Positions 1 through 64,000 of a DNA stretch of 64,000 bases are shown in pieces. The translations under genes were made by a program, and so were the position numbers. The stretch covers positions 1-64,000 of the forward strand of contig JACQWO010000027.1 of NCBI GenBank assembly GCA_016209225.1, given 5' to 3'. The DNA comes from Desulfobacterales bacterium (lineage in GTDB: Bacteria > Desulfobacterota > UBA8473). The notes under the pieces were generated by a model that had not been told where the DNA came from, made no database searches, and saw only the letters and a list, made by a program, of their open reading frames with translations. The stretch's first letter is position 1. Each line of letters starts with the position of its first letter.

Positions 1-1326
1 GGATTGAGACAGGCAGAAATGGCCGACATGAGAATCAAAGAAAGTAAGCAAAGCAGGCTAACGGGAATTCCTCTGGCGATAAAGGACAATATGTGTATAA
101 AAGGGATAAAGACTACCTGTGGTTCAAAGATACTGGAAAATTACATACCCCCATATAATGGGTCTGTAATCGAGAGATTAAACGAACACCTGCCGGTTTT
201 TATTGGCAAGACCAATATGGATGAGTTTGCTATGGGGTCGTCTACTGAAACATCTCATTTTGGTGTAACCCGCAATCCCTGGGATACAGAAAGAATCCCC
301 GGAGGGTCCAGCGGTGGTTCTGCAAGTGCAGTTGCTGCAGATGAGTGTATTGCAGCCCTGGGGTCTGATACTGGAGGGTCCATCAGGCAGCCGGCGGCAT
401 GCTGTGGCATAGTTGGTCTAAAGCCGACTTACGGGCGGGGCTCACGTTTTGGCCTGGTGGCATTTGCCTCTTCCCTGGACCAGATTGGTCCTATGACAAA
501 GGATGTCAGAGACTGTAGTATCCTGTTATCCGTTATAAGTGGCCATGATAAATTGGATTCCACCTCTATAGACCTTGAAGTGTCTGATTATGAAAAGAGT
601 CTTGGGAGGGATATAAAGGGGTTAAAGATAGGAATCCCCAAGGAGTATTTTATAGAAGGGATTGCCCCGGATGTAGACAAGTCTTTATGGAGTGCGGTAA
701 AAGAGATGGAGAAGTTGGGGGCAACTTGCAAAGAGGTCTCCTTGCCCCATAGTGAGCAAGCAGTAGCGGTCTATTATCTAATTGCACCGGCAGAGGCTAG
801 TTCTAACCTGGCTCGTTATGACGGCGTAAAATACGGACATAGAGCTTCTGGGACTAATGGATTAATGGAGATGTATACACAGACCAGATCTGAAGGGTTT
901 GGACAAGAGGTTAAGCGGAGGATCATGCTCGGCACCTATGCCCTTTCCGCAGGGTACTACGATGCCTATTATAAAAAGGCGTCGCAGGTGAGAACCCTTA
1001 TAAAAAGAGACTTTGACGAAGTCTTCAAGGAATGCGATGTGCTGCTCACCCCCACCGCTCCGACCCCTGCCTTCAAGATTGGAGAAAAGACAGATGATCC
1101 CTTGCAGATGTACCTTTCCGACATATTTACAATACCGGCAAATCTCGCTGGAATTCCCGGCATATCCATCCCCTGTGGTTTTAGCAGAGAAGGATTGCCT
1201 ATAGGGTTACAGTTTTTGGGAAGACATTTTGATGAAGGGAGACTTCTGCAGGTGGCATATGCATTCGAACAGCATACTGACTATCATCTAAAAAAACCGG
1301 TTATCAAGCCTGCGAACAAAAGATAA
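1..1326 (+). CDS. gatA: Asp-tRNA(Asn)/Glu-tRNA(Gln) amidotransferase subunit A, 5' end outside window
   Basis: GatA is the amidase subunit of GatCAB, which converts mischarged Glu-tRNA(Gln) or Asp-tRNA(Asn) into the correct amide form in the cytoplasm. The amidase-signature Ser-cisSer-Lys triad is visible: Lys in [10 protein letters not shown] (about residue 27 of the visible part), the Gly/Ser-rich GGSSGGS loop near residue 100, and the nucleophile region TGGSIRQPA near residue 125. About 440 residues are present against roughly 485 in the family, and the frame is open to base 1, so about 45 N-terminal residues lie to the left. The TTG at position 4 is not the true start. The C-terminus is complete. 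Having GatCAB fits an organism that makes Gln- or Asn-tRNA indirectly, which matters because a gltX pseudogene lies at 14.9-16.1 kb. Confidence 0.97.
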
Positions 1327-1480
1327 AGACCCAGGTCAAAAAATTAATGCTGAAGCGAAAATGGGTAATTTTTCAAAGCTCTCAGTCTAGCCATGAAGCA
1401 ATATTAGTAAAATCGGGGCATTTGTCAAGAGGAAAGATTTCTGTGTCAGAAGCAAGTAAACTGTCCGGTTTACAACGCAC

Positions 1481-1590
1481 CAATGGAGGTGATGTATGAG
1501 ACGGACAGAGCATATTACAGGAGATATTTCGACTCCAAATTTACCATTTCTCCGAGGACAGAAAATAGGACAATTCTATTTGTTGATAAC
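1481..1590 (+). pseudogene. Internally deleted remnant of an ISNCY-type transposase 5' end
   Basis: This stretch matches the start of the ORF at 56860: a GGAGGTGA ribosome site, ATGAGACGGACAGAG (start at 1496) and ACAGGAGAT. It then jumps to a GGACAATTCTATTTGTT segment (about 1568-1584), which in the second copy lies near the end of the 65-codon ORF. The middle is missing. It encodes no plausible protein. Two copies sharing both ends suggest a small non-autonomous derivative rather than two independent truncations. Confidence 0.6.
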
Positions 1591-1615
1591 AGGGTGTAAA
1601 AACTGAGGTGACCCA

Positions 1616-1800
1616 GCAATTCAGACACTGGACTTTAGACACCAGACTTTTATATATAGGAGATTAACCCTTTGGGGTATTCTTAAACCTTCTTGAGCTT
1701 TTGCCTATAATTCTTCATGTCTATTGGTGTCTAAGTATCCCAATTCCTTCTCTTCCCCCAAGTCTGATGTCTATGATCTGCTGTCTGAATCACAGATTTT
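1616..1800 (+). repeat. Dispersed intergenic repeat, family C copy 1
   Basis: The left part (GCAATTCAGACACTGGA) and right part (CCCAATTCCTTCTCTTCC through CTGTCTGAATCACAGAT) match the reverse complement of 31682-31790 almost base for base. This copy carries about 75 extra bases in the middle. Both ends contain TCAGACA/TGTCTGA words, so the unit is partly palindromic. The rest of the 1327-1881 gap holds only the ISNCY remnant and no gene. Confidence 0.75.
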
Positions 1801-1881
1801 GTATTGACAACAGGGGTGTCCCGGGATAGGATAAACAATTAATGGATTGTCGTTATACCTAATAGTTCAGAGGAGGATTCG

Positions 1882-3512
1882 ATGAGTAGTCAAACTGAGG
1901 AGAACAGAAGGAAGAAAATCAAGGAGGCATACCGGGAGGCGGCAACAAACTTTACTACAGACTCGGGTATTCCGGTAAAGAACGTGTATACCCCTGAGGA
2001 TGTCTCAGGTATTGATTTTGATAAGGATATAGGTCTTCCTGGACAGTATCCTTTTACAAGGGGACATCATCCAATGATGTACAGGGGTAAGCTATGGAAT
2101 ATTCGGGAGATTGCGGGACTTTCCACACCGGAAAGGTTCAATGAGAGATGCAAATTTCTGGTGGAACAGGGGGTCAGTGCCCTTGATTGGGAGTTGGATG
2201 GCCCCACCCTGTATGGAATTGAACCTGATCAACCTATGGCTGAAGGACAGTTGGGGGTCTGCGGTGTTGCCCTGCACACATTCAGGGATGTGGAGATATT
2301 GAGCGAAGGACTGCCGTTAGATGAGCTGAGTCTGTCTTCTGACGCCTTCTATCCTGATGTATGGCAATCTTATATATTGACTGCAAAGAAAAGGGGCTAT
2401 GATATAAGCAAGCTTAGAGGAATAGGAGGTGCGATATTCTATTACGGGCCATCAGTATTTCCGAGCCGTATGGATTGGCTTGTCCATAAAGGAGGTTTTT
2501 CTACCCTGGGAAGATGGGGGAACGATTTCTGTGAGTATGCGTATAGAAACCTCCCGAAATGGAACATCTGGTTTACCAGCTCTTATGACATACAGGAGGC
2601 CGGTGGAAATGCCATACATGAGATAGCGTTTACCATTGCCATTCGTAACGAATTGATACGAGAAATGCTAAGAAGGGGCTTGGATATAGATACCATTGGC
2701 AGCAGATTGAGCCCTGTCCTGGGCGCGAACAGGGATTTCTTTGAGGAGATAGCGAAACTCAGGGCTGCAAGGAGGATATGGGCCAGAACCATGAAGGAAG
2801 AATTCGGAGCCACAGACCCAAAGGCTATGTGTTTGAGGTTCCATGTAGATGTATCAGGGTCTAATTTCACCCGTCAGCAGCCCTTGGTTAATATTGCGAG
2901 GGGGGCTCTAGGAACCCTGGCTGCTGTTCTTGGCGGCAGTATGGGCATCCAGACCCCTTCATTCGATGAAGGATGGGCTACACCTACGGAAGAGGCAGTT
3001 AGGCTTGCCATCAGAACCCAGCAGGTTATTCGTTATGAATCAGGCTTACAAGTGAATTAGAAGAAAAGATAGAGTCTATGGTTCATCAAATCGAACAGAT
3101 GGGTGGGTGGCTGAAAGTCCTGGAGAAGGGCTGGGTTCATGGACAGCTTAAAGAAGGGCTTCTGGAGATTCAGAGAAAGGTAGAAAGCGGAGAGAGGACG
3201 GTAATAGGCGTAAATAGTTTTCAGATACCCCCTGAAGAGGATTTTAAACCAGAGGTCTATGCCCCTGATACTTCAGATGTGGGAGAGTACTTAGATGAAT
3301 ATAAAAAATTTAAGGAGAGAAGGGGCTATAAGAACCTGCGAGAAAAGATTAAAGGCATGCAAAAAGCAGCTTCTGATCCAGGGACAAACCTTGTTCCTTA
3401 TGTCTATGATGCTTTAGAGGCTGATGCAACCTTCCCGGAAATAATAGGTGTTATGAGGATGAACGACGGGTTTGAATACGATTGGGCTGGAGAACGGGAT
3501 TTCCCTTTTTAA
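1882..3512 (+). pseudogene. Acyl-CoA mutase large (catalytic) subunit, methylmalonyl-CoA mutase family, frame-broken
   Basis: This is the TIM-barrel subunit of a B12-dependent carbon-skeleton mutase (methylmalonyl-, isobutyryl- or related acyl-CoA; substrate not assigned). The first frame, 1882-3060, gives 392 residues with typical blocks such as PFTRGHHPMMY and FHVDVSGSNFTRQQP, ending in VIRYESG followed by three aberrant residues. The second frame resumes at about 3040 with TSELEEKIES and the conserved MVHQIEQMGG, running to 3512. The expected linker between YESG and the ELEEKIE helix (about 15 residues, usually containing DPLGGSYY) is missing, so a short deletion plus frameshift joins the halves. 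The start has a good site (GAGGAGGATTCG). The cobalamin subunit is separate at 3701. Either a pseudogene or a sequencing/assembly error. Confidence 0.8.
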
Positions 3513-3517
3513 AGATT

Positions 3518-3643
3518 GACGGCTTCGTAAAAAGTCCATCTGCTGCGTTGCGCTGCATCCCTCGTTGTTGCAGCGTAACTACAAGTACGCTTCACTCCTC
3601 GTGATTTGCGCGCCTTGCATCTGGAGCTTTTTACTGTGCCGTC
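3518..3643 (+). repeat. MITE-like palindromic repeat, family B copy 1
   Basis: A 126-bp unit with imperfect inverted ends, GACGGCTTCGTAAAAAGTCC on the left and GCTTTTTACTGTGCCGTC on the right. A second copy in opposite orientation is at 41098-41222. It begins five bases after the stop of the mutase frame, inside the mutase gene pair, and could fold into a long hairpin in the transcript. Confidence 0.85.
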
Positions 3644-3700
3644 TGATTTTTGACTTTTTATGAGTCTATCAAAGATTGATTCAGGAGGGGTTCTATTACA

Positions 3701-4090
3701 ATGAAGCTAAAAGTAGTTACAGGGAAAATAGGTTTAGATGATCACTATAGAGGGATTCTGTCTGTCAATAAAGCGCTTACAGATGCTGGTATGGAGGTAG
3801 TATACCTGGGTACCGGTCAGAGGGTTGAGAGCATGGTAGAGGCTGCCTTACAGGAAGATGCAGATGTGGTAGGGCTTAGTTTCTTGTGCGGTGGACATCT
3901 CCAGATCATGCAGAGGTTTATGAACAGGATGAAAGAACGGGGGCTGGATAGCGTTCTGGTTGTAGTCGGGGGGGTTATACCTGATCAGGATATACCAAAA
4001 CTAATAAACGACATAGGGGTCTCCCATGTGTTTTTACCAGGGACACCACTTAAGAATATAGTGGACTTTTTACAAAGCCATCAAGCCTAA
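3701..4090 (+). CDS. Cobalamin-binding small subunit of acyl-CoA mutase
   Basis: A 129-residue B12-binding domain of the methylmalonyl-CoA mutase C-terminal type. The DxHxxG signature that supplies the lower-axial histidine is present as DDHYRG near residue 14. Later blocks SFLCGG (around 67) and VVVGGVIPDQD (around 87-97) match the cofactor-loop regions of the Rossmann-like fold. It would bind adenosylcobalamin and pair with the barrel subunit encoded just upstream, giving the split two-subunit architecture known for several anaerobes and archaea. The start follows AGGAGGGG with a normal gap. The partner gene is frame-broken, so function in this strain is uncertain. Confidence 0.93.
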   Translation: MKLKVVTGKIGLDDHYRGILSVNKALTDAGMEVVYLGTGQRVESMVEAALQEDADVVGLSFLCGGHLQIMQRFMNRMKERGLDSVLVVVGGVIPDQDIPKLINDIGVSHVFLPGTPLKNIVDFLQSHQA

Positions 4091-4110
4091 CCTAAGAGGG
4101 ATAAAAATAG

Positions 4111-4149
4111 AAAAACCCAGGTGTCATAGACTATACAACCTGGGTTTTT
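4111..4149. terminator. Bidirectional intrinsic terminator
   Basis: A perfect 12-bp stem, AAAAACCCAGGT paired with ACCTGGGTTTTT, with a 15-base loop and A/T tracts on both sides. It sits between two convergent genes, the B12 subunit (+) and the TPR protein (-), where a two-way terminator is expected. Confidence 0.9.
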
Positions 4150-4173
4150 CTCATAAAAATATTTTATGGTTAT

Positions 4174-4935
4174 TTACTTAAGAGCCTTCAATGCCTCACC
4201 GTATGCACCCATAAGTTGCTTTGCCACTGCCTTATCCCTTCTTGACTCAGGTTCAAGACCTTTAGAAGGTTCAGATTCTATAACGAACTGCAGGTGAACC
4301 AGCGCCTTCTGTGCGGCTTCTTTGACGTCATTCACAAGGAGCATTGCCTTGATCCTGTGGATCATAAGGTTATCAGGGGCGACTTCCATAGCCTCATCGA
4401 TATACTTGTAAGAAGCAACCTTATCACCCCCCATGAACGGAGGCAACAACCCTTTCAGGTAGCCCATAACCAGGGGAGGCATCCCGCCAAAGTATTTTTT
4501 ATCGATTTTATAAGCCTTTTCACCATAAGAGAGGGCTGTTTTAATGTCCTTAGCAGCAGCAGCAGAATATGCCTTCCAGAAATTTGCGCCAGCGCTGTTG
4601 GGGGCAAACTTCAACCATGCATCGGTTACCTCGCCGGCCAATCCCAGGTATTCATATGACTCTGCCTCTGTATCTGGGTTGCTTCCCAGGTCCATGGCAA
4701 GGTATATGGTAAGCCTAGATAACATCTCATATGCCGCCACGTTTTTGGGCTCTTTCTCAACGATTTTCTGTAGCAACTCGATACCTTCCTTTGCCTTTTC
4801 AATATTAGCCCTTTGATCAAAAAGCTTTTGGGCATCATCCATTTGACCAGCGCTGGATACAGCCGGCATCGAAAACAGCATTGTTACACCGACCACCAAT
4901 GCGGTAATCAAGAGAAATAAATTGAATCTTTTCAT
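4174..4935 (-). CDS. Exported TPR-repeat protein, possibly TatT-like
   Basis: A 253-residue protein with a clear Sec signal peptide (MKR, hydrophobic stretch 6-24, cleavage probably after SSA near residue 29). The mature part is helical with TPR-like units, for example at 36-70 (KLFDQR...VEKEPKNVAAYEML) and 185-220. An LGLAGEVTDAW block followed by a K-rich acidic region resembles the periplasmic TPR proteins of TRAP transporter clusters (TatT family), but no TRAP gene is nearby, so that name is tentative. It is monocistronic, ends at a shared terminator, and is preceded by a good site (GGAGGGTGATATG). The 4936-5220 upstream gap is AT-rich and holds no gene I can see. Confidence 0.8.
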   Translation of the reverse strand: MKRFNLFLLITALVVGVTMLFSMPAVSSAGQMDDAQKLFDQRANIEKAKEGIELLQKIVEKEPKNVAAYEMLSRLTIYLAMDLGSNPDTEAESYEYLGLAGEVTDAWLKFAPNSAGANFWKAYSAAAAKDIKTALSYGEKAYKIDKKYFGGMPPLVMGYLKGLLPPFMGGDKVASYKYIDEAMEVAPDNLMIHRIKAMLLVNDVKEAAQKALVHLQFVIESEPSKGLEPESRRDKAVAKQLMGAYGEALKALK

Positions 4936-5220
4936 ATCACCCTCCTGTGAGTAAGAGAAAAAATTAAGAATTGACTCTCCCGTGAAGCCTAAACAATTTT
5001 TATTGTTTTCGGTTGTTCACCCCCTCTCTAGTGTATTTATTGTCTTCAATCACCCCCCCTTATTACATTTATAGTCCTTTTTCTCCGGAGTATTAGTATG
5101 GGTATTTATATAATCTCACTTAATATCTGTCAAGTATTTTTAATAATTATTTTGCGTTATGGCCAATGAGACTTTTTTGAGTCTGAAAGTATTTGATTTT
5201 TTGATCAACTTAATGTATAC

Positions 5221-5345
5221 GTAACTACTCAGGTACAAAGTGGCAAAGGCACATAGGCACAAAGCAGAGCAGGGGCGTTGCGTTGTTTTTTTTCCTACTT
5301 TGTGCCTATGGTGCTCTGTGCCTTTGTGCCTACCTGAATAGTTAC
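5221..5345 (+). repeat. MITE-like repeat, family A copy 1
   Basis: A 125-bp unit beginning GTAACTACTCAGGTACAAAG and ending GTGCCTACCTGAATAGTTAC. The outer 14 bases form an imperfect terminal inverted repeat. The interior is a run of GGCACA/TGTGCC words on both arms, so the whole unit is a quasi-palindrome. Other copies are at 6641-6761 (opposite orientation) and 47592-47771 (same orientation). Confidence 0.9.
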
Positions 5346-5405
5346 ATATATATACATGATTCATTGTCATCTGGGCAGTTGGCTATCTGTTATAGGAGGT
5401 TACCA

Positions 5406-6644
5406 TTGAACAGAAGGGTAGTCATAACGGGCATGGGGGCAATAACCCCCTTGGGTATAGGGTTAGATAGGAACTGGGAAAAGATATGTAATGGGGAATC
5501 GGGGATAGGCAGAATCACTAACTTTGATCCATCGCCCTTTCCATCTCAGATAGCGGGGGAAGTCCATGATTTTGATCCCCTGGACCTTATCAATGCCAAG
5601 TTTGCAAAGAGGATGGACACCTTTATTCAATATGCCGTGGCCACCGCTATGATGGCGGTAGAGGATTCGGGTCTGAAAATAGGAGGCTCCAACGCCGATA
5701 GAATGGGGGTATTTATCGGTACTACATGGGGTGGCATTCCGGTATATGAAAGAGGGTTAAAAACCTTGGAAGAGAAAGGATACAAGAAGGTTTCCCCTTT
5801 CCTTCTTCCTTCCGCTATTCCCAATCTTGCAGCAAGCCAGGTAGCCATTCACCTGAAAGCAACGGGCCCCAATGCCTGTTCAGCAGATGCATGCGCTGCA
5901 GGGGCACACTCCATAGGCGGTGCATTCAGGATAATCCAGCGGGGTGATGCCGATGTGATGATCGCTGGGGGCAGCGAAGCCCTTACTACTCCTCTTATCT
6001 TAGGCGCCCTTTGTAATATAAACGCCCTTTCCTGTCGAAACAAGGAACCAGAGAAGGCAAGTAGACCTTTTGATAGAGATCGGGACGGGTTTGTCCTGAG
6101 TGAGGGGGCCGGGCTTCTGGTTTTGGAGGAATTAAACCATGCTCTGTCACGCAATGCCAGAATTTATGCAGAAATTGGGGGCTATGGAATGACATCCGAT
6201 GCCTACCATATAGTGAGCCCTCATCCAGATGGAATAGAGGCTGCCAGATGCATGCAAATAGCCCTTGATGATGCAGGGGTTCATCCGGAAGATGTGGATT
6301 ATATAAATGCCCATGGTACATCAACCGTCTATAATGACAGATCAGAAACACTGGCGATAAAGAAGGTATTTGGAGAACATGCCTACAAACTTGTGATTAG
6401 TTCCAATAAATCTATGATAGGACATTTGATGGGTGCAGCAGGGGGGATTGAGGCAGTCTTTACCGTATTAACCATTTGCAACAGAACAGTTCCGCCAACT
6501 ATAAATTATGAGAATCCAGACCCAGATTGTGATCTTAACTATGTTCCTAATGTTGCTAAGAAGAGAGAAGTACGGGCAGCTCTGTCTAATTCATTTGGAT
6601 TTGGTGGAGTCAATGGGAGTATTCTTTTTAAAAAATATATGTAA
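5406..6644 (+). CDS. FabF-type beta-ketoacyl-ACP synthase (stand-alone paralogue)
   Basis: A condensing enzyme of the KAS II family that extends acyl-ACP with malonyl-ACP. About 412 residues, normal length. The catalytic Cys lies in ADACAAGAH (about 163), the first His in NAHGTST (about 303), and the Lys/His pair in SNKSMIGHLMGAAGG (about 335-340). Start chosen at TTG 5406, directly behind AGGAGGTTACC; a longer frame reaches 5283 but runs through the family A repeat and lacks homology. It is a paralogue of fabF at 39376 but sits outside any fatty-acid operon. Inverted family A repeats bracket it, and the downstream repeat supplies its TAA stop (6642-6644). It may serve secondary lipid or ladder-type synthesis rather than bulk elongation; substrate unknown. 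Confidence 0.93.
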   Translation: MNRRVVITGMGAITPLGIGLDRNWEKICNGESGIGRITNFDPSPFPSQIAGEVHDFDPLDLINAKFAKRMDTFIQYAVATAMMAVEDSGLKIGGSNADRMGVFIGTTWGGIPVYERGLKTLEEKGYKKVSPFLLPSAIPNLAASQVAIHLKATGPNACSADACAAGAHSIGGAFRIIQRGDADVMIAGGSEALTTPLILGALCNINALSCRNKEPEKASRPFDRDRDGFVLSEGAGLLVLEELNHALSRNARIYAEIGGYGMTSDAYHIVSPHPDGIEAARCMQIALDDAGVHPEDVDYINAHGTSTVYNDRSETLAIKKVFGEHAYKLVISSNKSMIGHLMGAAGGIEAVFTVLTICNRTVPPTINYENPDPDCDLNYVPNVAKKREVRAALSNSFGFGGVNGSILFKKYM

Positions 6645-6761
6645 CTATTCAGGTAGGCACAGAGCACCAAAGGCACAAAGTAGGAAAAAAACAATGAAAC
6701 GACCCTGCTCCGCTCTGCTTTGTGCCTATGTGCCTTTGTCACTTTGTGCCTGAGTAGTTAC
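6641..6761 (-). repeat. MITE-like repeat, family A copy 2 (inverted)
   Basis: A 121-bp copy, inverted relative to copies 1 and 3. It starts GTAACTATTCAGGTAGGCAC and ends CACTTTGTGCCTGAGTAGTTAC-like. It fills the whole gap between two convergent genes: its second to fourth bases form the stop of the ketosynthase, and it ends two bases before the stop of the tal-pgi fusion. Its hairpin could act as a two-way terminator. Confidence 0.9.
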
Positions 6762-6762
6762 A

Positions 6763-9606
6763 TCATTTCAAACTCTCAGCCAGCAGCTTAAGCCCGTCCT
6801 CGATTTGGCTGCCCAAATGAATACGGATTGCGCGGCGTTCTTTGCTGTTTAGGGAGCGAAAATCGCCCAGTGCCTGCGCTCGCTGCAACGTAGCAAAGCC
6901 GTATTGCTGGCCCGGGATGGCAATGTCTTCTGCACAATCGGCAGTCAAGATTATAAAAACCCCTGTGTTCGGGCCGCCTTTGTGAAGTTGTCCTGTTGAG
7001 TGAAGATAGCGGGGGCCATATCCCAGTGTGGTAGCAACCTTTAAGTGGTTGCGAAGAGACAATCGTATGGATTGCAGGAAATTATGTCGTTCAGGTGTTC
7101 TCAGAAAATACGGAAGCAACGCGATATAGTCAGGGGGGGTCGCCAATCCCACAAAGGATCTGAGAAAATCTGCTACCGATTTACCCTTGATCTTATGGAA
7201 CCATTCGTAGATCGAATCGCAGTGGACAGAGATGCCGCTCTCCTCAAAGGCAGGGTGATCTTCGTTGAACTGACCCTTTTGCCTCTGCTCGTAAAGCAGG
7301 TCATTTGTATTCTGTTTACTCTCGGAAACGTTTGGTTCATCAAAGGGATTGACTTCCATGATATAGCCGGCGGTGGCAGTGGCAAGTTCCCAGCGGAAAA
7401 ACTCGCCCCCTAAATTCATCTTGTCCCTCACTTCTATACGAATAACAGGATGTTCCGCCTTTTCCAGGGCAAGTAACTTTTCTTCAGTATCTCCTTTATT
7501 TTCTTCTATTGCATGCATGTATACGAATACCCGGTCATTGCTATATACACTGGGGGAACCAAGGGGCTCACCCTCAACCGGCACAAGCCCCCCCCCTTTT
7601 TTTCCAGTGCTTTCAGCCAGCAACTGTTCGACCCAGTACCCGAATGTACGGATGGGTTCAGAAATTACAAAGGTCACCTTGTTGCGTCCCAACTGGTGTT
7701 GAATCCCCAGTATCGTCCCCAGTTGAATAGCTGGATTAACTGCAGCAGGCACATATGGGCCGCAGCTATACTGCATCTGCTTTGCCTGATCAAGAAACAA
7801 ATCGATGTCAATGCCCATCAGACCCATTGGTACTAACCCGAAATACGACAACGCCGAAAAGCGTCCTCCGATATCCTCCTGGTTTTCAAAGCATCTGCGA
7901 AAGCGCCTTTTTTGAGCTTCAGCCACCAGGGGTGTTGCAGGGTCTGTAATAGCTATAAAATGGTGGCCTGGTTCCCCTTTGACCTGGTTTTTCACAAGTT
8001 CATAAAAATAGTTGTAAAAACTCAGTGTCTCGCCCGTGGTACCAGACTTGCTGGCAACGACAAAGAGGGTTTTTTCTAAATCAACCTGGGAAACTACACC
8101 CTTTACTGCAGCAGGGTCGGTATTGTCTAAGACAGTCAATTGAGGCCGGCCCTTACCGGAACCAAAGGTCTCCCGGCAGACCTCAGGACAAAGGCTGCTT
8201 CCACCCATGCCGAGAAGCACCAGATGGAGGAATCCGGCGCCCTTTATCTCGGAGGCGAACTCTTTTATTTCGGCTCCCTTTTCACGAAAGACTCCGATGC
8301 TCTTTAACCAGCCAAGACGATTTTTAATAGTTTCTTTATCTCCGGGTTCGGAGGGCCAGAGAAAAGGATCACCACCTGAGATTCGCTGAGAAAACTGGCG
8401 GCTTCTGAGGGAATCGAGGGCCGATTGAACAACCAACCTGGATTTACCCAATGCAAAAGTCTGACTGTTGTGATTTTTGCCAAGAAAATGCAGACGCTTT
8501 TCCGCAATAGTCGTCATGAGTTTGTCAAAGGGATCGATAAACTTTTGGACACCCTCATCAAGGAGCTGTTGAGTAATAAAGTCAGGATTCAGTCCCACTT
8601 TCCTGAGATTTTTCAAGACGTTTTGGGACTCATTCACATCCATTTCAACGGAATTTTTCACGATTATGCCATGATCGGCAAACGCCTCAATGGTTTCGTC
8701 AGGCATAGTATTCACCGTATGGGGACCAATGAGAGGCTCCACGTAACATACGTCTCTGTATAGGGGATTCTTGGTGCTGGTGCTGGCCCAGAGCAGACGT
8801 TGAACCCGGGCTCCTTTTCCCTCTAATTTCTTCCAGCGATCGCTGGCAAGAATCTGCTTAAAGCTCTGATATGCCAGCTTTGCATTTGCATTGGCAAACT
8901 TACCCAACAACTCATGGGGTTTGGGTTCCTCGCCTTCTCTGACTCCAGACCGTATCCGATGACCTAAGAGTTGATCAGTGAGGACATCGAGGCGGCTTAA
9001 AAAGAAACTGGCAACTGATGCAATGTTCTTCACAGGCTTACCCTCGGCTAGACGTCTCTCCAACGCCCTGATGTATGCTTCTGCTACAGCCTCGTAATTC
9101 TGGATTGAAAAGAGCAGGGTGACATTGATGTTGATCCCCTCATACAGCATCTCCTCAATGGCAGGAATGCCAGCGGGTGTCCCTGGAACTTTGATGAGCA
9201 GATTCGGACGATCTACAGTCTGGAAGAGGCGTCTACCCTCGACCTTAGTGCCCTCGGTATCGTGTGCCAGGTAAGGCGAAACCTCGAGGCTGATGAAACC
9301 ATCGATACCGTTCGACTCGTCGTAAACAGGCCGGAGCACATCGCAGGCTTCACGGATGTCGGTGACCACAAGCTGTTCATAAATTTCGTGGATTTGCAGC
9401 CCCTTATCCACTAGTTCCCTGATCTGGTCATCATAATCGTTGCTGCCGGAGATTGCGTTATTAAAGATTGCCGGATTAGATGTAACACCACGGAGACCAT
9501 GCTCATCAACCTGATGTTGCAATTCACCGCTCCTGATCATTCGACGGGTGAGGTTGTCCAGCCAGTAGCTCTGGCCACATTCAATGAGTTGTAGGAGAGG
9601 GTTCAT
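6763..9606 (-). CDS. Bifunctional transaldolase / glucose-6-phosphate isomerase
   Basis: A 947-residue fusion. Residues 1-370 are a TalB-type transaldolase: RGVTSNPAIFNNAI near 40, the Schiff-base lysine in LLIKVPGTPAG near 140, and STKNPLYRD near 275. Residues about 400-947 are a phosphoglucose isomerase with GMGGSSLCPEV near 480 and VASKSGTTGETL near 535. This arrangement is known as the Tal-Pgi fusion. It would link the non-oxidative pentose phosphate route to upper glycolysis, interconverting sedoheptulose-7-P, glyceraldehyde-3-P, erythrose-4-P and fructose-6-P, and then fructose-6-P with glucose-6-P. Transketolase follows upstream on the same strand at 9755-11776, so the two probably form one unit despite a 150-base gap. 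Confidence 0.96.
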   Translation of the reverse strand: MNPLLQLIECGQSYWLDNLTRRMIRSGELQHQVDEHGLRGVTSNPAIFNNAISGSNDYDDQIRELVDKGLQIHEIYEQLVVTDIREACDVLRPVYDESNGIDGFISLEVSPYLAHDTEGTKVEGRRLFQTVDRPNLLIKVPGTPAGIPAIEEMLYEGININVTLLFSIQNYEAVAEAYIRALERRLAEGKPVKNIASVASFFLSRLDVLTDQLLGHRIRSGVREGEEPKPHELLGKFANANAKLAYQSFKQILASDRWKKLEGKGARVQRLLWASTSTKNPLYRDVCYVEPLIGPHTVNTMPDETIEAFADHGIIVKNSVEMDVNESQNVLKNLRKVGLNPDFITQQLLDEGVQKFIDPFDKLMTTIAEKRLHFLGKNHNSQTFALGKSRLVVQSALDSLRSRQFSQRISGGDPFLWPSEPGDKETIKNRLGWLKSIGVFREKGAEIKEFASEIKGAGFLHLVLLGMGGSSLCPEVCRETFGSGKGRPQLTVLDNTDPAAVKGVVSQVDLEKTLFVVASKSGTTGETLSFYNYFYELVKNQVKGEPGHHFIAITDPATPLVAEAQKRRFRRCFENQEDIGGRFSALSYFGLVPMGLMGIDIDLFLDQAKQMQYSCGPYVPAAVNPAIQLGTILGIQHQLGRNKVTFVISEPIRTFGYWVEQLLAESTGKKGGGLVPVEGEPLGSPSVYSNDRVFVYMHAIEENKGDTEEKLLALEKAEHPVIRIEVRDKMNLGGEFFRWELATATAGYIMEVNPFDEPNVSESKQNTNDLLYEQRQKGQFNEDHPAFEESGISVHCDSIYEWFHKIKGKSVADFLRSFVGLATPPDYIALLPYFLRTPERHNFLQSIRLSLRNHLKVATTLGYGPRYLHSTGQLHKGGPNTGVFIILTADCAEDIAIPGQQYGFATLQRAQALGDFRSLNSKERRAIRIHLGSQIEDGLKLLAESLK

Positions 9607-9631
9607 TTTCGCTCCTTCTTTCCTATTAAAT

Positions 9632-9690
9632 CGTTCACAGTTGACCGTTCACTGTTCACCGTTAAACCGTGAACAGGGAACAGTTTTTAA
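9632..9690. repeat. Palindromic GTTCAC/GTGAAC repeat, family E copy 1
   Basis: Between transketolase and tal-pgi lies a cluster of GTTCAC, GTTGACCGTTCAC and CCGTTAAACCGTGAACAG words that can fold on itself. A related cluster, read as GTTCACGGTTTAACGGTCAAC, is at 29618-29664. Probably a REP-type element. Confidence 0.6.
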
Positions 9691-9754
9691 AAATGCCTGA
9701 AGCGAGTTATAAATGGGTTTAAAAACCTATGCCCTGAACGGAAAAGGGAATTTT

Positions 9755-11776
9755 TCAGAGTGAACCAATCAGCATTTTTGCCCGCGCCACTACGTTTTCA
9801 ACGGTGAATCCGTAGTGTTTGAAGTTTTCTTTATAAGGTGCGCTGGCGCCGAATTTAGTGATGCCTATGACGTCACCATCATCCCCAACCCAGTAATGCC
9901 AGCCCTGGGGCGACCCTGCCTCGACGGCCAGCCGTGCCTTTACTTCAGGAGGCAGAACTTCATCACGGTAGCTTTGCGGCTGTTCCATGAATAGCTCCCA
10001 GCTGGGCATGCTCACAACCCTGGCATCAATTTTGTCCGAAGCCAGCTTTTCCTGTGCGTCAACGATTAACTGCACCTCAGAACCAGTGGCTATAAGAATC
10101 ATATCGGGTACGGTCCCTTTTTCCCTGGACAGGATATAGGCGCCTTTAAGCAATTCTTCGGCACTGGTCATTTTACTACGGTCAAAAACAGGCAGAGACT
10201 GTCGAGACAAAACCAGCATTGTGGGGCCATGCCTGCGCATTATGGCAGTTCGCCAGGCATAGGCAACCTCATTGGCATCTGCAGGACGAATGATGCAGAT
10301 ATTCGGTATGGCTCGTAGAGAGGCTAATTGTTCAACGGGTTGATGGGTAGGCCCATCTTCCCCCACTGCGATAGAATCGTGAGTCATAACATAGATTACA
10401 GGCAGCCCCATCATTGCCGCCAGTCGAATGGCAGGCCGTGCATAGTCGGTGAAGATGAAAAATGTTGCCGCATAAGGACGCACTCCTCCATGGAGTGCCA
10501 TGCCTGAACATGCAGCACACATATTGTGCTCCCGCACACCCCATGCAATGTTGCGGATGGTGTATTTACCCTTGGCAAAGTACTGTGATTCATCGATGAG
10601 TGTCTTTGTAGAAGGGGATAGATCAGCACTGCCCCCCATCAGCCAGGGGATTTTATCCGCAAAGGCTTTGAGGACTTTTCCTGATGCAGCACGGGTAGCT
10701 ATGGGGCCATCGGTGCTGCCGAAATGGGGAATGTTACTATCCCAGCCAGGGGGAATGTCCCCGCTAAGTGCCGCTTCGAACCGTTTGGCCACCTCAGGAA
10801 AAGCCTTTTTGTATTCACTGAACTTCCTGTTCCAATTCTCCTCCAGCTTTTTGCCCCGTTCTATGGCCTGCCGCATATGGGTCAGCACCTGTTCCGGGAC
10901 AACAAACTTCTCATTTTCAGGCCATCCATAAAATCTCTTTGTTAACCTTATCTCTTCTTCGCCCAGGGGTTCACCGTGTGCCTCCCTGGTATTCTGACGG
11001 TTAGGAGATCCGTAACCGATATGGGAACGAACCATGATAAGCGACGGCCGTTCCTTTTCTTCCTTTGCCTTGGTAAGGGCTATGGCCAGTGCGGTAAGAT
11101 CGTTGGCCTTATCGCCAAGGTTTTGTACATGCCAGTGGTAGGCATCAAAGCGCTTTGCCACGTCATCCGAATATGTCAGCGCAGTATCCCCCTCGATGCT
11201 GATATGGTTGTCATCGTAAATCCAGATGAGTTTGGCAAGCCCCAGATGCCCTGCAAAGGAGGCTGCCTCATGGGAAGCCCCCTCCATCAAGTCCCCGTCA
11301 CCACAAAATGCGTATGTATAATGACCTACGATTTCGTATCCCTTTCGGTTGAAAACCGCTGCCAGATTTGCCTCGGCCATTGCCATGCCTGCGGCGTTCA
11401 TCAACCCCTGGCCAAGAGGCCCTGTAGTTGTTTCCACACCGGGCGTGATACCGCATTCGGGATGCCCCGGTGTTTTACTGCCCCACTGACGAAAATTCTT
11501 AATCTCCTGAAGGGACAGGTCGTATCCTGTTAAATACAGCACGGCATATTGCAGCATCGAGGCATGGCCACATGAAAGCACGAAGCGATCGCGGTCAAAC
11601 CACCGGGGATTGATGGGGTTATAACGCAGAAACTTCGTCCACAAGACATAAGCCAGCGGTGCAAGCGCCATCGGCGTGCCAGGATGACCCGAGTTGGCCT
11701 CCTGTACAGCATCCATTGCCAGTGTGCGGATGGTATTGATGCAAAGTTGATCCAGTATGTTTTGCTCGTTATTCAT
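9755..11776 (-). CDS. tkt: Transketolase
   Basis: A thiamine-diphosphate enzyme moving two-carbon units between pentose-phosphate-pathway sugars. 673 residues, full length. The N-terminal ThDP domain shows [14 protein letters not shown]-type loops (KTPGHPECG near 97) and the GDGDLMEG...DDN diphosphate/metal motif (about 155-190). The pyrimidine domain has REHNMCA (about 410) with the catalytic Glu, and a C-terminal domain follows. The start has a site GAGGATTCTTC. It is upstream of and in the same orientation as the Tal-Pgi fusion, so the cell has a complete non-oxidative branch encoded here. Confidence 0.97.
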
Positions 11777-11932
11777 GAAGAATCCTCCGACCTTTTTTCA
11801 GCACTGCTTTTGTAATCGAAAATTTATATTTATGTAATATTCTCCCGTTAATATCCTTCATGAACTTATCAATTTTTGAGTATGTTGTCCAAACAAAAAT
11901 ACCTTTAATAGGGCTCAAAACGTTTTTTTAGT

Positions 11933-12922
11933 TTATTTATGGAAGTTATGGGGCAAACCGTCGCGCTCATGTTCATTAGGGTGATGATGTTCCTCACCTG
12001 ATGCATTCGCGGGATCAACATGAATTGTAGCATTGGAGAGATACCGCAAAGAATGGAGGAGCTGATGTTCCACCTCTATCGCAATTTCATGCCCTCTTTC
12101 AACAGAGAGTTCTGGGGTTACAGCTATGTTTACCTCTGCATGGAGCTGATGGCCTAACCATCTTACGCGCGTTTGAGTGACATCTTCCACTCCTGGAGTG
12201 TTATTAACTGCGTGTTTGATTTCTTCTATCACCTCTGGGTCTACCCCGTCGAGTAACCGGGTAAAGACGGCTTTGCCGGATTCCCATAAGATTCGTAAGA
12301 TGGCAGCAGTAATAACAAGCCCTATAATAGGGTCGGCTAAGGGATATCCCAGCCAGACTCCGCCCGCACCAAAAAGAACTGCCAGACTGGTTAAGCCATC
12401 TATACGAGCGTGGTAACCATCGGCAATCAAAGCTGCGCTGCCTATCTCTTTCCCAATTTTAATCCGAAAACCGGCGACAGCTTCATTCCCCAGGAAACCA
12501 ATCACCGATGCAACTATCACAGCCCAGAGATATTCTACTGTCCGTGGGTTAGAGAGACGATGGATGGATTCATAACCGGCGATTACGGAACTTAACAGGA
12601 TTATGGATACTATGGCAACGCCGGCAAGGTCTTCCACGCGACCGTAGCCGTAAGTAAACCGATTGGTCGGCTTCCATCTTGCGAGCCTGAAGGCAATCCA
12701 CAGAGGTATGGTGGTAGCTGCATCGCCCAGATTGTGAATAGTATCGGCAAGAAGCGCCACGCTTCCTGATAATAGAAAAATAACGGTCTGAAACAGGGCT
12801 GTTCCAAGTAGCACCAGAAATGACAACTTTATAGCCCAAATGCCTCGTTGAGTAGTAAGAAGTAATGGGTCTACGACGCCGTGAGTATGCTCATGGACAT
12901 TATGTTGGTAGTTAAGAATCAT
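11933..12922 (-). CDS. Cation diffusion facilitator (CDF) family metal exporter
   Basis: A 329-residue inner-membrane divalent metal/proton antiporter. Six hydrophobic segments lie between residues about 30 and 205. The metal-site residues are in LLADTIHNLGD (TM2, near 58) and IADGYHARIDG (TM5, near 165), an HxxxD-type pairing usual in Zn/Fe/Co exporters. The cytoplasmic C-terminal ferredoxin-like domain (about 220-300) includes DVTQTRVRWLGHQLHAEV. Both termini are His-rich (HNVHEHTHG and EEHHHPNEHERDG), probably metal sensing or buffering. The metal cannot be read from sequence. Monocistronic; the upstream gap to 13133 has no evident regulator. Confidence 0.92.
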   Translation of the reverse strand: MILNYQHNVHEHTHGVVDPLLLTTQRGIWAIKLSFLVLLGTALFQTVIFLLSGSVALLADTIHNLGDAATTIPLWIAFRLARWKPTNRFTYGYGRVEDLAGVAIVSIILLSSVIAGYESIHRLSNPRTVEYLWAVIVASVIGFLGNEAVAGFRIKIGKEIGSAALIADGYHARIDGLTSLAVLFGAGGVWLGYPLADPIIGLVITAAILRILWESGKAVFTRLLDGVDPEVIEEIKHAVNNTPGVEDVTQTRVRWLGHQLHAEVNIAVTPELSVERGHEIAIEVEHQLLHSLRYLSNATIHVDPANASGEEHHHPNEHERDGLPHNFHK

Positions 12923-13133
12923 GCAGGTCTATTCTTACTCTTGTAAAGAGTCCCTTTGATGAATGTGAGTTTTGATTTGGTTTCTGACATAAGGAAGTTT
13001 CCTCCTTTCAGTGAAGGGAAATATATCGATATTAAAAAAATACTTTTAACCACTTTTCGGTAATTTGCAATACTTATCCTCAGCTTTCTCCAAGGAACAG
13101 ATGCGAAGATTACCCGTTTAACTGTTTTTGAGG

Positions 13134-14683
13134 TTATAACTCAGAACTAAACCTGTCTTTCCCATTCTTCTTTGCCTGGTACATGAGCTGGTCAACTCGG
13201 TGGATGAATGCCTTTACGTCTTCCTGCGGCTTGTATTGCGCAAAACCTATGCTCACCGTCATATGGACGCCCTAACCTGGCTCAGGCGAAAAAATCTCTT
13301 TCTTGAATTCCGTCCGGATTCTTTCGACCGTCACAACGGAGTCTCTGTCTGTGGTCATAGGCAGGAGAATGGTGAATTCTTCGCCGCCATAACGATATGC
13401 GGAATCTGTCTGGCGCAGGCATCTTTTAACCACCTGGCCGAGTCGCAACAAGACCTGATCTCCCTCGATATGACCGTAAGCATCGTTGAACCGTTTGAAA
13501 TCGTCGAGATCAAGGAGCAGAAGGGTCAAGGAGTGTCCGTAGCGGTTTGCCCGATCGACTTCCATCTCGAGTTGGTGATAAAAATGCCTGGAATTGTAAA
13601 GCTGGGTAAGGGCATCGACAATACTGAGTTCACGATACCTTTTTTCGCTCTCCTTTAGCTTCTCCTCTGCCTGCTTGTGCTCGGTGATTTCAGCCTGTAG
13701 CAGTTGATTGGATTGTTTCAACTTCATCGTCCGTTCATGCACAAGTGTTTCCATTCGAGCATGGGATTGTTGCAATAGTTCACTTTTTTCGGCTAATTCT
13801 CGCGTGCGTTTCCTGACGAGTAGTTGAAGCATCAACAACCAGAATCCGGCGATCACGGCAATAACGATCACCGTGATAATGGTGGGGAAGAGATATTTCT
13901 TCATCTTTCGCCAGGGATCGTCAAGGGAGAGCCATTTATCATAAATCCGGTCGTATTTCCCGTTAGTTTTAACAATCAACAGCCCTTGATTCAACTTTTC
14001 CGGTAGTTCTGTGTCACCTTTTCTCACGGCAAATTTGCCGGACGAAATCAGATTAAGCCCCGCCGGTATCGTATTGACAAGAATCAGCTTACCCTGGAAA
14101 TTCCGATCCAGCAGTTCATGATGGGCGGCGTCCGAGTGCATGACCACGATTTCCTTTCCCCGGGCGGCTGCGATGCTTTGAATGGTAGGGTATCCCTTGC
14201 GCACGAAGAAGGCATCGTAAGTCTCTGTATGGGGAAGGCTGAAATCGACACCAGGCGTTGTCGTTCAGGCAGCTTTGCCACGATCGGCAACACATCAATC
14301 TGACCTGACACTAAAGAGTTCCACATGGTATTCCACGAGCCGGTTGAAATCTTAATGGACAACCCCATGGTATTGGCAACGGCCTTGATCAATTCAACGG
14401 AAAACCCATCCACTTTTCCACTTTTATCAACTAAAGCATAGGGTGGAAAATCTATTTCGCTTCCGACATGGACTTCCTTTGAGTTGCTGGCTGCGTTGCA
14501 GATGCCACTTGCCAGGCCTCTGACCAGAAGCATAACAACGGTTATAAAGATGATGAGAAAAGAGTAAATAGTCACAATCTCCTTGCTCTTCGATTCCGAT
14601 TGCTCCAGTATTTTGATTCTCTGCTTTAATACGGGTAATTTTTTGATCTGTTCCGGATTTGATCTGCCTTGGTTATTTACCAT
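13134..14683 (-). pseudogene. Diguanylate cyclase with periplasmic solute-binding sensor domain, two frameshifts
   Basis: Three frames on the minus strand join into one protein. Frame 1 (14683 to about 14240): a helix near 40-60 as signal anchor, then an SBP_bac_3-type sensor (HVGSEIDFPPYALVDKSG). Frame 2 (about 14204-13272): the rest of the sensor (VRKGYPTIQSIAAARGKEI), a TM helix near residue 110, a coiled coil, and a GGDEF domain with active-site GGEEF. Frame 3 (about 13275-13134): the domain end, MTVSIGFAQY and the usual QAKKNGKDRF close. Intact, it would make c-di-GMP in response to a periplasmic ligand. The GGEEF loop is intact but the two shifts stop full-length synthesis unless they are sequence errors. 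Confidence 0.85.
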
Positions 14684-14908
14684 ATTCCCTCCTTGTAGAG
14701 AGAAACTGTACCGGCTGGAAAAAAGTAGAGTATTTTACTGCCTGTGGTAAAATACGGGGACTCACCATCATGTGCACCATCCGCAAAGAGGAGAGGATAG
14801 TGCATCGTAGCAGTCCCTTCGCAAATCAGGTCAATTCTTACATGGGTGAATTATCAATGATTTTCGTGGGGGCTGGTGGGGAGAGAATTTTAGGAATTAT
14901 TAGGCTGT

Positions 14909-16134
14909 CTATTGTTTTCTTATGAACTCTATGGCCCTGCTAAGCCTGTATATAACCTTTTTCTTCCCCAGTATCTCAACTACCTCATATATCCCAGGGC
15001 TCACAGTTGATCCGGTTAGGGAAACCCTTACGGGCTGGGCTATTTTTCCAAGCTTTAAGTCTTTTTGAGAGGATACCTCTTTGAAGACCTCTTCAATTGC
15101 TTGCTGGTTGAAGGTCTGTAATTGGTTAAACCTCTTAATCAGAATCTGAAATATCTCTACTGTATCTTGCGTTAAGAACTTTTCAGCCGCTTTTCTGTCG
15201 TACTCAATCTCTTCTTTGAAGAAGAACTCCGAAGATTCTGCCATTTCAACTAATGTCTTACTTCTTTCTTTGAAGGCAAGGGTTATCTTTTGCAAAACTT
15301 CGTTATTTTCGTCTGTGTAGCCTCTTTTTTTTATAAAAGGAATCAATAACCCTGACAGATTTTTAGGGTTCTCCTCTTTTATGTAATGGGCATTAAGCCA
15401 TAATAGCTTTTCAGGGTTAAATACCCCGGCAGATTTCCCTACATTATCCAGAGAGAATTTTTCTATTAATTCTTCTCTGGAGAGTATCTCCTGGTCCCCG
15501 TATGACCAGCCCAGCCTGACCAGGTAGTTCATCACAGCCTGTGGGAGATACCCAAGCTCTTTGTAAGCCATAACTGATGTGGCTCCGTGCCGTTTACTCA
15601 AACGCGTTTTGTCAGTTCCCAATATCATAGGGACATGGGCGAATTGGGGCATAGGAGAATCAAGTGCCTGATACAATAAAATCTGTTTAGGGGTATTGTT
15701 GAGATGGTCGTCGCCCCTTATGACATGGGTAATCCCCATAGTTATGTCATCTACCACTACAGTGAAATTATAGGTTGGGTATCCATCAGACCTCTGAATT
15801 ATAAGATCATCCAGTTCTGAGTTTTCAAACCTTACTTCACCTTTTATCTCATCATTGACTACAGTTGTTCCTTCTCCCGGGGCTTTGAATCTGACAACAT
15901 GGGGTTCTCCTGGTTTAGGCTTATCTCACTCCCTACATTTTCCATCACATTTGGGTTTTCTGCCTTCTGCCAGAGCCAGTTTCCTCTTTTCCTCAAGATC
16001 CTGGGGTGTACAGCAGCAGTAATATGCCTTCCCTTTTTTAATCAGTTCTTCAATATACTCCCCGTAAATACTGCGCCACCGATATGTAAATATCCTGTAG
16101 GGCTTGGCGCAAACCTTGTTCTAATTTCTGACAT
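14909..16134 (-). pseudogene. gltX: Glutamyl-tRNA synthetase, internally deleted
   Basis: The start at 16134 reads MSEIRTRFAPSPTGYLHIGGA, the class I HIGH region. The sequence then jumps, out of frame, to YGEYIEELIKKGKAYYC. Against bacterial GluRS about 60 residues (the ARTALF...ERLEIY stretch) are gone. An in-frame TGA at 15926-15928 interrupts again after CDGKCRE. From 15925 to 14909 the frame is intact: [29 protein letters not shown], the KMSKS-equivalent [10 protein letters not shown], and the anticodon domain. Because Rossmann-fold parts are missing, this copy cannot be active, so a functional GluRS must be encoded elsewhere. Its ribosome site CGAGG lies only about 12 bases from the last attC core of the integron. 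Confidence 0.88.
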
Positions 16135-16150
16135 AAATACCTCGGAAATT

Positions 16151-16216
16151 CTACAACTTAAACGCCACGCATCAGCGGCGCGGCTTTTTGCGTCCGCTAA
16201 ACTTAATCGTTATACA
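16151..16216 (-). other. attC site 9 (distal)
   Basis: Minus-strand reading begins GTATAAC, then GATTAAGTTTAGCGG, a GC-rich centre AAAAAGCCGCGCCGCTG, the matching arm GGCGTTTAA, and ends GTTGTAG. This is the R''-L''-loop-L'-R' layout of an attC. Arms are imperfect. It lies after the stop of the lipoprotein gene (16245) and directly before gltX. Confidence 0.75.
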
Positions 16217-16244
16217 CAGGAATTCAAGTAGTTGCAAAACGATG

Positions 16245-16988
16245 TCAATCTTTTATCCATCCAGCATATGCTACTTTTACTATACTTATGTAATCATCGG
16301 CATCTAATATAAAATTAAGCAAGGACAATCTAATCGAATTGAATCTTTCAAGTCCTTCGATTGAATCACTGCTCAGGCGCTTCTTGTATGCAGCAACTAC
16401 TTCTGGCATTGCATCTAAGTTAGTTCGAGTTAAATCTACATATAAAATTTCTATGTTTTTGTTAATCTTTTCATTACTGATTGGCTTCGCAGCTGAAATC
16501 AAAAAAGGCCCTGGATTAGTGTTAATCAATTCACGCAATTTTTGTTTTTGAACAGATGCCGCTGCTATGCTAGTCAATATTGATTTTGACAATATGTCAT
16601 TTAAACTCTCTGAAGGTTGATGTCCTTTATCTTTATGGGGTATAAGAAATAGATTGTACAGAGATCTGTTGAAACCGGGGCTGTAATTGCCCACTGCGGA
16701 GGTTGACAGCTTTATAGATTCGACCAACTTCTCGTATCTATTCCAAGCTGCCATATCCGCCTTGCTCCGGTTGATCAAAACGTAGGTGTACATAGCATAA
16801 CCGGAGGGCTCTTTATTAGCGCCGTATAGAGCGTCCCATAGATGAGACCTTGGCAGTTCAACTGCCCTTGCCTTTGTAGCTGTCTTAGGCTCAATTGTGG
16901 CGCAACCGGACAAGAGCATCGCTAAACCCAACAAAGCAAAGGCGCAGAAAACAATTCGATCTTTAAAGACAATCTCAATTTTACTCAT
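16245..16988 (-). CDS. Cassette-borne lipoprotein, function unknown
   Basis: Start chosen at 16988 (MSKIEIVFKDR), because it overlaps the upstream stop as in a coupled pair; a longer frame to 17045 has no ribosome site. 247 residues with a lipoprotein signal: hydrophobic stretch near 12-26 ending in the lipobox LLSGC, so it is probably lipidated and exported. The mature part has no motif I recognise; it is helical with KLSTSAVGNYSPGF and a C-terminal NFILDADDYISIVKVAYAGW. It is the last gene of a three-gene cassette (17476 to 16245) and overlaps the small membrane protein gene by eight bases. attC 9 follows 29 bases after its stop. Confidence 0.75.
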   Translation of the reverse strand: MSKIEIVFKDRIVFCAFALLGLAMLLSGCATIEPKTATKARAVELPRSHLWDALYGANKEPSGYAMYTYVLINRSKADMAAWNRYEKLVESIKLSTSAVGNYSPGFNRSLYNLFLIPHKDKGHQPSESLNDILSKSILTSIAAASVQKQKLRELINTNPGPFLISAAKPISNEKINKNIEILYVDLTRTNLDAMPEVVAAYKKRLSSDSIEGLERFNSIRLSLLNFILDADDYISIVKVAYAGWIKD

Positions 16989-17187
16989 TCTTTTTCCCTC
17001 GTGTGTTTTTAGAGCCAATAAACTTCTCAATAATGTATGCAGCAATGATCGAAATAACGGTCACAAACAATATGGTTTGAGTTATGTCAATTCGTGGGTA
17101 AATAAGTTTTATAAACGTAAGAAGCATGGACCCAACTACGACCGTTAAGATCAACATCCTTGTTTTGCTGATATTCGATGAATCCAT
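16981..17187 (-). CDS. Small membrane protein in the lipoprotein cassette
   Basis: Start chosen at 17187 (MDSSNISKTRMLI), behind a strong AAGGAG six bases away; a longer frame to 17259 would overlap the preceding gene and has no site. 68 residues with two hydrophobic segments (about 11-30 and 38-56) and a basic tail (SKNTRGKKNE). No family recognised. Overlap with the lipoprotein start suggests translational coupling and joint function. Confidence 0.65.
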   Translation of the reverse strand: MDSSNISKTRMLILTVVVGSMLLTFIKLIYPRIDITQTILFVTVISIIAAYIIEKFIGSKNTRGKKNE

Positions 17188-17245
17188 GTACCACTCCTTC
17201 AAGGCTAGAGGCAAATCATACTTCGTGTAACTTTTTCTTTTTAGA

Positions 17246-17476
17246 CTATTCTTCGCCAAGAGATTCTAGGTCTGATATATCTTTTTTTCGGCCGACTGCC
17301 CGTTGAATAACTCGAGCAACTCTTTGAAGTCTTTCTGCACTTCCATAATATTGTTTTCTCAGATAATCGACGGTTGCAACGCGTTCTTCCGCAGGACGGC
17401 TCAACCAGTATGAAAGATCATCCTTCGCAGATTGGAGGTCATGAAGTTTGCTTTTACAGACAACTTTTTTAATCAT
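17246..17476 (-). CDS. Small antitoxin-like protein of unknown function
   Basis: 76 residues: charged, helical, with a core YWLSRPAEERVATVDYLRKQ and a following RLQRVARVIQR helix. Small proteins with this EERVA..LR.QYYG pattern occur next to nucleotidyltransferase-type toxin genes in many genomes (recollection, not checked), but no such toxin follows here; the next genes are a membrane protein and a lipoprotein. It could be an antitoxin orphaned by rearrangement. Upstream lies the IS1182 relic, and the expected attC junction is missing, so this cassette has lost its left neighbour. Confidence 0.6.
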   Translation of the reverse strand: MIKKVVCKSKLHDLQSAKDDLSYWLSRPAEERVATVDYLRKQYYGSAERLQRVARVIQRAVGRKKDISDLESLGEE

Positions 17477-17587
17477 AGTCTATAATTATCATGAATCCAT
17501 AAGGATTGATACAACTCTTTCGCCCAACGAGTCTGTAGAAAAAGTCCTTTTACAGGGGAGTAGTTTCCTGACCAAGACCGATTTTTT

Positions 17588-17881
17588 TTAGACTTTTAAC
17601 TTAGCACAGACGATGCATAGCTTGCATCCATCTATGGCAAACATCTCTTTGCCGATCAATCCCAGGTCGTCGCATACTAATAACACGTCACGGAAAAGAT
17701 GAATGATCTCCTTATCCATGGTGGCTATAAAATCTGCAATGGTGGTGAAATGTGGCCTGGTATCGGCGCTCAAGGCCATGAAGATGATGTTCTCCTCACA
17801 GCACTGGGCAATCCTTCTGCTGGAAATGATCCCCCTGGAATACGCAAAGAGAACTGTCTTCAGGAGTATGCTATCCTTTTC
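17588..17881 (-). pseudogene. IS1182-family transposase fragment
   Basis: The minus-strand frame from about 17881 reads EKDSILLKTVLFAYSRGI, then SSRRIAQCCEENIIF, MALSADTRPHFTTIADFI and GLIGKEMFAIDGCKL before a stop at 17588. These blocks are characteristic of IS1182-group transposases. Only about 98 of about 450 codons survive. A GAGTCTGTAGAAAAAGTC word at 17529-17546 resembles an IS1182 terminal repeat. The fragment begins within ten bases of attC 8, so the insertion has destroyed the cassette junction here. Confidence 0.8.
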
Positions 17882-17889
17882 CTACAGAT

Positions 17890-17957
17890 TCAACGCTGAA
17901 CTCACTGGTTTTTACCAAGCGGAGGGGAGTAAAAATCCAGTGCGGCGATTTGTTATG
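17890..17957 (-). other. attC site 8
   Basis: Minus-strand reading starts CATAACAAATCGCCG and ends GAGTTCAGCGTTG. The inner arms ACTGGATTTTTAC and GTAAAAACCAGT pair almost perfectly around a short loop. It follows the RhuM gene stop by 24 bases. Its first bases (CACATAAC) complement the start of the RhuM cassette with one mismatch. Confidence 0.85.
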
Positions 17958-17980
17958 TGTCTTACATGTTTATGTTTTTT

Positions 17981-18985
17981 TTACTCATCATTCTTTTTAT
18001 CCAGCTTCTTTATAGATGTTTCAATATGCTCAATAAAATCTTTTTCAACTGCGGACAGTTCATCTTTAGTTTTTTCTTTGTAAATTTTGTATTCTTTTTC
18101 AGCTTTTTCAATAGCCATCCTGTGACTGATTTTCCCTGCATCTTTTAGTATTTCTTTACCGGTCATCCTTAAAAAGTCGTCAACTCTTTCAAGCCAGTCA
18201 CGCATGTACATTGGTTGCTTGTTTTGTGCCTGCAACTCAGCTACTTCCAGATAAGCTGTTACGATTCTGTTGAGGATATCCAGTTCTTTTTCATTTAGAT
18301 AATTTTTGGCAATTCCGACTTCCTGTTTCGTGGGATTCTCCCCTTTAAATGTGGTAATCCCCATAAAAGGTTCTGATGAATCAGCTCTTTGATAAACAAT
18401 TTCTGCGGCTGTATTGCCATGAGCTGCCCAGTGCATCTTATTTTGAATGTTTTTAAAAAACTCTTTTGATATTTCAACTAATGGATCATAATCAATACTG
18501 GTGGCATAAATATCCAAAACTTTGCGCCAGAAAACTTTTTCTGATGAGCGGATATCCCTGATACGCTGTAAAAGTTCATCAAAGTAGTTGCCACCGCCTG
18601 CTTGTTTCAGCAGTTCATCGTTCATGGTAAAACCTTTGATGATATACTCTTTCAGGCGCTCGGTTGCCCATTTACGAAATTGTGTTCCACGATGAGATTT
18701 AACACGGTAACCAACCGAAATTATGACATCCAGATTGTAGTGTGCTACCTGGTATTTCTTCCCATCAGCGGCAGTTGTCCGGAAATTCCGGACAACTGAA
18801 ACTTCCTGAAGTTCACCTTCCGTAAAAATATTGCGGATATGCTCGGAAATTGTGCGTTTATCTTTAGAAAACAACTCTGCCATCTGTTGTTGAGTCAGCC
18901 AAACCGTTTCATCCAGTAGGCGGGTTTCAATTCGGGTTTCATTGTCTTCTGTCTGGTATATTAATATTTCTGACTTCTGTTCCAT
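17981..18985 (-). CDS. RhuM-family (virulence-associated) protein in an integron cassette
   Basis: 334 residues, matching the RhuM family first named from Salmonella SPI-3. The N-terminal part has a winged-helix-like segment (VWLTQQQMAELFSKDKRTI, about 28-46, then SEHIRNIF). A central block follows: AHYNLDVIISVGYRVKSHRGTQFRKWA is the family hallmark, given here in part as LDVIISVGYRVKSHRG near 84-99. A C-terminal helical domain ends in a basic KKLDKKNDE. Molecular function is not established; such proteins are frequent in defence islands and near restriction systems. ATG follows the stop of a frameshifted small membrane gene without a gap. attC 8 follows. Confidence 0.88.
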   Translation of the reverse strand: MEQKSEILIYQTEDNETRIETRLLDETVWLTQQQMAELFSKDKRTISEHIRNIFTEGELQEVSVVRNFRTTAADGKKYQVAHYNLDVIISVGYRVKSHRGTQFRKWATERLKEYIIKGFTMNDELLKQAGGGNYFDELLQRIRDIRSSEKVFWRKVLDIYATSIDYDPLVEISKEFFKNIQNKMHWAAHGNTAAEIVYQRADSSEPFMGITTFKGENPTKQEVGIAKNYLNEKELDILNRIVTAYLEVAELQAQNKQPMYMRDWLERVDDFLRMTGKEILKDAGKISHRMAIEKAEKEYKIYKEKTKDELSAVEKDFIEHIETSIKKLDKKNDE

Positions 18986-19197
18986 TTATCTGCTTTCCAG
19001 TATCGGTTTTAAAATATCCGGGTTTTTTTCGGACAATTGGAGTGCCTTCATTAATATACAATGCGCTTGTATCGTGTTTCCTTATATTCTTGTTTTGCTT
19101 TTTCTTCGGTATTTCTTCTTTGCCATAAAATTGTCAAATAATTTGAAATCAATCCTCCGATACCAAGCAAAACAACTATTTCAATTAAATGTTCCAT
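18986..19197 (-). pseudogene. Small N-terminally anchored protein, frameshifted
   Basis: The first frame, ATG at 19197 to a TAA at 19051, gives 48 residues: MEHLIEIVVLLGIGGLISNY (membrane helix) then a basic WQRRNTEEKAKQEYKETRYK. The reading continues in another frame as MKALQLSEKNPDILKPILES and stops at 18986, abutting the RhuM ATG. Short cassette proteins with one membrane helix followed by an ETRYK-type charged segment are common in chromosomal integrons (family recollection). A one-base shift near 19055 separates the halves. Too short for most ORF callers. Confidence 0.6.
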
Positions 19198-19210
19198 TTA
19201 TTATTCTATA

Positions 19211-19277
19211 CACATAATGTTAAGCTAAGCAGCGTGGCGGCTTTATGCCACGTCCGTCTTGAGCGATTTGTTATGCG
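19211..19277 (-). other. attC site 7
   Basis: Minus-strand reading starts CCGCATAACAAATCGCTCAAG, has the inner stem GACGTGGC / GCCACGC, and ends TTAGCTTAACATTATG. The core GTT is mutated to ATT. The first bases CGCATAAC complement the beginning of the REase-MTase cassette (GTTATGCG at 21219-21226). Confidence 0.85.
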
Positions 19278-19280
19278 GTT

Positions 19281-20246
19281 TTATATGCTTTGCCGTGCCC
19301 ACCCTTCATTTGACTTTATGGTTCTTGAAGGCGGTTCATGTTCAAATAGATTTTTCTGGCTTGAATGTGCCTTTATTCTTCGATTTGCCAGTTCTACATA
19401 TTCAGGTTCGATGTCATACCCGATGTAATGCCTGCCATCCTTCAACGCTGCAAGACAGGCGGTTCCACTGCCACAAAACGGGTCTAAGACAACATCTTTC
19501 TCGAAAGTATATAGCTGGATAAGGCGGTGTGGCAGTTCCTCTGGGAAGGGTGCAGGATGTCCAATACTGCGGGCTGAGACGGCGGGAAATGTCCAAACGC
19601 TTTTTGTCCATTCAAGGAACTCTTCTTTAGTTATCGTATTTTTATTATTTCCTCGTTTCCTTGAAAAGGATTCTTTTGAAAAAACTAAAATATATTCGTG
19701 AATGTCTCTTAATACAGGGTTTGCCGCCGATTGCCAGCTTCCCCATGCGGTTGAAGGGCTTGCGCTTGATGCCTTGTTCCAGATGATTTCACCCCGCATG
19801 AAATAGCCAAGTTGAAGCATGTCCTCTATGATGTAGCTATGGAGCGGTATGTATGGTTTCCTTCCGAGATTGGCAACATTTATACATGCTCTTCCGCCTG
19901 TAACCAGTTTTTTGTAAGTTTCCTTGAACACTGCCTTTAGTAATGTTCTGTATTCATCAAGGGAAAGGTCTTTGTCATATTCTTTCTTTACATTATATGG
20001 TGGTGATGTGACCATTAAATGAACACTGTAGTCGGGGATATCATCCATTATCTCGCTTGATTTGCAGTAGATTTTATCAAGGTTTTCATTGGGGATATGA
20101 TTCTCAATAATTTTAATCGTTTCAAGCGGCTTTTTACCCGCATATAATTTGCTATCATAAAACTCCGAAGAATCATGATTGATTCGCCCCGGAGTCCCGA
20201 AAGAACTCGTTTTTGTTCCATTGCGTCTATGCTTTAACTCTTTCAT
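19281..20246 (-). CDS. Type II DNA methyltransferase (beta class, probably N4-cytosine or N6-adenine)
   Basis: 321 residues. Catalytic motif IV is VTSPPYN near residue 75, and the SAM-binding motif I is VVLDPFCGSGT near 265, so motif IV precedes motif I: the beta order. SPPY is typical of N4-cytosine enzymes but also occurs in adenine enzymes. A central variable target-recognition part includes NKASSASPSTAWGSW near 155. It protects the host DNA at the site cut by the adjacent nuclease. It starts seven bases after the REase stop (20253), behind GGAAGAATAG, so the two are co-translated in one cassette. The last codons end four bases before attC 7. Confidence 0.94.
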   Translation of the reverse strand: MKELKHRRNGTKTSSFGTPGRINHDSSEFYDSKLYAGKKPLETIKIIENHIPNENLDKIYCKSSEIMDDIPDYSVHLMVTSPPYNVKKEYDKDLSLDEYRTLLKAVFKETYKKLVTGGRACINVANLGRKPYIPLHSYIIEDMLQLGYFMRGEIIWNKASSASPSTAWGSWQSAANPVLRDIHEYILVFSKESFSRKRGNNKNTITKEEFLEWTKSVWTFPAVSARSIGHPAPFPEELPHRLIQLYTFEKDVVLDPFCGSGTACLAALKDGRHYIGYDIEPEYVELANRRIKAHSSQKNLFEHEPPSRTIKSNEGWARQSI

Positions 20247-20252
20247 ATTTTG

Positions 20253-21122
20253 CTATTCTTCCTTGATAAGTTTTAAAAAGACTTCTGCCTTCTTTTCGTA
20301 GGTTCCTTCACGGTTTGCAGTCTCGATAATCTTTCCTAATTCTTTTTTACTTTTCATGCTGGAAAAGAAGTTCCTTTCCTCTGACAGTAAGACATTAAAG
20401 GCATTCCTTAGCTCTTCAAAACTATCAAACCTGTTGAATCCCTGCTTTTCGGTCTTCTTTATGTTCTCTCCATTATCATCCAACGGCTGAGGGTTTACAG
20501 ACCAGAAGCCTTGTATAATTCCTGCAACCTTCAGGTGGTCAACCTTCGGATAATAGCTATTTGTAATGGGCGTATTGCCCATCACAATAATCGGGATTGT
20601 AGCAGCTTTAAAACTCGAAACCCTTATGTTTATGCTCTTGCCGATGCCCTTCAACATTGAATCGGAACGCAACAAGCCAGGATTACCCTGATGTGTCTTA
20701 TAGTCACCGATGCAAGACAATGTCTTTCCGCCTTGTAACTCCCAGTTCCAGACAATGGACATCTTTACCTCAATTATAGCCACGATCTCCTCTGGTCGCT
20801 GGTTGATATTCTTGCTTTTTGAAATGACAACATCAGCAGGGGACATATTTGTCAAGGCAATCTCGTCACAGATTGCGCCTTGAACGGCAAACAGTCCCTT
20901 ATCTATGACGACTTCTTGGATTAAGTCCGTTGTCCATTTCTCAGTAAAATTCCCGATTAATGCGTTTCTACTTTGGAGGGTGCTTTTCTTGCCATCATAG
21001 CCTTTGGGCCAGTAGGCGAGGTATCTATTTTTATCGGTTACATAGAACAACTGTTCTGGAGTGGCAAATTTAACGGATTCAGTGAAAAACTTACTTTCAA
21101 CATCCTTGTTCCAAAGTTCCAT
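20253..21122 (-). CDS. Type II restriction endonuclease, PD-(D/E)xK type
   Basis: 289 residues. A likely catalytic core is PADVVIS (about 115-121) with IIEVKMS (about 137-143), i.e. the D...ExK spacing of the PD-(D/E)xK fold. The N-terminal part (residues 1-100) holds RYLAYWPKGYDGKKSTLQSR, given only as a landmark. Pairing with a DNA methyltransferase seven bases downstream strongly supports a restriction enzyme. The cut site cannot be read. It is the first gene of a two-gene cassette bounded by attC 6 and attC 7. Ribosome site AAGGTAG precedes the start by nine bases. The whole RM system therefore moves as one cassette. Confidence 0.85.
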   Translation of the reverse strand: MELWNKDVESKFFTESVKFATPEQLFYVTDKNRYLAYWPKGYDGKKSTLQSRNALIGNFTEKWTTDLIQEVVIDKGLFAVQGAICDEIALTNMSPADVVISKSKNINQRPEEIVAIIEVKMSIVWNWELQGGKTLSCIGDYKTHQGNPGLLRSDSMLKGIGKSINIRVSSFKAATIPIIVMGNTPITNSYYPKVDHLKVAGIIQGFWSVNPQPLDDNGENIKKTEKQGFNRFDSFEELRNAFNVLLSEERNFFSSMKSKKELGKIIETANREGTYEKKAEVFLKLIKEE

Positions 21123-21218
21123 AGTGTGGGGATTCTACCTTTTTTAAATTAAGATTTAAAGTCTTTTCTTTGGTTTCTGTTTGGTTGGATGCCTTTAATA
21201 ACTCTATTTATTATTCAC

Positions 21219-21277
21219 GCATAACGGCTGAACTGTGCCCCCCCGCTTTTTGGGTCGGCACCAGTGAATTGTTATGA
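21219..21277 (-). other. attC site 6
   Basis: Minus-strand reading starts TTCATAACAATTCACTGGTGCC, loops through CCCAAAAAGCGGGGGG, and ends GGCACAGTTCAGCCGTTATG. The first bases TTCATAAC complement the start of the HNH-DGQHR cassette (GTTATGAA). It begins three bases after the DGQHR stop. Confidence 0.88.
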
Positions 21278-21279
21278 AT

Positions 21280-22326
21280 TTATTGGTTCAACATATTCAA
21301 GAGTTCTTTAATAATTTCTCTAATCCATTGCTTGTTTGAAAATTGTCCCATGCTATTTGAAGTCCAATTGAGATCGATACTTATTGTTGACTTGTCTTTA
21401 AGTCTCAAAAGAACTGATTTGTCTTTCAAAAATGCAATCTGATTTGTGAACGAAATCTTATTTAAAGCCTTTCCTTCATACAAGTCACATCTATTTTTTA
21501 TGCAACCAAATATTCCAAGAAGTATTTCAAACCCTACACTTTTGGTCAGAACATGGTTTTTTTGATCGTTCCATTCATTAGGGAAAACTTCTCTGACTGC
21601 ATTGAAATAGGCGTTCATTATCTCAATTTTTTGGGCTGTTGTTTTCGTATAGATACAGCCGCCATTTCCAAGATGAGGTTTAAGTAAAGACATTATGGCT
21701 GTATTTTTTAACCACTTGTTTTTTTGTTCCGGCAAAAACTGTATTTTCCCGTGCAGCGCCGAAGACGGCTCTGAATCCAGTCCTTTAATTACCTCATAAA
21801 TTCGTTCATCATCACTTTCAAGTATTCTTGTTCCTGCCATCAAGTCAAGAAGAAGTCGTTCATCAACTTTTATCTGCTTTGAATTAATATCAATAAAAAG
21901 TTTCGCTCTTACACTTTCGCTCATATTATGAACTGCAACAACTGCCAAATCGAATTCGATGCCATCTGAGTAATCAAAGCCTCTAACTCTGTGCTGGCCA
22001 TCTAAAATATACGCTATCTTACAATCATCGTGTTTGTCAGGATCCGGAATTGCAACTTGCCCTGGAATTCCAGTATCTTCAATTTGCACGTCCTTTTTCA
22101 AATCAATGACTACTGCATTTGGAAGTAAAGAAGATTCTTCTTTGAGCCACTTTCCTATCTCTTTTGCCCGTGGAATATTGACGACCCTTTGTAACTCGGC
22201 TGGATTGTCTTCTGACCTTGGGGTAACATAACTGATCTTTCCCAGTAGTGAAGATTTCATTTTGAAAAGATAAAGCTGCTTGTCTTTCTGACTTAAAACA
22301 ATTGCAGGGATTCTAATTTTATCCAT
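21280..22326 (-). CDS. DGQHR-domain (DndB-like) protein in an integron cassette
   Basis: Start chosen at 22326 (MDKIRIPAIVL), behind GGAGATCAGCAAAAT; a longer frame to 22368 lacks a site. 348 residues. The hallmark AYILDGQHRVRGF is near residue 120, followed by FDLAVVAVHNMSESVRAKLF and INSKQIKVDERLLLDL. DGQHR proteins are ParB/sulfiredoxin-like folds found in DndB (phosphorothioate DNA modification control) and in deazapurine DNA-modification clusters. No dnd or dpd genes lie nearby. The 34-base overlap with the upstream HNH nuclease gene implies coupled translation and a shared task, most plausibly anti-phage or anti-plasmid defence (inference). Confidence 0.85.
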   Translation of the reverse strand: MDKIRIPAIVLSQKDKQLYLFKMKSSLLGKISYVTPRSEDNPAELQRVVNIPRAKEIGKWLKEESSLLPNAVVIDLKKDVQIEDTGIPGQVAIPDPDKHDDCKIAYILDGQHRVRGFDYSDGIEFDLAVVAVHNMSESVRAKLFIDINSKQIKVDERLLLDLMAGTRILESDDERIYEVIKGLDSEPSSALHGKIQFLPEQKNKWLKNTAIMSLLKPHLGNGGCIYTKTTAQKIEIMNAYFNAVREVFPNEWNDQKNHVLTKSVGFEILLGIFGCIKNRCDLYEGKALNKISFTNQIAFLKDKSVLLRLKDKSTISIDLNWTSNSMGQFSNKQWIREIIKELLNMLNQ

Positions 22327-22811
22327 ATTTTGCTGATCTCCTTCTTGTTTGATTTTCTTAGATTGCATTCTTGGCAGAGAAACTGCAAATTGTCATATTT
22401 TGAACTGCCACCTTTTGATGTCGGTAATATATGGTCAATGTGCATAACAACGTCGGGGGGTCTCCGTCCGCAGGAAGGCTTTGCACATTTTAATTCGACA
22501 TTTGTAAAAAGCCGAAGCAAATCATCATAAGAAATAGGTTTCCTGTAATGATCATCAATTGACCTTATTACCTCTTCATATAGTCTCACAATATTTGCAT
22601 GATCCCATATATATTTTGTTCTGTTTTGAACCCTATCTTTAAACAAAGCTATTGCATTTGGTTTGGTACGGATTTCGTTGAGCCAATTCCTATCATCTGA
22701 CATCGTAGAAACAAGATGCTCCTGTAGACACCAGTTGAAATGATCCATTACACTGTCGGCGTCAATTCCAAGTAAACGTGAAAGCGTCTCGAATTCTTTA
22801 ATGTTTTTCAT
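22293..22811 (-). CDS. HNH endonuclease paired with the DGQHR protein
   Basis: 172 residues. The C-terminal HNH fold reads CAKPSCG (about 111-117), then MHIDHILPTSKGG with the catalytic His (about 124-137), DNLQFLCQECNLRKS with the Asn and second zinc-type Cys pair. The N-terminal 100 residues are helical with no motif I know (KEFETLSRLLGIDADSVMDH). It is the first gene of the cassette between attC 5 and attC 6 and overlaps the DGQHR gene. A metal-dependent DNA nicking/cleavage activity is expected from the fold; target unknown. Confidence 0.87.
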   Translation of the reverse strand: MKNIKEFETLSRLLGIDADSVMDHFNWCLQEHLVSTMSDDRNWLNEIRTKPNAIALFKDRVQNRTKYIWDHANIVRLYEEVIRSIDDHYRKPISYDDLLRLFTNVELKCAKPSCGRRPPDVVMHIDHILPTSKGGSSKYDNLQFLCQECNLRKSNKKEISKIWIKLESLQLF

Positions 22812-22821
22812 AATGCTTATT

Positions 22822-22908
22822 CATAACGATTTAAATAACCCGCTGGTGAACAGCTTATTGAAAACCAAAATAGGCTTATCACCAGTCGGGTTGATTTGCT
22901 TGTTCGGC
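22822..22908 (-). other. attC site 5
   Basis: Minus-strand reading starts CGCCGAACAAGCAAATC. The arms AACCCGACTGGTGA and TCACCAGCGGGTT pair strongly around a 37-base loop, and the site ends AATCGTTATG. The first bases CGCCGAAC complement the start of the 152-aa cassette (GTTCGGCG). Confidence 0.88.
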
Positions 22909-22922
22909 GTGTTTTCATTAAA

Positions 22923-23381
22923 TCATTTTTTCTGAAGATATTTGTTATAAAGAGTTGTTGCAAGTTCTCGTATGCCGTGAGGAGTGGCTTCATCGGGAGG
23001 TAGCGTCCATATCGTAGCCATCCATTGAATGGTATCCCAAACGAACATTTCGTTTCCTGATTTTATATCGGCTTCATGCAGCAATATAGCGCGGCATGAC
23101 ATTAAGGCAGCATAGCGAACCTCGGCATCATTTTTTAAAATATCTGTGGCATAATGTTCTGCTAGTTCTAAATCTTCCTTACTGTGGGCAGGTGATACTT
23201 TGCCGAAAAGTTTGTTAGTTACCGCAGCGGTTATTGTGAGCCCGCGCTCTTTGCCATATTTCTGATTAAAGAGCGGAAAAAGTTTGTGGGCAACTGCCAT
23301 CTGAATAACATCCGTATCGCGATGAATTTGCTCAAGGAGTTTCCGCGCTGATCCACTAAAAAAGCGACCGAGTAATCCCAT
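22923..23381 (-). CDS. Unknown cassette protein, 152 aa
   Basis: Soluble, helical, no signal peptide. Begins MGLLGRFFSGSARKLLEQI; contains LTITAAVTNKLFGK near 50 and a Trp-rich segment FVWDTIQWMATIWTLPPDEA near 112. No family recognised. A clean ribosome site (AAAGGAG, eight bases before ATG) and full cassette boundaries (attC 4 upstream, attC 5 downstream) support a real gene. The hairpin-rich stretch 23425-23470 lies between its start and attC 4. Confidence 0.75.
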   Translation of the reverse strand: MGLLGRFFSGSARKLLEQIHRDTDVIQMAVAHKLFPLFNQKYGKERGLTITAAVTNKLFGKVSPAHSKEDLELAEHYATDILKNDAEVRYAALMSCRAILLHEADIKSGNEMFVWDTIQWMATIWTLPPDEATPHGIRELATTLYNKYLQKK

Positions 23382-23471
23382 ATCAATGTTCTCCTTTCAT
23401 GCCTTTATATTATTAATCATTATTGCCTAGGCGCTCTGGCTTCCCCGCATCGTTCCGTGCGAATCTCAGCG

Positions 23472-23558
23472 CCGAACGACTGGTATAAGCTGCAGCCGAG
23501 CGAAGCGAGGGAACCAGACCGCAGGCCTGGCTGTCAGCTTAATACCTTCGTTATGTGC
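23472..23558 (-). other. attC site 4
   Basis: Minus-strand reading starts GCACATAACGAAGGTATTAAG. The arms GGTATTAAGCTGACAGCC and GGCTGCAGCTTATACC pair closely, and the site ends AGTCGTTCGGC. The first bases GCACATAAC complement the start of the 175-aa cassette (GTTATGTGC). The last codons of the 175-aa gene lie inside the site. Confidence 0.88.
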
Positions 23559-24061
23559 TGTATTAATTCTTTGTTTTCTTGTGCTTTTTTATATTGCGCA
23601 TTTATGTCTTTTCTCATGTTTGGGCCAATTGTTACATTGCAGCAAGAAATAAGACCATCGCAAATAATTTGGTCCCCAAAATTTAAAATTACCGTTTCGA
23701 TTATAGCAAATTTACCAGGAACTATTTCTTCGATTGAATCAGTGATGCCTAAAACGCAATATATTTTATTTGTTGAACTGCTCAGCAGTAATGAGTGTTT
23801 TTTTAGAGTCTTCAGGTAAATAAATGTGTCTTTAATGCCTTTTTTGATATTTTCTAAAATCTCTATGTGATATTTTCTAATTTGCTTGCCCAATGAAATA
23901 AATTCATCCACAACGCTGATGTTTTCAAATAAGATCTCTCTTGCTTCCTGATAGTCATTTATTGACTCTATTTCCTCACCAAACTCTTTCAAAAATATGA
24001 ACTGGAGAAGATTCTTGTAAATTTCGAGAAAGTCTTGAGCCTGTTTGCGTGGTAATTTCAT
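23534..24061 (-). CDS. Unknown cassette protein, 175 aa
   Basis: N-terminal half helical (LEIYKNLLQFIFLKEFG near 13); C-terminal half with beta-type segments (KIYCVLGITDSIEEIVPG near 98, FAIIETVILNFGDQIICDG near 118-136) and a helical close. The C-terminal pattern of a short strand, PG, a long hydrophobic pair and IICDGLI recurs in proteins of unknown function from other bacteria (recollection). The stop lies within attC 4, which is frequent in cassettes. No function proposed. Confidence 0.72.
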   Translation of the reverse strand: MKLPRKQAQDFLEIYKNLLQFIFLKEFGEEIESINDYQEAREILFENISVVDEFISLGKQIRKYHIEILENIKKGIKDTFIYLKTLKKHSLLLSSSTNKIYCVLGITDSIEEIVPGKFAIIETVILNFGDQIICDGLISCCNVTIGPNMRKDINAQYKKAQENKELIQHITKVLS

Positions 24062-24073
24062 TTATTCTTTGCA

Positions 24074-24156
24074 CATAACGCTCAAACCCCGCGCCAACGA
24101 GCTTTCCGCGCAGCGCCGCCGCGCTTCTCGCGGTCAGGTTGAGCCGGTTGTTATGC
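24074..24156 (-). other. attC site 3
   Basis: A textbook site: minus-strand reading GGCATAACAACCGGCTCAACCTG, a GC-rich stem GCGAGAAGCGCGGCGGCGCTGC (spanning the loop), ending GGGTTTGAGCGTTATG. Its start (GGCATAAC) does not complement the beginning of the cassette it closes (GTTAGATG at 25437), so a junction has been lost in between. Confidence 0.92.
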
Positions 24157-24170
24157 CTATTTCATTGATT

Positions 24171-24345
24171 TTATTTGATTATATCTGCTCTATATTTCTC
24201 AGGCGGTGGGTGATTACTGCAAAATTTATTTAGTGCCTCTCTATGCTTTTTTTCATCTTCAATGTTCCAAATTTCTTCTAATGCAGAGTCTTCGTTTTCT
24301 CTCCAATCAAGAAAATTTAGATATTCTTGAGGAAAAAGTTCTGGG
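24171..24345 (-). pseudogene. 3' remnant of a cassette gene cut by the Y1 transposon
   Basis: About 55 codons, acidic and Trp-rich: EYLNFLDWRENEDSALEEI and NKFCSNHPPPEKYRAD. The frame can be extended to 24368 but the first dozen residues (MCPQNFLSPELF) are translated from the transposon end with its TGTCCCCAGAA words, so the original 5' part is missing. Ends 14 bases before attC 3. Confidence 0.6.
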
Positions 24346-25100
24346 GACAAAAAGTTCTGGGGACACAATACTCAATTCAGCCATGTCTCTTTTTCGGTCC
24401 CGGCTTTTGCGGTCGAAGCATCCGCCCCAGTCCCTTTTCTACCGTTTGTACAAAATGCTCGCTACCAAGTGGTCTGCCGTTCCGCTCATGTTGACGCAGA
24501 TCATTTCTTTCCTGCTCTGATATGTCTTCCGATAAAAAATCTCTCCAGTCGCCTGCTATTTCAAGAAGTGGAGAGACATTGACCATGTCGTCATCCTTCC
24601 CTGTGAGATGAGCGGATGCGCTGCTCCACTGATAGTCCCCCGGTTTCTCTACCAGACCCGCTCTGACAGGATTAAATTCTATGTACCTTGCAGCAACCAG
24701 AAGATAGGTTTCATCCATAGGGCATGATGAAAATCTCCCCTGCCAAAGATAACCCCGCCATCCCTTGAGAAAGTTTATGTATCGGGTATATCGTCGGTGT
24801 GCCTCTCCAATTGCCCTTCTCAAGCCATCTTCCGAAGTCGGGACGGCAATAAGATGAACGTGGTTGGGCATCAGGCAGTAAGCCCATATCTCCACATTAC
24901 ACCGTTTGCACCATCCAGACATGAGGGCTATATATTCCCTGTAATCTTCCTCTCTGAAAAAGGTCTGCTGTCTTCGATTGCCACGTTGTGTTATATGGTG
25001 GGGAAGCCCCGGTGAAACTACACGACCTATTCTCGCCATAGTCAAATAATACTATCGCAAATCTCTCTTGTCAATAATTAAGTATTGTGTCCCCAGAATT
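24336..25100 (-). mobile_element. Y1 (REP-associated tyrosine) transposon insertion
   Basis: The transposase gene is flanked by TTCTGGGGACACAATACT on the left (24354-24371) and its exact complement AGTATTGTGTCCCCAGAA on the right (25081-25098). A second partial copy of the left word, TTCTGGGGACA, is at 24340. These ends are typical of this transposase group. The element splits a cassette: a membrane-protein fragment lies to the right, a different gene's tail to the left. Confidence 0.8.
24377..25045 (-). CDS. REP-associated tyrosine transposase (Y1_Tnp)
   Basis: 222 residues of the IS200-like/TnpA-REP family, single-strand transposases. The HUH metal motif is PNHVHLIAV near residue 60. The downstream helix HRRYTRYINFLKGWRGYLW and the region YIEFNPVRAGLVEKPGDYQ (near 145) are characteristic, with the catalytic Tyr probably in the latter helix region. 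Intact ends and full length suggest recent activity. It lies inside an integron cassette and has the same strand as the cassettes. Confidence 0.93.
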   Translation of the reverse strand: MTMARIGRVVSPGLPHHITQRGNRRQQTFFREEDYREYIALMSGWCKRCNVEIWAYCLMPNHVHLIAVPTSEDGLRRAIGEAHRRYTRYINFLKGWRGYLWQGRFSSCPMDETYLLVAARYIEFNPVRAGLVEKPGDYQWSSASAHLTGKDDDMVNVSPLLEIAGDWRDFLSEDISEQERNDLRQHERNGRPLGSEHFVQTVEKGLGRMLRPQKPGPKKRHG

Positions 25101-25362
25101 AATGTGCAACAAGTTGAAATGAGTATTGTCTTTCGGATTCAACTCGTGGTGTTTCAGTCAACAAGCCTGCTTTATCGGCCTTTGTACGCGCACGCTCAAA
25201 GTCCTGAAATTCTATTTTCAATCCGCCAGGGAGTTCAAGTGACTTGAACAATGGCGCTAACCAAGGAATTAATGCAATGAATATAAGGGTGACGGTGATT
25301 GCATCAATTGTAATAGAGACTGTTCCGAAAAAAAGTATTATGAAAACTGTAACTATTTGATT
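25099..25362 (-). pseudogene. Truncated membrane-anchored cassette protein
   Basis: Minus-strand frame from about 25362: TVFIILFFGTVSITIDAI and a further hydrophobic stretch (LIFIALIPWLAPLFKSL), then the cytoplasmic start LPGGLKIEFQDFERARTKA and YSFQLVAH with a stop made at the transposon edge. No valid start codon is in frame (a TAG precedes), so the 5' end is also damaged. Similar two-helix proteins followed by a GGLKIEF segment occur in other integron arrays (recollection). Confidence 0.6.
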
Positions 25363-25436
25363 CTACAAGAATCACCTTACCAAAAGACCATAAAAACAAT
25401 GCTTATTGCAGTTTTATTAGAATGATCACAAATTAC

Positions 25437-25498
25437 ATCTAACTACAAGTAGTTATCAGCCGTGCGCTTTTCGCATCGGCTGGATTAACTGGTTAGGA
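25437..25498 (-). other. attC site 2
   Basis: Minus-strand reading starts CCTCCTAACCAGTTAATCCAG, inner stem CAGCCGATGCG / CGCACGGCTG, ending ACTTGTAGTTAGATG. The first bases CCTCCTAAC complement the start of the convergent-pair cassette (GTTAGGAGG). On the + strand the same bases give the ribosome site of the 77-aa gene. Confidence 0.88.
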
Positions 25499-25508
25499 GG
25501 TATTTAAT

Positions 25509-25742
25509 ATGTCGGAGTACAGATTAATTAACATCATGGTTGAAAAATTAATGGATGATGAAGAAGATGCCTTTTGTTACGACATCCCCATAGCATTACG
25601 TGAATATGCTGATGCCGTTGAACGTGGGAACAATAGTCCTTTCTCTCCATTGGAAACTGTGGGTAAATCCGATTGTGAAATATTCCACACAAGCAACGGT
25701 TGTGAAATTAAAGTAATTGCTGGTGGTTACAACAAGATTTAA
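25509..25742 (+). CDS. Unknown small cassette protein on the opposite strand, 77 aa
   Basis: An acidic soluble protein, MSEYRLINIMVEKLMDDEED... ending IKVIAGGYNKI. No family recognised. It is read against the array direction, so the usual Pc promoter cannot drive it; it needs its own. Its ribosome site TTAGGAGG is the 3' core of attC 2. It converges on, and overlaps by four bases, the 78-aa gene of the same cassette. Antisense cassette genes with self-promoters are often toxin-antitoxin or regulatory units, but nothing here proves that. Confidence 0.65.
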   Translation: MSEYRLINIMVEKLMDDEEDAFCYDIPIALREYADAVERGNNSPFSPLETVGKSDCEIFHTSNGCEIKVIAGGYNKI

Positions 25743-25975
25743 TCAATAGGATAACCTTTTGCCTTTATTTTATCTTTAATTGACTTAATTAGAGAGGATA
25801 ATGAGGTTTCACTATTGATTTTAGAGATTCTAGTTTTAGTAATTGTAATAATGGGATTATCATCTTTATCAAAAACACGAAACCGGATTTTTCGTTTATA
25901 ATCCCAAATTTCTGCTACACAACAATAAGGATGGAATGATGATTGAATCTTTTGTCTTATTTCTTCGTTTGTCAT
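25739..25975 (-). CDS. Unknown small cassette protein, 78 aa
   Basis: A basic protein, MTNEEIRQKIQSSFHPYCC..., with a beta-rich middle (KIRFRVFDKDDNPIITI, near 29-45) and a helical Lys-rich tail. Start behind AGGAGGAAACA. It lies in array orientation and converges with the 77-aa gene. No function proposed. Confidence 0.65.
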   Translation of the reverse strand: MTNEEIRQKIQSSFHPYCCVAEIWDYKRKIRFRVFDKDDNPIITITKTRISKINSETSLSSLIKSIKDKIKAKGYPID

Positions 25976-25984
25976 TGTTTCCTC

Positions 25985-26041
25985 CTAACTGAGAACTCAG
26001 CCGACGCGGCTGTTTGCGGTCGGCTGGAGTGTCTGGTTGTG
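25985..26041 (-). other. attC site 1 (proximal)
   Basis: Minus-strand reading starts CACACAACCAGACACTCCAGCC, stem CCAGCCGACCGC with GCGTCGGCTGAG, ending TTCTCAGTTAG. The first bases CACACAAC complement the integration core GTTGTGTG at the attI side (26308-26315). Confidence 0.9.
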
Positions 26042-26045
26042 TGAT

Positions 26046-26261
26046 TTATTTAATTTCTTTGCCACACCCGACACCGAATTTATCTATATGTAGCTCGCCT
26101 CCTGTTGCCCAATTTTCTCGGTCGAGTTCCTCAATTAATACTGTAACCCATTCTTGTTTGACGTCCAAGGTAGAAACAACCGAATCGGTTATTGCTTGAA
26201 CAAGTTTCCGTTTTTGTTCGGTAGTGCGACCTTTCGCCAGCTTTATTGAAACAATTGGCAT
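26046..26261 (-). CDS. 4-oxalocrotonate tautomerase family protein
   Basis: 71 residues. After Met removal the N-terminal Pro (MPIVSIKLAKGRT) is the catalytic base of this superfamily, and Arg residues near 11 and 39 fit the active site. A member catalyses keto-enol tautomerisation of a 2-oxo acid; the substrate is unknown. It is the first cassette next to attI, hence the last one acquired and the best placed for expression from an integron promoter. Confidence 0.9.
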   Translation of the reverse strand: MPIVSIKLAKGRTTEQKRKLVQAITDSVVSTLDVKQEWVTVLIEELDRENWATGGELHIDKFGVGCGKEIK

Positions 26262-26306
26262 TCTTTCTTTTCCTATTGATTGCTTCCCTGCTACCCGACA
26301 TTATGG

Positions 26307-26380
26307 GCACACAACAATGATTATACTGGATCGGTTTATTCCTTCGATTTATGTTTAACCATACTATATTTTAACCAAAT
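26307..26380 (-). other. Probable attI recombination site
   Basis: The array ends at a GTTGTGTGC core (minus strand, 26307-26315), which is the mirror of the start of attC 1. The AT-rich DNA from here to about 26380, between the first cassette and the divergent intI start, is where attI must lie. Only the core is defined by sequence; the outer limit is a guess. No clear sigma-70 promoter for cassettes was found here; a TTGACT (26409) and TATAAT (26428) are only 13 bases apart. Confidence 0.6.
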
Positions 26381-26475
26381 AAACAAATAATTTCAGAGGA
26401 TTATCTCCTTGACTTCCGTAAATGATCTATAATATCATATTATACAGAATCAGTATATCGTAGATAGGAACTTAT

Positions 26476-27336
26476 ATGAGAGAGAAAATGTCAGCTTCAC
26501 AAACCCTTCCCGATTTTCAGCAATATCTGCTTTCACGAAAACTCGTGCCGGAAAAAAGTGTAACTTTCTACGCCTATTGGGCCAATCGATATCTAACGTT
26601 CTCAAAACGCCTGAAGAATGTTGATGTGGCAGAGGCGCTCCGTCTATTTCTGGAGGATCTGCAATCCAGGAAAAACATTGCTGACTGGCAGATACAGCAA
26701 GCCAAAGAGGCCATTCAGCTCTACAGCGATCATTTTCAAGGCGGGAAAGCGGCTGGGGTTGATAACGATGCAAAAACGCCACTCGCCCCTTTCGACAAGG
26801 ATTTGGTCGTGGTAAACATGCAGAAGGCCATCCGTGTGAAACACTATTCTCTTAGCACGGAAAGGACTTATATGGATTGGGCAAGGCGCTTTTTCGATTA
26901 CGCCGGCAATATGAAAGGCGGGCTTCTTCGAGAAACACCGGACGCTGAAGATATCCGGGAGTTCTTGACGCATTTGGCCGTCCACAAGAAGGTTTCCGCT
27001 TCGACACAGAATCAGGCATTTAACGCACTCCTGTTCCTGTTCCGGAATGTTCTGAAAATAGAAATCGGTGATCTGAGCAGCACCATCCGGGCAAAGCGTG
27101 GACCGAAACTCCCTGTCGTATTGACCGTCGAGGAAGTACGGCAACTATTCTCCTGTATGGAGGGAAAGCAGCTTTTGATTGCGCAGATAATTTACGGGGC
27201 AGGCATTCGCCTTATGGAGCTGGCCCGTTTGCGGGTCAAGAATATCGATTTTGGATCAGGGCTGATTTTTGTTCGGTCATCCAAGGGGGACAAAGACCGT
27301 TCGACAATCCTGCCTGGATCCGCCGTAAACCCGTGA
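26476..27336 (+). pseudogene. intI: Integron integrase, C-terminally truncated
   Basis: 286 residues of an IntI-type tyrosine recombinase. The N-terminal SAM-like domains include LPDFQQYLLSRKLVPEKSV and HYSLSTERTYMDWARRF (near 128). The catalytic domain starts normally: LPVVLTVEEVRQLF, IIYGAGIRLMELARLRVK with the first catalytic Arg, and SSKGDKDRSTILP. It then stops at GSAVNP. The HxxR box, the second His and the Tyr nucleophile, together with the integron-specific insert, are all missing (expected length about 400 for this longer-N-terminus group). It therefore cannot recombine. The DNA up to the next gene (27337-27395) shows no remnant of the rest. Confidence 0.92.
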
Positions 27337-27395
27337 ACCGGTAAATGGGTTTTATTCTTTATTCTATTTACGACTTGCGACTCCCGAATAACGAT

Positions 27396-29309
27396 CTATC
27401 CAATCACCGCCAGGATTTGATTCTTATTTACAGAATCCCCCTTTTTGAAGTTTATGGACTTGACAGTTCCGTTCACCGGTGATGTTAATGCATTCTCCAT
27501 CTTCATGGCCTCAAAGAGAACCACCAAGTCCCCGATCTTTATCTTATTCCCAACATTAACTTTATACTCTATTACCATTCCTGGCATAGGGGCAACAATG
27601 GCGGTTTCACCTTCAGCAACAGCTATGGGTGTCTTTGGAGCCTCTTCTTTCTTTTCTGGTTTTGGCGGTACAACCGCCTTTTTTGAGGGAGACGGCGAAT
27701 AAGCAGTAACAACAGGAGAGCCGCCCACCTCCTCTACCTGTACCTCATAGTATTCATCCTCTACAAAGACGTTGAAGGTTCGCAATCCATGACCCTTTTC
27801 AGGAACGGCCTTTTCTGCCTTTTCAACGAGTTTACCTGCCCTTGCCTTTGCAATAACTTCATCTTCCCTCTTGACCTCTTCCAATGTTTTGGGTTTTACC
27901 TCTGGAGGCGGTTCTTCCAGTCCGTACTTCCATCTTAAGAACCTCATGCCGGTAGTTGGGTAAAGGGCATAAATCAAAACATCTCCTGTGTCTTTTGCAA
28001 TACCTTTGGTTGCCTTTTTAGCCTTTTCAAGCTCTGGTTCAAGAATATCTGCTGCCCTACAGGTGATGGGCTTTTCTCCCCTTTCATAACCCTTTAGGAT
28101 CAGCTTCTGCACCTTTTTATCCATGGGCACAGGGGTTTTGCCATAGAGGCCGTATGCATAATCCTTTACCTCCCGGGAAATCATCTTGTAGCGGCCAAAG
28201 AGCACATTCTGAACGGCCTGGATACCAACAATCTGACTGGTAGGGGTAACCAGAGGCGGGTATCCCATGTCTTTTCTCGTTCTCGGTAATTCCTCATAAA
28301 CCTCATCGATTCTATCCAGGGCTTCGGCCTGTTTTAGTTGTGATACCAGATTTGTTGTCATGCCGCCCGGTACTTGATGTAAGAGTACCCCCGTGTCTAT
28401 AACTGACATCTTGGTGAGGTCAAGAAAGCCTCTGTACTTGGGGGCGATGGATTCAATGTGCTGCCCCATTTTGAAGAGATGGTTTAAGTCCAGGCCACTA
28501 TCTCTGGGAGTACCCTGGAGGGCCACTACTATAGGTTCAACCGCAGGTTGAGAAGATCTTAAGGCAAACGGGGCTAGAGAGCAGTCTACGATATCCACCC
28601 CGGCCTCAATAGCCTTTAGATATGACATAGATGCCATACCGCTTGTATAATGTGTATGGAGATGGATGGGGATGCCGATATTCTCCTTGAGTGCCTTTAT
28701 CAATTCATAGGCATCGTATGGGGAGATTAACCCTGCCATATCTTTTATGCAAAGGGTATCAGCCCCCATATCCTGCAGGGTTTTTGCTTTGCTAACAAAA
28801 TACTCGATATTGAAGACAGGCCCTCCCAGTCTTCTTTCCGTTAGAGAGTAACAAATAGTAGCCTGAATATGTTTCTTACACTCCTTAATGGCTGCGAAGG
28901 ATGTTTCAAAATTCCGTTCATCGTTTAATGCATCAAATACCCTAAAGATATCGATTCCAACCTCAGCAGCCTTGTGGACAAAGGCAGTAACCACGTCGTC
29001 TGCATAATTGCGGTACCCTACCAGGTTCTGTCCCCTTAAGAGCATTTGTAATGGGGTATTAGGCATATGCTTTTTCAATATTCGCACCCTTTCCCATGGA
29101 TCTTCATTCAGAAATCGGGTACATACATCAAAGGTTGCTCCCCCCCAGACATCCATGGAAAAAAAGCCTGCCTTATCCATATCTTCTGCTATTGGCAGCA
29201 TGTCTTCCGTTCTCATTCGGGTAGCTAAGCTGGATTGATGACCATCTCTAAAAGTAGTATCTGCAATCTTAACCGGATTCTTTCTCTCCTTTTTTCCTTT
29301 TGTCGGCAT
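27396..29309 (-). CDS. Carboxyltransferase-biotin carrier subunit: oxaloacetate decarboxylase alpha / pyruvate carboxylase subunit B
   Basis: 637 residues. The HMGL-like carboxyltransferase barrel starts IADTTFRDGHQSSLATR and has the metal motif IHLHTHYTSGMAS near 207. A PYC_OADA domain follows (about 310-480), then an Ala/Pro/Lys linker (about 540-565) and a biotinyl domain whose target lysine is in FEAMKMENAL near 603. Either it transfers CO2 between biotin and pyruvate/oxaloacetate as PycB, or it is the alpha subunit of the decarboxylase pump. No membrane OadB-like beta subunit is in view, which favours a carboxylase or transcarboxylase role (inference). Same strand as the small protein and the PCC-beta-type subunit upstream. 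Confidence 0.92.
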   Translation of the reverse strand: MPTKGKKERKNPVKIADTTFRDGHQSSLATRMRTEDMLPIAEDMDKAGFFSMDVWGGATFDVCTRFLNEDPWERVRILKKHMPNTPLQMLLRGQNLVGYRNYADDVVTAFVHKAAEVGIDIFRVFDALNDERNFETSFAAIKECKKHIQATICYSLTERRLGGPVFNIEYFVSKAKTLQDMGADTLCIKDMAGLISPYDAYELIKALKENIGIPIHLHTHYTSGMASMSYLKAIEAGVDIVDCSLAPFALRSSQPAVEPIVVALQGTPRDSGLDLNHLFKMGQHIESIAPKYRGFLDLTKMSVIDTGVLLHQVPGGMTTNLVSQLKQAEALDRIDEVYEELPRTRKDMGYPPLVTPTSQIVGIQAVQNVLFGRYKMISREVKDYAYGLYGKTPVPMDKKVQKLILKGYERGEKPITCRAADILEPELEKAKKATKGIAKDTGDVLIYALYPTTGMRFLRWKYGLEEPPPEVKPKTLEEVKREDEVIAKARAGKLVEKAEKAVPEKGHGLRTFNVFVEDEYYEVQVEEVGGSPVVTAYSPSPSKKAVVPPKPEKKEEAPKTPIAVAEGETAIVAPMPGMVIEYKVNVGNKIKIGDLVVLFEAMKMENALTSPVNGTVKSINFKKGDSVNKNQILAVIG

Positions 29310-29398
29310 ATTTCATCTCCTTCTTAGATTTGTAAGAACTGGAAGGAATTCCCTCCTTTATCTAGATCCCGCAGATATTATAAGTGAAAAAACGGCCT

Positions 29399-29593
29399 TT
29401 ATTTTTGGAATATTCTACACTGAAGTAAGTTCCTCATATGCATTATCGCCTGTCGGCCAGATAGCCCCCACACGTTAGATAAAACTTGAAAAGAGGCAGT
29501 CGGGGACTCCATAGCAGGAGTCTCTTTTTCCTCCTTTCGATAAGCTGATACGGCTGCTGAAATAGCTGCCATTTTTCTTTTTTCAATTTCCAT
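29399..29593 (-). CDS. Small carboxylase-associated protein
   Basis: Start chosen at 29593 (MEIEKRKMAAISAAVSA), directly behind AAGGAGATAACTCTG; a frame to 29620 has no site. 64 residues: an N-terminal charged helix, an acidic/Pro linker, and a C-terminal LWGL-like SNVWGLSGRQAIMHMRNL ending. Small proteins with this helix-linker-WGLSGRQ pattern are found between acyl-CoA carboxylase genes in anaerobes (recollection) and may be cytosolic relatives of the gamma/scaffold subunit. Position between two carboxyltransferase genes supports a complex. Confidence 0.72.
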   Translation of the reverse strand: MEIEKRKMAAISAAVSAYRKEEKETPAMESPTASFQVLSNVWGLSGRQAIMHMRNLLQCRIFQK

Positions 29594-29617
29594 CAGAGTT
29601 ATCTCCTTACCCTGAAT

Positions 29618-29664
29618 CATAGTTCATAGTTCACGGTTTAACGGTCAACAGCGAACGGTCAACG
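29618..29664. repeat. Palindromic GTTCAC/GTGAAC repeat, family E copy 2
   Basis: AGTTCATAGTTCACGGTTTAACGGTCAACAGCGAACGGTCAAC-type words, inverted relative to the cluster at 9632-9690. It fills the gap between the small subunit and the PCC-beta-type gene. Confidence 0.6.
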
Positions 29665-29666
29665 AT

Positions 29667-31220
29667 TTATACAGGAATATTACCGTGCTTCTTCGGTGGA
29701 CGGGTCTCTCTCTTGGTGGACAATGCCTCCAGTGCACTGATTATCTTTAGGCGCGATTCGCTAGGGACAATGACTGCATCAATATAACCCCTTGCAGCGG
29801 CGATATAGGGATTGGCAAAAAGATTACGGTATTCTTGAATCTTCTCCTCTAACTTTGCCTTTGGATCTGCCGCCCCTTTTATCTCTTTCCTGTGGATAAT
29901 ATTCGCTGCCCCTTCAGCACCCATTACAGCTATCTCCGCAGTAGGCCAGGCTAATACGTAGTCTCCTCCCAGGTGTCTGCTGCACATGGCTACATATGAT
30001 CCCCCATAAGCCTTTCGTGTGATAAGAGTAATTTTGGGTACAGTTGCCTCCGAATAGCACCAGAGAAGTTTGGCACCATGCCTGATTATCCCACTCCATT
30101 CCTGGGCGGTACCAGGCAAATAACCGGGCACGTCCATTATTGTCAAAAGAGGCATGTTAAATGCATCACAAAAGCGAATAAAACGGGTGGCTTTGTCCGA
30201 AGCATTTACATCCAGACACCCGGCCAAAAAATTAGGCTGATCGGCTATAATACCAACCACCCTCCCATTTAGACGTGCGAAGCATGTAATGATATTCTTT
30301 GCATAATGCTCATGAGGTTCAAAGTACTTACCGTCATCCACTATAGCGCTGATTACTTTTTTTATGTCATACACCTGTCTGGGGTTGTCAGGTATTATTG
30401 TGTCCAGTTCTGGTGAAATGCGCCCAGGATCATCTTGGGGTTCTGTGAATGGCGGGTCTTCCATGTTGTTTGAGGGAAGATAGGTCAAGAGTTCTTTTAT
30501 CATTTCTATAGCTTCAGCATCACTCTCACAGGCAAAATGGGCAACACCACTTTTGGCACAATGAGTCATTGCCCCACCTAAATCTTCGGATGTGACTTCT
30601 TCGCCTGTAACGGTTTTGATGACATCCGGTCCGGTAATAAACATATAACTGCTCTTTTTGGTCATAAATATCCAATCGGTCATAGCAGGGGAATAGACGG
30701 CTCCTCCAGCAGTAGGGCCCATGATGGCTGATATCTGAGGGATAACCCCTGAGGCACAGGAATTACGATAAAAGATCTCTCCATAGCTGCTAAGGGCATC
30801 AACCCCTTCCTGAATTCGGGCCCCACCTGAGTCATTGAAACCAACTATAGGGGATCCAGCCTTGAGTGCCATGTCCATTATCTTGGCTATCTTTTTTCCG
30901 TGGTATTCGCCCAGGGTTCCACCCACAGAAGTGAAATCCTGGGAAAATGCGAAGACCCCTCTGCCGTTTACTGTTCCAAAGCCGGTAACTACACCTTCAC
31001 CTGGCACAAAGGTATCTCCCATGTCAAAATCCTTGCACCTATGCCGAACAAACATGTCTGTTTCCTGAAAGCTGCCGGAATCAAAGAGCAGTTCCAATCT
31101 TTCTCTGGCGGTTAATTTGCCAGACTTGTGCTGTTTTTCAACCTTTTCTCTCCCTCCCATTTCCTTTTCTTTGGCTATCTTATCCTTTAATTCATTAATC
31201 TTATCTTCTACATAACCCAT
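29667..31220 (-). CDS. Acyl-CoA carboxylase carboxyltransferase subunit (propionyl-CoA carboxylase beta type)
   Basis: 517 residues, usual length for the family. Two crotonase-like halves: N-terminal with SGGARIQEGVDAL near 120 and MGPTAGGAVYSPAMTDW (about 165-181), C-terminal with AYGGSYVAMCSRHLGGD near 420 and AVMGAEGAANII near 446. It moves CO2 from carboxybiotin to an acyl-CoA, or the reverse in methylmalonyl-CoA decarboxylase/transcarboxylase. Together with the biotin-carrier carboxyltransferase downstream it could form a methylmalonyl-CoA:pyruvate transcarboxylase of the propionate pathway (inference); the mutase at 1.9-4.1 kb would belong to the same pathway. Good site AGGAGAAGGCAT. 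Confidence 0.93.
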   Translation of the reverse strand: MGYVEDKINELKDKIAKEKEMGGREKVEKQHKSGKLTARERLELLFDSGSFQETDMFVRHRCKDFDMGDTFVPGEGVVTGFGTVNGRGVFAFSQDFTSVGGTLGEYHGKKIAKIMDMALKAGSPIVGFNDSGGARIQEGVDALSSYGEIFYRNSCASGVIPQISAIMGPTAGGAVYSPAMTDWIFMTKKSSYMFITGPDVIKTVTGEEVTSEDLGGAMTHCAKSGVAHFACESDAEAIEMIKELLTYLPSNNMEDPPFTEPQDDPGRISPELDTIIPDNPRQVYDIKKVISAIVDDGKYFEPHEHYAKNIITCFARLNGRVVGIIADQPNFLAGCLDVNASDKATRFIRFCDAFNMPLLTIMDVPGYLPGTAQEWSGIIRHGAKLLWCYSEATVPKITLITRKAYGGSYVAMCSRHLGGDYVLAWPTAEIAVMGAEGAANIIHRKEIKGAADPKAKLEEKIQEYRNLFANPYIAAARGYIDAVIVPSESRLKIISALEALSTKRETRPPKKHGNIPV

Positions 31221-31681
31221 ATGCCTTCTCCTCTATACAAGTTTATTCATTATGGACAACTCTTTGCAAGAATACCATATTACACCACTTTACAGCAAGA
31301 ACTTTAGGTCAATTTTCTTTACCTGTTATCAAAGAGTTTAATCGCTTTATATATACAGTACCTATGTTAAACGTTCCCCCCCCTCCTTCTTCTTAAGGAA
31401 TGGGATTTGGATATGTATTGAGGGGTAGCGTGATTATTATTTTGGCATTTATTTTGGGGAGATTTGGCGCTGTTTAGTAAGTACACAAAGCTCGCTTAGT
31501 ATAAACTGACAACTGGTTTTTATTGCAGAAAAGCTACCCAGGCACTATTTCTTTGACTGTTAGGGTTCTGTTTGAGTGCTACCCAATAACATACAGGCTC
31601 TTTACTGTCAAGAGTTTTTGTTCTTTAGAGGATTTGACTTGAGATCAGATTTGTTATATACAATAGCTTTAATGAAGATGT

Positions 31682-31790
31682 GGATCTGTGATTCAGACAG
31701 TAGACCATAGACATCAGACATTGAACTTAGGGGAAGGGAAGGAATTGGGGTCTGATGTCTAAAGTCTTGACTCCAGTGTCTGAATTGCAG
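31682..31790 (-). repeat. Dispersed intergenic repeat, family C copy 2
   Basis: Inverted relative to 1616-1800: CTGTGATTCAGACAGTAG..., GGGAAGGGAAGGAATTGGGG, CCAGTGTCTGAATTGC. It lies in the 720-base gene-free gap 31221-31940, which otherwise shows AT-rich sequence, a G-run at 31375 and presumably the promoter of the downstream operon. Confidence 0.75.
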
Positions 31791-31940
31791 GGGCCGAAGG
31801 GAGGATTTTTCTTGACAAAAAAAAATGTTTATATATATTAATTACTTTTCCTGTGCCTAAGCAGCATAGTTGGATAAAAATACATGAGTAGCAGCTGGTT
31901 ATGAGTGTTCATTATTAATGAATAAATGTAGGTTTCTAAT

Positions 31941-32492
31941 TTGATATTAAATATTGAAGAGATACCCATCAGCGGTTTATATATAAAGCAAACCCTGGAT
32001 CCGGATTGGCTGAAAGATACCCTCCGGAATATTAGGGAGACAGGAGAAGGTAGGTTTTCTGCACCTATTTCATTTGATCTAAGGGTTGCCAAATCAAGTA
32101 GAAATGTATTTGTACATGGCAATATTGCTACAAACTTGGTGATGAAATGCAGCAGATGTCTAAAAGACTTTGATTATCCTATTATAGTACATAACTTCAA
32201 ATACACCTTTTGCCCAGCAGAAGACAAAAGGGTTGTTGACGATTTAGAACTTAGCAGTGAAGACTTGGAATTTAGTTTTTACCTTGGGGAAGAGATCAAT
32301 ATCGCTCAAGTGATTCTTGAACAGGTAACCCTTGCGGTCCCTTTCAAACCCCTGTGTCATGACTTATGCAGTGGCCTCTGCTATCAATGTGGGATGGATT
32401 TGAACAAAGAGGAATGCGAATGTTCTAAGGAGAATAACTTTAATATTGGATTTTCGAAGCTCCGAGATTTTAAGGTTGAGAGCATAAAGTAA
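31941..32492 (+). CDS. DUF177 (YceD-like) protein
   Basis: 183 residues, start TTG. The family carries a C-terminal Cys cluster: here CSRCLKDFDYPI near 70 and LCSGLCYQCGMDLNKEECEC near 140-160, probably a zinc site. YceD/DUF177 genes sit before rpmF and plsX in many bacteria and have been linked to 23S rRNA processing or accumulation. The same order is seen here (rpmF follows after 37 bases). Function otherwise unknown. Confidence 0.88.
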   Translation: MILNIEEIPISGLYIKQTLDPDWLKDTLRNIRETGEGRFSAPISFDLRVAKSSRNVFVHGNIATNLVMKCSRCLKDFDYPIIVHNFKYTFCPAEDKRVVDDLELSSEDLEFSFYLGEEINIAQVILEQVTLAVPFKPLCHDLCSGLCYQCGMDLNKEECECSKENNFNIGFSKLRDFKVESIK

Positions 32493-32529
32493 GATATGTT
32501 AAGAAAAGAGCTACTAAGGAGATTAACCA

Positions 32530-32712
32530 ATGGCTTTACCAAAAAGAAGGCACTCCAAATCACGAAGGGATAAACGTCGTACACATGACAGATTATCCTC
32601 ACCTCAAACAACACTTTGCCCTCAGTGCAACGAACCCAAGCTTCCTCACCGCGTTTGCCTTGGTTGTGGCACTTATAAAGGCAAAACCGTATTGGAAGTG
32701 AAGGAAATCTGA
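32530..32712 (+). CDS. rpmF: 50S ribosomal protein L32
   Basis: 60 residues, basic N-terminus ([17 protein letters not shown]) and a four-Cys zinc ribbon: CPQC near 36 and CLGCG near 50. Classic rpmF-plsX linkage, 13 bases to plsX. Confidence 0.97.
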
Positions 32713-32725
32713 TCAGGGAGAATTC

Positions 32726-33811
32726 ATGAAGATAGCAGTAGATGCTATGGGGGGTGATTATGCGCCCGAAGTAACTGTAGAGGGGGCGCTCCTCGCAGCA
32801 AGGGAATTTAACACCCATGTTATTTTAGTGGGAAATAAAGAGGTAATTCAAAGAGAACTCCTGAAGCATAACACTAAAGGCCTGCCCCTATCAGTCAAAC
32901 ACGCATCCCAGGTTATAGGAATGGGAGAGTCTCCTTCTGAAGGGCTTAGAAAGAAAAAGGACTCCTCCATAAGGGTTGCCTTTGAGTTAATAAAAAGTGG
33001 AGAAGCTAAGGGATTAGTCAGTGCAGGAAACTCTGGAGCTGTTCTGGCAACGGGTATCTACATTCTGAAAAAACTAGAGGGGGTTGATCGGCCGGCAATT
33101 GCAGCCCTTTTACCTACACTGAAAGGTGTGTCTGTCTTATTAGACGGTGGCGCCAATGTGGTTTGTAAATCCTCACATTTAGTACAGTTCGGCATTATGG
33201 GAAATGTTTATGCCAGGTACGTATTGGGTAAGCAAGACCCAAAGGTTGGGTTGCTAAGCAACGGGGAAGAGGATAGCAAGGGGAACGACGTAACCAGGGA
33301 TGCCCATGTTGTTTTAAAAAATAGCTTTATCAACTATATAGGTTATATAGAGGGTATGGATGTTTATGACGGAAGTGTTGATGTGGTAGTATGTGACGGA
33401 TTTGTAGGAAATATAATCTTAAAGATAAGCGAAGGGTTGGTTTACGCCTTAGGTAATACATTTAAAACAGAGATGGGCAACGGTCTCCGTTCAAAATTGG
33501 CTTATCTTTTAGCCAAAAAGCCATTAAATAATATAAAAAAGAGATACGATTATTCAGAATACGGAGGGGCCCCTCTTTTGGGAATAGATGGGGTATGTAT
33601 AATCAGCCACGGCAATTCGTCGGCCAGGGCCATCAAAAATGCGGTCCAGATGGCTACTCGCTTTGTTTCTAATAGGGTTAACCCCCATATTATAGAAGAC
33701 CTTAAAAGGAACCAGGAGTTGCAGAAAGCAGCCAAGATATCCCCTATCAAGATTTGGGAACAGATTAAAGAGAAAATAATTCACGCTGAAGAGAAATGGA
33801 AGGATAAATAA
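32726..33811 (+). CDS. plsX: Phosphate acyltransferase PlsX
   Basis: 361 residues. PlsX makes acyl-phosphate from acyl-ACP for phospholipid synthesis. Family blocks: MKIAVDAMGGDYAPE at the start, SAGNSGAVLATGI near 92, LLDGGANVVCK near 138, NGEEDSKGN near 180, VVVCDGFVGNIILK near 215, GVCIISHGNS near 290. Normally plsX is followed by fabH, but here an acyl-CoA dehydrogenase follows 18 bases later. Confidence 0.97.
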   Translation: MKIAVDAMGGDYAPEVTVEGALLAAREFNTHVILVGNKEVIQRELLKHNTKGLPLSVKHASQVIGMGESPSEGLRKKKDSSIRVAFELIKSGEAKGLVSAGNSGAVLATGIYILKKLEGVDRPAIAALLPTLKGVSVLLDGGANVVCKSSHLVQFGIMGNVYARYVLGKQDPKVGLLSNGEEDSKGNDVTRDAHVVLKNSFINYIGYIEGMDVYDGSVDVVVCDGFVGNIILKISEGLVYALGNTFKTEMGNGLRSKLAYLLAKKPLNNIKKRYDYSEYGGAPLLGIDGVCIISHGNSSARAIKNAVQMATRFVSNRVNPHIIEDLKRNQELQKAAKISPIKIWEQIKEKIIHAEEKWKDK

Positions 33812-33829
33812 GGTAATTAGGAGTTATTT

Positions 33830-34996
33830 ATGGATTATTTTTTGACAGAAAACCAGATGATGATAAAAGAATTGGCCAGACAGATCGCAGACCAAAGGAT
33901 TATGCCTGTTAGGGCAGAGCTCGATGAGAAAGAGGAGTTCCCATGGGAGATTATCAAGGTTCTGGCAGACTCTGATCTAATGGGGCTGTGTTACCCAGAA
34001 GAGTATGGAGGACTTGGAGGTGGGACATTTGAGAACTGTTTGGCTGTAGAGGAGATAAGCAGGGCATGTATTGGTGTCTCTGTATGCTATGCCGGTAGTG
34101 GACTGGGGGCCTATCCTATCCTTCTATTTGGCTCGGAAGAACAGAAAAAGAAATACATACCAGATGTAGCCGGTGGAAGAAAACTGGCGGCTTTTGGTTT
34201 AACTGAGGCTAATGCAGGAAGCGATGCTTCTGGAATTCAAACCACGGCCGTATTGGATGGAAATGAGTATATTATAAATGGTACAAAGCAATGGATCACT
34301 GGTGGAGGCGAAGCTGAAATATATACAGTAATAATTATGACCGACAAGACTAGAGGAAGTCGGGGGGCAAGCGCCATTATCGTGGAAAAAGGGACTCCTG
34401 GGTTCACTTTTGGCAAGAAGGAAAAGAAGATGGGCATCAGGGCATCTGCCACAACAGAATTGATCTTCTCAAACTGTCGGGTGCCTAAAGAGAATTTAAT
34501 TGGAAGAGAAGGGATGGGCTTTATTGTAGCTATGAGGGTTCTGGATAGAACAAGGCCGGGGATCGGAGCTCAATCCATCGGACTCTGTCAGGGAGCCTTG
34601 GATGAGGCAGTGAACTATGCCCGAGAAAGGAGACAGTTTGGGAAACCGATTATCTCTTTTCAGGCTGTTCAGCATATTTTGGCTGATATGGCTACCCAGA
34701 CAGAGGCTGCCAGGGCGCTGGTTTATTCTGCCTGTAGATTTATTGACAGCGGCGCAAAGGATATATCTAAGGTGTCTGCCATGGCGAAGGTCTTTTCCAG
34801 CGATGTTGCTATGAAGGTTACCGTAGATGCTGTTCAGGTTTTAGGTGGATATGGTTATATGCGGGATTATCCAGTGGAGAAGATGATGCGGGATGCAAAG
34901 ATCCTTCAGATATATGAAGGAACCAACCAGATTCAACGGAATGTGATAGGTCAGGAATTGATCAAGGAATACGCGGGGAAAAAGGAGAAGAGATAA
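33830..34996 (+). CDS. Acyl-CoA dehydrogenase
   Basis: 388 residues, full length. FAD flavoprotein oxidising acyl-CoA to enoyl-CoA and passing electrons to ETF. Signatures: AFGLTEANAGSDASG near 122, QWITGGGEAE, and the C-terminal KIYEGTNQIQR-like QIYEGTNQIQRNVIGQ with the catalytic Glu position (about 363-370). SMAKVFSSDVA precedes it. Substrate (short chain or butyryl) not certain. It is followed by etfB and etfA, an obvious functional unit, embedded in the fatty-acid synthesis operon between plsX and fabD. Confidence 0.96.
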   Translation: MDYFLTENQMMIKELARQIADQRIMPVRAELDEKEEFPWEIIKVLADSDLMGLCYPEEYGGLGGGTFENCLAVEEISRACIGVSVCYAGSGLGAYPILLFGSEEQKKKYIPDVAGGRKLAAFGLTEANAGSDASGIQTTAVLDGNEYIINGTKQWITGGGEAEIYTVIIMTDKTRGSRGASAIIVEKGTPGFTFGKKEKKMGIRASATTELIFSNCRVPKENLIGREGMGFIVAMRVLDRTRPGIGAQSIGLCQGALDEAVNYARERRQFGKPIISFQAVQHILADMATQTEAARALVYSACRFIDSGAKDISKVSAMAKVFSSDVAMKVTVDAVQVLGGYGYMRDYPVEKMMRDAKILQIYEGTNQIQRNVIGQELIKEYAGKKEKR

Positions 34997-35009
34997 GATG
35001 AAAATGACA

Positions 35010-35112
35010 AAGCTCAAATGTCAATTCAAGCCCAAAGTTCAAATGATAGAAAAAAATTTTGGCATTTATGCCTTTGGATTTGGATTGGAATTTGGATTTT
35101 GACATTTGGATT
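35010..35112. repeat. Palindromic intergenic repeat, family I
   Basis: CTCAAATGTCAATTC...GTTCAAATG on the left and GGATTTGGATTGGAATTTGG, TTTGACATTTGGAT on the right form an imperfect inverted repeat in the acd-etfB gap. It would translate in frame ahead of etfB, which explains why a longer reading frame begins at 35059. Confidence 0.55.
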
Positions 35113-35136
35113 TCTGAAATAGGGGCTATTTATCAC

Positions 35137-35922
35137 GTGAATATAATTGTATGTATAAAACAGGTCCCAGAAACAACAAACGTTAAGATAAATAGCGCCA
35201 CCAACACGCTTATCAGAGAGGGGGTAAAGGGTATTATTAACCCTTTTGACATGTATGCTATTGAAGAAGGGTTACGGATAAAAGAAAGGTTTGGTGGAAG
35301 AATTAGTGTTGTTAGTATGGGACCCCCTCAGGCAGAGGAGGCTTTGAGAGAGGCAGTTTCTTATGGAGTAGATGATGCTTTTTTACTAAGCGACCGGGCC
35401 TTTGCTGGAGCGGACACCCTGGCTACCTCTCGCACATTGGCTAAGGGCATAAAGAAGATTGGGAGTTTTGATCTTATTATTTGTGGTAAACAGGCTATTG
35501 ATGGAGATACTGCCCAGGTAGGACCTGGTATTGCTGAGAAGCTGGATATACCTTTTGTTGCTTTTGTCAGGAAGATAAGGAAGATTAATGATCACACTCT
35601 CAAAGTAGAGAGGATGATGGATGATGGATATGATGTCCTGGAAATAGTCCTCCCAGCCCTGATAACGGTGGTAAAGGAGATTAATGAACCGAGAATGCCT
35701 TCCTTAAAAGGGAAGATGAAAGCCAAGAGCATTGATATACCTGCATGGAGAGTAGCTGATTTAGAGATTAGTGAGGACAAAGTTGGGCTTAAAGGGTCTG
35801 CCACTCAAGTAATAAAGGTATTTACTCCAAAACGGGGTGGCAGGAGAGAGATGTTGGAAGGTTCGGTAGAAACCCAGGTAGACTTGTTGATTAACCGGCT
35901 GAATGATTTAAAGGTTATTTAA
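35137..35922 (+). CDS. etfB: Electron transfer flavoprotein beta subunit
   Basis: Start chosen at GTG 35137 (MNIIVCIKQVPET-like), because everything upstream in frame comes from a repeat. 261 residues. AMP-binding and FAD-docking blocks: VVSMGPPQAEEALREA near 62, ICGKQAIDGDTAQVGPG near 115, and the ETF-beta signature EPRMPSLKGKMKAK near 190. Partner of EtfA and acceptor for the acyl-CoA dehydrogenase. Cytoplasmic. Confidence 0.95.
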   Translation: MNIIVCIKQVPETTNVKINSATNTLIREGVKGIINPFDMYAIEEGLRIKERFGGRISVVSMGPPQAEEALREAVSYGVDDAFLLSDRAFAGADTLATSRTLAKGIKKIGSFDLIICGKQAIDGDTAQVGPGIAEKLDIPFVAFVRKIRKINDHTLKVERMMDDGYDVLEIVLPALITVVKEINEPRMPSLKGKMKAKSIDIPAWRVADLEISEDKVGLKGSATQVIKVFTPKRGGRREMLEGSVETQVDLLINRLNDLKVI

Positions 35923-35958
35923 AGTCTTTCCCCGAACCCTGTAAACTGAAGGTAGGTT

Positions 35959-37149
35959 ATGAGCATCAAAGTCGATATTGAGTTATGTACAGGATGTGGA
36001 GTCTGCGAAGAGGCATGTCCTTTTGGGGCTATCAGGATTAAAGATGACGTGGCATCTATAGATGATAGTTGTAATCTATGTGGCGCCTGCGTTGATGTTT
36101 GCAATTTTGAAGCTATTTCGATACAAGGGCTAAAAAAAACAGGCGGGGAGGGTAACGACTATAAAGGGGTATGGGTATTTGCCGAGCAGAGAAATGGCAA
36201 GATGGCCAGTGTTGTTTTGGAACTTCTGGGAGAGGGGAGGAAACTGGCTGATAAATTGGGAGTTGACCTTTCTGCTGTTTTACTTGGCGACAGTGTTGAA
36301 AAGCAGGCCAATGAATTGATATTCTATGGCGCTGACAAGGTATATGTTGTAGATGCCCCAATCCTTCGGGACTTTAATGATGAGATTTACAGCAGGGTCT
36401 TGGTTGATTTGATTAATGAATACAAACCAGAGATTGTGCTCTCCGGGGCTACTGCTGTTGGGAGGTCTTTCATCCCTGAGGTCTCTGCCAAGTTAGAAAC
36501 AGGTCTGACGGCAGATTGTACTGCTCTGGATATAGATACTGAAAGGAGAATCCTGCTCCAAACCCGTCCTGCCTTTGGAGGGAATATTATGGCCACCATT
36601 ATTTGCCCTGATGAACGCCCTCAAATGGCTACTGTTCGTCACAAGGTGATGAAAAAGGCGCCATATGATACGAATCGAAAAGGAGAGGTGATTAAAAAGG
36701 ATATCAATGGTTATGGCGTGAATCTCCGCACAAAGGTTCTTGAGGTGGTGGAAGAGATTGGAGAAACGGTAAATATAGCTGAGGCCGATGTAATTGTCTC
36801 CGGGGGGAGAGGGCTTCAAGACCCAAAGAATTTTAAACTCATTGAAGAATTGGCAAAAATCCTGGGCGGCGCTGTAGGCGCCTCTAGAGGCGCTGTTGAT
36901 GCTGGTTGGATCCCTTACTCGCACCAGGTTGGACAAACCGGAAAGACGGTTTGCCCCAAGCTGTATATTGCATGCGGAATATCAGGAGCGGTTCAGCATT
37001 TAGTCGGGATGCAGTCATCCGATGTTATTGTGGCTATTAATATAGATAAAGACGCCCCCATTTTTGATGTGGCTACTTTTGGTATTGTTGGGGATGTCTT
37101 TGAGGCTGTCCCTGCACTCATTAAAAGATTTAACGAACTAAGAGGATAG
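35959..37149 (+). CDS. etfA: Electron transfer flavoprotein alpha subunit with N-terminal 2[4Fe-4S] ferredoxin domain
   Basis: 396 residues. Residues 1-55 carry two cluster motifs: CTGCGVCEEACPFGA and CNLCGACVDVC. The ETF-alpha Rossmann part follows from about 70, and the C-terminal FAD domain has the signature YIACGISGAVQHLVGMQ (near 336). A ferredoxin-fused EtfA is typical of anaerobes such as clostridia and syntrophs and can exchange electrons with iron-sulfur partners, sometimes in electron-bifurcating systems. Bifurcation itself cannot be inferred from this gene alone. It follows etfB after 36 bases. Confidence 0.95.
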   Translation: MSIKVDIELCTGCGVCEEACPFGAIRIKDDVASIDDSCNLCGACVDVCNFEAISIQGLKKTGGEGNDYKGVWVFAEQRNGKMASVVLELLGEGRKLADKLGVDLSAVLLGDSVEKQANELIFYGADKVYVVDAPILRDFNDEIYSRVLVDLINEYKPEIVLSGATAVGRSFIPEVSAKLETGLTADCTALDIDTERRILLQTRPAFGGNIMATIICPDERPQMATVRHKVMKKAPYDTNRKGEVIKKDINGYGVNLRTKVLEVVEEIGETVNIAEADVIVSGGRGLQDPKNFKLIEELAKILGGAVGASRGAVDAGWIPYSHQVGQTGKTVCPKLYIACGISGAVQHLVGMQSSDVIVAINIDKDAPIFDVATFGIVGDVFEAVPALIKRFNELRG

Positions 37150-37158
37150 GAGTTGCCC

Positions 37159-38091
37159 ATGGTTAAATCGGCATTTATATTTCCTGGGCAGGGTTCTCAG
37201 TATATTGGTATGGGAAAGGAACTCTATGACAATTTCACAGTCGTAAGGGAGACCTTTGAAGAGGCGAATGATTCTTTAGGCATGGACATAAAAAAAATCT
37301 GTTTCGAAGATCCCAATGGTGAAATAGGGTTGACAGTTAATACTCAACCTGCTGTATTGACAGCTAGTATTGCTGCACTCCGGGTCTTGAACCAGGAAAC
37401 GGATATACAGCCATCCCTTGTTGCCGGTCATAGTTTAGGAGAGTACAGTTCTTTGGTTGCGGCTAAATCATTGAGTTTTTCTGATGCCGTGAAGATAGTT
37501 CAACAAAGGGGAAGATTTATGCAAGAGGCAGTACCGATAGGTACCGGAACTATGGCAGCTATTATAGGGATGCAGGAAGAAGTTGTGGAAAAGATTTGCG
37601 CTGAGATAACGAAGGATGGAAGTCTAGTCTCGCCGGCCAACTACAACAGTCCGGATCAAATTGTTGTCTCTGGAGAATCTACAGCAGTTCAAAATGCCAT
37701 TGATTTAGCGAAAGAAAGAGGCGCCAGGAGGGCTGTTGTTTTGAATGTCAGTGCCCCTTTTCACTGTAGTCTTATGAAGCCGGCTATGGAGAGGCTTGCA
37801 GTTGAATTAGAGAAGTTTTCTTTCAAGGACATACAGACCCCTGTGATTTCAAATGTTGATGCCGATATTAATACCTTTAGGGAAAGGGTTAAAGATCTCT
37901 TGATAAAGCAGGTATGTAATCCGGTAAAATGGGCGCAGTCTGTGGAAAGGATGATTAAAGAAGACGTAAATATGGTTATTGAAGTTGGGCCTGGTAAGGT
38001 TCTGTCAGGATTAATGAGGAAGATTAGCGACAAGGTAAGGATACGAAATGTGGAGGATATTAAAAGTTTAAAGAGGGTTCAAGAAGACTAG
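37159..38091 (+). CDS. fabD: Malonyl-CoA:ACP transacylase
   Basis: Start chosen at ATG 37159: AGGAG is six bases upstream; a TTG two codons earlier would be too close. 310 residues. FIFPGQGSQYIGMG at the N-terminus, nucleophile Ser in AGHSLGEYSSL near 92, catalytic His in APFHCSLM near 201. It charges ACP with malonyl groups. Confidence 0.97.
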   Translation: MVKSAFIFPGQGSQYIGMGKELYDNFTVVRETFEEANDSLGMDIKKICFEDPNGEIGLTVNTQPAVLTASIAALRVLNQETDIQPSLVAGHSLGEYSSLVAAKSLSFSDAVKIVQQRGRFMQEAVPIGTGTMAAIIGMQEEVVEKICAEITKDGSLVSPANYNSPDQIVVSGESTAVQNAIDLAKERGARRAVVLNVSAPFHCSLMKPAMERLAVELEKFSFKDIQTPVISNVDADINTFRERVKDLLIKQVCNPVKWAQSVERMIKEDVNMVIEVGPGKVLSGLMRKISDKVRIRNVEDIKSLKRVQED

Positions 38092-38121
38092 AGACTATAG
38101 AGGGGACGAGGGGGTTAATAA

Positions 38122-38862
38122 ATGAATTTAAAAGGCAAGGCGGCAGTAATAACCGGATCTGCTCAGGGTATTGGTAGGGCAATTGCTATCCTATTGGCAA
38201 AGAAGGGAGCGGACATTGTAGTCTCTGATCTTAATTCTGAAAAGGCCCAGGAGGTGGCAAGAGAGATTGAAAAGATGGGAAGGAGATGCCTCGTTACCAT
38301 AACCAATGTGGCTGATTTTAAAGAGGCCGAGCAGATGATAAACAAAACAGTTGAGGGATTAGGCCGTATTGATATCCTGGTGAATAATGCCGGGATAGTT
38401 AAAGACAGTCTTCTTTTGAGAATGAAAGAAGAGAGTTGGGATCAGGTTTTGAGTGTGAATCTGAAGGGTACCTTTAACTGTACAAAGGCAGCAGTCAAGT
38501 TTATGGTAAAACAGAGAAGCGGAAAGATTGTAAATATTGCATCCATTTCAGGGGAAATGGGGAATATTGGTCAGGCAAACTATTCCGCTTCCAAGGCAGG
38601 GGTAATCGGTTTTACAAAAACTGCAGCAAGAGAGCTTGCCTCAAGAGGAATAAACGTTAATGCTGTTGCCCCTGGTTTTATTGATACACTTATGACTCAG
38701 TCTTTGCCCGAGGATATTAGAGAAAACCTGAAAAAACAGATTCCTGTTGAGAGATTAGGGACGCCTGAAGATATAGCTGAAGCTGTTTACTTTCTTGTCT
38801 CCGATGCATCAAGTTATATTACAGGTCAAGTAATCAATGTTAATGGGGGTTTGTATATGTAG
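38122..38862 (+). CDS. fabG: 3-oxoacyl-ACP reductase
   Basis: 246 residues, short-chain dehydrogenase. NADPH-binding TGSAQGIGRAI near 12, NNAGIV near 88, catalytic Ser in NIASISGEMG near 140 and YSASKAG near 154-160. The C-terminal LVSDASSYITGQVINVNGG is standard. Reduces beta-ketoacyl-ACP. Confidence 0.97.
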   Translation: MNLKGKAAVITGSAQGIGRAIAILLAKKGADIVVSDLNSEKAQEVAREIEKMGRRCLVTITNVADFKEAEQMINKTVEGLGRIDILVNNAGIVKDSLLLRMKEESWDQVLSVNLKGTFNCTKAAVKFMVKQRSGKIVNIASISGEMGNIGQANYSASKAGVIGFTKTAARELASRGINVNAVAPGFIDTLMTQSLPEDIRENLKKQIPVERLGTPEDIAEAVYFLVSDASSYITGQVINVNGGLYM

Positions 38863-38925
38863 GATTGTGGTAATTTCCTATGTTAAATAAAAGAAAAGAA
38901 TAATTTTATAGGAGGTGTAAAGTTA

Positions 38926-39165
38926 ATGGGAAATGAATCTGTTGAGGCAAAAATTAAGGCTATCATAGTTGAACAACTTGGGATAGACGCAGAGGATGTT
39001 GTTAACGAGGCGTCCTTTGTTGACGATTTGGGTGCGGATTCATTGGATTTAGTTGAGTTAATAATGGCTCTTGAGGAGGAGTTTGGTCAAGAGATATCCG
39101 ATGAAGAAGCAGAAAACATTCAAACTGTTCAAGAGGCTATTGATTATATTTCTGAGCATCTATAA
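38926..39165 (+). CDS. acpP: Acyl carrier protein
   Basis: 79 residues, strongly acidic. The phosphopantetheine Ser is in [11 protein letters not shown] near residue 41. Ribosome site ATAGGAGGTG. It carries acyl chains for the neighbouring fab enzymes. Confidence 0.98.
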
Positions 39166-39230
39166 TTATGGAGATAATGTAATTCAGACATTAAGACTAG
39201 CCAAAGATATTTGAAATTTTTCCAATTCAG

Positions 39231-39355
39231 AGAATCCAGGAGTCAGAAGTCAGAATGAAAAGACAATTCTTGCTCGTTTTGTTCGTGGCTCAAGGCATAG
39301 GGTTAACCAATCTCTATTCTGGATCCTGGCTCCTGACTTCTGACTTCTAAATTCT
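39231..39355. repeat. Palindromic intergenic repeat, family D
   Basis: AGAATCCAGGAGTCAGAAGTC on the left and GGATCCTGGCTCCTGACTTCTG on the right pair around about 60 bases. It lies between acpP and fabF and could form a hairpin that tunes their relative expression. Confidence 0.65.
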
Positions 39356-39375
39356 AACTTTTTGGAGGTGCTACC

Positions 39376-40617
39376 TTGAAGAGGAGGGTTGTAGTAACGG
39401 GGTTGGGGGCAGTGACTCCTTTAGGGATTGGGGTAGAAAAAACATGGAAAGCCTTATGTGCAGGAAAGTCAGGGATTAGCAAGATTTCCCGTTTTGATAC
39501 AACGAATTTTCAAACAAAGATCGCTGGTGAAGTAAAGAATTTTGATCCGGAAGACTTCTTAGAAAAGAAACAAGTAAGAAGGATGGACTCGTTCGTCCAT
39601 TATTGCATGGCATCAACTATTATGGCTATGGAGGATTCAAAACTTGAAGTTGCAAACCAAGATGCTGAAAGAATTGGGGTCCTTATCGGGACAGGACTGG
39701 GTGGTTTACCAACCTTAGAGAAAAACCATACCCTTTTACTGGAAGGGGGACCTAAAAAGATATCACCTTTCTTTATACCTATGATGATTGCCAATATGGC
39801 ACCAGGACAGATAGCTATTCATTTTGGGATTAAGGGTCCTAATACCTGTGTTGTTACAGCCTGTGCAGCCGGTTCTCATGCTATTGGGGATTCATATAAA
39901 CTAATACAGCGGGGTGATGCAGACATTGTGATTACCGGAGGGACAGAGGCAACCATAACCCCTTTGAATATTGGTGGTTTTAATGCGATGAAGGCTATTT
40001 CCACTAATAACGATGAACCCGAAAAAGCCAGCCGTCCTTTTGATAAAAATAGAGACGGTTTTGTTCCGGCAGAAGGCGCTGGGACGATTATTTTAGAAGA
40101 ACTGGAACTGGCCCTTAAGAGGGGAGCCAATATCTATGGTGAGATTATTGGTTATGGACTAACCAGTGATGCCTTTCATATAACCGCCCCTGACCCTCAA
40201 GGAAGCGGAGCAGCCAGATGTATGAAGATGGCATTGAATGATGCCAATATATTACCCGATGAAGTGGATTATATCAATGCCCATGGTACCTCTACACCAA
40301 TGAACGATACGATAGAAACCATTGCCATAAAGACCGTCTTTAATGAGTACAGCAAAAAGATTCCCGTAAGTTCCACTAAGTCTATGACTGGCCACTTACT
40401 TGGTGCGGCAGGGGGGGTTGAGGCAGTCTTTACAATTCTGACAATTCGTGATGGAATTATTCCGCCTACCATAAACTATGAGACGCCCGACCCCGATTGC
40501 GATCTGGATTATGTCCCTAATATAGCGAGAAAAGCTGATGTTAAGATAGCTGTTTCTAACTCCTTTGGTTTTGGTGGGACAAATGCTACGCTGGTCTTTA
40601 AGAGGTTTGAAGGTTAA
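39376..40617 (+). CDS. fabF: 3-oxoacyl-ACP synthase II
   Basis: 413 residues, start TTG behind GGAGGTGCTACC. Catalytic Cys in VTACAAGSH (about 163), His in NAHGTSTP (about 303), Lys-His in [15 protein letters not shown] (about 335-340). Elongating condensing enzyme of the operon. It is a clear paralogue of the gene at 5406, which shares long blocks such as PEKASRPFD. Confidence 0.97.
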
Positions 40618-40622
40618 AAAAG

Positions 40623-41141
40623 ATGAGAATCATTATTGGTTCTGACCATGGAGGTCTTGAATTAAAGGAGTCTATAAAACAATCTTTATCTAAAGATATG
40701 AAGATAGACTTTTATGATGTTGGTACATGTAGCAGCGAATCTGTGGATTACCCCACCTTTGGCAGTATGGTTGCGGAAAAGGTACAAAAGGGAGAATTCG
40801 AAAGGGGAATTCTTCTCTGTGGAACCGGGATTGGTATGTCCATAGTTGCCAACAAGTTTCCGAAGATACGGGCTGCTTTATGTCACGATACATATACTGC
40901 AAGAATGAGCAGAGAGCACAATGACTCCAATATCCTTATTATTGGCGGAAGAGTTACAGGTAAGGATGTTGCCATGGAAATAGTTAAAGCATGGCTTACC
41001 AGTGAATTTCAAGGAGGAAGACACCAGCGAAGGTTGGAAAAGATAGCCGATATAGAGAAAGCCATTTGTGATGGCCTCGTACTAAGTCAAAATTGGGATG
41101 GCAAAGTAAAAAGCTCCAGATGCAAGGCGCGCAAATCCTGA
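40623..41141 (+). CDS. rpiB: Ribose-5-phosphate isomerase B
   Basis: Interconverts ribose-5-P and ribulose-5-P. Signatures: [13 protein letters not shown] at the start, [14 protein letters not shown] near 40, [17 protein letters not shown] near 60-76, and [16 protein letters not shown] near 98. The frame has 172 codons against about 150 in most RpiB. The last 14 residues ([14 protein letters not shown]) and the stop are encoded by the family B repeat beginning at 41098, so the tail is acquired. It follows fabF by five bases. Confidence 0.95.
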
Positions 41142-41222
41142 GGAGTGAAGCGTACTTGGGGGTACGCTGCAACGACGAAGGATGCAGCGCAACGCCGCAG
41201 ATGGACTTTTTACGAAGCCATC
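41098..41222 (-). repeat. MITE-like palindromic repeat, family B copy 2 (inverted)
   Basis: 125 bases, near-identical to the reverse complement of 3518-3643: GATGGCAAAGTAAAAAGCTC on the left and GGACTTTTTACGAAGCCATC on the right. It overlaps the 3' end of rpiB by 44 bases. A lone 14-base end, GATGGCTTCGTAAA, recurs at 63428-63441. Confidence 0.88.
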
Positions 41223-41261
41223 ATTTGTGATTCTCAATCTACCAGGCCTGTGGAGAAATAG

Positions 41262-42512
41262 ATGTCGATTTTAAGAGAGACGGATCCAGAGATTGCAGAT
41301 GTTATTCGACTAGAGACGAAAAGACAGGCATATAGGCTGGAGTTAATCGCTTCTGAAAACTTTGTAAGTGAAGCAGTATTAGAAGCCCAGGGCAGTATTC
41401 TGACCAACAAATATGCGGAGGGGTATCCTAAAAAGAGATACTATGGAGGATGTGAATTTGTAGATAGTGTTGAAAACCTGGCTATAACCAGAGGTAAAGA
41501 GTTATTTGGCGCTGATCATGTTAATGTTCAGCCTCACTCCGGGACGCAGGCTAACATGGCCGTTTATTTTTCTGTACTAAGCCCTGGAGATACCATCATG
41601 GGGATGAGCATGACCCATGGCGGTCATCTCACCCATGGTAGTCCTGTTAGTTTTTCTGGTAAACTGTATAATGTAATTACCTATGGGGTGACCAGGGATA
41701 CCCAGAGGATTGATTATGATGGAGTGGAGAGGTTAGCCAAAGATAATAGACCGAAGTTGATTGTGGTAGGGGCGAGTGCCTATCCCAGAACCATAGATTT
41801 CCATCGCTTCCGAAGGATTGCCGATGATGTAGGGTCATACCTTATGGTGGATATGGCCCATATCGCGGGATTAATTGCAACTGGATTACATCCCAACCCT
41901 GTGCCCCATGCTGCGTTTGTTACTTCTACCACTCACAAAACACTACGAGGCCCTAGGGGGGGATTGATTTTATGCAAGAAGGAATTTGCCAAAATTATAG
42001 ATAGATGTGTATTCCCAGGAATACAAGGTGGTCCTCTTATGCATATCATTGCTGCAAAAGCAGTTGCATTTAAAGAGGCACTTTCACCAGGATTCAAGGA
42101 CTATCAAAAGCAGGTAACCAGTAATGCTTCCACCTTGGCCATGGAGCTCCAAAAAAGAGGATATGAGTTGGTAGCAGGTGGGACGGATACCCATCTTGTA
42201 CTTATGGATCTGACCAAGACCAATCTAACAGGCAAGGTTGCAGAAGAGGCATTAGACGAGGCCGGTATTACAGTAAACAAGAATGAGATCCCCTTCGATA
42301 GCAGGGGGCCAGTTATTACCAGTGGTATAAGGATTGGGGCATCGGCGGTAACCACTAGGGGCATGAAAGAATCTGAGATGAAGGTGATTGCTGATTTTAT
42401 ATCACAGGTTCTCAGCGATGTGGGTAATAAATCTAACCTAAAAAGGATTAGAGACATGGTTTTTGATCTATGTAAGAAATTCCCCCTATACCAGGGTAGA
42501 CTAAAAGAGTAA
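41262..42512 (+). CDS. glyA: Serine hydroxymethyltransferase
   Basis: 416 residues. PLP enzyme making glycine and methylene-THF from serine. [19 protein letters not shown] near 28, [15 protein letters not shown] near 51, PLP lysine in [12 protein letters not shown] near 228. Full length; start at ATG with GTGGAGAAAT upstream. Confidence 0.97.
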
Positions 42513-42536
42513 ACAAATCCGCTGGAGTTTTTCTGG

Positions 42537-42995
42537 ATGTCAAGACCAAGCTGGGAAGAATATTTTATGGATATAACCTTTTTGGTAGCAAAACGGGCAA
42601 CATGCCGCAGGCGCCAGGTAGGGGCTGTTTTAGTTAAGGACAAAAGGGTACTGTCAACCGGGTATAATGGGGCGCCCATGGGGCTTGCCCACTGTTTGGA
42701 TATTGGGTGTTTAAGAGAGCAAAACAATATTCCTTCCGGTGAAAGGCATGAGTTGTGCAGAGGTTTGCATGCAGAGCAGAATGCTATAATTCAAGCGGCT
42801 TATCATGGTGTGAGTGTCAATGATTCAATATTGTTTTGTACCAATCTCCCATGTATTATCTGTCTTAAGATGATAATCAATGCGGGAATCAAGAAGATTG
42901 TCTACAAGGATGGTTATGCTGACGAGTTGTCTTATGATATGATAAGAGAATCTGGGATTGAATTAGCAGAATACAGAGTTGAAGAAAAGATTTGA
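42537..42995 (+). CDS. dCMP deaminase (ComEB-like)
   Basis: 152 residues, zinc cytidine/deoxycytidylate deaminase. Zinc motif GLHAEQNAI near 77 (HAE) and [10 protein letters not shown] near 104 (PCxxC). [14 protein letters not shown] near 42 is typical of dCMP deaminases, which feed dUMP to thymidylate synthesis. 24 bases after glyA, so folate/thymidylate supply is grouped. Confidence 0.93.
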
Positions 42996-43000
42996 GATTT

Positions 43001-43924
43001 TTATGCCTCCAAGAACCCCTTCGTTTTTTGTATTATCCTTGGATAGTCATAGGGATATGCATACCAGTTAATCTCCGGGTCAGCCCTGAACCAGGTCATC
43101 TGGCGTTTGGCATACCTCTTTGTTCCTTGTTTCACTTGCAAAATAGCATCATCTAGCGAAAATTCCCCCATAAGATAACCGGTGACCTGTTTATATCCTA
43201 ATCCTTGCATGGAGTTTAAATCCCTTGCATATCCCATATCCAAAAGGCATTTTACCTCGTCTACAAGACCAATGGCAATCATCCTGTCAACCCTTTTTTC
43301 TATCCTTGAGTAGAGATATTTACGGTCTATATAGAGTCCAATCTTGAAAGTATCAAAGGGAGAGTCTTTAAAGCTATGTTTCTCATGGTATTCAGATAAT
43401 GGTTTTTGTGTTAACCGACAAACCTCTATCGCCCGTATTATCCTAAAAGAGTCATTTGGATGAAGTCTTGCAGCAGTAACCGGATCTAGCTCTGATAATT
43501 CTTTATAGAGATAGTCATTGCCTGCAAGTACTGCTTTTTTTATAAGCGTTCGTCGGAGTTCTGGATCAGTTCCTGGACCTTTGAACAGACCTCTAGTCAG
43601 CGCCTTGATGTAGAGCCCTGTTCCCCCTGCTATAATAGCAACTTTGCCCTGTCTATCAACGTTGGAGGTTACCTCTCTTGCTTCTTGTTTGAACAAGGCT
43701 GCACTGAACTCCTCATCAGGATACAGGATGTCTATCAGATGATGCTTTACCTTCTCCTGTTCATCAGATGTTGGCTTCGCTGTCCCAATGTCCATATACC
43801 TGTAGACCTGCATAGAATCGGCACTTATGATCTCTGCGTTAATTCTTGCAGCCAATTCTAAAGCCAATTGAGACTTACCAACAGCCGTAGGACCCACGAT
43901 TATTATTATCCTGGGTTTATTCAT
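43001..43924 (-). CDS. miaA: tRNA dimethylallyltransferase
   Basis: 307 residues. P-loop GPTAVGKSQLAL near 8-18, ISADSMQVYRYMDIGTAKP near 33-51, GGTGLYIKAL near 100, GLGYKQVTGYL near 240, and the C-terminal YAKRQMTWFR. It prenylates A37 of tRNAs reading UNN codons. Convergent with the dCMP deaminase gene; its start is directly adjacent to the hisG stop. Confidence 0.97.
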   Translation of the reverse strand: MNKPRIIIIVGPTAVGKSQLALELAARINAEIISADSMQVYRYMDIGTAKPTSDEQEKVKHHLIDILYPDEEFSAALFKQEAREVTSNVDRQGKVAIIAGGTGLYIKALTRGLFKGPGTDPELRRTLIKKAVLAGNDYLYKELSELDPVTAARLHPNDSFRIIRAIEVCRLTQKPLSEYHEKHSFKDSPFDTFKIGLYIDRKYLYSRIEKRVDRMIAIGLVDEVKCLLDMGYARDLNSMQGLGYKQVTGYLMGEFSLDDAILQVKQGTKRYAKRQMTWFRADPEINWYAYPYDYPRIIQKTKGFLEA

Positions 43925-44797
43925 TTACACAACTTTATTCAAAGGATACTCGATAATCCCCTCTGCACCTGCTTCTTGCAGCTTTGGGATCAACTCACGG
44001 ACTATACTTTTGTCTACTATGGTTTCAACTGAGTACCATTCCTGTTTATAGAGCTTTGCTATGGTTGGAGCTTTTAAGCTTGGAAGTATTTTAGTAAGTT
44101 TATCCATGCCTTCCTCAGCAATGTTCATCTTTAAACCAACCCTACTCTCCGCCTGTAGGGCACCATTGAGCAAAATCCTAACCTGTTCGATCTTCTTCTG
44201 TTTCCATGTGTCCTGCATGGACTTCTTATTCGCTATCAGTTGGGTATTGGATTGCATCAATTCATGGACAATGCGAAGACCATGAGCCCTGATAGTACTA
44301 CCTGTTTCAGTAACCTCTACTATTGCATCAACCAACCCCTCCACTACCTTAGCCTCAGTCGCTCCCCATGAAAACTCCACTTCGACATTTATGCTTCTGT
44401 CGGAGAAGAATTTTTTGGTGAAACTCACAAGTTCTGTTGAGATTCTTTTCCCTTCTAAATCCTCCAGTCTTTTAATCGGTGAATCCTCCGGCACGACTAA
44501 GACCCATTTTGTCGGTCTTTGCGTTACTTTTGAATATATCAAATCCTGAACAGCAACTACATCAGATCCATTTTCGAGAATCCAATCCTTACCCGTCAAC
44601 CCCACATCCAGGGTTCCCGCTTCTACATATCTAGACATCTCCTGAGCCCTGATAAGAGAACATTTAATCTCTTTGTCGTTGATTTCCGGAAAATAATTCC
44701 GAGAATCAGCCAGTATTTTCCAACCGGCCTTTCCAAACAAATCAATTGTAGCCTTTTCCAAGCTTCCTTTAGGTATCCCTAATTTTAAAATACTCAT
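43925..44797 (-). CDS. hisG: ATP phosphoribosyltransferase, long form
   Basis: Start chosen at 44797 ([13 protein letters not shown]), behind GGAGGAGCAATTA; a frame to 44821 is less likely. 290 residues, the long HisG with a C-terminal regulatory domain (from about 205: [16 protein letters not shown] and KAPTIAKLY). The catalytic core has [29 protein letters not shown] near 75, and [15 protein letters not shown] near 170. First step of histidine synthesis, probably feedback-inhibited by His. It is separated from hisBHAF at 57-61 kb. Confidence 0.96.
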
Positions 44798-45013
44798 ATT
44801 AATTGCTCCTCCAGCCTTCATAATATCTCAGCAATTCTACAATTCATTCAAAATAAACATAACTTCCGGCTTACAACTCCTCAAGTCTGTTGCGAAGCAA
44901 CTAACTCGTATATATCATACTGCTTGTATACCGTTTGTCAAGTTGGATTTTGGGAACCCCTTGATGGGGTTTGACTCGACTCCGATTTACAAGGGGACAG
45001 GATGAACTAGTTA

Positions 45014-45700
45014 CTATAGACGTCTTTCGCCGGTGGCCAATTCTAAAAGCCCATTACGGTCCAGTATCTGGATACGACGAGGCCCGTCCAAACAGATGAG
45101 TTCCTCTTTGGCCATTCTGGCTAAGATTCGGGAAAGGGTTTCGGGGATCGTGCCTAAAAGGCTCGCCAATTGACCTTTAGAGATATCTAAGATCAGGTGA
45201 TCGTTTTCGTTTTTGTGTTCGCTGAGATAGAGAAGGTAGGTGCTAAGCCTCCCGGGTACTTCCTTCAGGGAGAGATCCTCGATCAGCATGGTGAACGTCC
45301 GCAGACGCCGTGATAATACGGCCAGCATACTCAAGGCTATAGACGGATTTTTCCTGATCAGATCAATAAATGCATCTCTGGGGAAGAAAAAGACACGGCT
45401 CTCTTCGATGGATTCTGCATGAGCCGGAAAGAGTTCGCCGGCAAAGACCGGTACTTCACCAAATGGCTCTCCCTGACCAAAAAAATGAAGAATCTGTTCC
45501 TTACCCTCTTGGGAGACTTTGAATATCTTGACCCGTCCCGAAATAACAACGTAAAGGCCATTCCCTTCATCACCCTCTGAAAATATGATTTGCCCTCGTC
45601 TGAATATCTGATCTACCACTATAGTGGTCAAGTCTTCGTGGTATTCTTTGGGGAGACCCTGAAACAGAGGAATAGCGGCTATATGATCGATTATATGCAT
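45014..45700 (-). CDS. Crp/Fnr-family regulator, probable HcpR
   Basis: 228 residues. cNMP-binding-like beta barrel at about 12-120 (FRRGQIIFSEGDEGNGLYVV, given as landmark FSEGDEGNG), a long dimer helix and a C-terminal winged helix with KGQLASLLGTIPETLSRIL (about 172-190). No Fnr-type N-terminal Cys cluster is present. It is divergent from hcp. Two perfect TTGAC-N4-GTCAA palindromes lie between the genes, matching the type of site described for HcpR, the nitrosative-stress regulator of anaerobes that often controls hcp. Assignment rests on context plus motif. Confidence 0.85.
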   Translation of the reverse strand: MHIIDHIAAIPLFQGLPKEYHEDLTTIVVDQIFRRGQIIFSEGDEGNGLYVVISGRVKIFKVSQEGKEQILHFFGQGEPFGEVPVFAGELFPAHAESIEESRVFFFPRDAFIDLIRKNPSIALSMLAVLSRRLRTFTMLIEDLSLKEVPGRLSTYLLYLSEHKNENDHLILDISKGQLASLLGTIPETLSRILARMAKEELICLDGPRRIQILDRNGLLELATGERRL

Positions 45701-45740
45701 GGTTTTTTTTATTGAATATTTTTTAAAAAAAATCTATCCT

Positions 45741-45754
45741 TTGACGTAAGTCAA
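45741..45754. promoter_or_regulatory. Palindromic operator 1, HcpR-type
   Basis: TTGACGTAAGTCAA, a perfect TTGAC-N4-GTCAA inverted repeat 40 bases upstream of the regulator start. Probable autoregulatory site. Confidence 0.8.
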
Positions 45755-45826
45755 GATGTATCCTTATAATAACGAGTATAAAGAATAACAGAAAAGGAAG
45801 AAAAAGGAAGAAAAAAATCCCCTTTC

Positions 45827-45840
45827 TTGACTTATGTCAA
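45827..45840. promoter_or_regulatory. Palindromic operator 2, HcpR-type
   Basis: TTGACTTATGTCAA, a second perfect TTGAC-N4-GTCAA repeat, 109 bases upstream of the hcp start and 86 bases (centre to centre) from operator 1. Well placed to activate hcp. Confidence 0.8.
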
Positions 45841-45948
45841 AGACGGGGATGATTCTACAGGTTATATTAGTCTCAACATAACGGAATAGGGTATGTTTAG
45901 TAAACAAAAGCTCAATCAACCAACAATCATTTAAAAGGAGGTAAGAGT

Positions 45949-47577
45949 ATGTTTTGTTACCAGTGTGAACAAACGGCAAAAGGTGAAGGGTGTACAATTG
46001 TGGGGGTTTGCGGAAAGCAACCGGAAGTTGCCGCCCTTCAGGATCTTCTCATCCATGCCCTCAAGGGACTCTCCCTCTACGCCGTGGAAGGACGGAAGGT
46101 AGGGGTTATCGAACAAGAGGTAAACATCTTTACATGTGAGGCACTATTTGCTACATTGACTAACGTGAATTTTGATTCGCACCGTCTTGTCCGGTTGATC
46201 CATCGCTGTGCAGAGCTGAGTGAAAAACTAAAGGAGAAGATCAGGGCAAAAGCCGGAAACGTCAATCTGCCGGATTGCCCGGTTACCTTCAGACCCGGGG
46301 CGACCGTGGAAGAGTTGGCCAAACAAGGGGAAACGGTGGGGTTGAAATCAGATATCTCCGTCGCCCCTGATATTCTCTCACTCCAGCACATATTGCTCTT
46401 TGGTATCAAGGGCATTGCCGCCTACGCAGACCATGCACAGATACTTGGACAGGAAGACGATAAAGTGTATGCCTTCATCCATGAGGGTCTCGCTGTTACA
46501 CTGAAGAAAGACCTGAGTCTCGATGATTGGGTGGGTCTGGTATTGAAATGCGGAGAGATCAACCTTAGGGCTATGGAACTTCTTGATGCGGCTAATACAG
46601 GCACTTATGGTCACCCTGTTCCTGCTCAGGTTCCCTTGGGAGCCAAAAAGGGGAAGGCCATCCTGGTCTCAGGGCACGATTTAAAGGATATGGAAGAAAT
46701 CCTCAAACAGACAGAAGGTAAGGGCATATACGTGTATACCCATGGCGAGATGCTTCCGGCCCATGGGTATCCAAATCTCAAAAAATATAGCCACCTCTAC
46801 GGCCATTACGGCACTGCATGGCAGAATCAGGCCAGGGAATTTGCCGGCTTTCCAGGGGCTATCTTAATGACTACCAATTGTATCCAGAAACCCAGGGAAC
46901 CATACATAGACAATATTTTTACCAGCGGTCAAGCAGGATGGCCTGGGGTAATCCACATCTCGGATTACAATTTTTCGCCTGTGATTGAAAAGGCTATGAG
47001 CATGCCTGGTTTTTCAGAGGATACCAACGGGCGTTCGGTCATGGTCGGCTTTGGGAGGAACGCAGTATTGGGTGTGGCAGATAAAGTAATTGAGGCAGTT
47101 AAAGCTAAGGCCATCAGCCATTTCTTCCTGGTAGCCGGATGTGACGGGGCAAAACCTGGCCGAAACTACTATACCGAGTTTGTAGAAAAGGCGCCGAAGG
47201 ATTCTATAATCCTGACCCTTGCCTGCGGTAAGTTCCGCTTTTTCGATAAAGATCTGGGCAACATTGGAGGTATCCCCAGACTCCTGGATATTGGTCAGTG
47301 CAATGATGCCTACTCGGCCGTGCAGATTGCCGTGGCTTTGGCCAACGCATTCAACGTGGGTGTAAATGAGCTGCCCCTGTCCATGATACTCTCCTGGTAT
47401 GAGCAGAAGGCTGTATCCATTTTATTGACGCTTTTACACCTGGGGATCAAAGGAATTCGTCTGGGGCCCAGTCTTCCAGCCTTTATTTCTCCCAACGTGC
47501 TGGATGTGCTGGTAAAGAACTTCGATATTAAACCTATAACTACGCCTGATGAGGATTTGAAGGCGATACTGGGATAA
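45949..47577 (+). CDS. hcp: Hybrid cluster protein (hydroxylamine reductase), class I
   Basis: 542 residues. The N-terminal cluster Cys pattern is C3-x2-C6-x8-C15-x5-C21 (MFCYQCEQTAKGEGC then IVGVC), the class I spacing of strict anaerobes, binding a [4Fe-4S] cluster. Hybrid-cluster ligands later include MTTNCIQKP near 310 and ACGKFRFF near 425. Hcp reduces NO to N2O or hydroxylamine to ammonia, i.e. nitrosative-stress defence. Ribosome site AAAGGAGGTAAGAGT. It is followed by an HD protein and two ferredoxins in the same direction, interrupted by a family A repeat. Confidence 0.97.
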   Translation: MFCYQCEQTAKGEGCTIVGVCGKQPEVAALQDLLIHALKGLSLYAVEGRKVGVIEQEVNIFTCEALFATLTNVNFDSHRLVRLIHRCAELSEKLKEKIRAKAGNVNLPDCPVTFRPGATVEELAKQGETVGLKSDISVAPDILSLQHILLFGIKGIAAYADHAQILGQEDDKVYAFIHEGLAVTLKKDLSLDDWVGLVLKCGEINLRAMELLDAANTGTYGHPVPAQVPLGAKKGKAILVSGHDLKDMEEILKQTEGKGIYVYTHGEMLPAHGYPNLKKYSHLYGHYGTAWQNQAREFAGFPGAILMTTNCIQKPREPYIDNIFTSGQAGWPGVIHISDYNFSPVIEKAMSMPGFSEDTNGRSVMVGFGRNAVLGVADKVIEAVKAKAISHFFLVAGCDGAKPGRNYYTEFVEKAPKDSIILTLACGKFRFFDKDLGNIGGIPRLLDIGQCNDAYSAVQIAVALANAFNVGVNELPLSMILSWYEQKAVSILLTLLHLGIKGIRLGPSLPAFISPNVLDVLVKNFDIKPITTPDEDLKAILG

Positions 47578-47591
47578 AGGCAACAGTTCAA

Positions 47592-47771
47592 GTAACTACT
47601 CAGGCACAAAGTGGCAAAGGCACATAGGCATAAAGCAGAAAGGCTTACTCCTCCGACTCGCCTTGGCGACTCGCCACCACGAAGTGCTTTGGCAAAACAG
47701 GGTCGTTTCGTTGTTTTTTCCTACTTTGTGCCTTTGACGCTCTGTGCCTCTGTGCCTACCTGAATAGTTAC
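47592..47771 (+). repeat. MITE-like repeat, family A copy 3 (with extra insert)
   Basis: 180 bases, same ends as copies 1 and 2: GTAACTACTCAGGCACAAAG and GTGCCTACCTGAATAGTTAC. About 55 additional bases in the centre contain GACTCGCC...GGCGACTCGCC. It lies 15 bases after the hcp stop and 26 bases before the next gene. Confidence 0.9.
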
Positions 47772-47797
47772 GAAGTTTCAAACCATGGAGGAATACT

Positions 47798-48529
47798 ATG
47801 AAATGTCCGGGGCAAGACACCCGTTTTTGGAAGCCAGGGACTATCTTTGAGATTGAATGTCCTAAGTGCGGCAGTACGGTGGAGTTCTTTAAGGATGAAG
47901 CCACCCGCCGTTGTGGGAAATGCGGATCAAAGCTCGTAAATCCGAAGATGGACTTTGGCTGTGCTGCACACTGCAAGTTTGCCGAGCAGTGTCTGGGGGA
48001 TTTGCCTCCAGAGCTTATAGCCCAAAGAAAGGATCTGTTAAAAGACCGCGTTGCCGTGGAGATGAAACGCTATTTCAAGGATGACTTCAAGCGGATTGGT
48101 CACGCTACCAGGGTAGCCAGATATGCAGAAGAGATATTTCGGGAAGAAGGAGGAGATCTTGCGGTAATTTTGTCTGCCGCTTATCTCCATGACATCGGGA
48201 TCAAGGAAGCTGAGCGTAAATACCAGAGCACAGCCGCTCGGTATCAGGAAGAGGAGGGACCTCCGATAGCCCGCGATATTCTTTCAAGTCTGGGAGCTAG
48301 CCAGGATCTCATCGATGAGGTATGTGATATAGTCGGCCACCACCACCATCCCAGACCTCAAGAAACGGTTAACTTTAAGATTGTTTACGACGCTGACCTG
48401 ATTGTGAACCTGGAGGAAAAGAAGAAAGAGTCTTCTGTAAAGGAAGAGAGATTGGACAAACTCACAAAGAATGCCTTTCTCACAAAAAGCGGTGAAAAAG
48501 TGGCAAAGAGAGTCCTTTTGGAGGGTTAA
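47798..48529 (+). CDS. Zinc-ribbon plus HD-domain phosphohydrolase
   Basis: 243 residues. An N-terminal zinc ribbon has ECPKCGSTVEF near 20 and CGKCGSKLV near 38, followed by a further Cys group (DFGCAAHCKFAEQC). The HD domain starts near 100: GHATRVARYAEEI, LSAAYLHDIGI (HD pair, near 130), VGHHHHPRP near 178, YDADLIVNLEE near 197. Predicted metal-dependent phosphohydrolase. HD proteins of this type follow hcp in several anaerobes (recollection), suggesting a role in redox or nitrosative response signalling; substrate unknown. Confidence 0.88.
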   Translation: MKCPGQDTRFWKPGTIFEIECPKCGSTVEFFKDEATRRCGKCGSKLVNPKMDFGCAAHCKFAEQCLGDLPPELIAQRKDLLKDRVAVEMKRYFKDDFKRIGHATRVARYAEEIFREEGGDLAVILSAAYLHDIGIKEAERKYQSTAARYQEEEGPPIARDILSSLGASQDLIDEVCDIVGHHHHPRPQETVNFKIVYDADLIVNLEEKKKESSVKEERLDKLTKNAFLTKSGEKVAKRVLLEG

Positions 48530-48537
48530 AAAGAATA

Positions 48538-48616
48538 ACCACAGAAAATGAATTTCACACAGAGCACACAGAGAGAAAGATTTTTAAGTTTAAAAACTCT
48601 GTGAACTCTGTGGTTT
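48538..48616. repeat. Palindromic CACAGAG/CTCTGTG repeat, family F
   Basis: AACCACAGAAA...CACAGAGCACACAGAG on the left and ACTCTGTGAACTCTGTGG on the right. It fills the gap between the HD gene and the ferredoxin gene and can form a long hairpin. Confidence 0.7.
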
Positions 48617-48653
48617 CTTTTGACAATAGGTATTAGCATACAAGGAGAAGCCT

Positions 48654-49409
48654 ATGAAAGTAAGACGTAAAATCATAGAAATAGATGAAGAAAGGTGTGA
48701 TGGCTGTGGGCAATGTGTGCCTTCCTGTGCAGAGGGGGCAATACAGATCGTGGACGGAAAGGCCAGACTATCTGCTGAGAAATACTGCGACGGGCTGGGC
48801 GCATGTCTGGGGGAGTGCCCCAACGACGCCCTCAGGATTGTGGAACGTGATGCAGACGACTTTGACGAAGAGGCTGTAGAAGTACACCTAAAATCGAAAA
48901 AAGCAGCACAAAGTTCCGGAGAGGAAACGATGGCTTGCGGGTGTCCATCAGCGCTAATTCAGAGCTTTGCCCCTGAAAAATCATGCCGGGATGCAAATGA
49001 ACCGGTTTCTCAGAGTAATAGAGTATCTGCCTTATCTCATTGGCCGGTTCAGATTAAACTGGTACCACCAACGGCTCCATTTTTAAAGGGGGCGAATATC
49101 CTGGTAGCAGCCGATTGTACACCATTTGCCTATCCCAACTTTCACCAGGATTTTATTCAGGGCAAGATTCTCATGGTGGGGTGCCCAAAGTTCGATGATG
49201 TACAGGAGTATATCCAGAGGTTTGCAGACATATTCAAGACAGCAGGAATAAAAAGCATTACGGTGGCGGTAATGGAGGTTCCATGCTGCCAGGGGCTGCC
49301 GTTAATCATCAAAAGGGGAATGGAACTGGCAGGTAAAGACATTCCTATAGACCAGGTGGTGATCAGCGCCAGAGGGGAAGTCCTCAAGAGGGAGAAATTG
49401 GTGGCATAA
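48654..49409 (+). CDS. 4Fe-4S ferredoxin-domain protein
   Basis: 251 residues. Two [4Fe-4S] motifs: CDGCGQCVPSCAEGA (about 14-28), and the variant CDGLGACLGECPNDA (about 43-57), where the second Cys is replaced by Leu, so the second cluster may be lost or altered. A linker with Cys residues (ACGCPSALIQSF) leads to a C-terminal domain (about 130-251) with LVAADCTPFAYPNFHQDF and VPCCQGLPLIIKRG. Proteins of this layout accompany hcp in anaerobes and may donate electrons to it. Start behind AAGGAGAAGCCT. Confidence 0.88.
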   Translation: MKVRRKIIEIDEERCDGCGQCVPSCAEGAIQIVDGKARLSAEKYCDGLGACLGECPNDALRIVERDADDFDEEAVEVHLKSKKAAQSSGEETMACGCPSALIQSFAPEKSCRDANEPVSQSNRVSALSHWPVQIKLVPPTAPFLKGANILVAADCTPFAYPNFHQDFIQGKILMVGCPKFDDVQEYIQRFADIFKTAGIKSITVAVMEVPCCQGLPLIIKRGMELAGKDIPIDQVVISARGEVLKREKLVA

Positions 49410-49453
49410 GGCATAAGTAAATTATTTGTTCAAAAACGCAAAAGGAGGCCATA

Positions 49454-49648
49454 TTGAGCAGAGGAGTTTACGTTGATGGGATAGAATGTATCGGGTGTGG
49501 TTCTTGTGAAGAGGTTTGCCCGGAGGTCTTCAGACTGAATGAGGAAACGGAGAAAGCAGAAGTTATCAAGCCGGAGGGCGGACCTGAAGAACTCATTGAA
49601 GATGCCATAGGGATATGCCCGGTTGAATGTATCCATTGGGATGAATAG
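49454..49648 (+). CDS. Small [4Fe-4S] ferredoxin
   Basis: 64 residues, start TTG behind AAAGGAGGCCATA. A single cluster: CIGCGSCEEVCPEVF near 14, with the fourth Cys in GICPVECIH near 55. Single-cluster ferredoxin similar to Desulfovibrio ferredoxins. Last member of the hcp-linked redox run. Confidence 0.92.
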   Translation: MSRGVYVDGIECIGCGSCEEVCPEVFRLNEETEKAEVIKPEGGPEELIEDAIGICPVECIHWDE

Positions 49649-49741
49649 AGTGGTCGTAATCATTATGAAACAGAATACATAGCCACGTGTTGGGCGTACC
49701 GCGTCATAGCTGTCAGAGTCAGATGGAGATCTTGTGTTGAT

Positions 49742-51052
49742 ATGCAAGTCGCAAAACAACGCCAACGAATAGCCGATTTTTTCGGTTTGAAGAAGAACAT
49801 GGTGGCCCTATTGGCAATGGTAATACTGGTAGGGCTTGGAGAAAAGATGGCAGAGCGGTTCCTGCCATTGTACCTGATGGCTTTGGGTGGCGGCGCCTTC
49901 TCTATTGGCTTGCTGAACGGCTTGGACAATCTCCTCAGTGCTCTGTACTCTTTCTCTGGCGGGTACGCCAGCGATAAACTGGGTTACAAACGCGCCCTTT
50001 TGCTGTTCAATTTGATTGCAATGGCTGGCTATGTTGTGGTGATTACTGTACCCAACTGGCAAGCCGTCATCCTTGGCGCTATCCTGTTCGTGTCGTGGAC
50101 GGCTATCTCATTACCTGCCACGATGGATATGGTAGCAACCGTTTTGCCCAAGAATAAGCGGACGATGGGCGTGTCGTTGCACTCTCTCGTTCGGCGTATT
50201 CCGATGGCGTTGGGACCAGTGATTGGCGGCGCACTGATCGGAGCATTCGGAGAAATCCAAGGCGTGCGTCTCGCCTTCATCGTCGCCTTTGTCTTGGCTG
50301 GAGTGTCGCTGATACTCCAGCAGAGAATGATTGCCGATGAAAAACGAACTCCCTCTGAGAATGATTCATCAACGTCATACGGCTTGAGATTGCTCAATGC
50401 GCCCCTGCGCAACCTGCTGGTATCGGATATTTTAGTGCGCTTCTGCGAGCAAATCCCCTATGCTTTTGTCGTTATCTGGTGTGTCAGCATCAACAAGATT
50501 ACGCCGTTACAATTCGGGTTGTTGACGACTATCGAAATGGTAACGGCTATGCTGGTGTATATTCCTGTAGCGTATCTGGCAGATAAGAGTACCAAGAAAC
50601 CATTTGTGGTGACGACATTTGTCTTTTTCACAACGTTTCCGCTGGTTTTGCTTGTCGCGCAGTCATTCTGGATAATGGTTATTGCTTTCGTTATTCGGGG
50701 GCTGAAGGAGTTTGGTGAACCCACGCGCAAAGCGTTAATAATGGATTTAGCCCCAGACGGCAGAAAAGCAACGACGTTTGGCGTGTACTACCTCATACGA
50801 GACATTATCGTATCCATAGCCGCTTTTGGCGGAGCGATTCTCTGGGATGCTTCAACGGCAAAACTCATCATAGACACTGTTGGGATAGGGCAGGCGCTCT
50901 TGCCTTTCTTCAGCTCGATTACATCCCCAGCAACCAACTTCCTCATCGCTTTTGCCTTTGGATTGGCGGGAACGATATACTTTATCCTGTTCGGTCAGGA
51001 TTTAGGACGTGCCGCAATCCCTCTCATACAAACGCAATCATCAAAGGAGTAA
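49742..51052 (+). CDS. Major facilitator superfamily transporter
   Basis: 436 residues, about 12 hydrophobic segments. MFS loop 2-3 signature region: GGYASDKLGYKRALL near 78. A second-half counterpart AYLADKSTKKP is near 280. Substrate unknown; overall like drug/sugar exporters of the MFS_1 group. Codon use differs from neighbours: more GC-ending and GCG/CGC codons, and no clear ribosome site, so the gene may be acquired. A GC-rich palindromic stretch follows (51075-51170). Confidence 0.85.
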   Translation: MQVAKQRQRIADFFGLKKNMVALLAMVILVGLGEKMAERFLPLYLMALGGGAFSIGLLNGLDNLLSALYSFSGGYASDKLGYKRALLLFNLIAMAGYVVVITVPNWQAVILGAILFVSWTAISLPATMDMVATVLPKNKRTMGVSLHSLVRRIPMALGPVIGGALIGAFGEIQGVRLAFIVAFVLAGVSLILQQRMIADEKRTPSENDSSTSYGLRLLNAPLRNLLVSDILVRFCEQIPYAFVVIWCVSINKITPLQFGLLTTIEMVTAMLVYIPVAYLADKSTKKPFVVTTFVFFTTFPLVLLVAQSFWIMVIAFVIRGLKEFGEPTRKALIMDLAPDGRKATTFGVYYLIRDIIVSIAAFGGAILWDASTAKLIIDTVGIGQALLPFFSSITSPATNFLIAFAFGLAGTIYFILFGQDLGRAAIPLIQTQSSKE

Positions 51053-51226
51053 ATGAGCATGAAATGGGTAACTCGCTCACACGTCCACGTAGACCGCGTT
51101 GCGTGTCCGTGGCGTGTCTTGCCTGTGTAAGGAACCTTCTATACCCGCAACGCGGCTGAAGCGAACCGTTCTCTGAAGTAAAAGCTCCATGATTCATTAT
51201 ATACCTTACAGGGAGAGGAAATAGGA

Positions 51227-51847
51227 ATGAATAAGAACCCGCAAAATAACGGTATCAGTTGCCTGAGTCTTCTAGACATCTCAGACGAAGACATACTGGA
51301 GGCTATGAAGGATGTCCATGGATACCTGGATATAACTCCTGGTGATGTTAAAGAGCTCTATCGCCTAGCATATACACACGCGGTTGAACGCCTTACCCAT
51401 TTTGTAAAAGCAAGGGATGTTATGACAAAAACGGTAGTTTTTGTAAAAAGGGAGACTCCCCTGAGAGAGGTGGCAGAACTGATGACCATTCACTTTATCT
51501 CTGGTGTCCCTGTAGTTGAAAATGGAGGTAAAATCGCCGGTATTATATCCGAAAAAGACTTTCTACGTCGTATGGATGGTGAGGATACCATCTCATTTAT
51601 GAGCGTTGTAGCCCTTTGTTTAAAAAAAGGATGTGTTGCCCTATCGATGCGTGAACAGAAAGCGGAAGACATTATGACATCTCCGGTTATAACGGTAGGT
51701 GAAAATACACCAATCTCTGAAATTGCTGACATTTTTACGAAACAAAATATTAATCGGGTACCAGTCACTGATCAAAAAGATAATCTCATAGGGATTGTAT
51801 CACGAGCGGATATCATACGATCATCATTCCCAAAAATAGTGAACTAA
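51227..51847 (+). CDS. CBS-domain protein
   Basis: 206 residues. A short N-terminal helical part, then a CBS pair: ARDVMTKTVVFVKRETPL near 65 and AEDIMTSPVITVGENTP near 145, each closed by a GIISEKDFLRR / GIVSRADIIRS segment. CBS pairs bind adenosine nucleotides and regulate partners. The partner is probably the HPP membrane protein encoded seven bases downstream; HPP-CBS pairing is common. Confidence 0.92.
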   Translation: MNKNPQNNGISCLSLLDISDEDILEAMKDVHGYLDITPGDVKELYRLAYTHAVERLTHFVKARDVMTKTVVFVKRETPLREVAELMTIHFISGVPVVENGGKIAGIISEKDFLRRMDGEDTISFMSVVALCLKKGCVALSMREQKAEDIMTSPVITVGENTPISEIADIFTKQNINRVPVTDQKDNLIGIVSRADIIRSSFPKIVN

Positions 51848-51853
51848 GCCAAG

Positions 51854-52408
51854 ATGATGAAAAGCAACATTATGAACTACTTCAAAAAAATGAGAGGAAC
51901 AACGAAGAGCCCGCCATCTGTAGGTCTTTCAGAGATTATCTGGTCATGGATAGGTGCTTTTTTAGGTATTGCTGCTGTGGCGTTTATCAACTATAATATT
52001 CTTAACGATACAGATATGGTTATGATCATAGGTTCTTTTGGAGCTTCAGCCGTACTTATTTATGGTGCAATTAGGAGTCCACTGGCTCAGCCAAGGAATC
52101 TCATAGGTGGCCATATTATTTCAGCTATCATAGGAGTGGCTACCTATAAGATTCTTCATGGTCATATGTGGATTGCGGCATCTGTAGCGGTGGCAACATC
52201 AATTGTGGCTATGCATGCCACAAAGACCCTTCACCCCCCTGGTGGTGCCACCGCACTGATTGCAGTTACGGGAAGTCAGAAGATCATCAATCTTGGTTAT
52301 CTCTATGTAGTTATACCCATCGGTCTGGGTGCAGCCATTATGTTGGTCGTTGCACTTCTGGTAAACAACATACCTAAAAGCCGCAGATACCCGGAATTCT
52401 GGTTCTAA
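51854..52408 (+). CDS. HPP-family integral membrane protein
   Basis: 184 residues with four to five membrane helices. The family-naming motif is THPPGGATA-like: KTLHPPGGATALIAVTG near 120. HPP proteins have been linked to nitrite transport in chloroplasts and cyanobacteria; in this setting, next to hcp and a nitrogen-oxide cytochrome pair, nitrite transport is an attractive but unproven role. Adjacent to the CBS gene. Confidence 0.92.
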   Translation: MMKSNIMNYFKKMRGTTKSPPSVGLSEIIWSWIGAFLGIAAVAFINYNILNDTDMVMIIGSFGASAVLIYGAIRSPLAQPRNLIGGHIISAIIGVATYKILHGHMWIAASVAVATSIVAMHATKTLHPPGGATALIAVTGSQKIINLGYLYVVIPIGLGAAIMLVVALLVNNIPKSRRYPEFWF

Positions 52409-52454
52409 TCAGCGAAGGTGCCTGACTTTTTAAGCTTGAAAGGAGTATTTCACA

Positions 52455-52608
52455 ATGGAATCCAGGTTTGTAGATAGAAACGATTTCTACCGAACCATAT
52501 CATCGAAAGAGCATTTTGCCGATCTGTGCTAATTGCAAAAGACTACGTAATGACGACCAATACAGGGAGGGCGGAGGGAGATATTTTCCTCGGATAGGAG
52601 GGAAGTGA
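52455..52608 (+). pseudogene. Fragment with a CANCKRLR motif, frameshifted
   Basis: ATG at 52455 after AAAGGAG gives 25 residues, MESRFVDRNDFYRTISSKEH, then a stop. One base away the frame 52513-52608 reads ILPICANCKRLRNDDQYRE, a motif seen at PAS-kinase linkers (LPICANCKxIRDD). A single-base loss near 52513 would join them. Too short to name. Confidence 0.45.
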
Positions 52609-52609
52609 C

Positions 52610-53229
52610 ATGGGCAAACATACAGTTGTGTTGGGGGTGTCAAGGTAGAAGTAACAACGGGGGTAAGCCTGTTGGAAGCGGCCACTAAAGCAGGTGTATA
52701 CGTCAACAGTCTATGCGGTGGCGAAGGGGTCTGCGGTAAGTGCCGTATACAGATCTCTCATGGTCTGGCACTGCCTAATGCCCGCAGCATCAGCTTCCTC
52801 AGCCGAGAAGAGATACAGAATGGTTTTTTGCTAGCCTGCCAGACCGAAATCCGAGATAACCTGGAGGTCTGGGTGCCTCCGGAGTCCCGCCTGGAGAAAG
52901 AACAGATTCTCACCACAGAAAGCATGGTTTGTTATGATGTTCCACAAGGCATCCCTCTGGGTGATTCCATGCAGCCCCCTTCGCTGCTATACATGCCCAT
53001 AACTCAGAAATTCTTCCTGTCCCTGCCAGAGCCAACCATACTGGATAACATCTCGGATTTTGATCGCATCCGGCGAGAGATTCACAAGAAGATACAAGCC
53101 TCCTACATGGAGACCTCTCTTTCTACCGCACACCGATATGAACCTGTTTCCTACAGTGAAGAATATGATGGAAAATCCAGGAAGAAAATGATATACAATA
53201 GGATGAAAACAGAAAGATACTTGACATGA
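52610..53229 (+). pseudogene. RACo/ASKHA-type protein fragment: 2Fe-2S ferredoxin domain
   Basis: The frame 52639-53229 reads VKVEVTTGVSLLEAATKAG, then SLCGGEGVCGKCRIQISHG with the 2Fe-2S Cys pattern CxxxxxCxxC, and FLLACQTEI with the fourth Cys. It continues into VPPESRLEKEQIL, the linker of corrinoid-activating RACo-like (DUF4445) proteins, and stops after about 190 residues, whereas the family has about 600. A frameshift at about 52640 separates it from the ATG at 52610 (MGKHTVVLG). A decayed remnant. Confidence 0.7.
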
Positions 53230-53305
53230 AAGAACTTCATGTGTAATAAGTACTCCCTGACGAATGCGTCCCTTAAAAACAAAATCCAGGCAAGAAGGGA
53301 CAGAC

Positions 53306-53824
53306 ATGCAAAAGACAATAAAAACAGCCACAGTCATCACTCTGACCCTTCTTGTGGCTTCTTCCCTGTTCGTTTTGATCCAGTATGCTATGGTTCGTAC
53401 CTCAACTCCCCAATTCTGCGCTACATGTCATGAAATGGAGTTTGCCTATGACACATGGAAGAGTTCGAGTCATTTCAATAACAGACATGGATTAGTAGCA
53501 GAATGTATGGATTGTCATCTTCCCCCTGTTGAGGATACCTTAAGCTTTTACCCTGCAAAGATATATCACGGCATCAAAGACCTGGTCTTACATTTTACGA
53601 ATGAAGCCTATGATCGTGAAAAAAGCCGTAAGCTTGTTTATGAAACGTTTAACAACAAGTACTGCCTGAAATGCCATAGCAACCTTCTTTATATCCCGGA
53701 CAAACGAGGGGCCATGCTGGCCCACAGGTCGTTGATTTATGCCCGTTCGGGTTATGAGAAGAAGTGTCTCGATTGCCATGAGAACCTGGTTCATAAACCG
53801 ACAGAATTCTATCTATATAAATAG
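53306..53824 (+). CDS. Tetraheme membrane cytochrome c, NapC/NrfH type
   Basis: Start chosen at 53306 (MQKTIKTATVITLT), behind AAGGGACAGAC. 172 residues: one N-terminal membrane helix (about 6-27), then four CxxCH heme sites: CATCH, CMDCH, CLKCH, CLDCH. Oxidises menaquinol and passes electrons to a periplasmic multiheme partner, here the octaheme cytochrome encoded 23 bases downstream. Confidence 0.93.
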   Translation: MQKTIKTATVITLTLLVASSLFVLIQYAMVRTSTPQFCATCHEMEFAYDTWKSSSHFNNRHGLVAECMDCHLPPVEDTLSFYPAKIYHGIKDLVLHFTNEAYDREKSRKLVYETFNNKYCLKCHSNLLYIPDKRGAMLAHRSLIYARSGYEKKCLDCHENLVHKPTEFYLYK

Positions 53825-53847
53825 CTGAGGAAAGAGAGGGTGATAAA

Positions 53848-55251
53848 ATGAGAAAGATTCTATTGTTTGTGTGCTTGGTGGTTGGAGTGGCAGGTCTTTC
53901 TGTAATAGGGTTTATGGCAGTCAATGCCCAAACATCCAAGAATGCCCCAAAGGAAAAGGAATTCAGGATAGAGAGGGGTATGTCCAAGGAGGCGGTGGCG
54001 TGTATTGAGTGCCATAAGAAGGAAAGCCCTGCCATCTTTGTGGATTGGGCACACAGCCGACATGCGAACGCCAATATTACCTGTCTTGACTGCCATAAGG
54101 CAGAATCATTCGATCCGGATGTAAGTAAGGAACACTATAAACAGTATCAGAGGTCCGATCAAGGATGGGGAACCAAGAAATATAGGGTGCCTGTTTCAGC
54201 GATTGTCACCCCCAAGGACTGTTCCCGCTGCCATCCCGACGAAGCTAAACAGTACAATCGGAGCAAGCATGCAAATACAGTTGAGATCATGTGGAAGATC
54301 GACCCCTGGCTCAATAAAGGCATGAATAGTGAGATCGAACGTGCCTCGGGTTGTTATTATTGCCATGGATCGGTCTTGAAGATTAAAGATGGCAAACTGA
54401 CCCCTGAGACCTGGCCCAATGTGGGTATAGGACGTATCAATCTGGATGGGAGCAAGGGGAGTTGTACCAGTTGTCATACCCGCCATCGCTTCTCCGTTAT
54501 GGAAGCCCGTAAGCCGGAAGCCTGCGGTCAGTGTCATCTGGGCCCTGATCATCCTCAGATGGAGATATATATGGAGTCCAAGCATGGGAACATCTACACG
54601 GCATTTGGAGACAGGTATAACTGGGATGGTGCTGCCGGCACATGGACGGCCGGTGTAGACTACCGTGGTCCCACCTGTACCTCTTGCCACATGTCAGGTT
54701 CCGGTTCGGTTTTGACTACCCATGATGTTAGCGAGAGACTTTCCTGGGAGCTCCAGGCACCTCTTACAGTCCGTCCAGAGGAATTCAAGGCATTCCCGGC
54801 CAAAACCAACTGGCAGGTGGAGAGGAACAAGATGAAAGAGGTTTGCCTGAAGTGCCATGGTAAGACGTGGGTAGATGATCATTACATTAAGCTGGATAGG
54901 GTCATTCAAGAATACAACGAGGTATATTTCAAGCCCGCAAAAAAAATGTTGGATGACCTCTATACCAAGGGTCTTCTGGATAAGAGCAAAAACTTTGATG
55001 AAAAATTAGAGGTTGAATTTTACGAATTGTGGCACCATGAAGGACGCAGAGCCCGAATGGGTGCGGCGATGATGGCTCCGGATTATACCTGGTGGCATGG
55101 TTTTTATGAATTGAAGAAGAGATATAATAACTTCATGGAAGAAGCACGGGATATGCTTAAACATAAAAGGAAGGCATATAAGGCTCTGGACTTCCCCAAT
55201 GCTACCGGCACGACCAAGAAGCCGGAAGAGATTTTACCTAAAAGGAGGTAG
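53848..55251 (+). CDS. Octaheme cytochrome c, hydroxylamine oxidoreductase (HAO) family
   Basis: 467 residues with signal peptide (MRKILLFVCLVVGVAG...). Eight CxxCH sites: CIECH, CLDCH, CSRCH, CYYCH, CTSCH, CGQCH, CTSCH, CLKCH. HAO-type blocks include SRHANANITCLDC, ESKHGNIY, and near the C-terminus PDYTWWHGFYELKKRY, the area where the cross-linking Tyr of true HAO is found. Paired with a quinol-oxidising NapC/NrfH-type cytochrome it more probably works in the reductive direction (nitrite or hydroxylamine to ammonia), as reported for epsilon-HAO of Campylobacterota. Its stop overlaps a convergent gene by 18 bases. Confidence 0.9.
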   Translation: MRKILLFVCLVVGVAGLSVIGFMAVNAQTSKNAPKEKEFRIERGMSKEAVACIECHKKESPAIFVDWAHSRHANANITCLDCHKAESFDPDVSKEHYKQYQRSDQGWGTKKYRVPVSAIVTPKDCSRCHPDEAKQYNRSKHANTVEIMWKIDPWLNKGMNSEIERASGCYYCHGSVLKIKDGKLTPETWPNVGIGRINLDGSKGSCTSCHTRHRFSVMEARKPEACGQCHLGPDHPQMEIYMESKHGNIYTAFGDRYNWDGAAGTWTAGVDYRGPTCTSCHMSGSGSVLTTHDVSERLSWELQAPLTVRPEEFKAFPAKTNWQVERNKMKEVCLKCHGKTWVDDHYIKLDRVIQEYNEVYFKPAKKMLDDLYTKGLLDKSKNFDEKLEVEFYELWHHEGRRARMGAAMMAPDYTWWHGFYELKKRYNNFMEEARDMLKHKRKAYKALDFPNATGTTKKPEEILPKRR

Positions 55252-56064
55252 AGATGCGCCGCACTGTTTCAGAAAATCGTCCATATCTCCTTCCTTTCGT
55301 ATTCCTAAACGAGTGAGGGCGAAGTCGTACCTGACCGGGTCATCAGGAGAGATTGTCCTGAAGGCAGCAGTTATCTCGGAGGCAGTGCGTATGTCTGCTT
55401 GTTTCCGTCTTGTTAACTTCAGGGCAAGGCAGATCCTGTGCATGTGGGTATCAAGAGGAACGATGAGTTTGGAAGCAGGCACCATATCCCATCCCCCTGG
55501 GTCTACTTCATCCTCCCTCACCATCCAGCGCAGGAAAAGGTTCAGCCGTTTGCATGCACTGCCTTTCGTTGGAGAGGGTAAGAGGCTGGTAGACCTGCCG
55601 TTGTGCTCAGCGGTCAATTCCTCAGCAAAGGCTGAAATCGCCGGCAGGATTGTACTGTCACGATCATTCATGCCGGCAGCAAAACATGCATGAAGAGAAC
55701 CATACCGTTCGATAACGCCTTTGATCCCCAAAAGCATCGATACAAGATCTTCTCCCGTGGTAAACCGATGTTTGAACCCTGCAAAGTCAGAAAGAAGCGC
55801 TTCCCTCGAAGCCTGGTTCAGAAAGATATATGGAGATGGCTGCATCCGCTCCTGCACTAAGGAAAAACTTTTCAGTATCTGTTGAACCCTTCCATAAGCA
55901 AGGGACGAGGCAACGAGACCAACTATCTCACGGTCTCTAATATCTTCGTAATGGTATAAGAACTCCAGGGGATCTGGATGGACGAACTCTCGTCGGTTGT
56001 ATCTGGTATAAAGGTTGTCAAGAACTCTTTTTTTAAGCATTGGCAAGATGTAAGCATTCACCAC
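55234..56064 (-). CDS. DUF2400 / TIGR02757 family protein
   Basis: 276 residues. Blocks typical of the family: VHPDPLEFLYHY near 28, VASSLAYGRVQQILKS near 51, LNLFLRWMVREDEVDPGGW near 172, and PLDTHMHRIC near 202. It resembles HhH-GPD-type helical proteins; function unknown. Start could also be at MLKKRV eight codons in. Convergent with the octaheme cytochrome gene. Confidence 0.87.
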   Translation of the reverse strand: MVNAYILPMLKKRVLDNLYTRYNRREFVHPDPLEFLYHYEDIRDREIVGLVASSLAYGRVQQILKSFSLVQERMQPSPYIFLNQASREALLSDFAGFKHRFTTGEDLVSMLLGIKGVIERYGSLHACFAAGMNDRDSTILPAISAFAEELTAEHNGRSTSLLPSPTKGSACKRLNLFLRWMVREDEVDPGGWDMVPASKLIVPLDTHMHRICLALKLTRRKQADIRTASEITAAFRTISPDDPVRYDFALTRLGIRKEGDMDDFLKQCGASLPPFR

Positions 56065-56125
56065 TATATATTGTTACCGTTGGGACAATGAGCGAATCTG
56101 CAGCATTCAAAGGGGTTAGGAAGAG

Positions 56126-56461
56126 TTAGAACATTATAGGGTCTATACGCATTAAGACTTCATGGAGTAAATCTTCCGGGCATTTGCTAATGTAGACCGC
56201 ATTTCTAGCTCCGTAATCAAGCGAACGCAACTGATCTGCCATGATTATCCCTGTAACTTTTTTACTCTCGGGTATGGCGACATAAAATGGATTTTTACGT
56301 TTTGTGTTGCTGATGGGACAAACAAAAACGAACCCCATCTTTTTATTAAAAGCGCTATGACTTACGACTAAAGCCTGCCTGCTTCCCTTTTGTTCATGTC
56401 CAGTTTGTGGGTTAAAATTAAGGCGAATAAAATCTCCGCGTTTTGGGATATAGCCTACCAA
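56126..56461 (-). CDS. mazF: MazF/PemK-type mRNA interferase toxin
   Basis: 111 residues. PKRGDFIRLNFNPQTGHEQ near 5-23, ALVVSHSAFN, VCPISNTKR near 49, and ADQLRSLDYGAR near 76, all MazF blocks. Sequence-specific endoribonuclease. Its start overlaps the antitoxin stop by seven bases. Confidence 0.95.
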   Translation of the reverse strand: MVGYIPKRGDFIRLNFNPQTGHEQKGSRQALVVSHSAFNKKMGFVFVCPISNTKRKNPFYVAIPESKKVTGIIMADQLRSLDYGARNAVYISKCPEDLLHEVLMRIDPIMF

Positions 56462-56706
56462 ACTTCCTCTCCTTCAGGTTTGCCCCATGAAACTTCTACG
56501 CCGGGTTCTTGCACTTGGGCGAGCAACTCTTCTAATGTGTATTTCTTTTGGTGAGACAAGGGCTTTAAAACCAATTTTCCATCCTCTAATGAGCAACTTA
56601 CCCGATCTTTTAGACCCAGGTGGAGTGACTCTAATACATGCTTTGGAAGTCGAATACCAAGCGAATTACCCCATTTCCCAATTTGTAACTCCATATTATC
56701 TTGCAT
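56455..56706 (-). CDS. mazE: MazE-type antitoxin (AbrB fold)
   Basis: 83 residues. The swapped-hairpin DNA-binding part reads IGKWGNSLGIRLPKHVLES (about 7-25), and a C-terminal acidic tail neutralises MazF. A near-palindrome ATATACATCGTATAT just upstream (56727-56741) is a likely autoregulatory operator. Confidence 0.94.
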   Translation of the reverse strand: MQDNMELQIGKWGNSLGIRLPKHVLESLHLGLKDRVSCSLEDGKLVLKPLSHQKKYTLEELLAQVQEPGVEVSWGKPEGEEVW

Positions 56707-56859
56707 ATTTATGCCTCCTTACATATACAATATACATCGTATATACGCAATGGGAGAATGTCAATTTAAAAATTGGTTTATGTCAGCAACACGTGATATG
56801 TACGGTTTATAGCACACAATATGTCCGGTTAATATATGTCATCTATAGGGAGGTGACAT

Positions 56860-57057
56860 ATGAGACGGACAGAGATGCTACAGGAGATCCGGGAGATGCG
56901 ATTTGAAGAAGTTTATTTTGGATGGAACGAGAGTCGGCTGAGCCAGGAGGAGGAGGCAAGGATTATAGTGGTAAGTGATCGGACATTTAGGAGATATATT
57001 AATCGTTATGAAGAGACTGGAGTAGAAGGTTTATTGGACAATTCTATTTGTTCTTGA
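56860..57057 (+). pseudogene. ISNCY-family transposase, N-terminal fragment
   Basis: 65 residues: MRRTEMLQEIREMRFEEVYFG and a helix-turn-helix (SDRTFRRYINRYEETGVEG), then LLDNSICS and a stop. Full-length ISNCY transposases continue for several hundred residues. The 3' cut point (GGACAATTCTATTTGTT) is identical to that of the remnant at 1481-1590. Confidence 0.75.
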
Positions 57058-57129
57058 CACCACTCCGCATCTTTTATCAAAAACATAAATTCCTTGACAT
57101 GCCGATAGGGCGTTGATATTGTATTTTAA

Positions 57130-57250
57130 GGCTCTTTCTCAAAGTGAGAGGGTAAGCCCCCTCTCGATGGGAGGGGTTAGGAGAGGGGAAGTATTTGAAA
57201 CAGCTTCCATTGAGAGAAAGGACATTGCCCACTTGAAATGAGAAAGAGCC
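57130..57250. repeat. MITE-like repeat, family G
   Basis: 121 bases with perfect 12-base terminal inverted repeats GGCTCTTTCTCA and TGAGAAAGAGCC. Interior contains CCCCCTCTCGATGGGAGGGG. It occupies most of the gap before hisB. No second copy in this window. Confidence 0.75.
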
Positions 57251-57277
57251 AAAAATATATATAAGTAGAGGGTTATA

Positions 57278-57865
57278 ATGAAAAGAAAAGCCAGGATTGA
57301 AAGAAAAACTTCAGAAACAGATATTAAAATAGATATCAGCGTAGATGGTTCGGGGCAATATCAGATAGACACCTCTGTCCCCTTTATGGATCATATGTTG
57401 TCTTTGATGGCCAAACACGGCTTCTTTGATTTAAAGATTAAGGCCAGTGGTGATACCAATGTAGATTTACATCATACCGTAGAGGATGTGGGTATATGTC
57501 TGGGTGAAGGATTTAAACAGGCATTGGGGAAGAAGGATGGAATAGTAAGATACGGTGAAGCATCGGTGCCTATGGTTGAGGCTATGGCCTCGGTTGTGCT
57601 GGATATCTCAGACAGACCTTTTCTGGTTTATAACAGTAAACTGAAGAAAGGGAAAACAGGTGGATTTGATACAGAGCTGATATGGGAATTCTTCAGGGCA
57701 TTTAGCAGCAGCGCGGGAATAACATTACATATCAATGTTATGTATGGTAAGGACACCCATCATACAATTGAGGCCGTCTTTAAGGCCTTTGGCCGGGCGC
57801 TAGATAAAGCCACCACCGTTGACAAGAGAATAGAAGGGGTGATGTCCACAAAGGGCAAGTTATAA
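57278..57865 (+). CDS. hisB: Imidazoleglycerol-phosphate dehydratase
   Basis: 195 residues. Mn-binding His clusters: [15 protein letters not shown] near 65 and [17 protein letters not shown] near 163. [15 protein letters not shown] near 29. Monofunctional HisB; seventh step of histidine synthesis. hisH starts at the next base after the stop. Confidence 0.97.
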
Positions 57866-58522
57866 ATGGCGAAGGGTTTGACTGCTGTAATAGATTACGG
57901 GATGGGAAACCTTAGAAGTGTCCAAAAGGCATTGGAAAAGATTGGCAGCAGAACAATCATAGCCAATACTCCAGGGCAGGTTTCAGATGCATCTTCAGTG
58001 ATATTGCCGGGTGTGGGAGCATTTGCAAAATGCATGAACAATCTGGAAAAGCTAGGCATTGTGGATTCTATATACAGATCTATCGAAGCAGGTAAACCTT
58101 TTCTGGGGATATGCCTGGGGCTACAGATTTTATTCACGGAAAGCGAAGAGTTTGGCAACCCAAAGGGGTTGAATATCATCAAAGGAAGGGTAGTACGGTT
58201 CCCAACCAATCTTACAGGGACTGACAGTGATAACCCAATGCCCATGGCAAAATTAAAGGTCCCACACATGGGTTGGAATTCTTTGAAGTTTAGAAAAAGG
58301 GCGCCTGTTTATGAACGTATAGATGACGGTTCATATTTGTATTTTGTTCATTCGTTCTATGTTGTCCCCGAAGATGAGAATATAGTGTCAACCACAACAA
58401 CTCATGGAATCGAGTTCACATCCAGCATCTGGAAGGACAACATCATTGCCATGCAGTTCCACCCGGAAAAGAGCCAAAAGTTAGGATTACAGATTTTGAA
58501 AAATTTCAGTGAATTAAAATAG
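57866..58522 (+). CDS. hisH: Imidazole glycerol phosphate synthase, glutaminase subunit
   Basis: 218 residues. Class I glutaminase: DYGMGNLRSVQKAL near 10, nucleophile Cys in GICLGLQILF near 83, His-Glu in MQFHPEKSQKLG near 199. Supplies ammonia to HisF (60081). Confidence 0.97.
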   Translation: MAKGLTAVIDYGMGNLRSVQKALEKIGSRTIIANTPGQVSDASSVILPGVGAFAKCMNNLEKLGIVDSIYRSIEAGKPFLGICLGLQILFTESEEFGNPKGLNIIKGRVVRFPTNLTGTDSDNPMPMAKLKVPHMGWNSLKFRKRAPVYERIDDGSYLYFVHSFYVVPEDENIVSTTTTHGIEFTSSIWKDNIIAMQFHPEKSQKLGLQILKNFSELK

Positions 58523-58535
58523 AAGGAGGGACCTC

Positions 58536-59270
58536 GTGCGTTTTTCTCATGTTGAAATGGGCAGGACGGACATGAACAAAAGGTGTATATCGCCTTTCAT
58601 AAGATTAATGGTTATTTTGACAAGCCTTACAATGATAGGGTGTACACAATTGAAAGCCGCAAAGGTCCCCCAACCTGCTGTTGAAAAGATACCTGGCATT
58701 AATACAATCGCCATAATACCATTTCAAACAATAGTAAAAGAAACAAAAAAAGGGGGAGTTGTTAGTTGCCCAATATGTGGAAACTTATTTAAAAGTGGGG
58801 AGATTGTGCCAAATGCTGAAAAAAGACTTACCCAACTCTTCTATCAGAGGCTGAATGCTTTAGAGGCTTATAGAGTATTACCCATAGATCAAGCAGGGGA
58901 AGCTATTTCCAGGGCGTTATATGACGATTTAAAAGCCTCCCATCTTAAGATGGCTGTTCGGGTCGGAAAAGAACTCAATGCAGATGCCGTTTTATCAGGT
59001 TTTGTATTTCATTACCGAGAGCGCAAAGGATATGCTTATTCCGTTAATAGGCCGGCATCAGTAGCGTTCGAGGTGCACCTCATCAGCCTAAAAGAGAATA
59101 ACAGTATCTGGGAAGGTTCCTTTGACGAAACCCAAAAATCTCTCAGTGAAAATGTACTCAAACTATATGCTTTTCTCAAAATAGGAAGCAAGTGGTTAAC
59201 TGCGGATGAGCTGGCTGAACAGGGTGTTGAGGAGGTGCTGAAAAAATTCCCCGGATTAAGAAGAAAATAG
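58536..59270 (+). CDS. Lipoprotein with CsgG/LpoB-like features, inserted in the his cluster
   Basis: The GTG at 58536 has AGGAGGG seven bases upstream and is kept; ATG 58572 (MNKRCISPFIRL) gives a better signal peptide and may be the real start. Lipobox MIGC follows a hydrophobic stretch, so it is probably an outer- or inner-membrane lipoprotein of about 230 residues. The body (AIIPFQTIV, LFYQRLNALEAYRVLP, VGKELNADAVLSGFVFHY, SLKENNSIWEGSFDE) resembles small lipoproteins that assemble secretion pores or envelope complexes. A CPICG pair lies near 75. Location between hisH and hisA looks incidental. Confidence 0.75.
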   Translation: MRFSHVEMGRTDMNKRCISPFIRLMVILTSLTMIGCTQLKAAKVPQPAVEKIPGINTIAIIPFQTIVKETKKGGVVSCPICGNLFKSGEIVPNAEKRLTQLFYQRLNALEAYRVLPIDQAGEAISRALYDDLKASHLKMAVRVGKELNADAVLSGFVFHYRERKGYAYSVNRPASVAFEVHLISLKENNSIWEGSFDETQKSLSENVLKLYAFLKIGSKWLTADELAEQGVEEVLKKFPGLRRK

Positions 59271-59285
59271 CATGGATTACGTCTT

Positions 59286-60014
59286 GTGATTATTATACCA
59301 GCCATTGATTTAAAAGAGGGAAAATGCGTTCGCCTTATGCAAGGTAAGATGGATAAAGTCACTGTCTTTTCCAATGACCCTGTTGACATAGCTATGAGAT
59401 GGGAAGATAGAGGGGCTGAGTTAATACATATTGTAGATCTGGATGGATCCATTGCAGGCAGCCCAAAGAACACAGAGGTTATAGAAAAGATAGTCAAATC
59501 AATAAACGTTCCCATCCAGCTTGGCGGTGGAATAAGAGACCTGGCTACCATTAACCAGTACATCTCAATTGGTGTAAGCAGGGTTATCATGGGGACGATG
59601 GCCCTTGAAGCCCCCGATTTGATAAAACAAGCCTGTCAGCTGCATCCGGGAAGGATATTGGTTGGTATTGATGCAAAGGACGGAAGGGTTGCTATCAGGG
59701 GTTGGACTGAGGTTACCAAAAAGAAGGCAGTAGATGCAGCAAAAGAAGTTGAAGGTTTTGGTGTTGCAGCCTTTATTTTTACTGATATTAAAAGGGACGG
59801 AATGCAGACAGGCCCAAATATAGAGAACACAAAGAAGCTGGCTCAATCTGTGACCGTTCCCGTTATAGCCTCGGGTGGAGTGAATACCATCAGTGATATC
59901 GAGGATCTTATGAAGATAGAAGAATACGGGGTTTGTGGGGTTATAGTTGGAAGGGCAATCTATACAAACTCCCTTAGATTGGAAGATGCGATAAGATTGA
60001 CTCGTGAATCGTGA
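59286..60014 (+). CDS. hisA: Phosphoribosylformimino-5-aminoimidazole carboxamide ribotide isomerase
   Basis: 242 residues, (beta/alpha)8 barrel, start GTG. Catalytic Asp in [14 protein letters not shown] near 8, second Asp region [14 protein letters not shown] near 130, phosphate-binding GGGIRDL near 80 and ASGGVNT near 175. Fourth step of histidine synthesis. Confidence 0.97.
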
Positions 60015-60068
60015 GTCGTAATTGGAATAAAAATAAAAGCCCCATTCCCGATTTACGGCTTACGGGAT
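60002..60068. repeat. Small palindromic repeat between hisA and hisF
   Basis: GTGAATCGTGAGTCGTAATTGGAA on one side (shown in parts: GAATCGTGAGTCGTAATTGG) and CCCGATTTACGGCTTACGGG on the other make an imperfect hairpin around an A-rich centre. Overlaps the hisA stop. Confidence 0.45.
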
Positions 60069-60080
60069 AAGAGGTTACCG

Positions 60081-60839
60081 ATGTTAGCTAAAAGGATAAT
60101 ACCCTGTCTGGATGTCAAGGATGGGCGTGTAGTTAAAGGGATAAACTTCGTTAGTCTCAGAGATGCAGGCGACCCTGTTGAAAATGCCAGGGTGTACGAC
60201 CAGCAAGGAGCAGATGAACTCACCTTCCTGGATATCACCGCCTCTCATGAGAAGCGAGATATAATACTCACTGTAGTTGAGAGGACAGCAGAAGAGGTAT
60301 TTATGCCCCTTACCGTTGGTGGCGGGATTCGGAATCTTGAGGATATCCGCAACCTGCTCAATGCCGGTGCAGATAAGGTCTCTATAAATACCGCTGCTGT
60401 GAATAACCCGGGCTTTGTAAGAGAGGCAGCTGAAATGTTTGGAAGCCAGTGCATTGTTGTAGCGGTAGATGCAAAGAGGACAGGAAACGGGAGATGGGAA
60501 GTATATACCCACGGCGGCAGAAGACCAACAGGCATAGATGCACTGGAGTGGGTAAAAAAAATGGAGGGGATGGGGGCAGGAGAGATACTGCTTACCAGTA
60601 TGGACTGTGATGGCACCAAGAATGGTTATGATATTGAACTAACGAGGGCTGTCTCTGACCTTATAGACATTCCGGTAATAGCCTCTGGAGGGGCAGGCAC
60701 CCTGGAACACCTATATGATGCCCTTATGGGTGGGAATGCCGATGCCGTTTTAGCTGCTTCCATCTTCCATTATAGAGAATATACTATTCGTGAGGCAAAG
60801 GAATACCTGAGAGAAAGGGGTATCTGTGTTAGGATTTAG
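60081..60839 (+). CDS. hisF: Imidazole glycerol phosphate synthase, cyclase subunit
   Basis: 252 residues. Catalytic Asp in [13 protein letters not shown] near 11, [10 protein letters not shown] near 51, [10 protein letters not shown] near 82, second Asp in [13 protein letters not shown] near 175, phosphate sites ASGGAGT near 200. Overlaps the convergent lipoprotein gene by four bases. Confidence 0.98.
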
Positions 60840-61468
60840 CCCTTAATTTTTGCAAGACACCCATAAACATCCGATATAATCATCCCTGAAATCCTTGACA
60901 TTGCTCTGCTCATTGCCTCTGCAAGTGCACGCGGGTTTTTCTGCCTGCATGGCTCTCTGACACTGTATCGCTTTTGAAAAAGTATACTTCTGCTTATGTC
61001 TGGTTCATTTTCCGTCATTAAGGCGATGTTTACAGAAAGAACGCCCTCCCATAAGTCCTTGTTATCCTGTTCAAAGAATTCATCAACAGTACCTTCAATA
61101 ATGTGGGATGAAGACATCCTGCTGTTTAAGACAATTACCCCTTTAAAAAGGGAAGATTGTCTCATATCTCTTGCCAGAAAATAGGTAACAAGATCGCCCG
61201 GGTTGGCATGCCATTTGTGGTAGTTATATGTATCCCTTTTGAACTGTTTTTCCCTGTAGACGATTCTATTGGAATTGTATAAAGGTGCCACACTGAACCG
61301 ATCAATCCGTATAACAAAAGGAAGGGAAGAGAACTCCATTACCTTAGGAGGATCGTATTCCAGGGTATAATAATCTATCTTTCTGATTGGCTTCTTTATA
61401 CCAAGGCATCCTCCTATAAATAGAGTAAGAAGGACAAATAAAAAAAATGCTTTCCTCACAGAATCCAT
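60836..61468 (-). CDS. ABC-type transport auxiliary lipoprotein (MlaC/PqiC-like role)
   Basis: Start chosen at 61468 ([14 protein letters not shown]), which begins a lipoprotein signal with lipobox FIGGC; the frame to 61549 runs through a palindromic repeat. 210 residues with the DUF330/ABC_trans_aux pattern: [31 protein letters not shown] and a C-terminal [11 protein letters not shown] helix. Such lipoproteins complete MCE-type ABC transporters at the outer membrane. It is last in the mla run. Confidence 0.85.
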
Positions 61469-61510
61469 AGGGGTATCTCCCGTTATTATCTTTGAGATTT
61501 TTGCACAAGC

Positions 61511-61608
61511 CTGCCAAGAGCATTGGAGAGCTTTGAAGAAGTCCCCCAAAATCCCGATAAAATCGGGATGAATTCGCTCTCAGGGGACTTCTTTAAAGCT
61601 CTTGGCAG
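61511..61608. repeat. Palindromic repeat, family H
   Basis: Arms CTGCCAAGAG, GAGCTTTGAAGAAGTCCCC and GGGGACTTCTTTAAAGCTC, TTGGCAG, with a nested ATCCCGATAAAATCGGGAT stem-loop in the centre. It fills the gap between mlaD and the auxiliary lipoprotein gene. Confidence 0.7.
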
Positions 61609-61624
61609 AAAAGTGGCGATCGTT

Positions 61625-62644
61625 TTAGTCAGTGTCCGGTTCAACCTTTTTTGAAGGGGGTGGTTCTCCAAAGAAGAGTTGAGCCGGCTGGTTAGAAAGG
61701 AGTTCTATTAACCTGTTTAAGTTTTCGGTTGCCTTCTCAAGGTTATCCAGCGTTGCAGGAAGATGACGATTCAGGCTTGAAATGCCTTTATCCGCATCCT
61801 TTATCAGATCAAGCCCATCTCCCAGGATAATATTGGCTTTCTTCATAGAGCGTTTAAGATCGTAAATTGCTTCCGCAAATTCTTTTTCGTTGTCTGCGAC
61901 AATCCTGTCAAGCCTGGTAATGGTTTTATTTAGCCGGGAAACTGTCTCATTGGCATCGCTTGCAAGGGGACTTAAGGTTGAGGTCGCCTTTTCAACAGAG
62001 TCTATAACCTTGTTCCATCTTTGGTCATCAAGGATCCTTTGGACCCTCTCCAGGGACGATCTGATATCAGATGATACGCCTTTAATCTGGGTGTCTTCAA
62101 TAGCCTGATTTATCTTATCAATCGTCGATTTCAGTTTGTCTGATATCCCTTTCATATCCAGTGACCTTAGTTGACTTATTACATCATCCACACCTTCGAA
62201 GAGCTTTTTTATGCCTGATGGTTTTGTGACAATAACAGGATATTGGGGGGAGAAATTTAGCCTGGGGGAAAGATTCGGTTCCCCATGTTTTTTTTGATCA
62301 AGTTCTACAAACATTATTCCGGTAATACCTACCGACTTGAGTCGAGCGACTATGTTTTTCCGGCTTTCTTTAGATTCCAGCCCTTTTTCTATTTTTAATA
62401 CAACCTGAATCAGGTTCGCATCAGGGGCAACACCAATACTATCAACACGGCCAATAGACACACCCCTGTACTTTACAGGGGAATCTTTGTCTAACCCCTG
62501 TACTGATTCGTCAAAGTAAGCAACATAGAGCCGCCCTTTTTCAAAATAGCTGGACATCCCGATCCATATAACGGCAACTATGGTTACGGCAAATCCAATT
62601 ACTACAAATAAACCCACTGAAAATTTGGTTCTTAAAGAAGCCAT
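61625..62644 (-). CDS. mlaD: MlaD-type MCE-domain lipid-binding protein
   Basis: 339 residues. One N-terminal membrane helix (about 10-30), an MCE domain at about 38-115 (VAYFDESVQGLDKDSPVKYR landmark, GVSIGRVDSIGV), then a long helical stretch with repeated heptads (150-320), longer than E. coli MlaD. Periplasmic hexameric lipid shuttle of the Mla system that moves phospholipids between outer and inner membrane. Three bases after mlaF. Confidence 0.93.
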   Translation of the reverse strand: MASLRTKFSVGLFVVIGFAVTIVAVIWIGMSSYFEKGRLYVAYFDESVQGLDKDSPVKYRGVSIGRVDSIGVAPDANLIQVVLKIEKGLESKESRKNIVARLKSVGITGIMFVELDQKKHGEPNLSPRLNFSPQYPVIVTKPSGIKKLFEGVDDVISQLRSLDMKGISDKLKSTIDKINQAIEDTQIKGVSSDIRSSLERVQRILDDQRWNKVIDSVEKATSTLSPLASDANETVSRLNKTITRLDRIVADNEKEFAEAIYDLKRSMKKANIILGDGLDLIKDADKGISSLNRHLPATLDNLEKATENLNRLIELLSNQPAQLFFGEPPPSKKVEPDTD

Positions 62645-62646
62645 TA

Positions 62647-63420
62647 TTAAATCCTATTTTTTGCCTCTGAATTGGCCATTCTGTTGAAAAACTGCCTGAC
62701 AAACGGATTTTGACTGTGATCTTTAAGGAATCTGGGGTCTCCTTCAGCAATTATACCTTTTGTGCTTTTATCAAGCATGATAACCCTCTGTGCAACACCA
62801 AAAATGCTCTCAAGTTCATGGGTTATTATAACTATTGTCGTACCGATACTCTTATTGATATGTAAAATAAGCTCATCGATCTCTGCTGAAATTATCGGAT
62901 CCAACCCCCCTGTTGGTTCATCAAGAAAGACTATTTTAGGACTAAGGGCTAATGCCCTGGCAAACCCGGCTCTCTTTTTCATTCCCCCGCTAATCTTAGA
63001 GGGTAAGTAATCTTCATAACCTGCAAGACCGACGATGCAAAGCTTCATCCTGACAAAATCAGTTATAGTGTTTTTGGGAAGATTGGAATATTCTGCAATG
63101 GGAAGCGCTACATTTTCTGCAATGGTCATGGATCCGAAAAGTGCGCTTCCCTGGAATAGAACCCCTGTTTTTCTTAAAGCAGCATGAAATGTGTCGTCAT
63201 CGCATGAAGTAATGTCATCACCATCTATAAACACCTTGCCCGAAAAGGGGCTATCCATGCCGAGCATATGTCTCATTAATGTGGTTTTCCCGCATCCGCT
63301 GACACCCATGATAACAAGTATCTCTCCTTCAAAAACGTCAAAGCTTATATTATCAAGGATGAGATCCTCGCCGTATCGTGCAACCAGGTTTTTTACCTGG
63401 ATAATCGCTTTTTTTTCCAT
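62647..63420 (-). CDS. mlaF: MlaF-type ABC transporter ATP-binding protein
   Basis: 257 residues. Walker A GVSGCGKTTLMRH near 38, signature ISGGMKKRAGFARAL near 143, Walker B IVFLDEPTGGLDPI near 163. ATPase of the phospholipid transporter. The stop-to-start gap with mlaD is two bases. Confidence 0.96.
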   Translation of the reverse strand: MEKKAIIQVKNLVARYGEDLILDNISFDVFEGEILVIMGVSGCGKTTLMRHMLGMDSPFSGKVFIDGDDITSCDDDTFHAALRKTGVLFQGSALFGSMTIAENVALPIAEYSNLPKNTITDFVRMKLCIVGLAGYEDYLPSKISGGMKKRAGFARALALSPKIVFLDEPTGGLDPIISAEIDELILHINKSIGTTIVIITHELESIFGVAQRVIMLDKSTKGIIAEGDPRFLKDHSQNPFVRQFFNRMANSEAKNRI

Positions 63421-63447
63421 AAATTTTGATGGCTTCGTAAATTTTGA

Positions 63448-64000
63448 TTACCTCCAGTAACTGCGAATTACTGCAAAAATCGAATCAAATAAGATAATCA
63501 AAAACATACTGTTCACAACAGCAGAGGTGGCAGCGCTACCCACTGAATCAGCGCCGCCTTTTGTCAGGAACCCCCTCAAACATCCTGTCCAGGCGATAAG
63601 GACAGCAAAGACCACGCTTTTTAATAGTCCCCATACCACTTCAAAAAATGTAAGGGTTTCAATGGTCTGGGTGATATAAGAGTTGGTAGTCAGACCCAGC
63701 ATAAAGACCCCTACCACAAGCCCTCCTGCAATGGCAAACAGATCTGAAAAGAGGGTTAAAAGCGGAACCACGATTATAGATGCGATAATTCTTGGAATAA
63801 CCAGAAACAGGGTAGGATTGAATCCCATTACAAAGAGGGCGTCAACCTCTTCGGAGATTTTCATTGTTCCTATCTCGGCGGCAAAGGCAGAACCTGACCT
63901 TCCAGCCACAATTATCGCCGTCATTATCGGGCCAAGTTCTGAAACCATTGCCAATGCCACAAGGGATGCAACGTAGATATTTGCTCCAAACTGTTGGAGT
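63448..64000 (-). CDS. mlaE: MlaE-type permease, N-terminus outside window
   Basis: The frame is open to the right edge: QFGANIYVASLVALAM precedes VSELGPIMTAIIVAGRSG. About 183 residues are visible of about 255. The MlaE signature GRSGSAFAAEIGTMK and DALFVMGFNP follow, then four hydrophobic segments. Inner-membrane permease of the Mla transporter. In the mlaE-mlaF gap sits a 14-base single end of repeat family B (63428-63441). Confidence 0.94.
   Translation of the reverse strand, partial: LQQFGANIYVASLVALAMVSELGPIMTAIIVAGRSGSAFAAEIGTMKISEEVDALFVMGFNPTLFLVIPRIIASIIVVPLLTLFSDLFAIAGGLVVGVFMLGLTTNSYITQTIETLTFFEVVWGLLKSVVFAVLIAWTGCLRGFLTKGGADSVGSAATSAVVNSMFLIILFDSIFAVIRSYWR

What the first reader, a model, noticed from the sequence alone, without database searches (positions are those of the whole stretch)
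16135..27336. Chromosomal integron with nine attC sites, carrying defence-type cassettes
Seen: an IntI-type gene, divergent minus-strand genes, and nine RYYYAAC...GTTRRRY-type structured sites after gene stops. Known: such arrays are cassette stores, and recent work links integron cassettes to phage defence. Inference: this Desulfobacterota-like array holds an RM system, an HNH/DGQHR pair and a RhuM protein close together, with other unknown cassettes that may also be defensive.
Basis: partly seen in the sequence, partly recalled or inferred. Interest (0 to 1): 0.85.

Follow-up and report, generated by a model that had tools for sequence, protein, structure and literature searches.

The report
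Chromosomal integron array with a dead integrase
This is a real store of movable gene cassettes in a bacterial chromosome, holding a restriction-modification pair and two other possible anti-virus genes, but the enzyme beside it that should move them has lost its catalytic half, and copies of the same docking site are scattered around the genome.

Summary
A covariance model trained only on class 1 integron attCs returns eight of the nine claimed sites as the eight best hits in 64 kb, all on the minus strand; a model of native sites recovers the ninth weakly. The attI crossover is fixed at window 26310-26313: eight platform copies are alike on the integrase side and unrelated beyond G^TT.

It matches integron-integrase positions 3-168 of 315 and lacks the IntI-specific insert, HxxR and the catalytic Tyr. 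Two congeners share the truncation junction; one has an empty pycB-gltX site.

Defence reading: strong for the REase+MTase cassette, found in eight other genomes, attC right after the MTase in four. Plausible for HNH+DGQHR, a conserved gene pair resembling GmrSD restriction. Only a candidate for RhuM. Most other cassettes are unknown or not defensive.

The genome holds about 95 attCs at 39 places and at least seven platform remnants; defence-like cassettes also sit in other arrays. Best reading: a decayed chromosomal integron (CALIN with relic intI), possibly still served in trans by intact integrases elsewhere. Known kind, new dispersed multi-copy variant.

The parts
26476..27336 (+). intI relic, 286 aa; stops before the IntI-specific insert, the HxxR and the catalytic Tyr
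   Evidence: TIGR02249 positions 3-168/315, 189 bits against cut-off 265; full-length relative L010:1833-3164 is 443 aa; stop junction shared with G001 and G003
26313..26475 (-). attI and intI leader; crossover at AAC/G^TT, 26310-26313
   Evidence: eight copies align on this side and diverge exactly at GTT
26046..26261 (-). cassette 1: 4-oxalocrotonate tautomerase family, 71 aa
   Evidence: PF01361 E 1.3e-18
25983..26042 (-). attC 9
   Evidence: R1 23.9 bits E 3.5e-4; R2 51.4 bits
25739..25975 (-). cassette 2: DUF1652 protein, 78 aa (a 77-aa ORF 25509-25742 lies on the + strand)
   Evidence: PF07865 E 2.8e-5
25437..25498 (-). attC 8
   Evidence: R1 20.6 bits; R2 44.8 bits; fold z -5.1
24377..25045 (-). 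REP-associated tyrosine transposase (RAYT) inserted in cassette 3, splitting its genes; termini about 24345-24375 and 25085-25100
   Evidence: PF01797 E 1.3e-12, NF047646 75 bits against cut-off 80; inverted termini ATTCTGGGGACACAATACT seen
24073..24156 (-). attC 7 (long variable stem; weakest by covariance model)
   Evidence: duplex scan rank 2 in the window; R2 12.7 bits
23534..24061 (-). cassette 4: unknown protein, 175 aa
   Evidence: no Pfam hit
23471..23556 (-). attC 6
   Evidence: R1 17.9 bits; R2 41.3 bits; fold z -3.5
22923..23381 (-). cassette 5: unknown protein, 152 aa
   Evidence: no Pfam or PADLOC hit
22821..22908 (-). attC 5
   Evidence: R1 21.1 bits; R2 39.5 bits; fold z -4.7
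22293..22811 (-). cassette 6a: HNH endonuclease, 172 aa, D-H-N-N motif intact
   Evidence: PF14279/PF01844 E about 5e-12; best PDB hit 4h9d; motif columns invariant in three homologues
21280..22368 (-). cassette 6b: DGQHR/DndB-family protein, 362 aa (start probably 22326), overlapping 6a
   Evidence: TIGR03187 131.8 bits against cut-off 58.85; same overlapping pair in G273
21219..21277 (-). attC 4
   Evidence: R1 33.2 bits E 5.9e-7; R2 51.6 bits
20253..21122 (-). cassette 7a: presumed type II restriction endonuclease, 289 aa, PD-(D/E)xK-type D97...E118-V-K120
   Evidence: motif invariant in five homologues; always upstream of the MTase
19281..20246 (-). cassette 7b: beta-class DNA methyltransferase, 321 aa (TSPPYN, DPFCGSG)
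   Evidence: PF01555 E 3.7e-46; PADLOC MTase_II E 6e-136
19212..19276 (-). attC 3
   Evidence: R1 36.2 bits E 7.7e-8, best hit in the window
17981..18985 (-). cassette 8: RhuM family protein, 334 aa
   Evidence: PF13310 E 2.5e-113; PADLOC PDC-S05 E 6e-161
17888..17958 (-). attC 2
   Evidence: R1 19.0 bits; R2 27.7 bits; 90% alike an attC at L051:4022-4091
17518..17888 (.). transposase remnant next to attC 2 (one end repeated elsewhere)
   Evidence: 17522-17618 is 99% identical to L033:5373-5469
17246..17476 (-). distal flank: remnant of a two-gene nucleotidyltransferase module, fused by an internal deletion
   Evidence: both genes intact in G003 (L091:4935-5511)
16245..17259 (-). distal cassette 9: 92-aa and 266-aa ORFs, absent at this place in G001, G002 and G003
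   Evidence: alignments jump from 16160 to 17243
16157..16215 (-). attC 1, next to the gltX start
   Evidence: R1 12.4 bits E 0.99; R2 22.8 bits

Best explanation
A decayed chromosomal integron that inserted between pycB and gltX in an ancestor within this genus. Cassettes entered at attI (G^TT, 26310-26313) by IntI recombination with single-stranded attC hairpins, giving a minus-strand array of nine attC-ended units. The cis integrase later lost its catalytic C-terminal half, so this copy alone can no longer move cassettes: by the usual classification it is a CALIN with a relic intI and a still recognisable attI. Shown here: attI and attC identity, the truncation, the empty site, the shared truncation, and independent mobility of the RM pair as a cassette. 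Inferred: that an intact integrase elsewhere in the genome (480-aa IntI on C19, or the subfamily copy split over contig ends C85/C86) has acted on it in trans, and that the RM pair, and perhaps HNH+DGQHR, restrict phage DNA.
For: attC model independent of the window; native model. attI divergence point in eight copies. Truncation: with full-length L010 and an intact C-terminal half at L017:15541-14876. Empty site in G004: 4 bp between the pycB stop and the gltX start. Same truncation junction but a HicBA cassette in G003. RM pair with attC directly after the MTase in G004, G003, G298 and G033.
Against: Array differences after truncation could be loss by homologous deletion rather than trans-recombination. 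attC 1 and attC 7 score weakly. The genome is a 95-contig draft, so no intact copy of this intI subfamily is assembled in one piece.
Confidence: 0.86

Rival explanations
1. A frozen relic: the array has not changed by recombination since intI was truncated; present differences between strains are deletions and transposon insertions only.
For: In Xanthomonas, strains with the same intI lesion usually keep identical arrays (PMC12444791). The array carries a RAYT insertion, a transposase remnant and a fused gene.
Against: G003 shares the truncation and the locus but has a HicBA cassette at attI that the window lacks, and its HicA differs by one residue in the 60 shown from cassettes in other arrays of this genome. 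The window has a distal cassette absent from G001, G002 and G003.
Confidence: 0.4
2. The array is a functional anti-phage store whose RM, HNH/DGQHR and RhuM cassettes are expressed and protect the host now.
For: RM and DGQHR/HNH catalytic motifs are intact. Chromosomal integron cassettes in Vibrio protect against phage (Darracq et al. 2025, as reviewed in PMC12409362).
Against: The genes sit in the sixth to eighth cassettes from attI; no strong promoter into the array was found by the simple scan; RhuM has no protection test known to me; expression was not measured.
Confidence: 0.35
3. An ordinary defence island of fixed operons, with chance palindromes between genes.
For: Short palindromes are common; a crude duplex scan gives comparable scores in shuffled sequence.
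Against: An independent covariance model ranks the sites first, all on one strand, one per gene unit; the RM pair recurs with attC at its end in other families; the attI breakpoint is shared by eight copies.
Confidence: 0.02

Closest known systems
Sedentary chromosomal integrons as defence stores (Vibrio cholerae, V. parahaemolyticus; Darracq 2025, Getz 2025, reviewed in PMC12409362)
   Same: attI, attC array, cassettes oriented away from intI, small two-gene type II RM cassettes
   Different: nine cassettes rather than more than 100; integrase truncated; many platform remnants and attC clusters around one genome
Xanthomonas integrons at ilvD with broken intI, and CALINs elsewhere (PMC12444791)
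   Same: ancestral insertion beside a housekeeping gene, intI lost by deletion, extra CALINs at other places
   Different: here arrays sharing one intI lesion differ in cassettes, and the attI/intI platform itself occurs in several copies
CALIN elements (IntegronFinder; PMC9024848)
   Same: cluster of attC sites without a functional integrase
   Different: attI and more than half of intI are still present
GmrSD type IV restriction (DUF262 + DUF1524 HNH; PMC4619093)
   Same: ParB/Srx-like DGQ(H/Q)R protein paired with an HNH nuclease with D-H-N-N; 4h9d is the HNH's best PDB hit here and the template for GmrD in that paper
   Different: DndB/TIGR03187 and HNH_5/HNH families, not DUF262/DUF1524; two separate overlapping genes

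Membership tests
Complete integron | functional integron integrase | tested here: not met
   TIGR02249 3-168/315, 189 bits against cut-off 265; no HxxR, no Tyr, no IntI insert
Complete integron | attI next to intI | tested here: met
   eight platform copies diverge exactly at G^TT
Complete integron | array of attC sites in one orientation | tested here: met
   nine sites, all minus strand
CALIN | at least two attC sites without a functional integrase | tested here: met
   nine attC, integrase relic only
Integron gene cassette (RM pair) | gene unit moves with its own attC | tested here: met
   attC directly after the MTase in L123, L124, L125 and L129
Type II restriction-modification | DNA methyltransferase paired with a nuclease gene | tested here: met
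   PF01555; adjacent protein with invariant D...E-V-K, paired in all relatives found
Type II restriction-modification | site-specific cleavage blocked by the cognate methylation | not testable with these tools
   needs an enzyme assay
GmrSD type IV restriction | DUF262 and DUF1524 domains | tested here: not met
   Pfam gives DndB (PF14072) and HNH_5/HNH (PF14279, PF01844) instead
RhuM family | PF13310 domain | tested here: met
   E 2.5e-113
RhuM as anti-phage system | protection against phage | not tested
   only a PADLOC candidate class, PDC-S05

The most novel reading that the evidence does not exclude
The genus runs a dispersed integron network: many copies of one attI platform, most without a working integrase, and about 39 attC clusters around the chromosome, all served in trans by one or two intact integrases that exchange cassettes, including two-gene RM units, between places.
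Probability: 0.35. Interest if true: 0.7.

Novelty: new variant of a known kind. Interest (0 to 1): 0.52.

Why it matters
Integrons are usually described as one platform per genome with its own integrase. Here at least seven remnants of one attI/intI platform and about 95 attC sites lie in a 3.1 Mb genome, with the same integrase truncation in strains that carry different cassettes. That makes trans-mobilisation of integrase-less arrays directly testable. It also adds a type II RM pair carried as a cassette across several families, and a conserved HNH+DGQHR gene pair that deserves a defence assay.

Tried and rejected
Rfam scan of the window: no hit at gathering threshold. A hand-made duplex scan for attC separated sites poorly from shuffles and was replaced by covariance models. 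PDB and Pfam searches of the REase: nothing; plasmid and phage collections: nothing. Structure prediction of the REase with its relatives was not sent, because those relatives came from the genome search, which the stated rule does not list. Chance-palindrome and fixed-operon readings rejected. A putative extra attC half-site near 17522 was dropped: it is the edge of a transposase remnant repeated elsewhere.

Full report
What is there. Between pycB (27396-29309, minus) and gltX (14909-16132, minus) lie an IntI-type gene on the plus strand (26476-27336) and a leftward row of minus-strand genes with structured sites after them. To test the sites without circularity I built a covariance model from ten attCs of class 1 integrons on plasmids. 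In the 64 kb window it ranks eight of the nine sites first to eighth, all on the minus strand, E 7.7e-8 to 0.99; the next hits are at E 1.8 and 4.1. Its hits in this genome gave a second model of 47 native sites, five of them from the window, which ranks all nine first to ninth, the site at 24073-24156 weakly. Folding alone is clear for six of nine. The second model is not promiscuous: 23 of 59 genomes searched have no match at E <= 0.001.

attI. The attI/intI leader of the window aligns with seven other copies: C85, C58 and C44 of this genome, congener G003, and L009, L011 and L012 from public records. All eight are alike on the integrase side and unrelated immediately after GTT. That is the pattern of different first cassettes joined at G^TT, and it places the crossover at 26310-26313.

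The integrase is broken. It matches positions 3-168 of 315 of the integron-integrase model, 189 bits against a cut-off of 265. A full-length relative, L010, is 443 aa and 85% identical over the shared part. The window copy ends 60 bp before the pycB stop, and no frame continues it. Congeners G003 and G001 share the end sequence CGTGAACCGGTAA(A/G)TGGGTTTTATTC, so the truncation is older than their split, barring gene conversion. In G004 only 4 bp separate the pycB stop from the gltX start: an empty site.

Same locus, different cassettes. G003 has at this locus a HicBA cassette, one attC and the nucleotidyltransferase pair. The window has nine attC units and a fused remnant of that pair. The HicA protein of G003 differs by one residue in the 60 shown from cassettes on contigs C43 and C71 of this genome. 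I read this as cassette turnover after the truncation, most simply by an integrase acting in trans, but loss by deletion is not excluded. Candidates for such an integrase: the 480-aa IntI on C19 beside six attCs, and a subfamily member whose start lies at the end of contig C85 and whose complete catalytic half lies at the end of C86 in matching orientation. That the two ends belong together is an inference.

Genome-wide picture. The native model finds 91 attCs in the whole genome and about 95 after rescanning fetched loci, in 39 clusters on 26 contigs, many far from contig ends. Platform pieces lie at C63, C85, C86, C58, C44 (two), C2 and C72. Among 59 genomes this one has the most attCs (68 under stricter filters); genus mates have 34, 20, 11 and 7, and a one-contig genome of the phylum has 27 at scattered positions, so scatter is not just fragmentation.

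Are the cassettes defensive? REase+MTase: relatives in eight other genomes, up to 90% identical, and the pair is kept wherever both genes could be seen; in G004, G003, G298 and G033 an attC follows the MTase directly, in G298 within a row of 15 attCs. The nuclease shows an invariant D97...E118-V-K120. This is a mobile two-gene type II RM cassette; activity is inferred. HNH+DGQHR: the pair recurs with the same overlap in G273 (39% and 37%), and on a Priestia plasmid an HNH gene precedes a DGQHR-family gene next to a BglII/BstYI-type REase (HNH similarity only local; that DGQHR protein lacks the exact motif). The D-H-N-N and DGQHR motifs are intact in the window pair. The arrangement resembles GmrSD (PMC4619093), but the domains differ, so I call it GmrSD-like, not GmrSD. 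RhuM is a PADLOC candidate only. Other cassettes: a tautomerase, a DUF1652 protein, a gene pair split by a RAYT, two unknown proteins and a distal two-ORF unit. Other arrays of the genome are rich in toxin-antitoxin genes and also carry defence-like genes, among them a BglII-type RM pair in first position on C85.

Verdict. Defence-carrying integrons are known (PMC12409362), as are truncated intI genes and CALINs (PMC12444791, PMC9024848). What stands out is the multi-copy, dispersed platform and the chance it gives to test trans-mobilisation.

Noticed in passing
window 14909-16132: gltX has a 176-bp deletion after codon ~20 and a nonsense TGA; it is intact in six relatives. The only other Glx-tRNA synthetase gene found in this 98.5% complete genome is a 563-aa GlnRS-like one, also present in congeners that keep gltX. 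Either an assembly fault or a missing functional copy.
   Followed up: partly
window 5219-5347 and 6639-6763: Two long palindromic elements of about 125 bp with GGCACAAAG motifs and similar ends; MITE-like.
   Followed up: no
window 27332-27395: The stretch between the intI relic and pycB recurs at 75-78% identity at L054:6703-6765 and L036:5331-5401; a small dispersed repeat may mark the truncation.
   Followed up: partly
L038:7661-7837 and L033:11208-11383: Two attI platforms (C58, C44) end at almost the same base just after the intI start codon, in front of unrelated sequence; unexplained.
   Followed up: partly
window 25311-25455: About 110-140 bp in the split cassette 3 is 99-100% identical to contig C33 start (L060:1-140) and C19 (L063:5375-5483).
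   Followed up: no
window 13272-14683: A sensor-like gene (SBP_bac_3 + GGDEF) is broken into two frames.
   Followed up: no
L051:5324-6879: A BglII-family REase and a methyltransferase form the first cassette at attI on contig C85: a second two-gene RM cassette in this genome.
   Followed up: partly
L136:3444-5900: Priestia plasmid pBEH1: HNH, DGQHR and BglII/BstYI-type REase genes in a row, which hints at a functional link of DGQHR pairs with RM.
   Followed up: partly

Follow-up and report, generated by a model that had tools for sequence, protein, structure and literature searches.

A NapC/NrfH-family cytochrome paired with an octaheme HAO-family protein in a sulfate-reducing Desulfobacterales bacterium: a probable quinol-driven nitrogen-oxide reductase

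The stretch of DNA analysed here (the window, 64,000 nucleotides of a Desulfobacterales genome) encodes a NapC/NrfH-family membrane cytochrome directly followed by an HAO-family octaheme cytochrome c (OCC). We consider it probable (roughly 60%) that the pair acts in the periplasm as a reductive HAO, reducing nitrogen oxides with electrons from quinol and likely protecting sulfate reduction. This reading draws on the pairing of the two genes, the absence of the cross-linking Tyr, a retained active-site Asp-His, a place outside the oxidising enzymes, linkage to hcp, and HcpR-type sites in some relatives.

The gene pair

The initial annotation described a tetraheme gene paired with an octaheme gene at 53306-55251, and both were found there (Table 1), with the NapC-family gene 5' and a gap of 23 bases between the two. 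The OCC is 467 residues long and carries CxxCH motifs at residues 52, 79, 125, 169, 206, 226, 277 and 333, whereas shuffled copies of the sequence held a mean of 0.03 and a maximum of two. Together with a Pfam match to PF13447 (Multi-haem_cyto) at 107.7 bits against a cut-off of 21.9 (E 8e-31), this bears out the eight hemes and the HAO family that had been claimed. The protein reads as secreted, with a cleavable N-terminal signal ending VNA-QT.

Table 1. Features of the window bearing on the NapC-OCC pair and the hcp group.
Feature	Position	Strand	Basis
CRP/FNR-family regulator, HcpR1-type	45014..45700	-	recognition helix GTIPETLSR (Pro180, Glu181)
Exact HcpR-type palindrome TTGACGTAAGTCAA	45741..45754		motif match; one of five exact in genome
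Exact HcpR-type palindrome TTGACTTATGTCAA	45827..45840		motif match; one of five exact in genome
hcp, hybrid cluster protein	45949..47577	+	PF03063 E 4e-173; NF003658 832.7 bits vs cut-off 367
HD-domain protein of hcp group	47798..48529	+	PF01966; recurs near relatives
4Fe-4S ferredoxin-like protein of hcp group, FrdX-like	48654..49409	+	PF00037; recurs near relatives
NapC/NrfH-family membrane tetraheme cytochrome, predicted quinol oxidase partner	53306..53824	+	PF03264, four CxxCH
Octaheme cytochrome c, HAO family (OCC)	53848..55251	+	eight CxxCH, PF13447, profile and Foldseek matches
C-terminal block PDYTWWHG of OCC, residues 411-418	55078..55101	+	HMMER and MAFFT alignments

The NapC-family protein comprises 172 residues from its likely start, ATG 53306, which is preceded by the ribosome site AGAAGGGA; an alternative in-frame ATG at 53264 would give 186 residues. 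It matches PF03264 (Cytochrom_NNT, Pfam) with an E-value of 3.9e-33, contains the heme motifs CATCH, CMDCH, CLKCH and CLDCH, and reads as having a single N-terminal membrane helix. After heme 1 (CATCHEM) most relatives have Ile in place of Met, and Met ligation is therefore not conserved. Residues K85 and D92 are invariant across 22 NapC-family partners and align with K82 and D89 in the structure of Desulfovibrio NrfH (2J7A), which form its quinol site. The PF03264 domain and these Lys/Asp residues place the partner in the NapC/NrfH quinol dehydrogenase superfamily, while its score against the NrfH equivalog TIGR03153 (NCBIfam) was 76.6 bits, under the cut-off of 134.2.

The pairing is nearly universal in the clade of this OCC, which occurs mainly in Desulfobacterota: where a clade locus extends far enough upstream, a NapC-like gene of three to four hemes almost always ends directly before the OCC gene. 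The exceptions are L014 and L020, plus L062 and L063, where the OCC lies in longer frames. A search of viral contigs returned no relative.

Family placement of the octaheme protein

A profile built from 33 relatives and searched against the sequences of solved structures gave strong matches to eight, all of the HAO family. They included 4QO5 (E 5e-78), 6H5L (E 2e-48), the HAO of Nitrosomonas europaea (NeHAO; E 7e-43) and HDH (E 1e-26), as well as HOX (4N4J) and the Brocadia HAO-like protein 6T5E. Of these, 6H5L is the Kuenenia reducing HAO-like complex Kustc0457/0458. Foldseek with an AlphaFold2 model of the OCC (pLDDT 75, pTM 0.64, no hemes) recovered the same set, with 4QO5 first (E 2e-18) and 6H5L second (E 6e-13); judged from this model, the protein adopts the HAO fold and has Asp-His beside its open heme.

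The other multiheme reductases fared poorly. OTR gave no match up to E 10 and MccA no significant one (profile E 0.23, fold E at least 1.2; 0.2-2.8 over the searches), which rules out identity with either of these solved enzymes. The OCC sequence contains no CxxCK, the motif that ONR has at its catalytic heme, and ONR identity is ruled out on that ground. NrfA was matched by the profile only at 1e-4, via a short heme stretch, and not significantly by Foldseek; with the lack of CxxCK, this excludes NrfA as well.

In a tree of 49 rows, whose long end branches make fine placement unsure and which holds no Campylobacterota sequence, the clade, its two sister groups and 4QO5 lie on one side of a branch with SH-aLRT support of 98. 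On the other side are NeHAO and 6H5L, together with six paralogs from Scalindua and a single divergent protein from Desulfobacterales. The NCBIfam model NF052343 scored 74 bits on the OCC against a cut-off of 900. This score, the branch and the missing cross-linking Tyr speak against membership of the catabolic (oxidising) HAO/HDH/HOX enzymes. The initial annotation had named grouping with catabolic HAO, ONR or OTR as grounds for abandoning a reductive HAO, and none of these groupings occurred. Sequence, predicted fold and tree all set the OCC apart from NeHAO and the anammox relatives of that enzyme; its nearest solved relative is the Ignicoccus octaheme cytochrome 4QO5.

The cross-linking Tyr and the active site

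Alignment to N. europaea HAO around the cross-linking Tyr, the check that had been proposed, put Trp where Tyr was expected. HMMER, using the NeHAO chain of 4FAS, pairs GGWTY467TEGW with D-YTW415WHG and so sets Tyr467 against W415; the ungapped MAFFT alignment sets it against W416, in a column that holds Tyr in three Scalindua paralogs (L092, L093, L094) and Trp in 6H5L. The Tyr of PDYTWWHG, which had been put forward as potentially diagnostic, is Y413, two or three residues before the Tyr467 equivalent, and is rejected as the cross-linking Tyr because both alignments have Trp at that place. The cross-linking Tyr is absent in the OCC and in every clade member read. A second Tyr of NeHAO is also missing (Tyr334, here Q303). 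Asp267 and His268 of NeHAO are kept as D234 and H235, and this Asp-His beside the open heme is near-invariant, being present in 89 of 92 alignment rows.

According to published work, the cross-linking Tyr separates oxidising from reducing enzymes (PMC2628731; PMC8940962; PMC12758564). Because this residue is absent, the OCC is by that rule most likely of the reductive type. The key site in reductive enzymes has been reported as His (PMC12758564). Position 415 is His in one sister group (PDYTHWHG), and H417 hardly varies; the reported site may be one column off from the alignment used here, and no choice of column gives Tyr. Y413 could lie one helical turn from W416, and an unusual Tyr link is conceivable.

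Linkage to hcp and HcpR

The initial annotation noted the closeness of the pair to hcp, CBS-HPP and ferredoxin genes, and all of these do lie upstream in the window. Of these neighbours, hcp and its HD and ferredoxin proteins are the only ones found repeatedly beside relatives; CBS-HPP recurs near an OCC in one locus only and is discounted as a conserved part of the system. The regulator beside hcp was numbered by comparison with CRP, and its Pro180 fits the delta-proteobacterial HcpR1 type, which has Ser or Pro at position 180 and the consensus wyTTGACnnnnGTCAArw (Rodionov et al., PMC1274295). Both exact palindromes sit between the regulator gene and hcp. The genome holds five exact sites and four of the reversed control pattern, so their placing is notable and their count is not enriched. 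Upstream of the window's own NapC gene, a search allowing up to two mismatches found no HcpR-type site, and a direct HcpR site on this promoter was discarded.

Across the relatives, 14 of 67 clade loci have hcp in their flanks, where 0.3-0.7 would be expected, and an exact TTGACN4GTCAA occurs in five of 53 NapC promoters (0.38 expected). A scan for exact palindromes over 80 loci (947 kb) found 18 sites, 14 or 15 of them directly upstream of hcp, hcpR or an OCC operon. These precede hcp in L004, L015, L021, L022, L039, L056 and L066, and NapC-OCC in L009, L011, L034, L054, L056 and probably L048; at hcpR they occur in L066 and in L054, where one site is shared between divergent hcpR and napC genes. 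Three sites had no gene assignment (L005, a second in L011, and L043). In a replication set of 17 new loci there were no HcpR-type sites within 350 bp of NapC, and one lay 1.7 kb upstream in L103. Neither the Desulfovibrio-type motif TGTGAN6TCACA nor the HcpR2 motif GTAACN4GTTAC was found upstream of NapC. These sites indicate HcpR control of NapC-OCC in a minority of relatives, a conclusion that we do not extend to the window's pair. Our literature search found no paper linking HcpR to HAO-family genes, though such papers may exist.

Two further features lie between the hcp group and napC. At 51227-52408 a CBS-domain protein adjoins a TM_HPP membrane protein, and the two recur near an OCC in just one other species, Desulfatibacillum alkenivorans (L024). 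In plastids and cyanobacteria, HPP proteins have been linked to nitrite transport, and by analogy a link of the CBS-HPP pair to nitrite is possible. Between HPP and napC, at 52610-53229, is an apparent remnant of a RACo/AcsV-type 2Fe-2S protein; its ATG at 52610 is out of frame with the ferredoxin domain, and about 200 of some 630 residues are left.

Host genome and distribution of NrfA

The host assembly is 98.5% complete and contains one OCC and three hcp genes, with no profile match to NrfA. It encodes dsrA with an adjacent DsrB-like match, which marks the host as an anaerobic sulfate reducer. Of its five molybdopterin genes, three were scanned with NCBIfam models and none came near the cut-off for NapA or NarG; these resemble PhsA, FdhA/NuoG and NuoG/HoxU, respectively. 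A molybdopterin oxidoreductase (L084; G000:C79:2897-4174) has one in-frame TGA in a 912-residue frame and is probably a selenocysteine formate dehydrogenase.

Two species of the same genus lack both OCC and NrfA and keep hcp. The NapC-OCC pair was therefore gained or lost within the genus, and hcp and OCC are not tied to one another. In a phylum survey of 247 genomes, 52 had NrfA and 22 the core clade, and NrfA was found in none of the 22 (4.6 expected, P 0.004). Counted by genus, the avoidance gave P 0.23; with divergent clade members included, NrfA occurred in three of 26 genomes (P 0.16), since three of the four genomes that carry divergent members encode it. All of these P values are optimistic because the genomes are related.

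Proposed function and alternatives

From these observations we infer the electron source, substrate, product and role of the pair. The membrane-anchored NapC-family protein would oxidise menaquinol at its conserved Lys/Asp site, and the electrons would travel through its four hemes to the secreted OCC. At open heme 4, beside Asp234-His235, the OCC would make ammonium from nitrite, and probably also from NO and hydroxylamine; hydroxylamine may itself be a product. NO or hydroxylamine entering the cell would be dealt with by cytoplasmic Hcp and its ferredoxin, with Hcp under the NO-responding regulator HcpR. The system would thereby shield sulfate reduction from nitrite and NO, as NrfHA protects Desulfovibrio against both, and detoxification is the likely role in view of the genome's dsrAB, its lack of NrfA and the absence of a clear nitrate reductase.

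A reductive HAO with a quinol-oxidising partner, as first annotated, is thus the best-supported reading, given Trp at the Tyr place and a position outside catabolic HAO, ONR and OTR; nitrite or hydroxylamine as its substrate is the conjectural part. Three results favour nitrogen: hcp in the flanks, the HcpR-type palindromes, and the non-overlap with NrfA. Against it count the lack of an HcpR site at the pair's own NapC gene and in the second set of loci, the weak NrfA effect by genus, hcp without OCC in the same genus and, given no clear nitrate reductase, no known internal source of nitrite.

HAO clades I and II are described as functionally unknown apart from a Campylobacterota lineage, and sulfur has been suggested for a Desulfobacterota group (PMC9213671). 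A quinol-driven reductase of sulfite, thiosulfate or polysulfide, the function put forward for HAO clade I in vent Desulfobacterota, would suit a clade commonest in sulfur-metabolising bacteria, a wider fold family in which MccA and OTR act on sulfur compounds (PMC9213671), and a host genome with no clear nitrate reductase. We regard it as unlikely, since the hcp linkage, the HcpR-type sites before several NapC-OCC operons and the absence of overlap between core clade and NrfA all point to nitrogen, and the searches set the OCC apart from MccA and OTR. Slightly less likely again is a protein serving mainly as an electron conduit, or as reductase of another acceptor (metal or extracellular), with nitrogen chemistry incidental. 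For most members of clades I and II no function is known (PMC9213671), and a few relatives, e.g., L031, have another multiheme gene near the OCC, but the near-invariant Asp-His suggests catalysis, and the hcp and HcpR linkage argues against a mere conduit. An oxidising HAO that converts hydroxylamine to NO and feeds quinone through the NapC-family protein is very improbable: family, octaheme core and Asp-His are common to NeHAO and the nitrifier cM552 is likewise NapC-like (PMC3701875), but both Tyr residues are missing, the tree sets the OCC apart from the oxidising enzymes, and the host is an anaerobic sulfate reducer.

Comparison with known systems

The closest functional precedent for the proposed nitrogen-oxide reductase is the reverse-HURM pathway of Nautilia (PMC3701875) and some Campylobacter, in which HaoA and a NapC-like cM552 act with Hcp. 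Both systems have an HAO-family octaheme protein without the cross-linking Tyr, a NapC/NrfH-family partner, hcp in the genome and no NrfA; here, in contrast, napC and OCC are adjacent, the host is a sulfate reducer and there is no clear Nap nitrate reductase. The pair would work by analogy like that of Nautilia, a likeness drawn from its parts, the tree being without Campylobacterota sequences. NrfHA likewise sets a NapC/NrfH-type quinol oxidase beside a periplasmic multiheme reductase, probably for the same job, although the OCC is octaheme where NrfA is pentaheme, has no CxxCK, occurs in a genome with no NrfA profile match, and has a partner under the NrfH equivalog cut-off.

Among HAO-family proteins, Kustc0457/0458 (6H5L) shares Trp at the Tyr467 place, Asp-His and the fold, but is only about 21% identical and lies across the well-supported branch. 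The Ignicoccus hospitalis cytochrome 4QO5 is the best solved match by both sequence and fold, yet it is archaeal, 24% identical over the fold alignment and on a long tree branch, and it retains the Asp in a changed Asp-His block (DPDVPAF versus GPDHPQ). NeHAO shares the octaheme fold and Asp-His and differs in its Tyr467 and Tyr334 and in its branch.

Variant relatives

Several relatives depart from the usual arrangement. In the second sister group, the OCC follows genes for a tetraheme protein, an Fe-S protein and an NrfD-type membrane protein (L066:4808-9281); this operon has an exact HcpR-type palindrome upstream (L066:4808) with hcpR and hcp nearby, and similar gene sets occur in some of L070, L074, L076 and L078. 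In another sister group (L067, L072, L077 and L079, from Aminicenantes, Nitrospinota and others), no NapC precedes the OCC, and downstream lies a membrane protein of roughly 500 residues with five CxxCH and an NrfH-like part. Divergent clade members occupy open frames of 730-760 residues (L063:6999-9239, and G045, G102, G201 and G221), and in L063 the octaheme part comes after one additional N-terminal CxxCH and a membrane region; in G102, a true nrfA adjoins an OCC copy that is interrupted by an internal stop. A subclade (L018, L019, L025, L032, L036, L038) differs in its C-terminal block, AMAGPDYAWWHGAYDMKPKF, and lacks hcp in its flanks; its function may have drifted. Two loci, L045:3772-6876 and L117 (G050), carry two octaheme-type genes in tandem, and at L059:3056-4306, about 3.7 kb before the clade OCC, there is a second, very divergent eight-heme protein of 416 residues with DYSTWYG in its C-terminal block.

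Significance

HAO-family proteins outside the nitrifier/anammox branch are commonest in Desulfobacterota, where their function is described as unknown and both nitrogen and sulfur have been proposed (PMC9213671; PMC12758564). The pairing of the two genes, their linkage to hcp and the HcpR-type sites make a nitrogen function a specific and cheaply testable question, and such genes in metagenomes should not be counted as nitrification genes. More tentatively, at somewhat under even odds, the NapC-coupled clade may widely take the place of NrfHA in sulfate reducers and related bacteria, in part under HcpR control, and carry much of the ammonification or nitrite/NO detoxification of anoxic sediments. 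If that is true, the enzyme behind such activity is one now annotated as a hydroxylamine oxidoreductase or left without a function.
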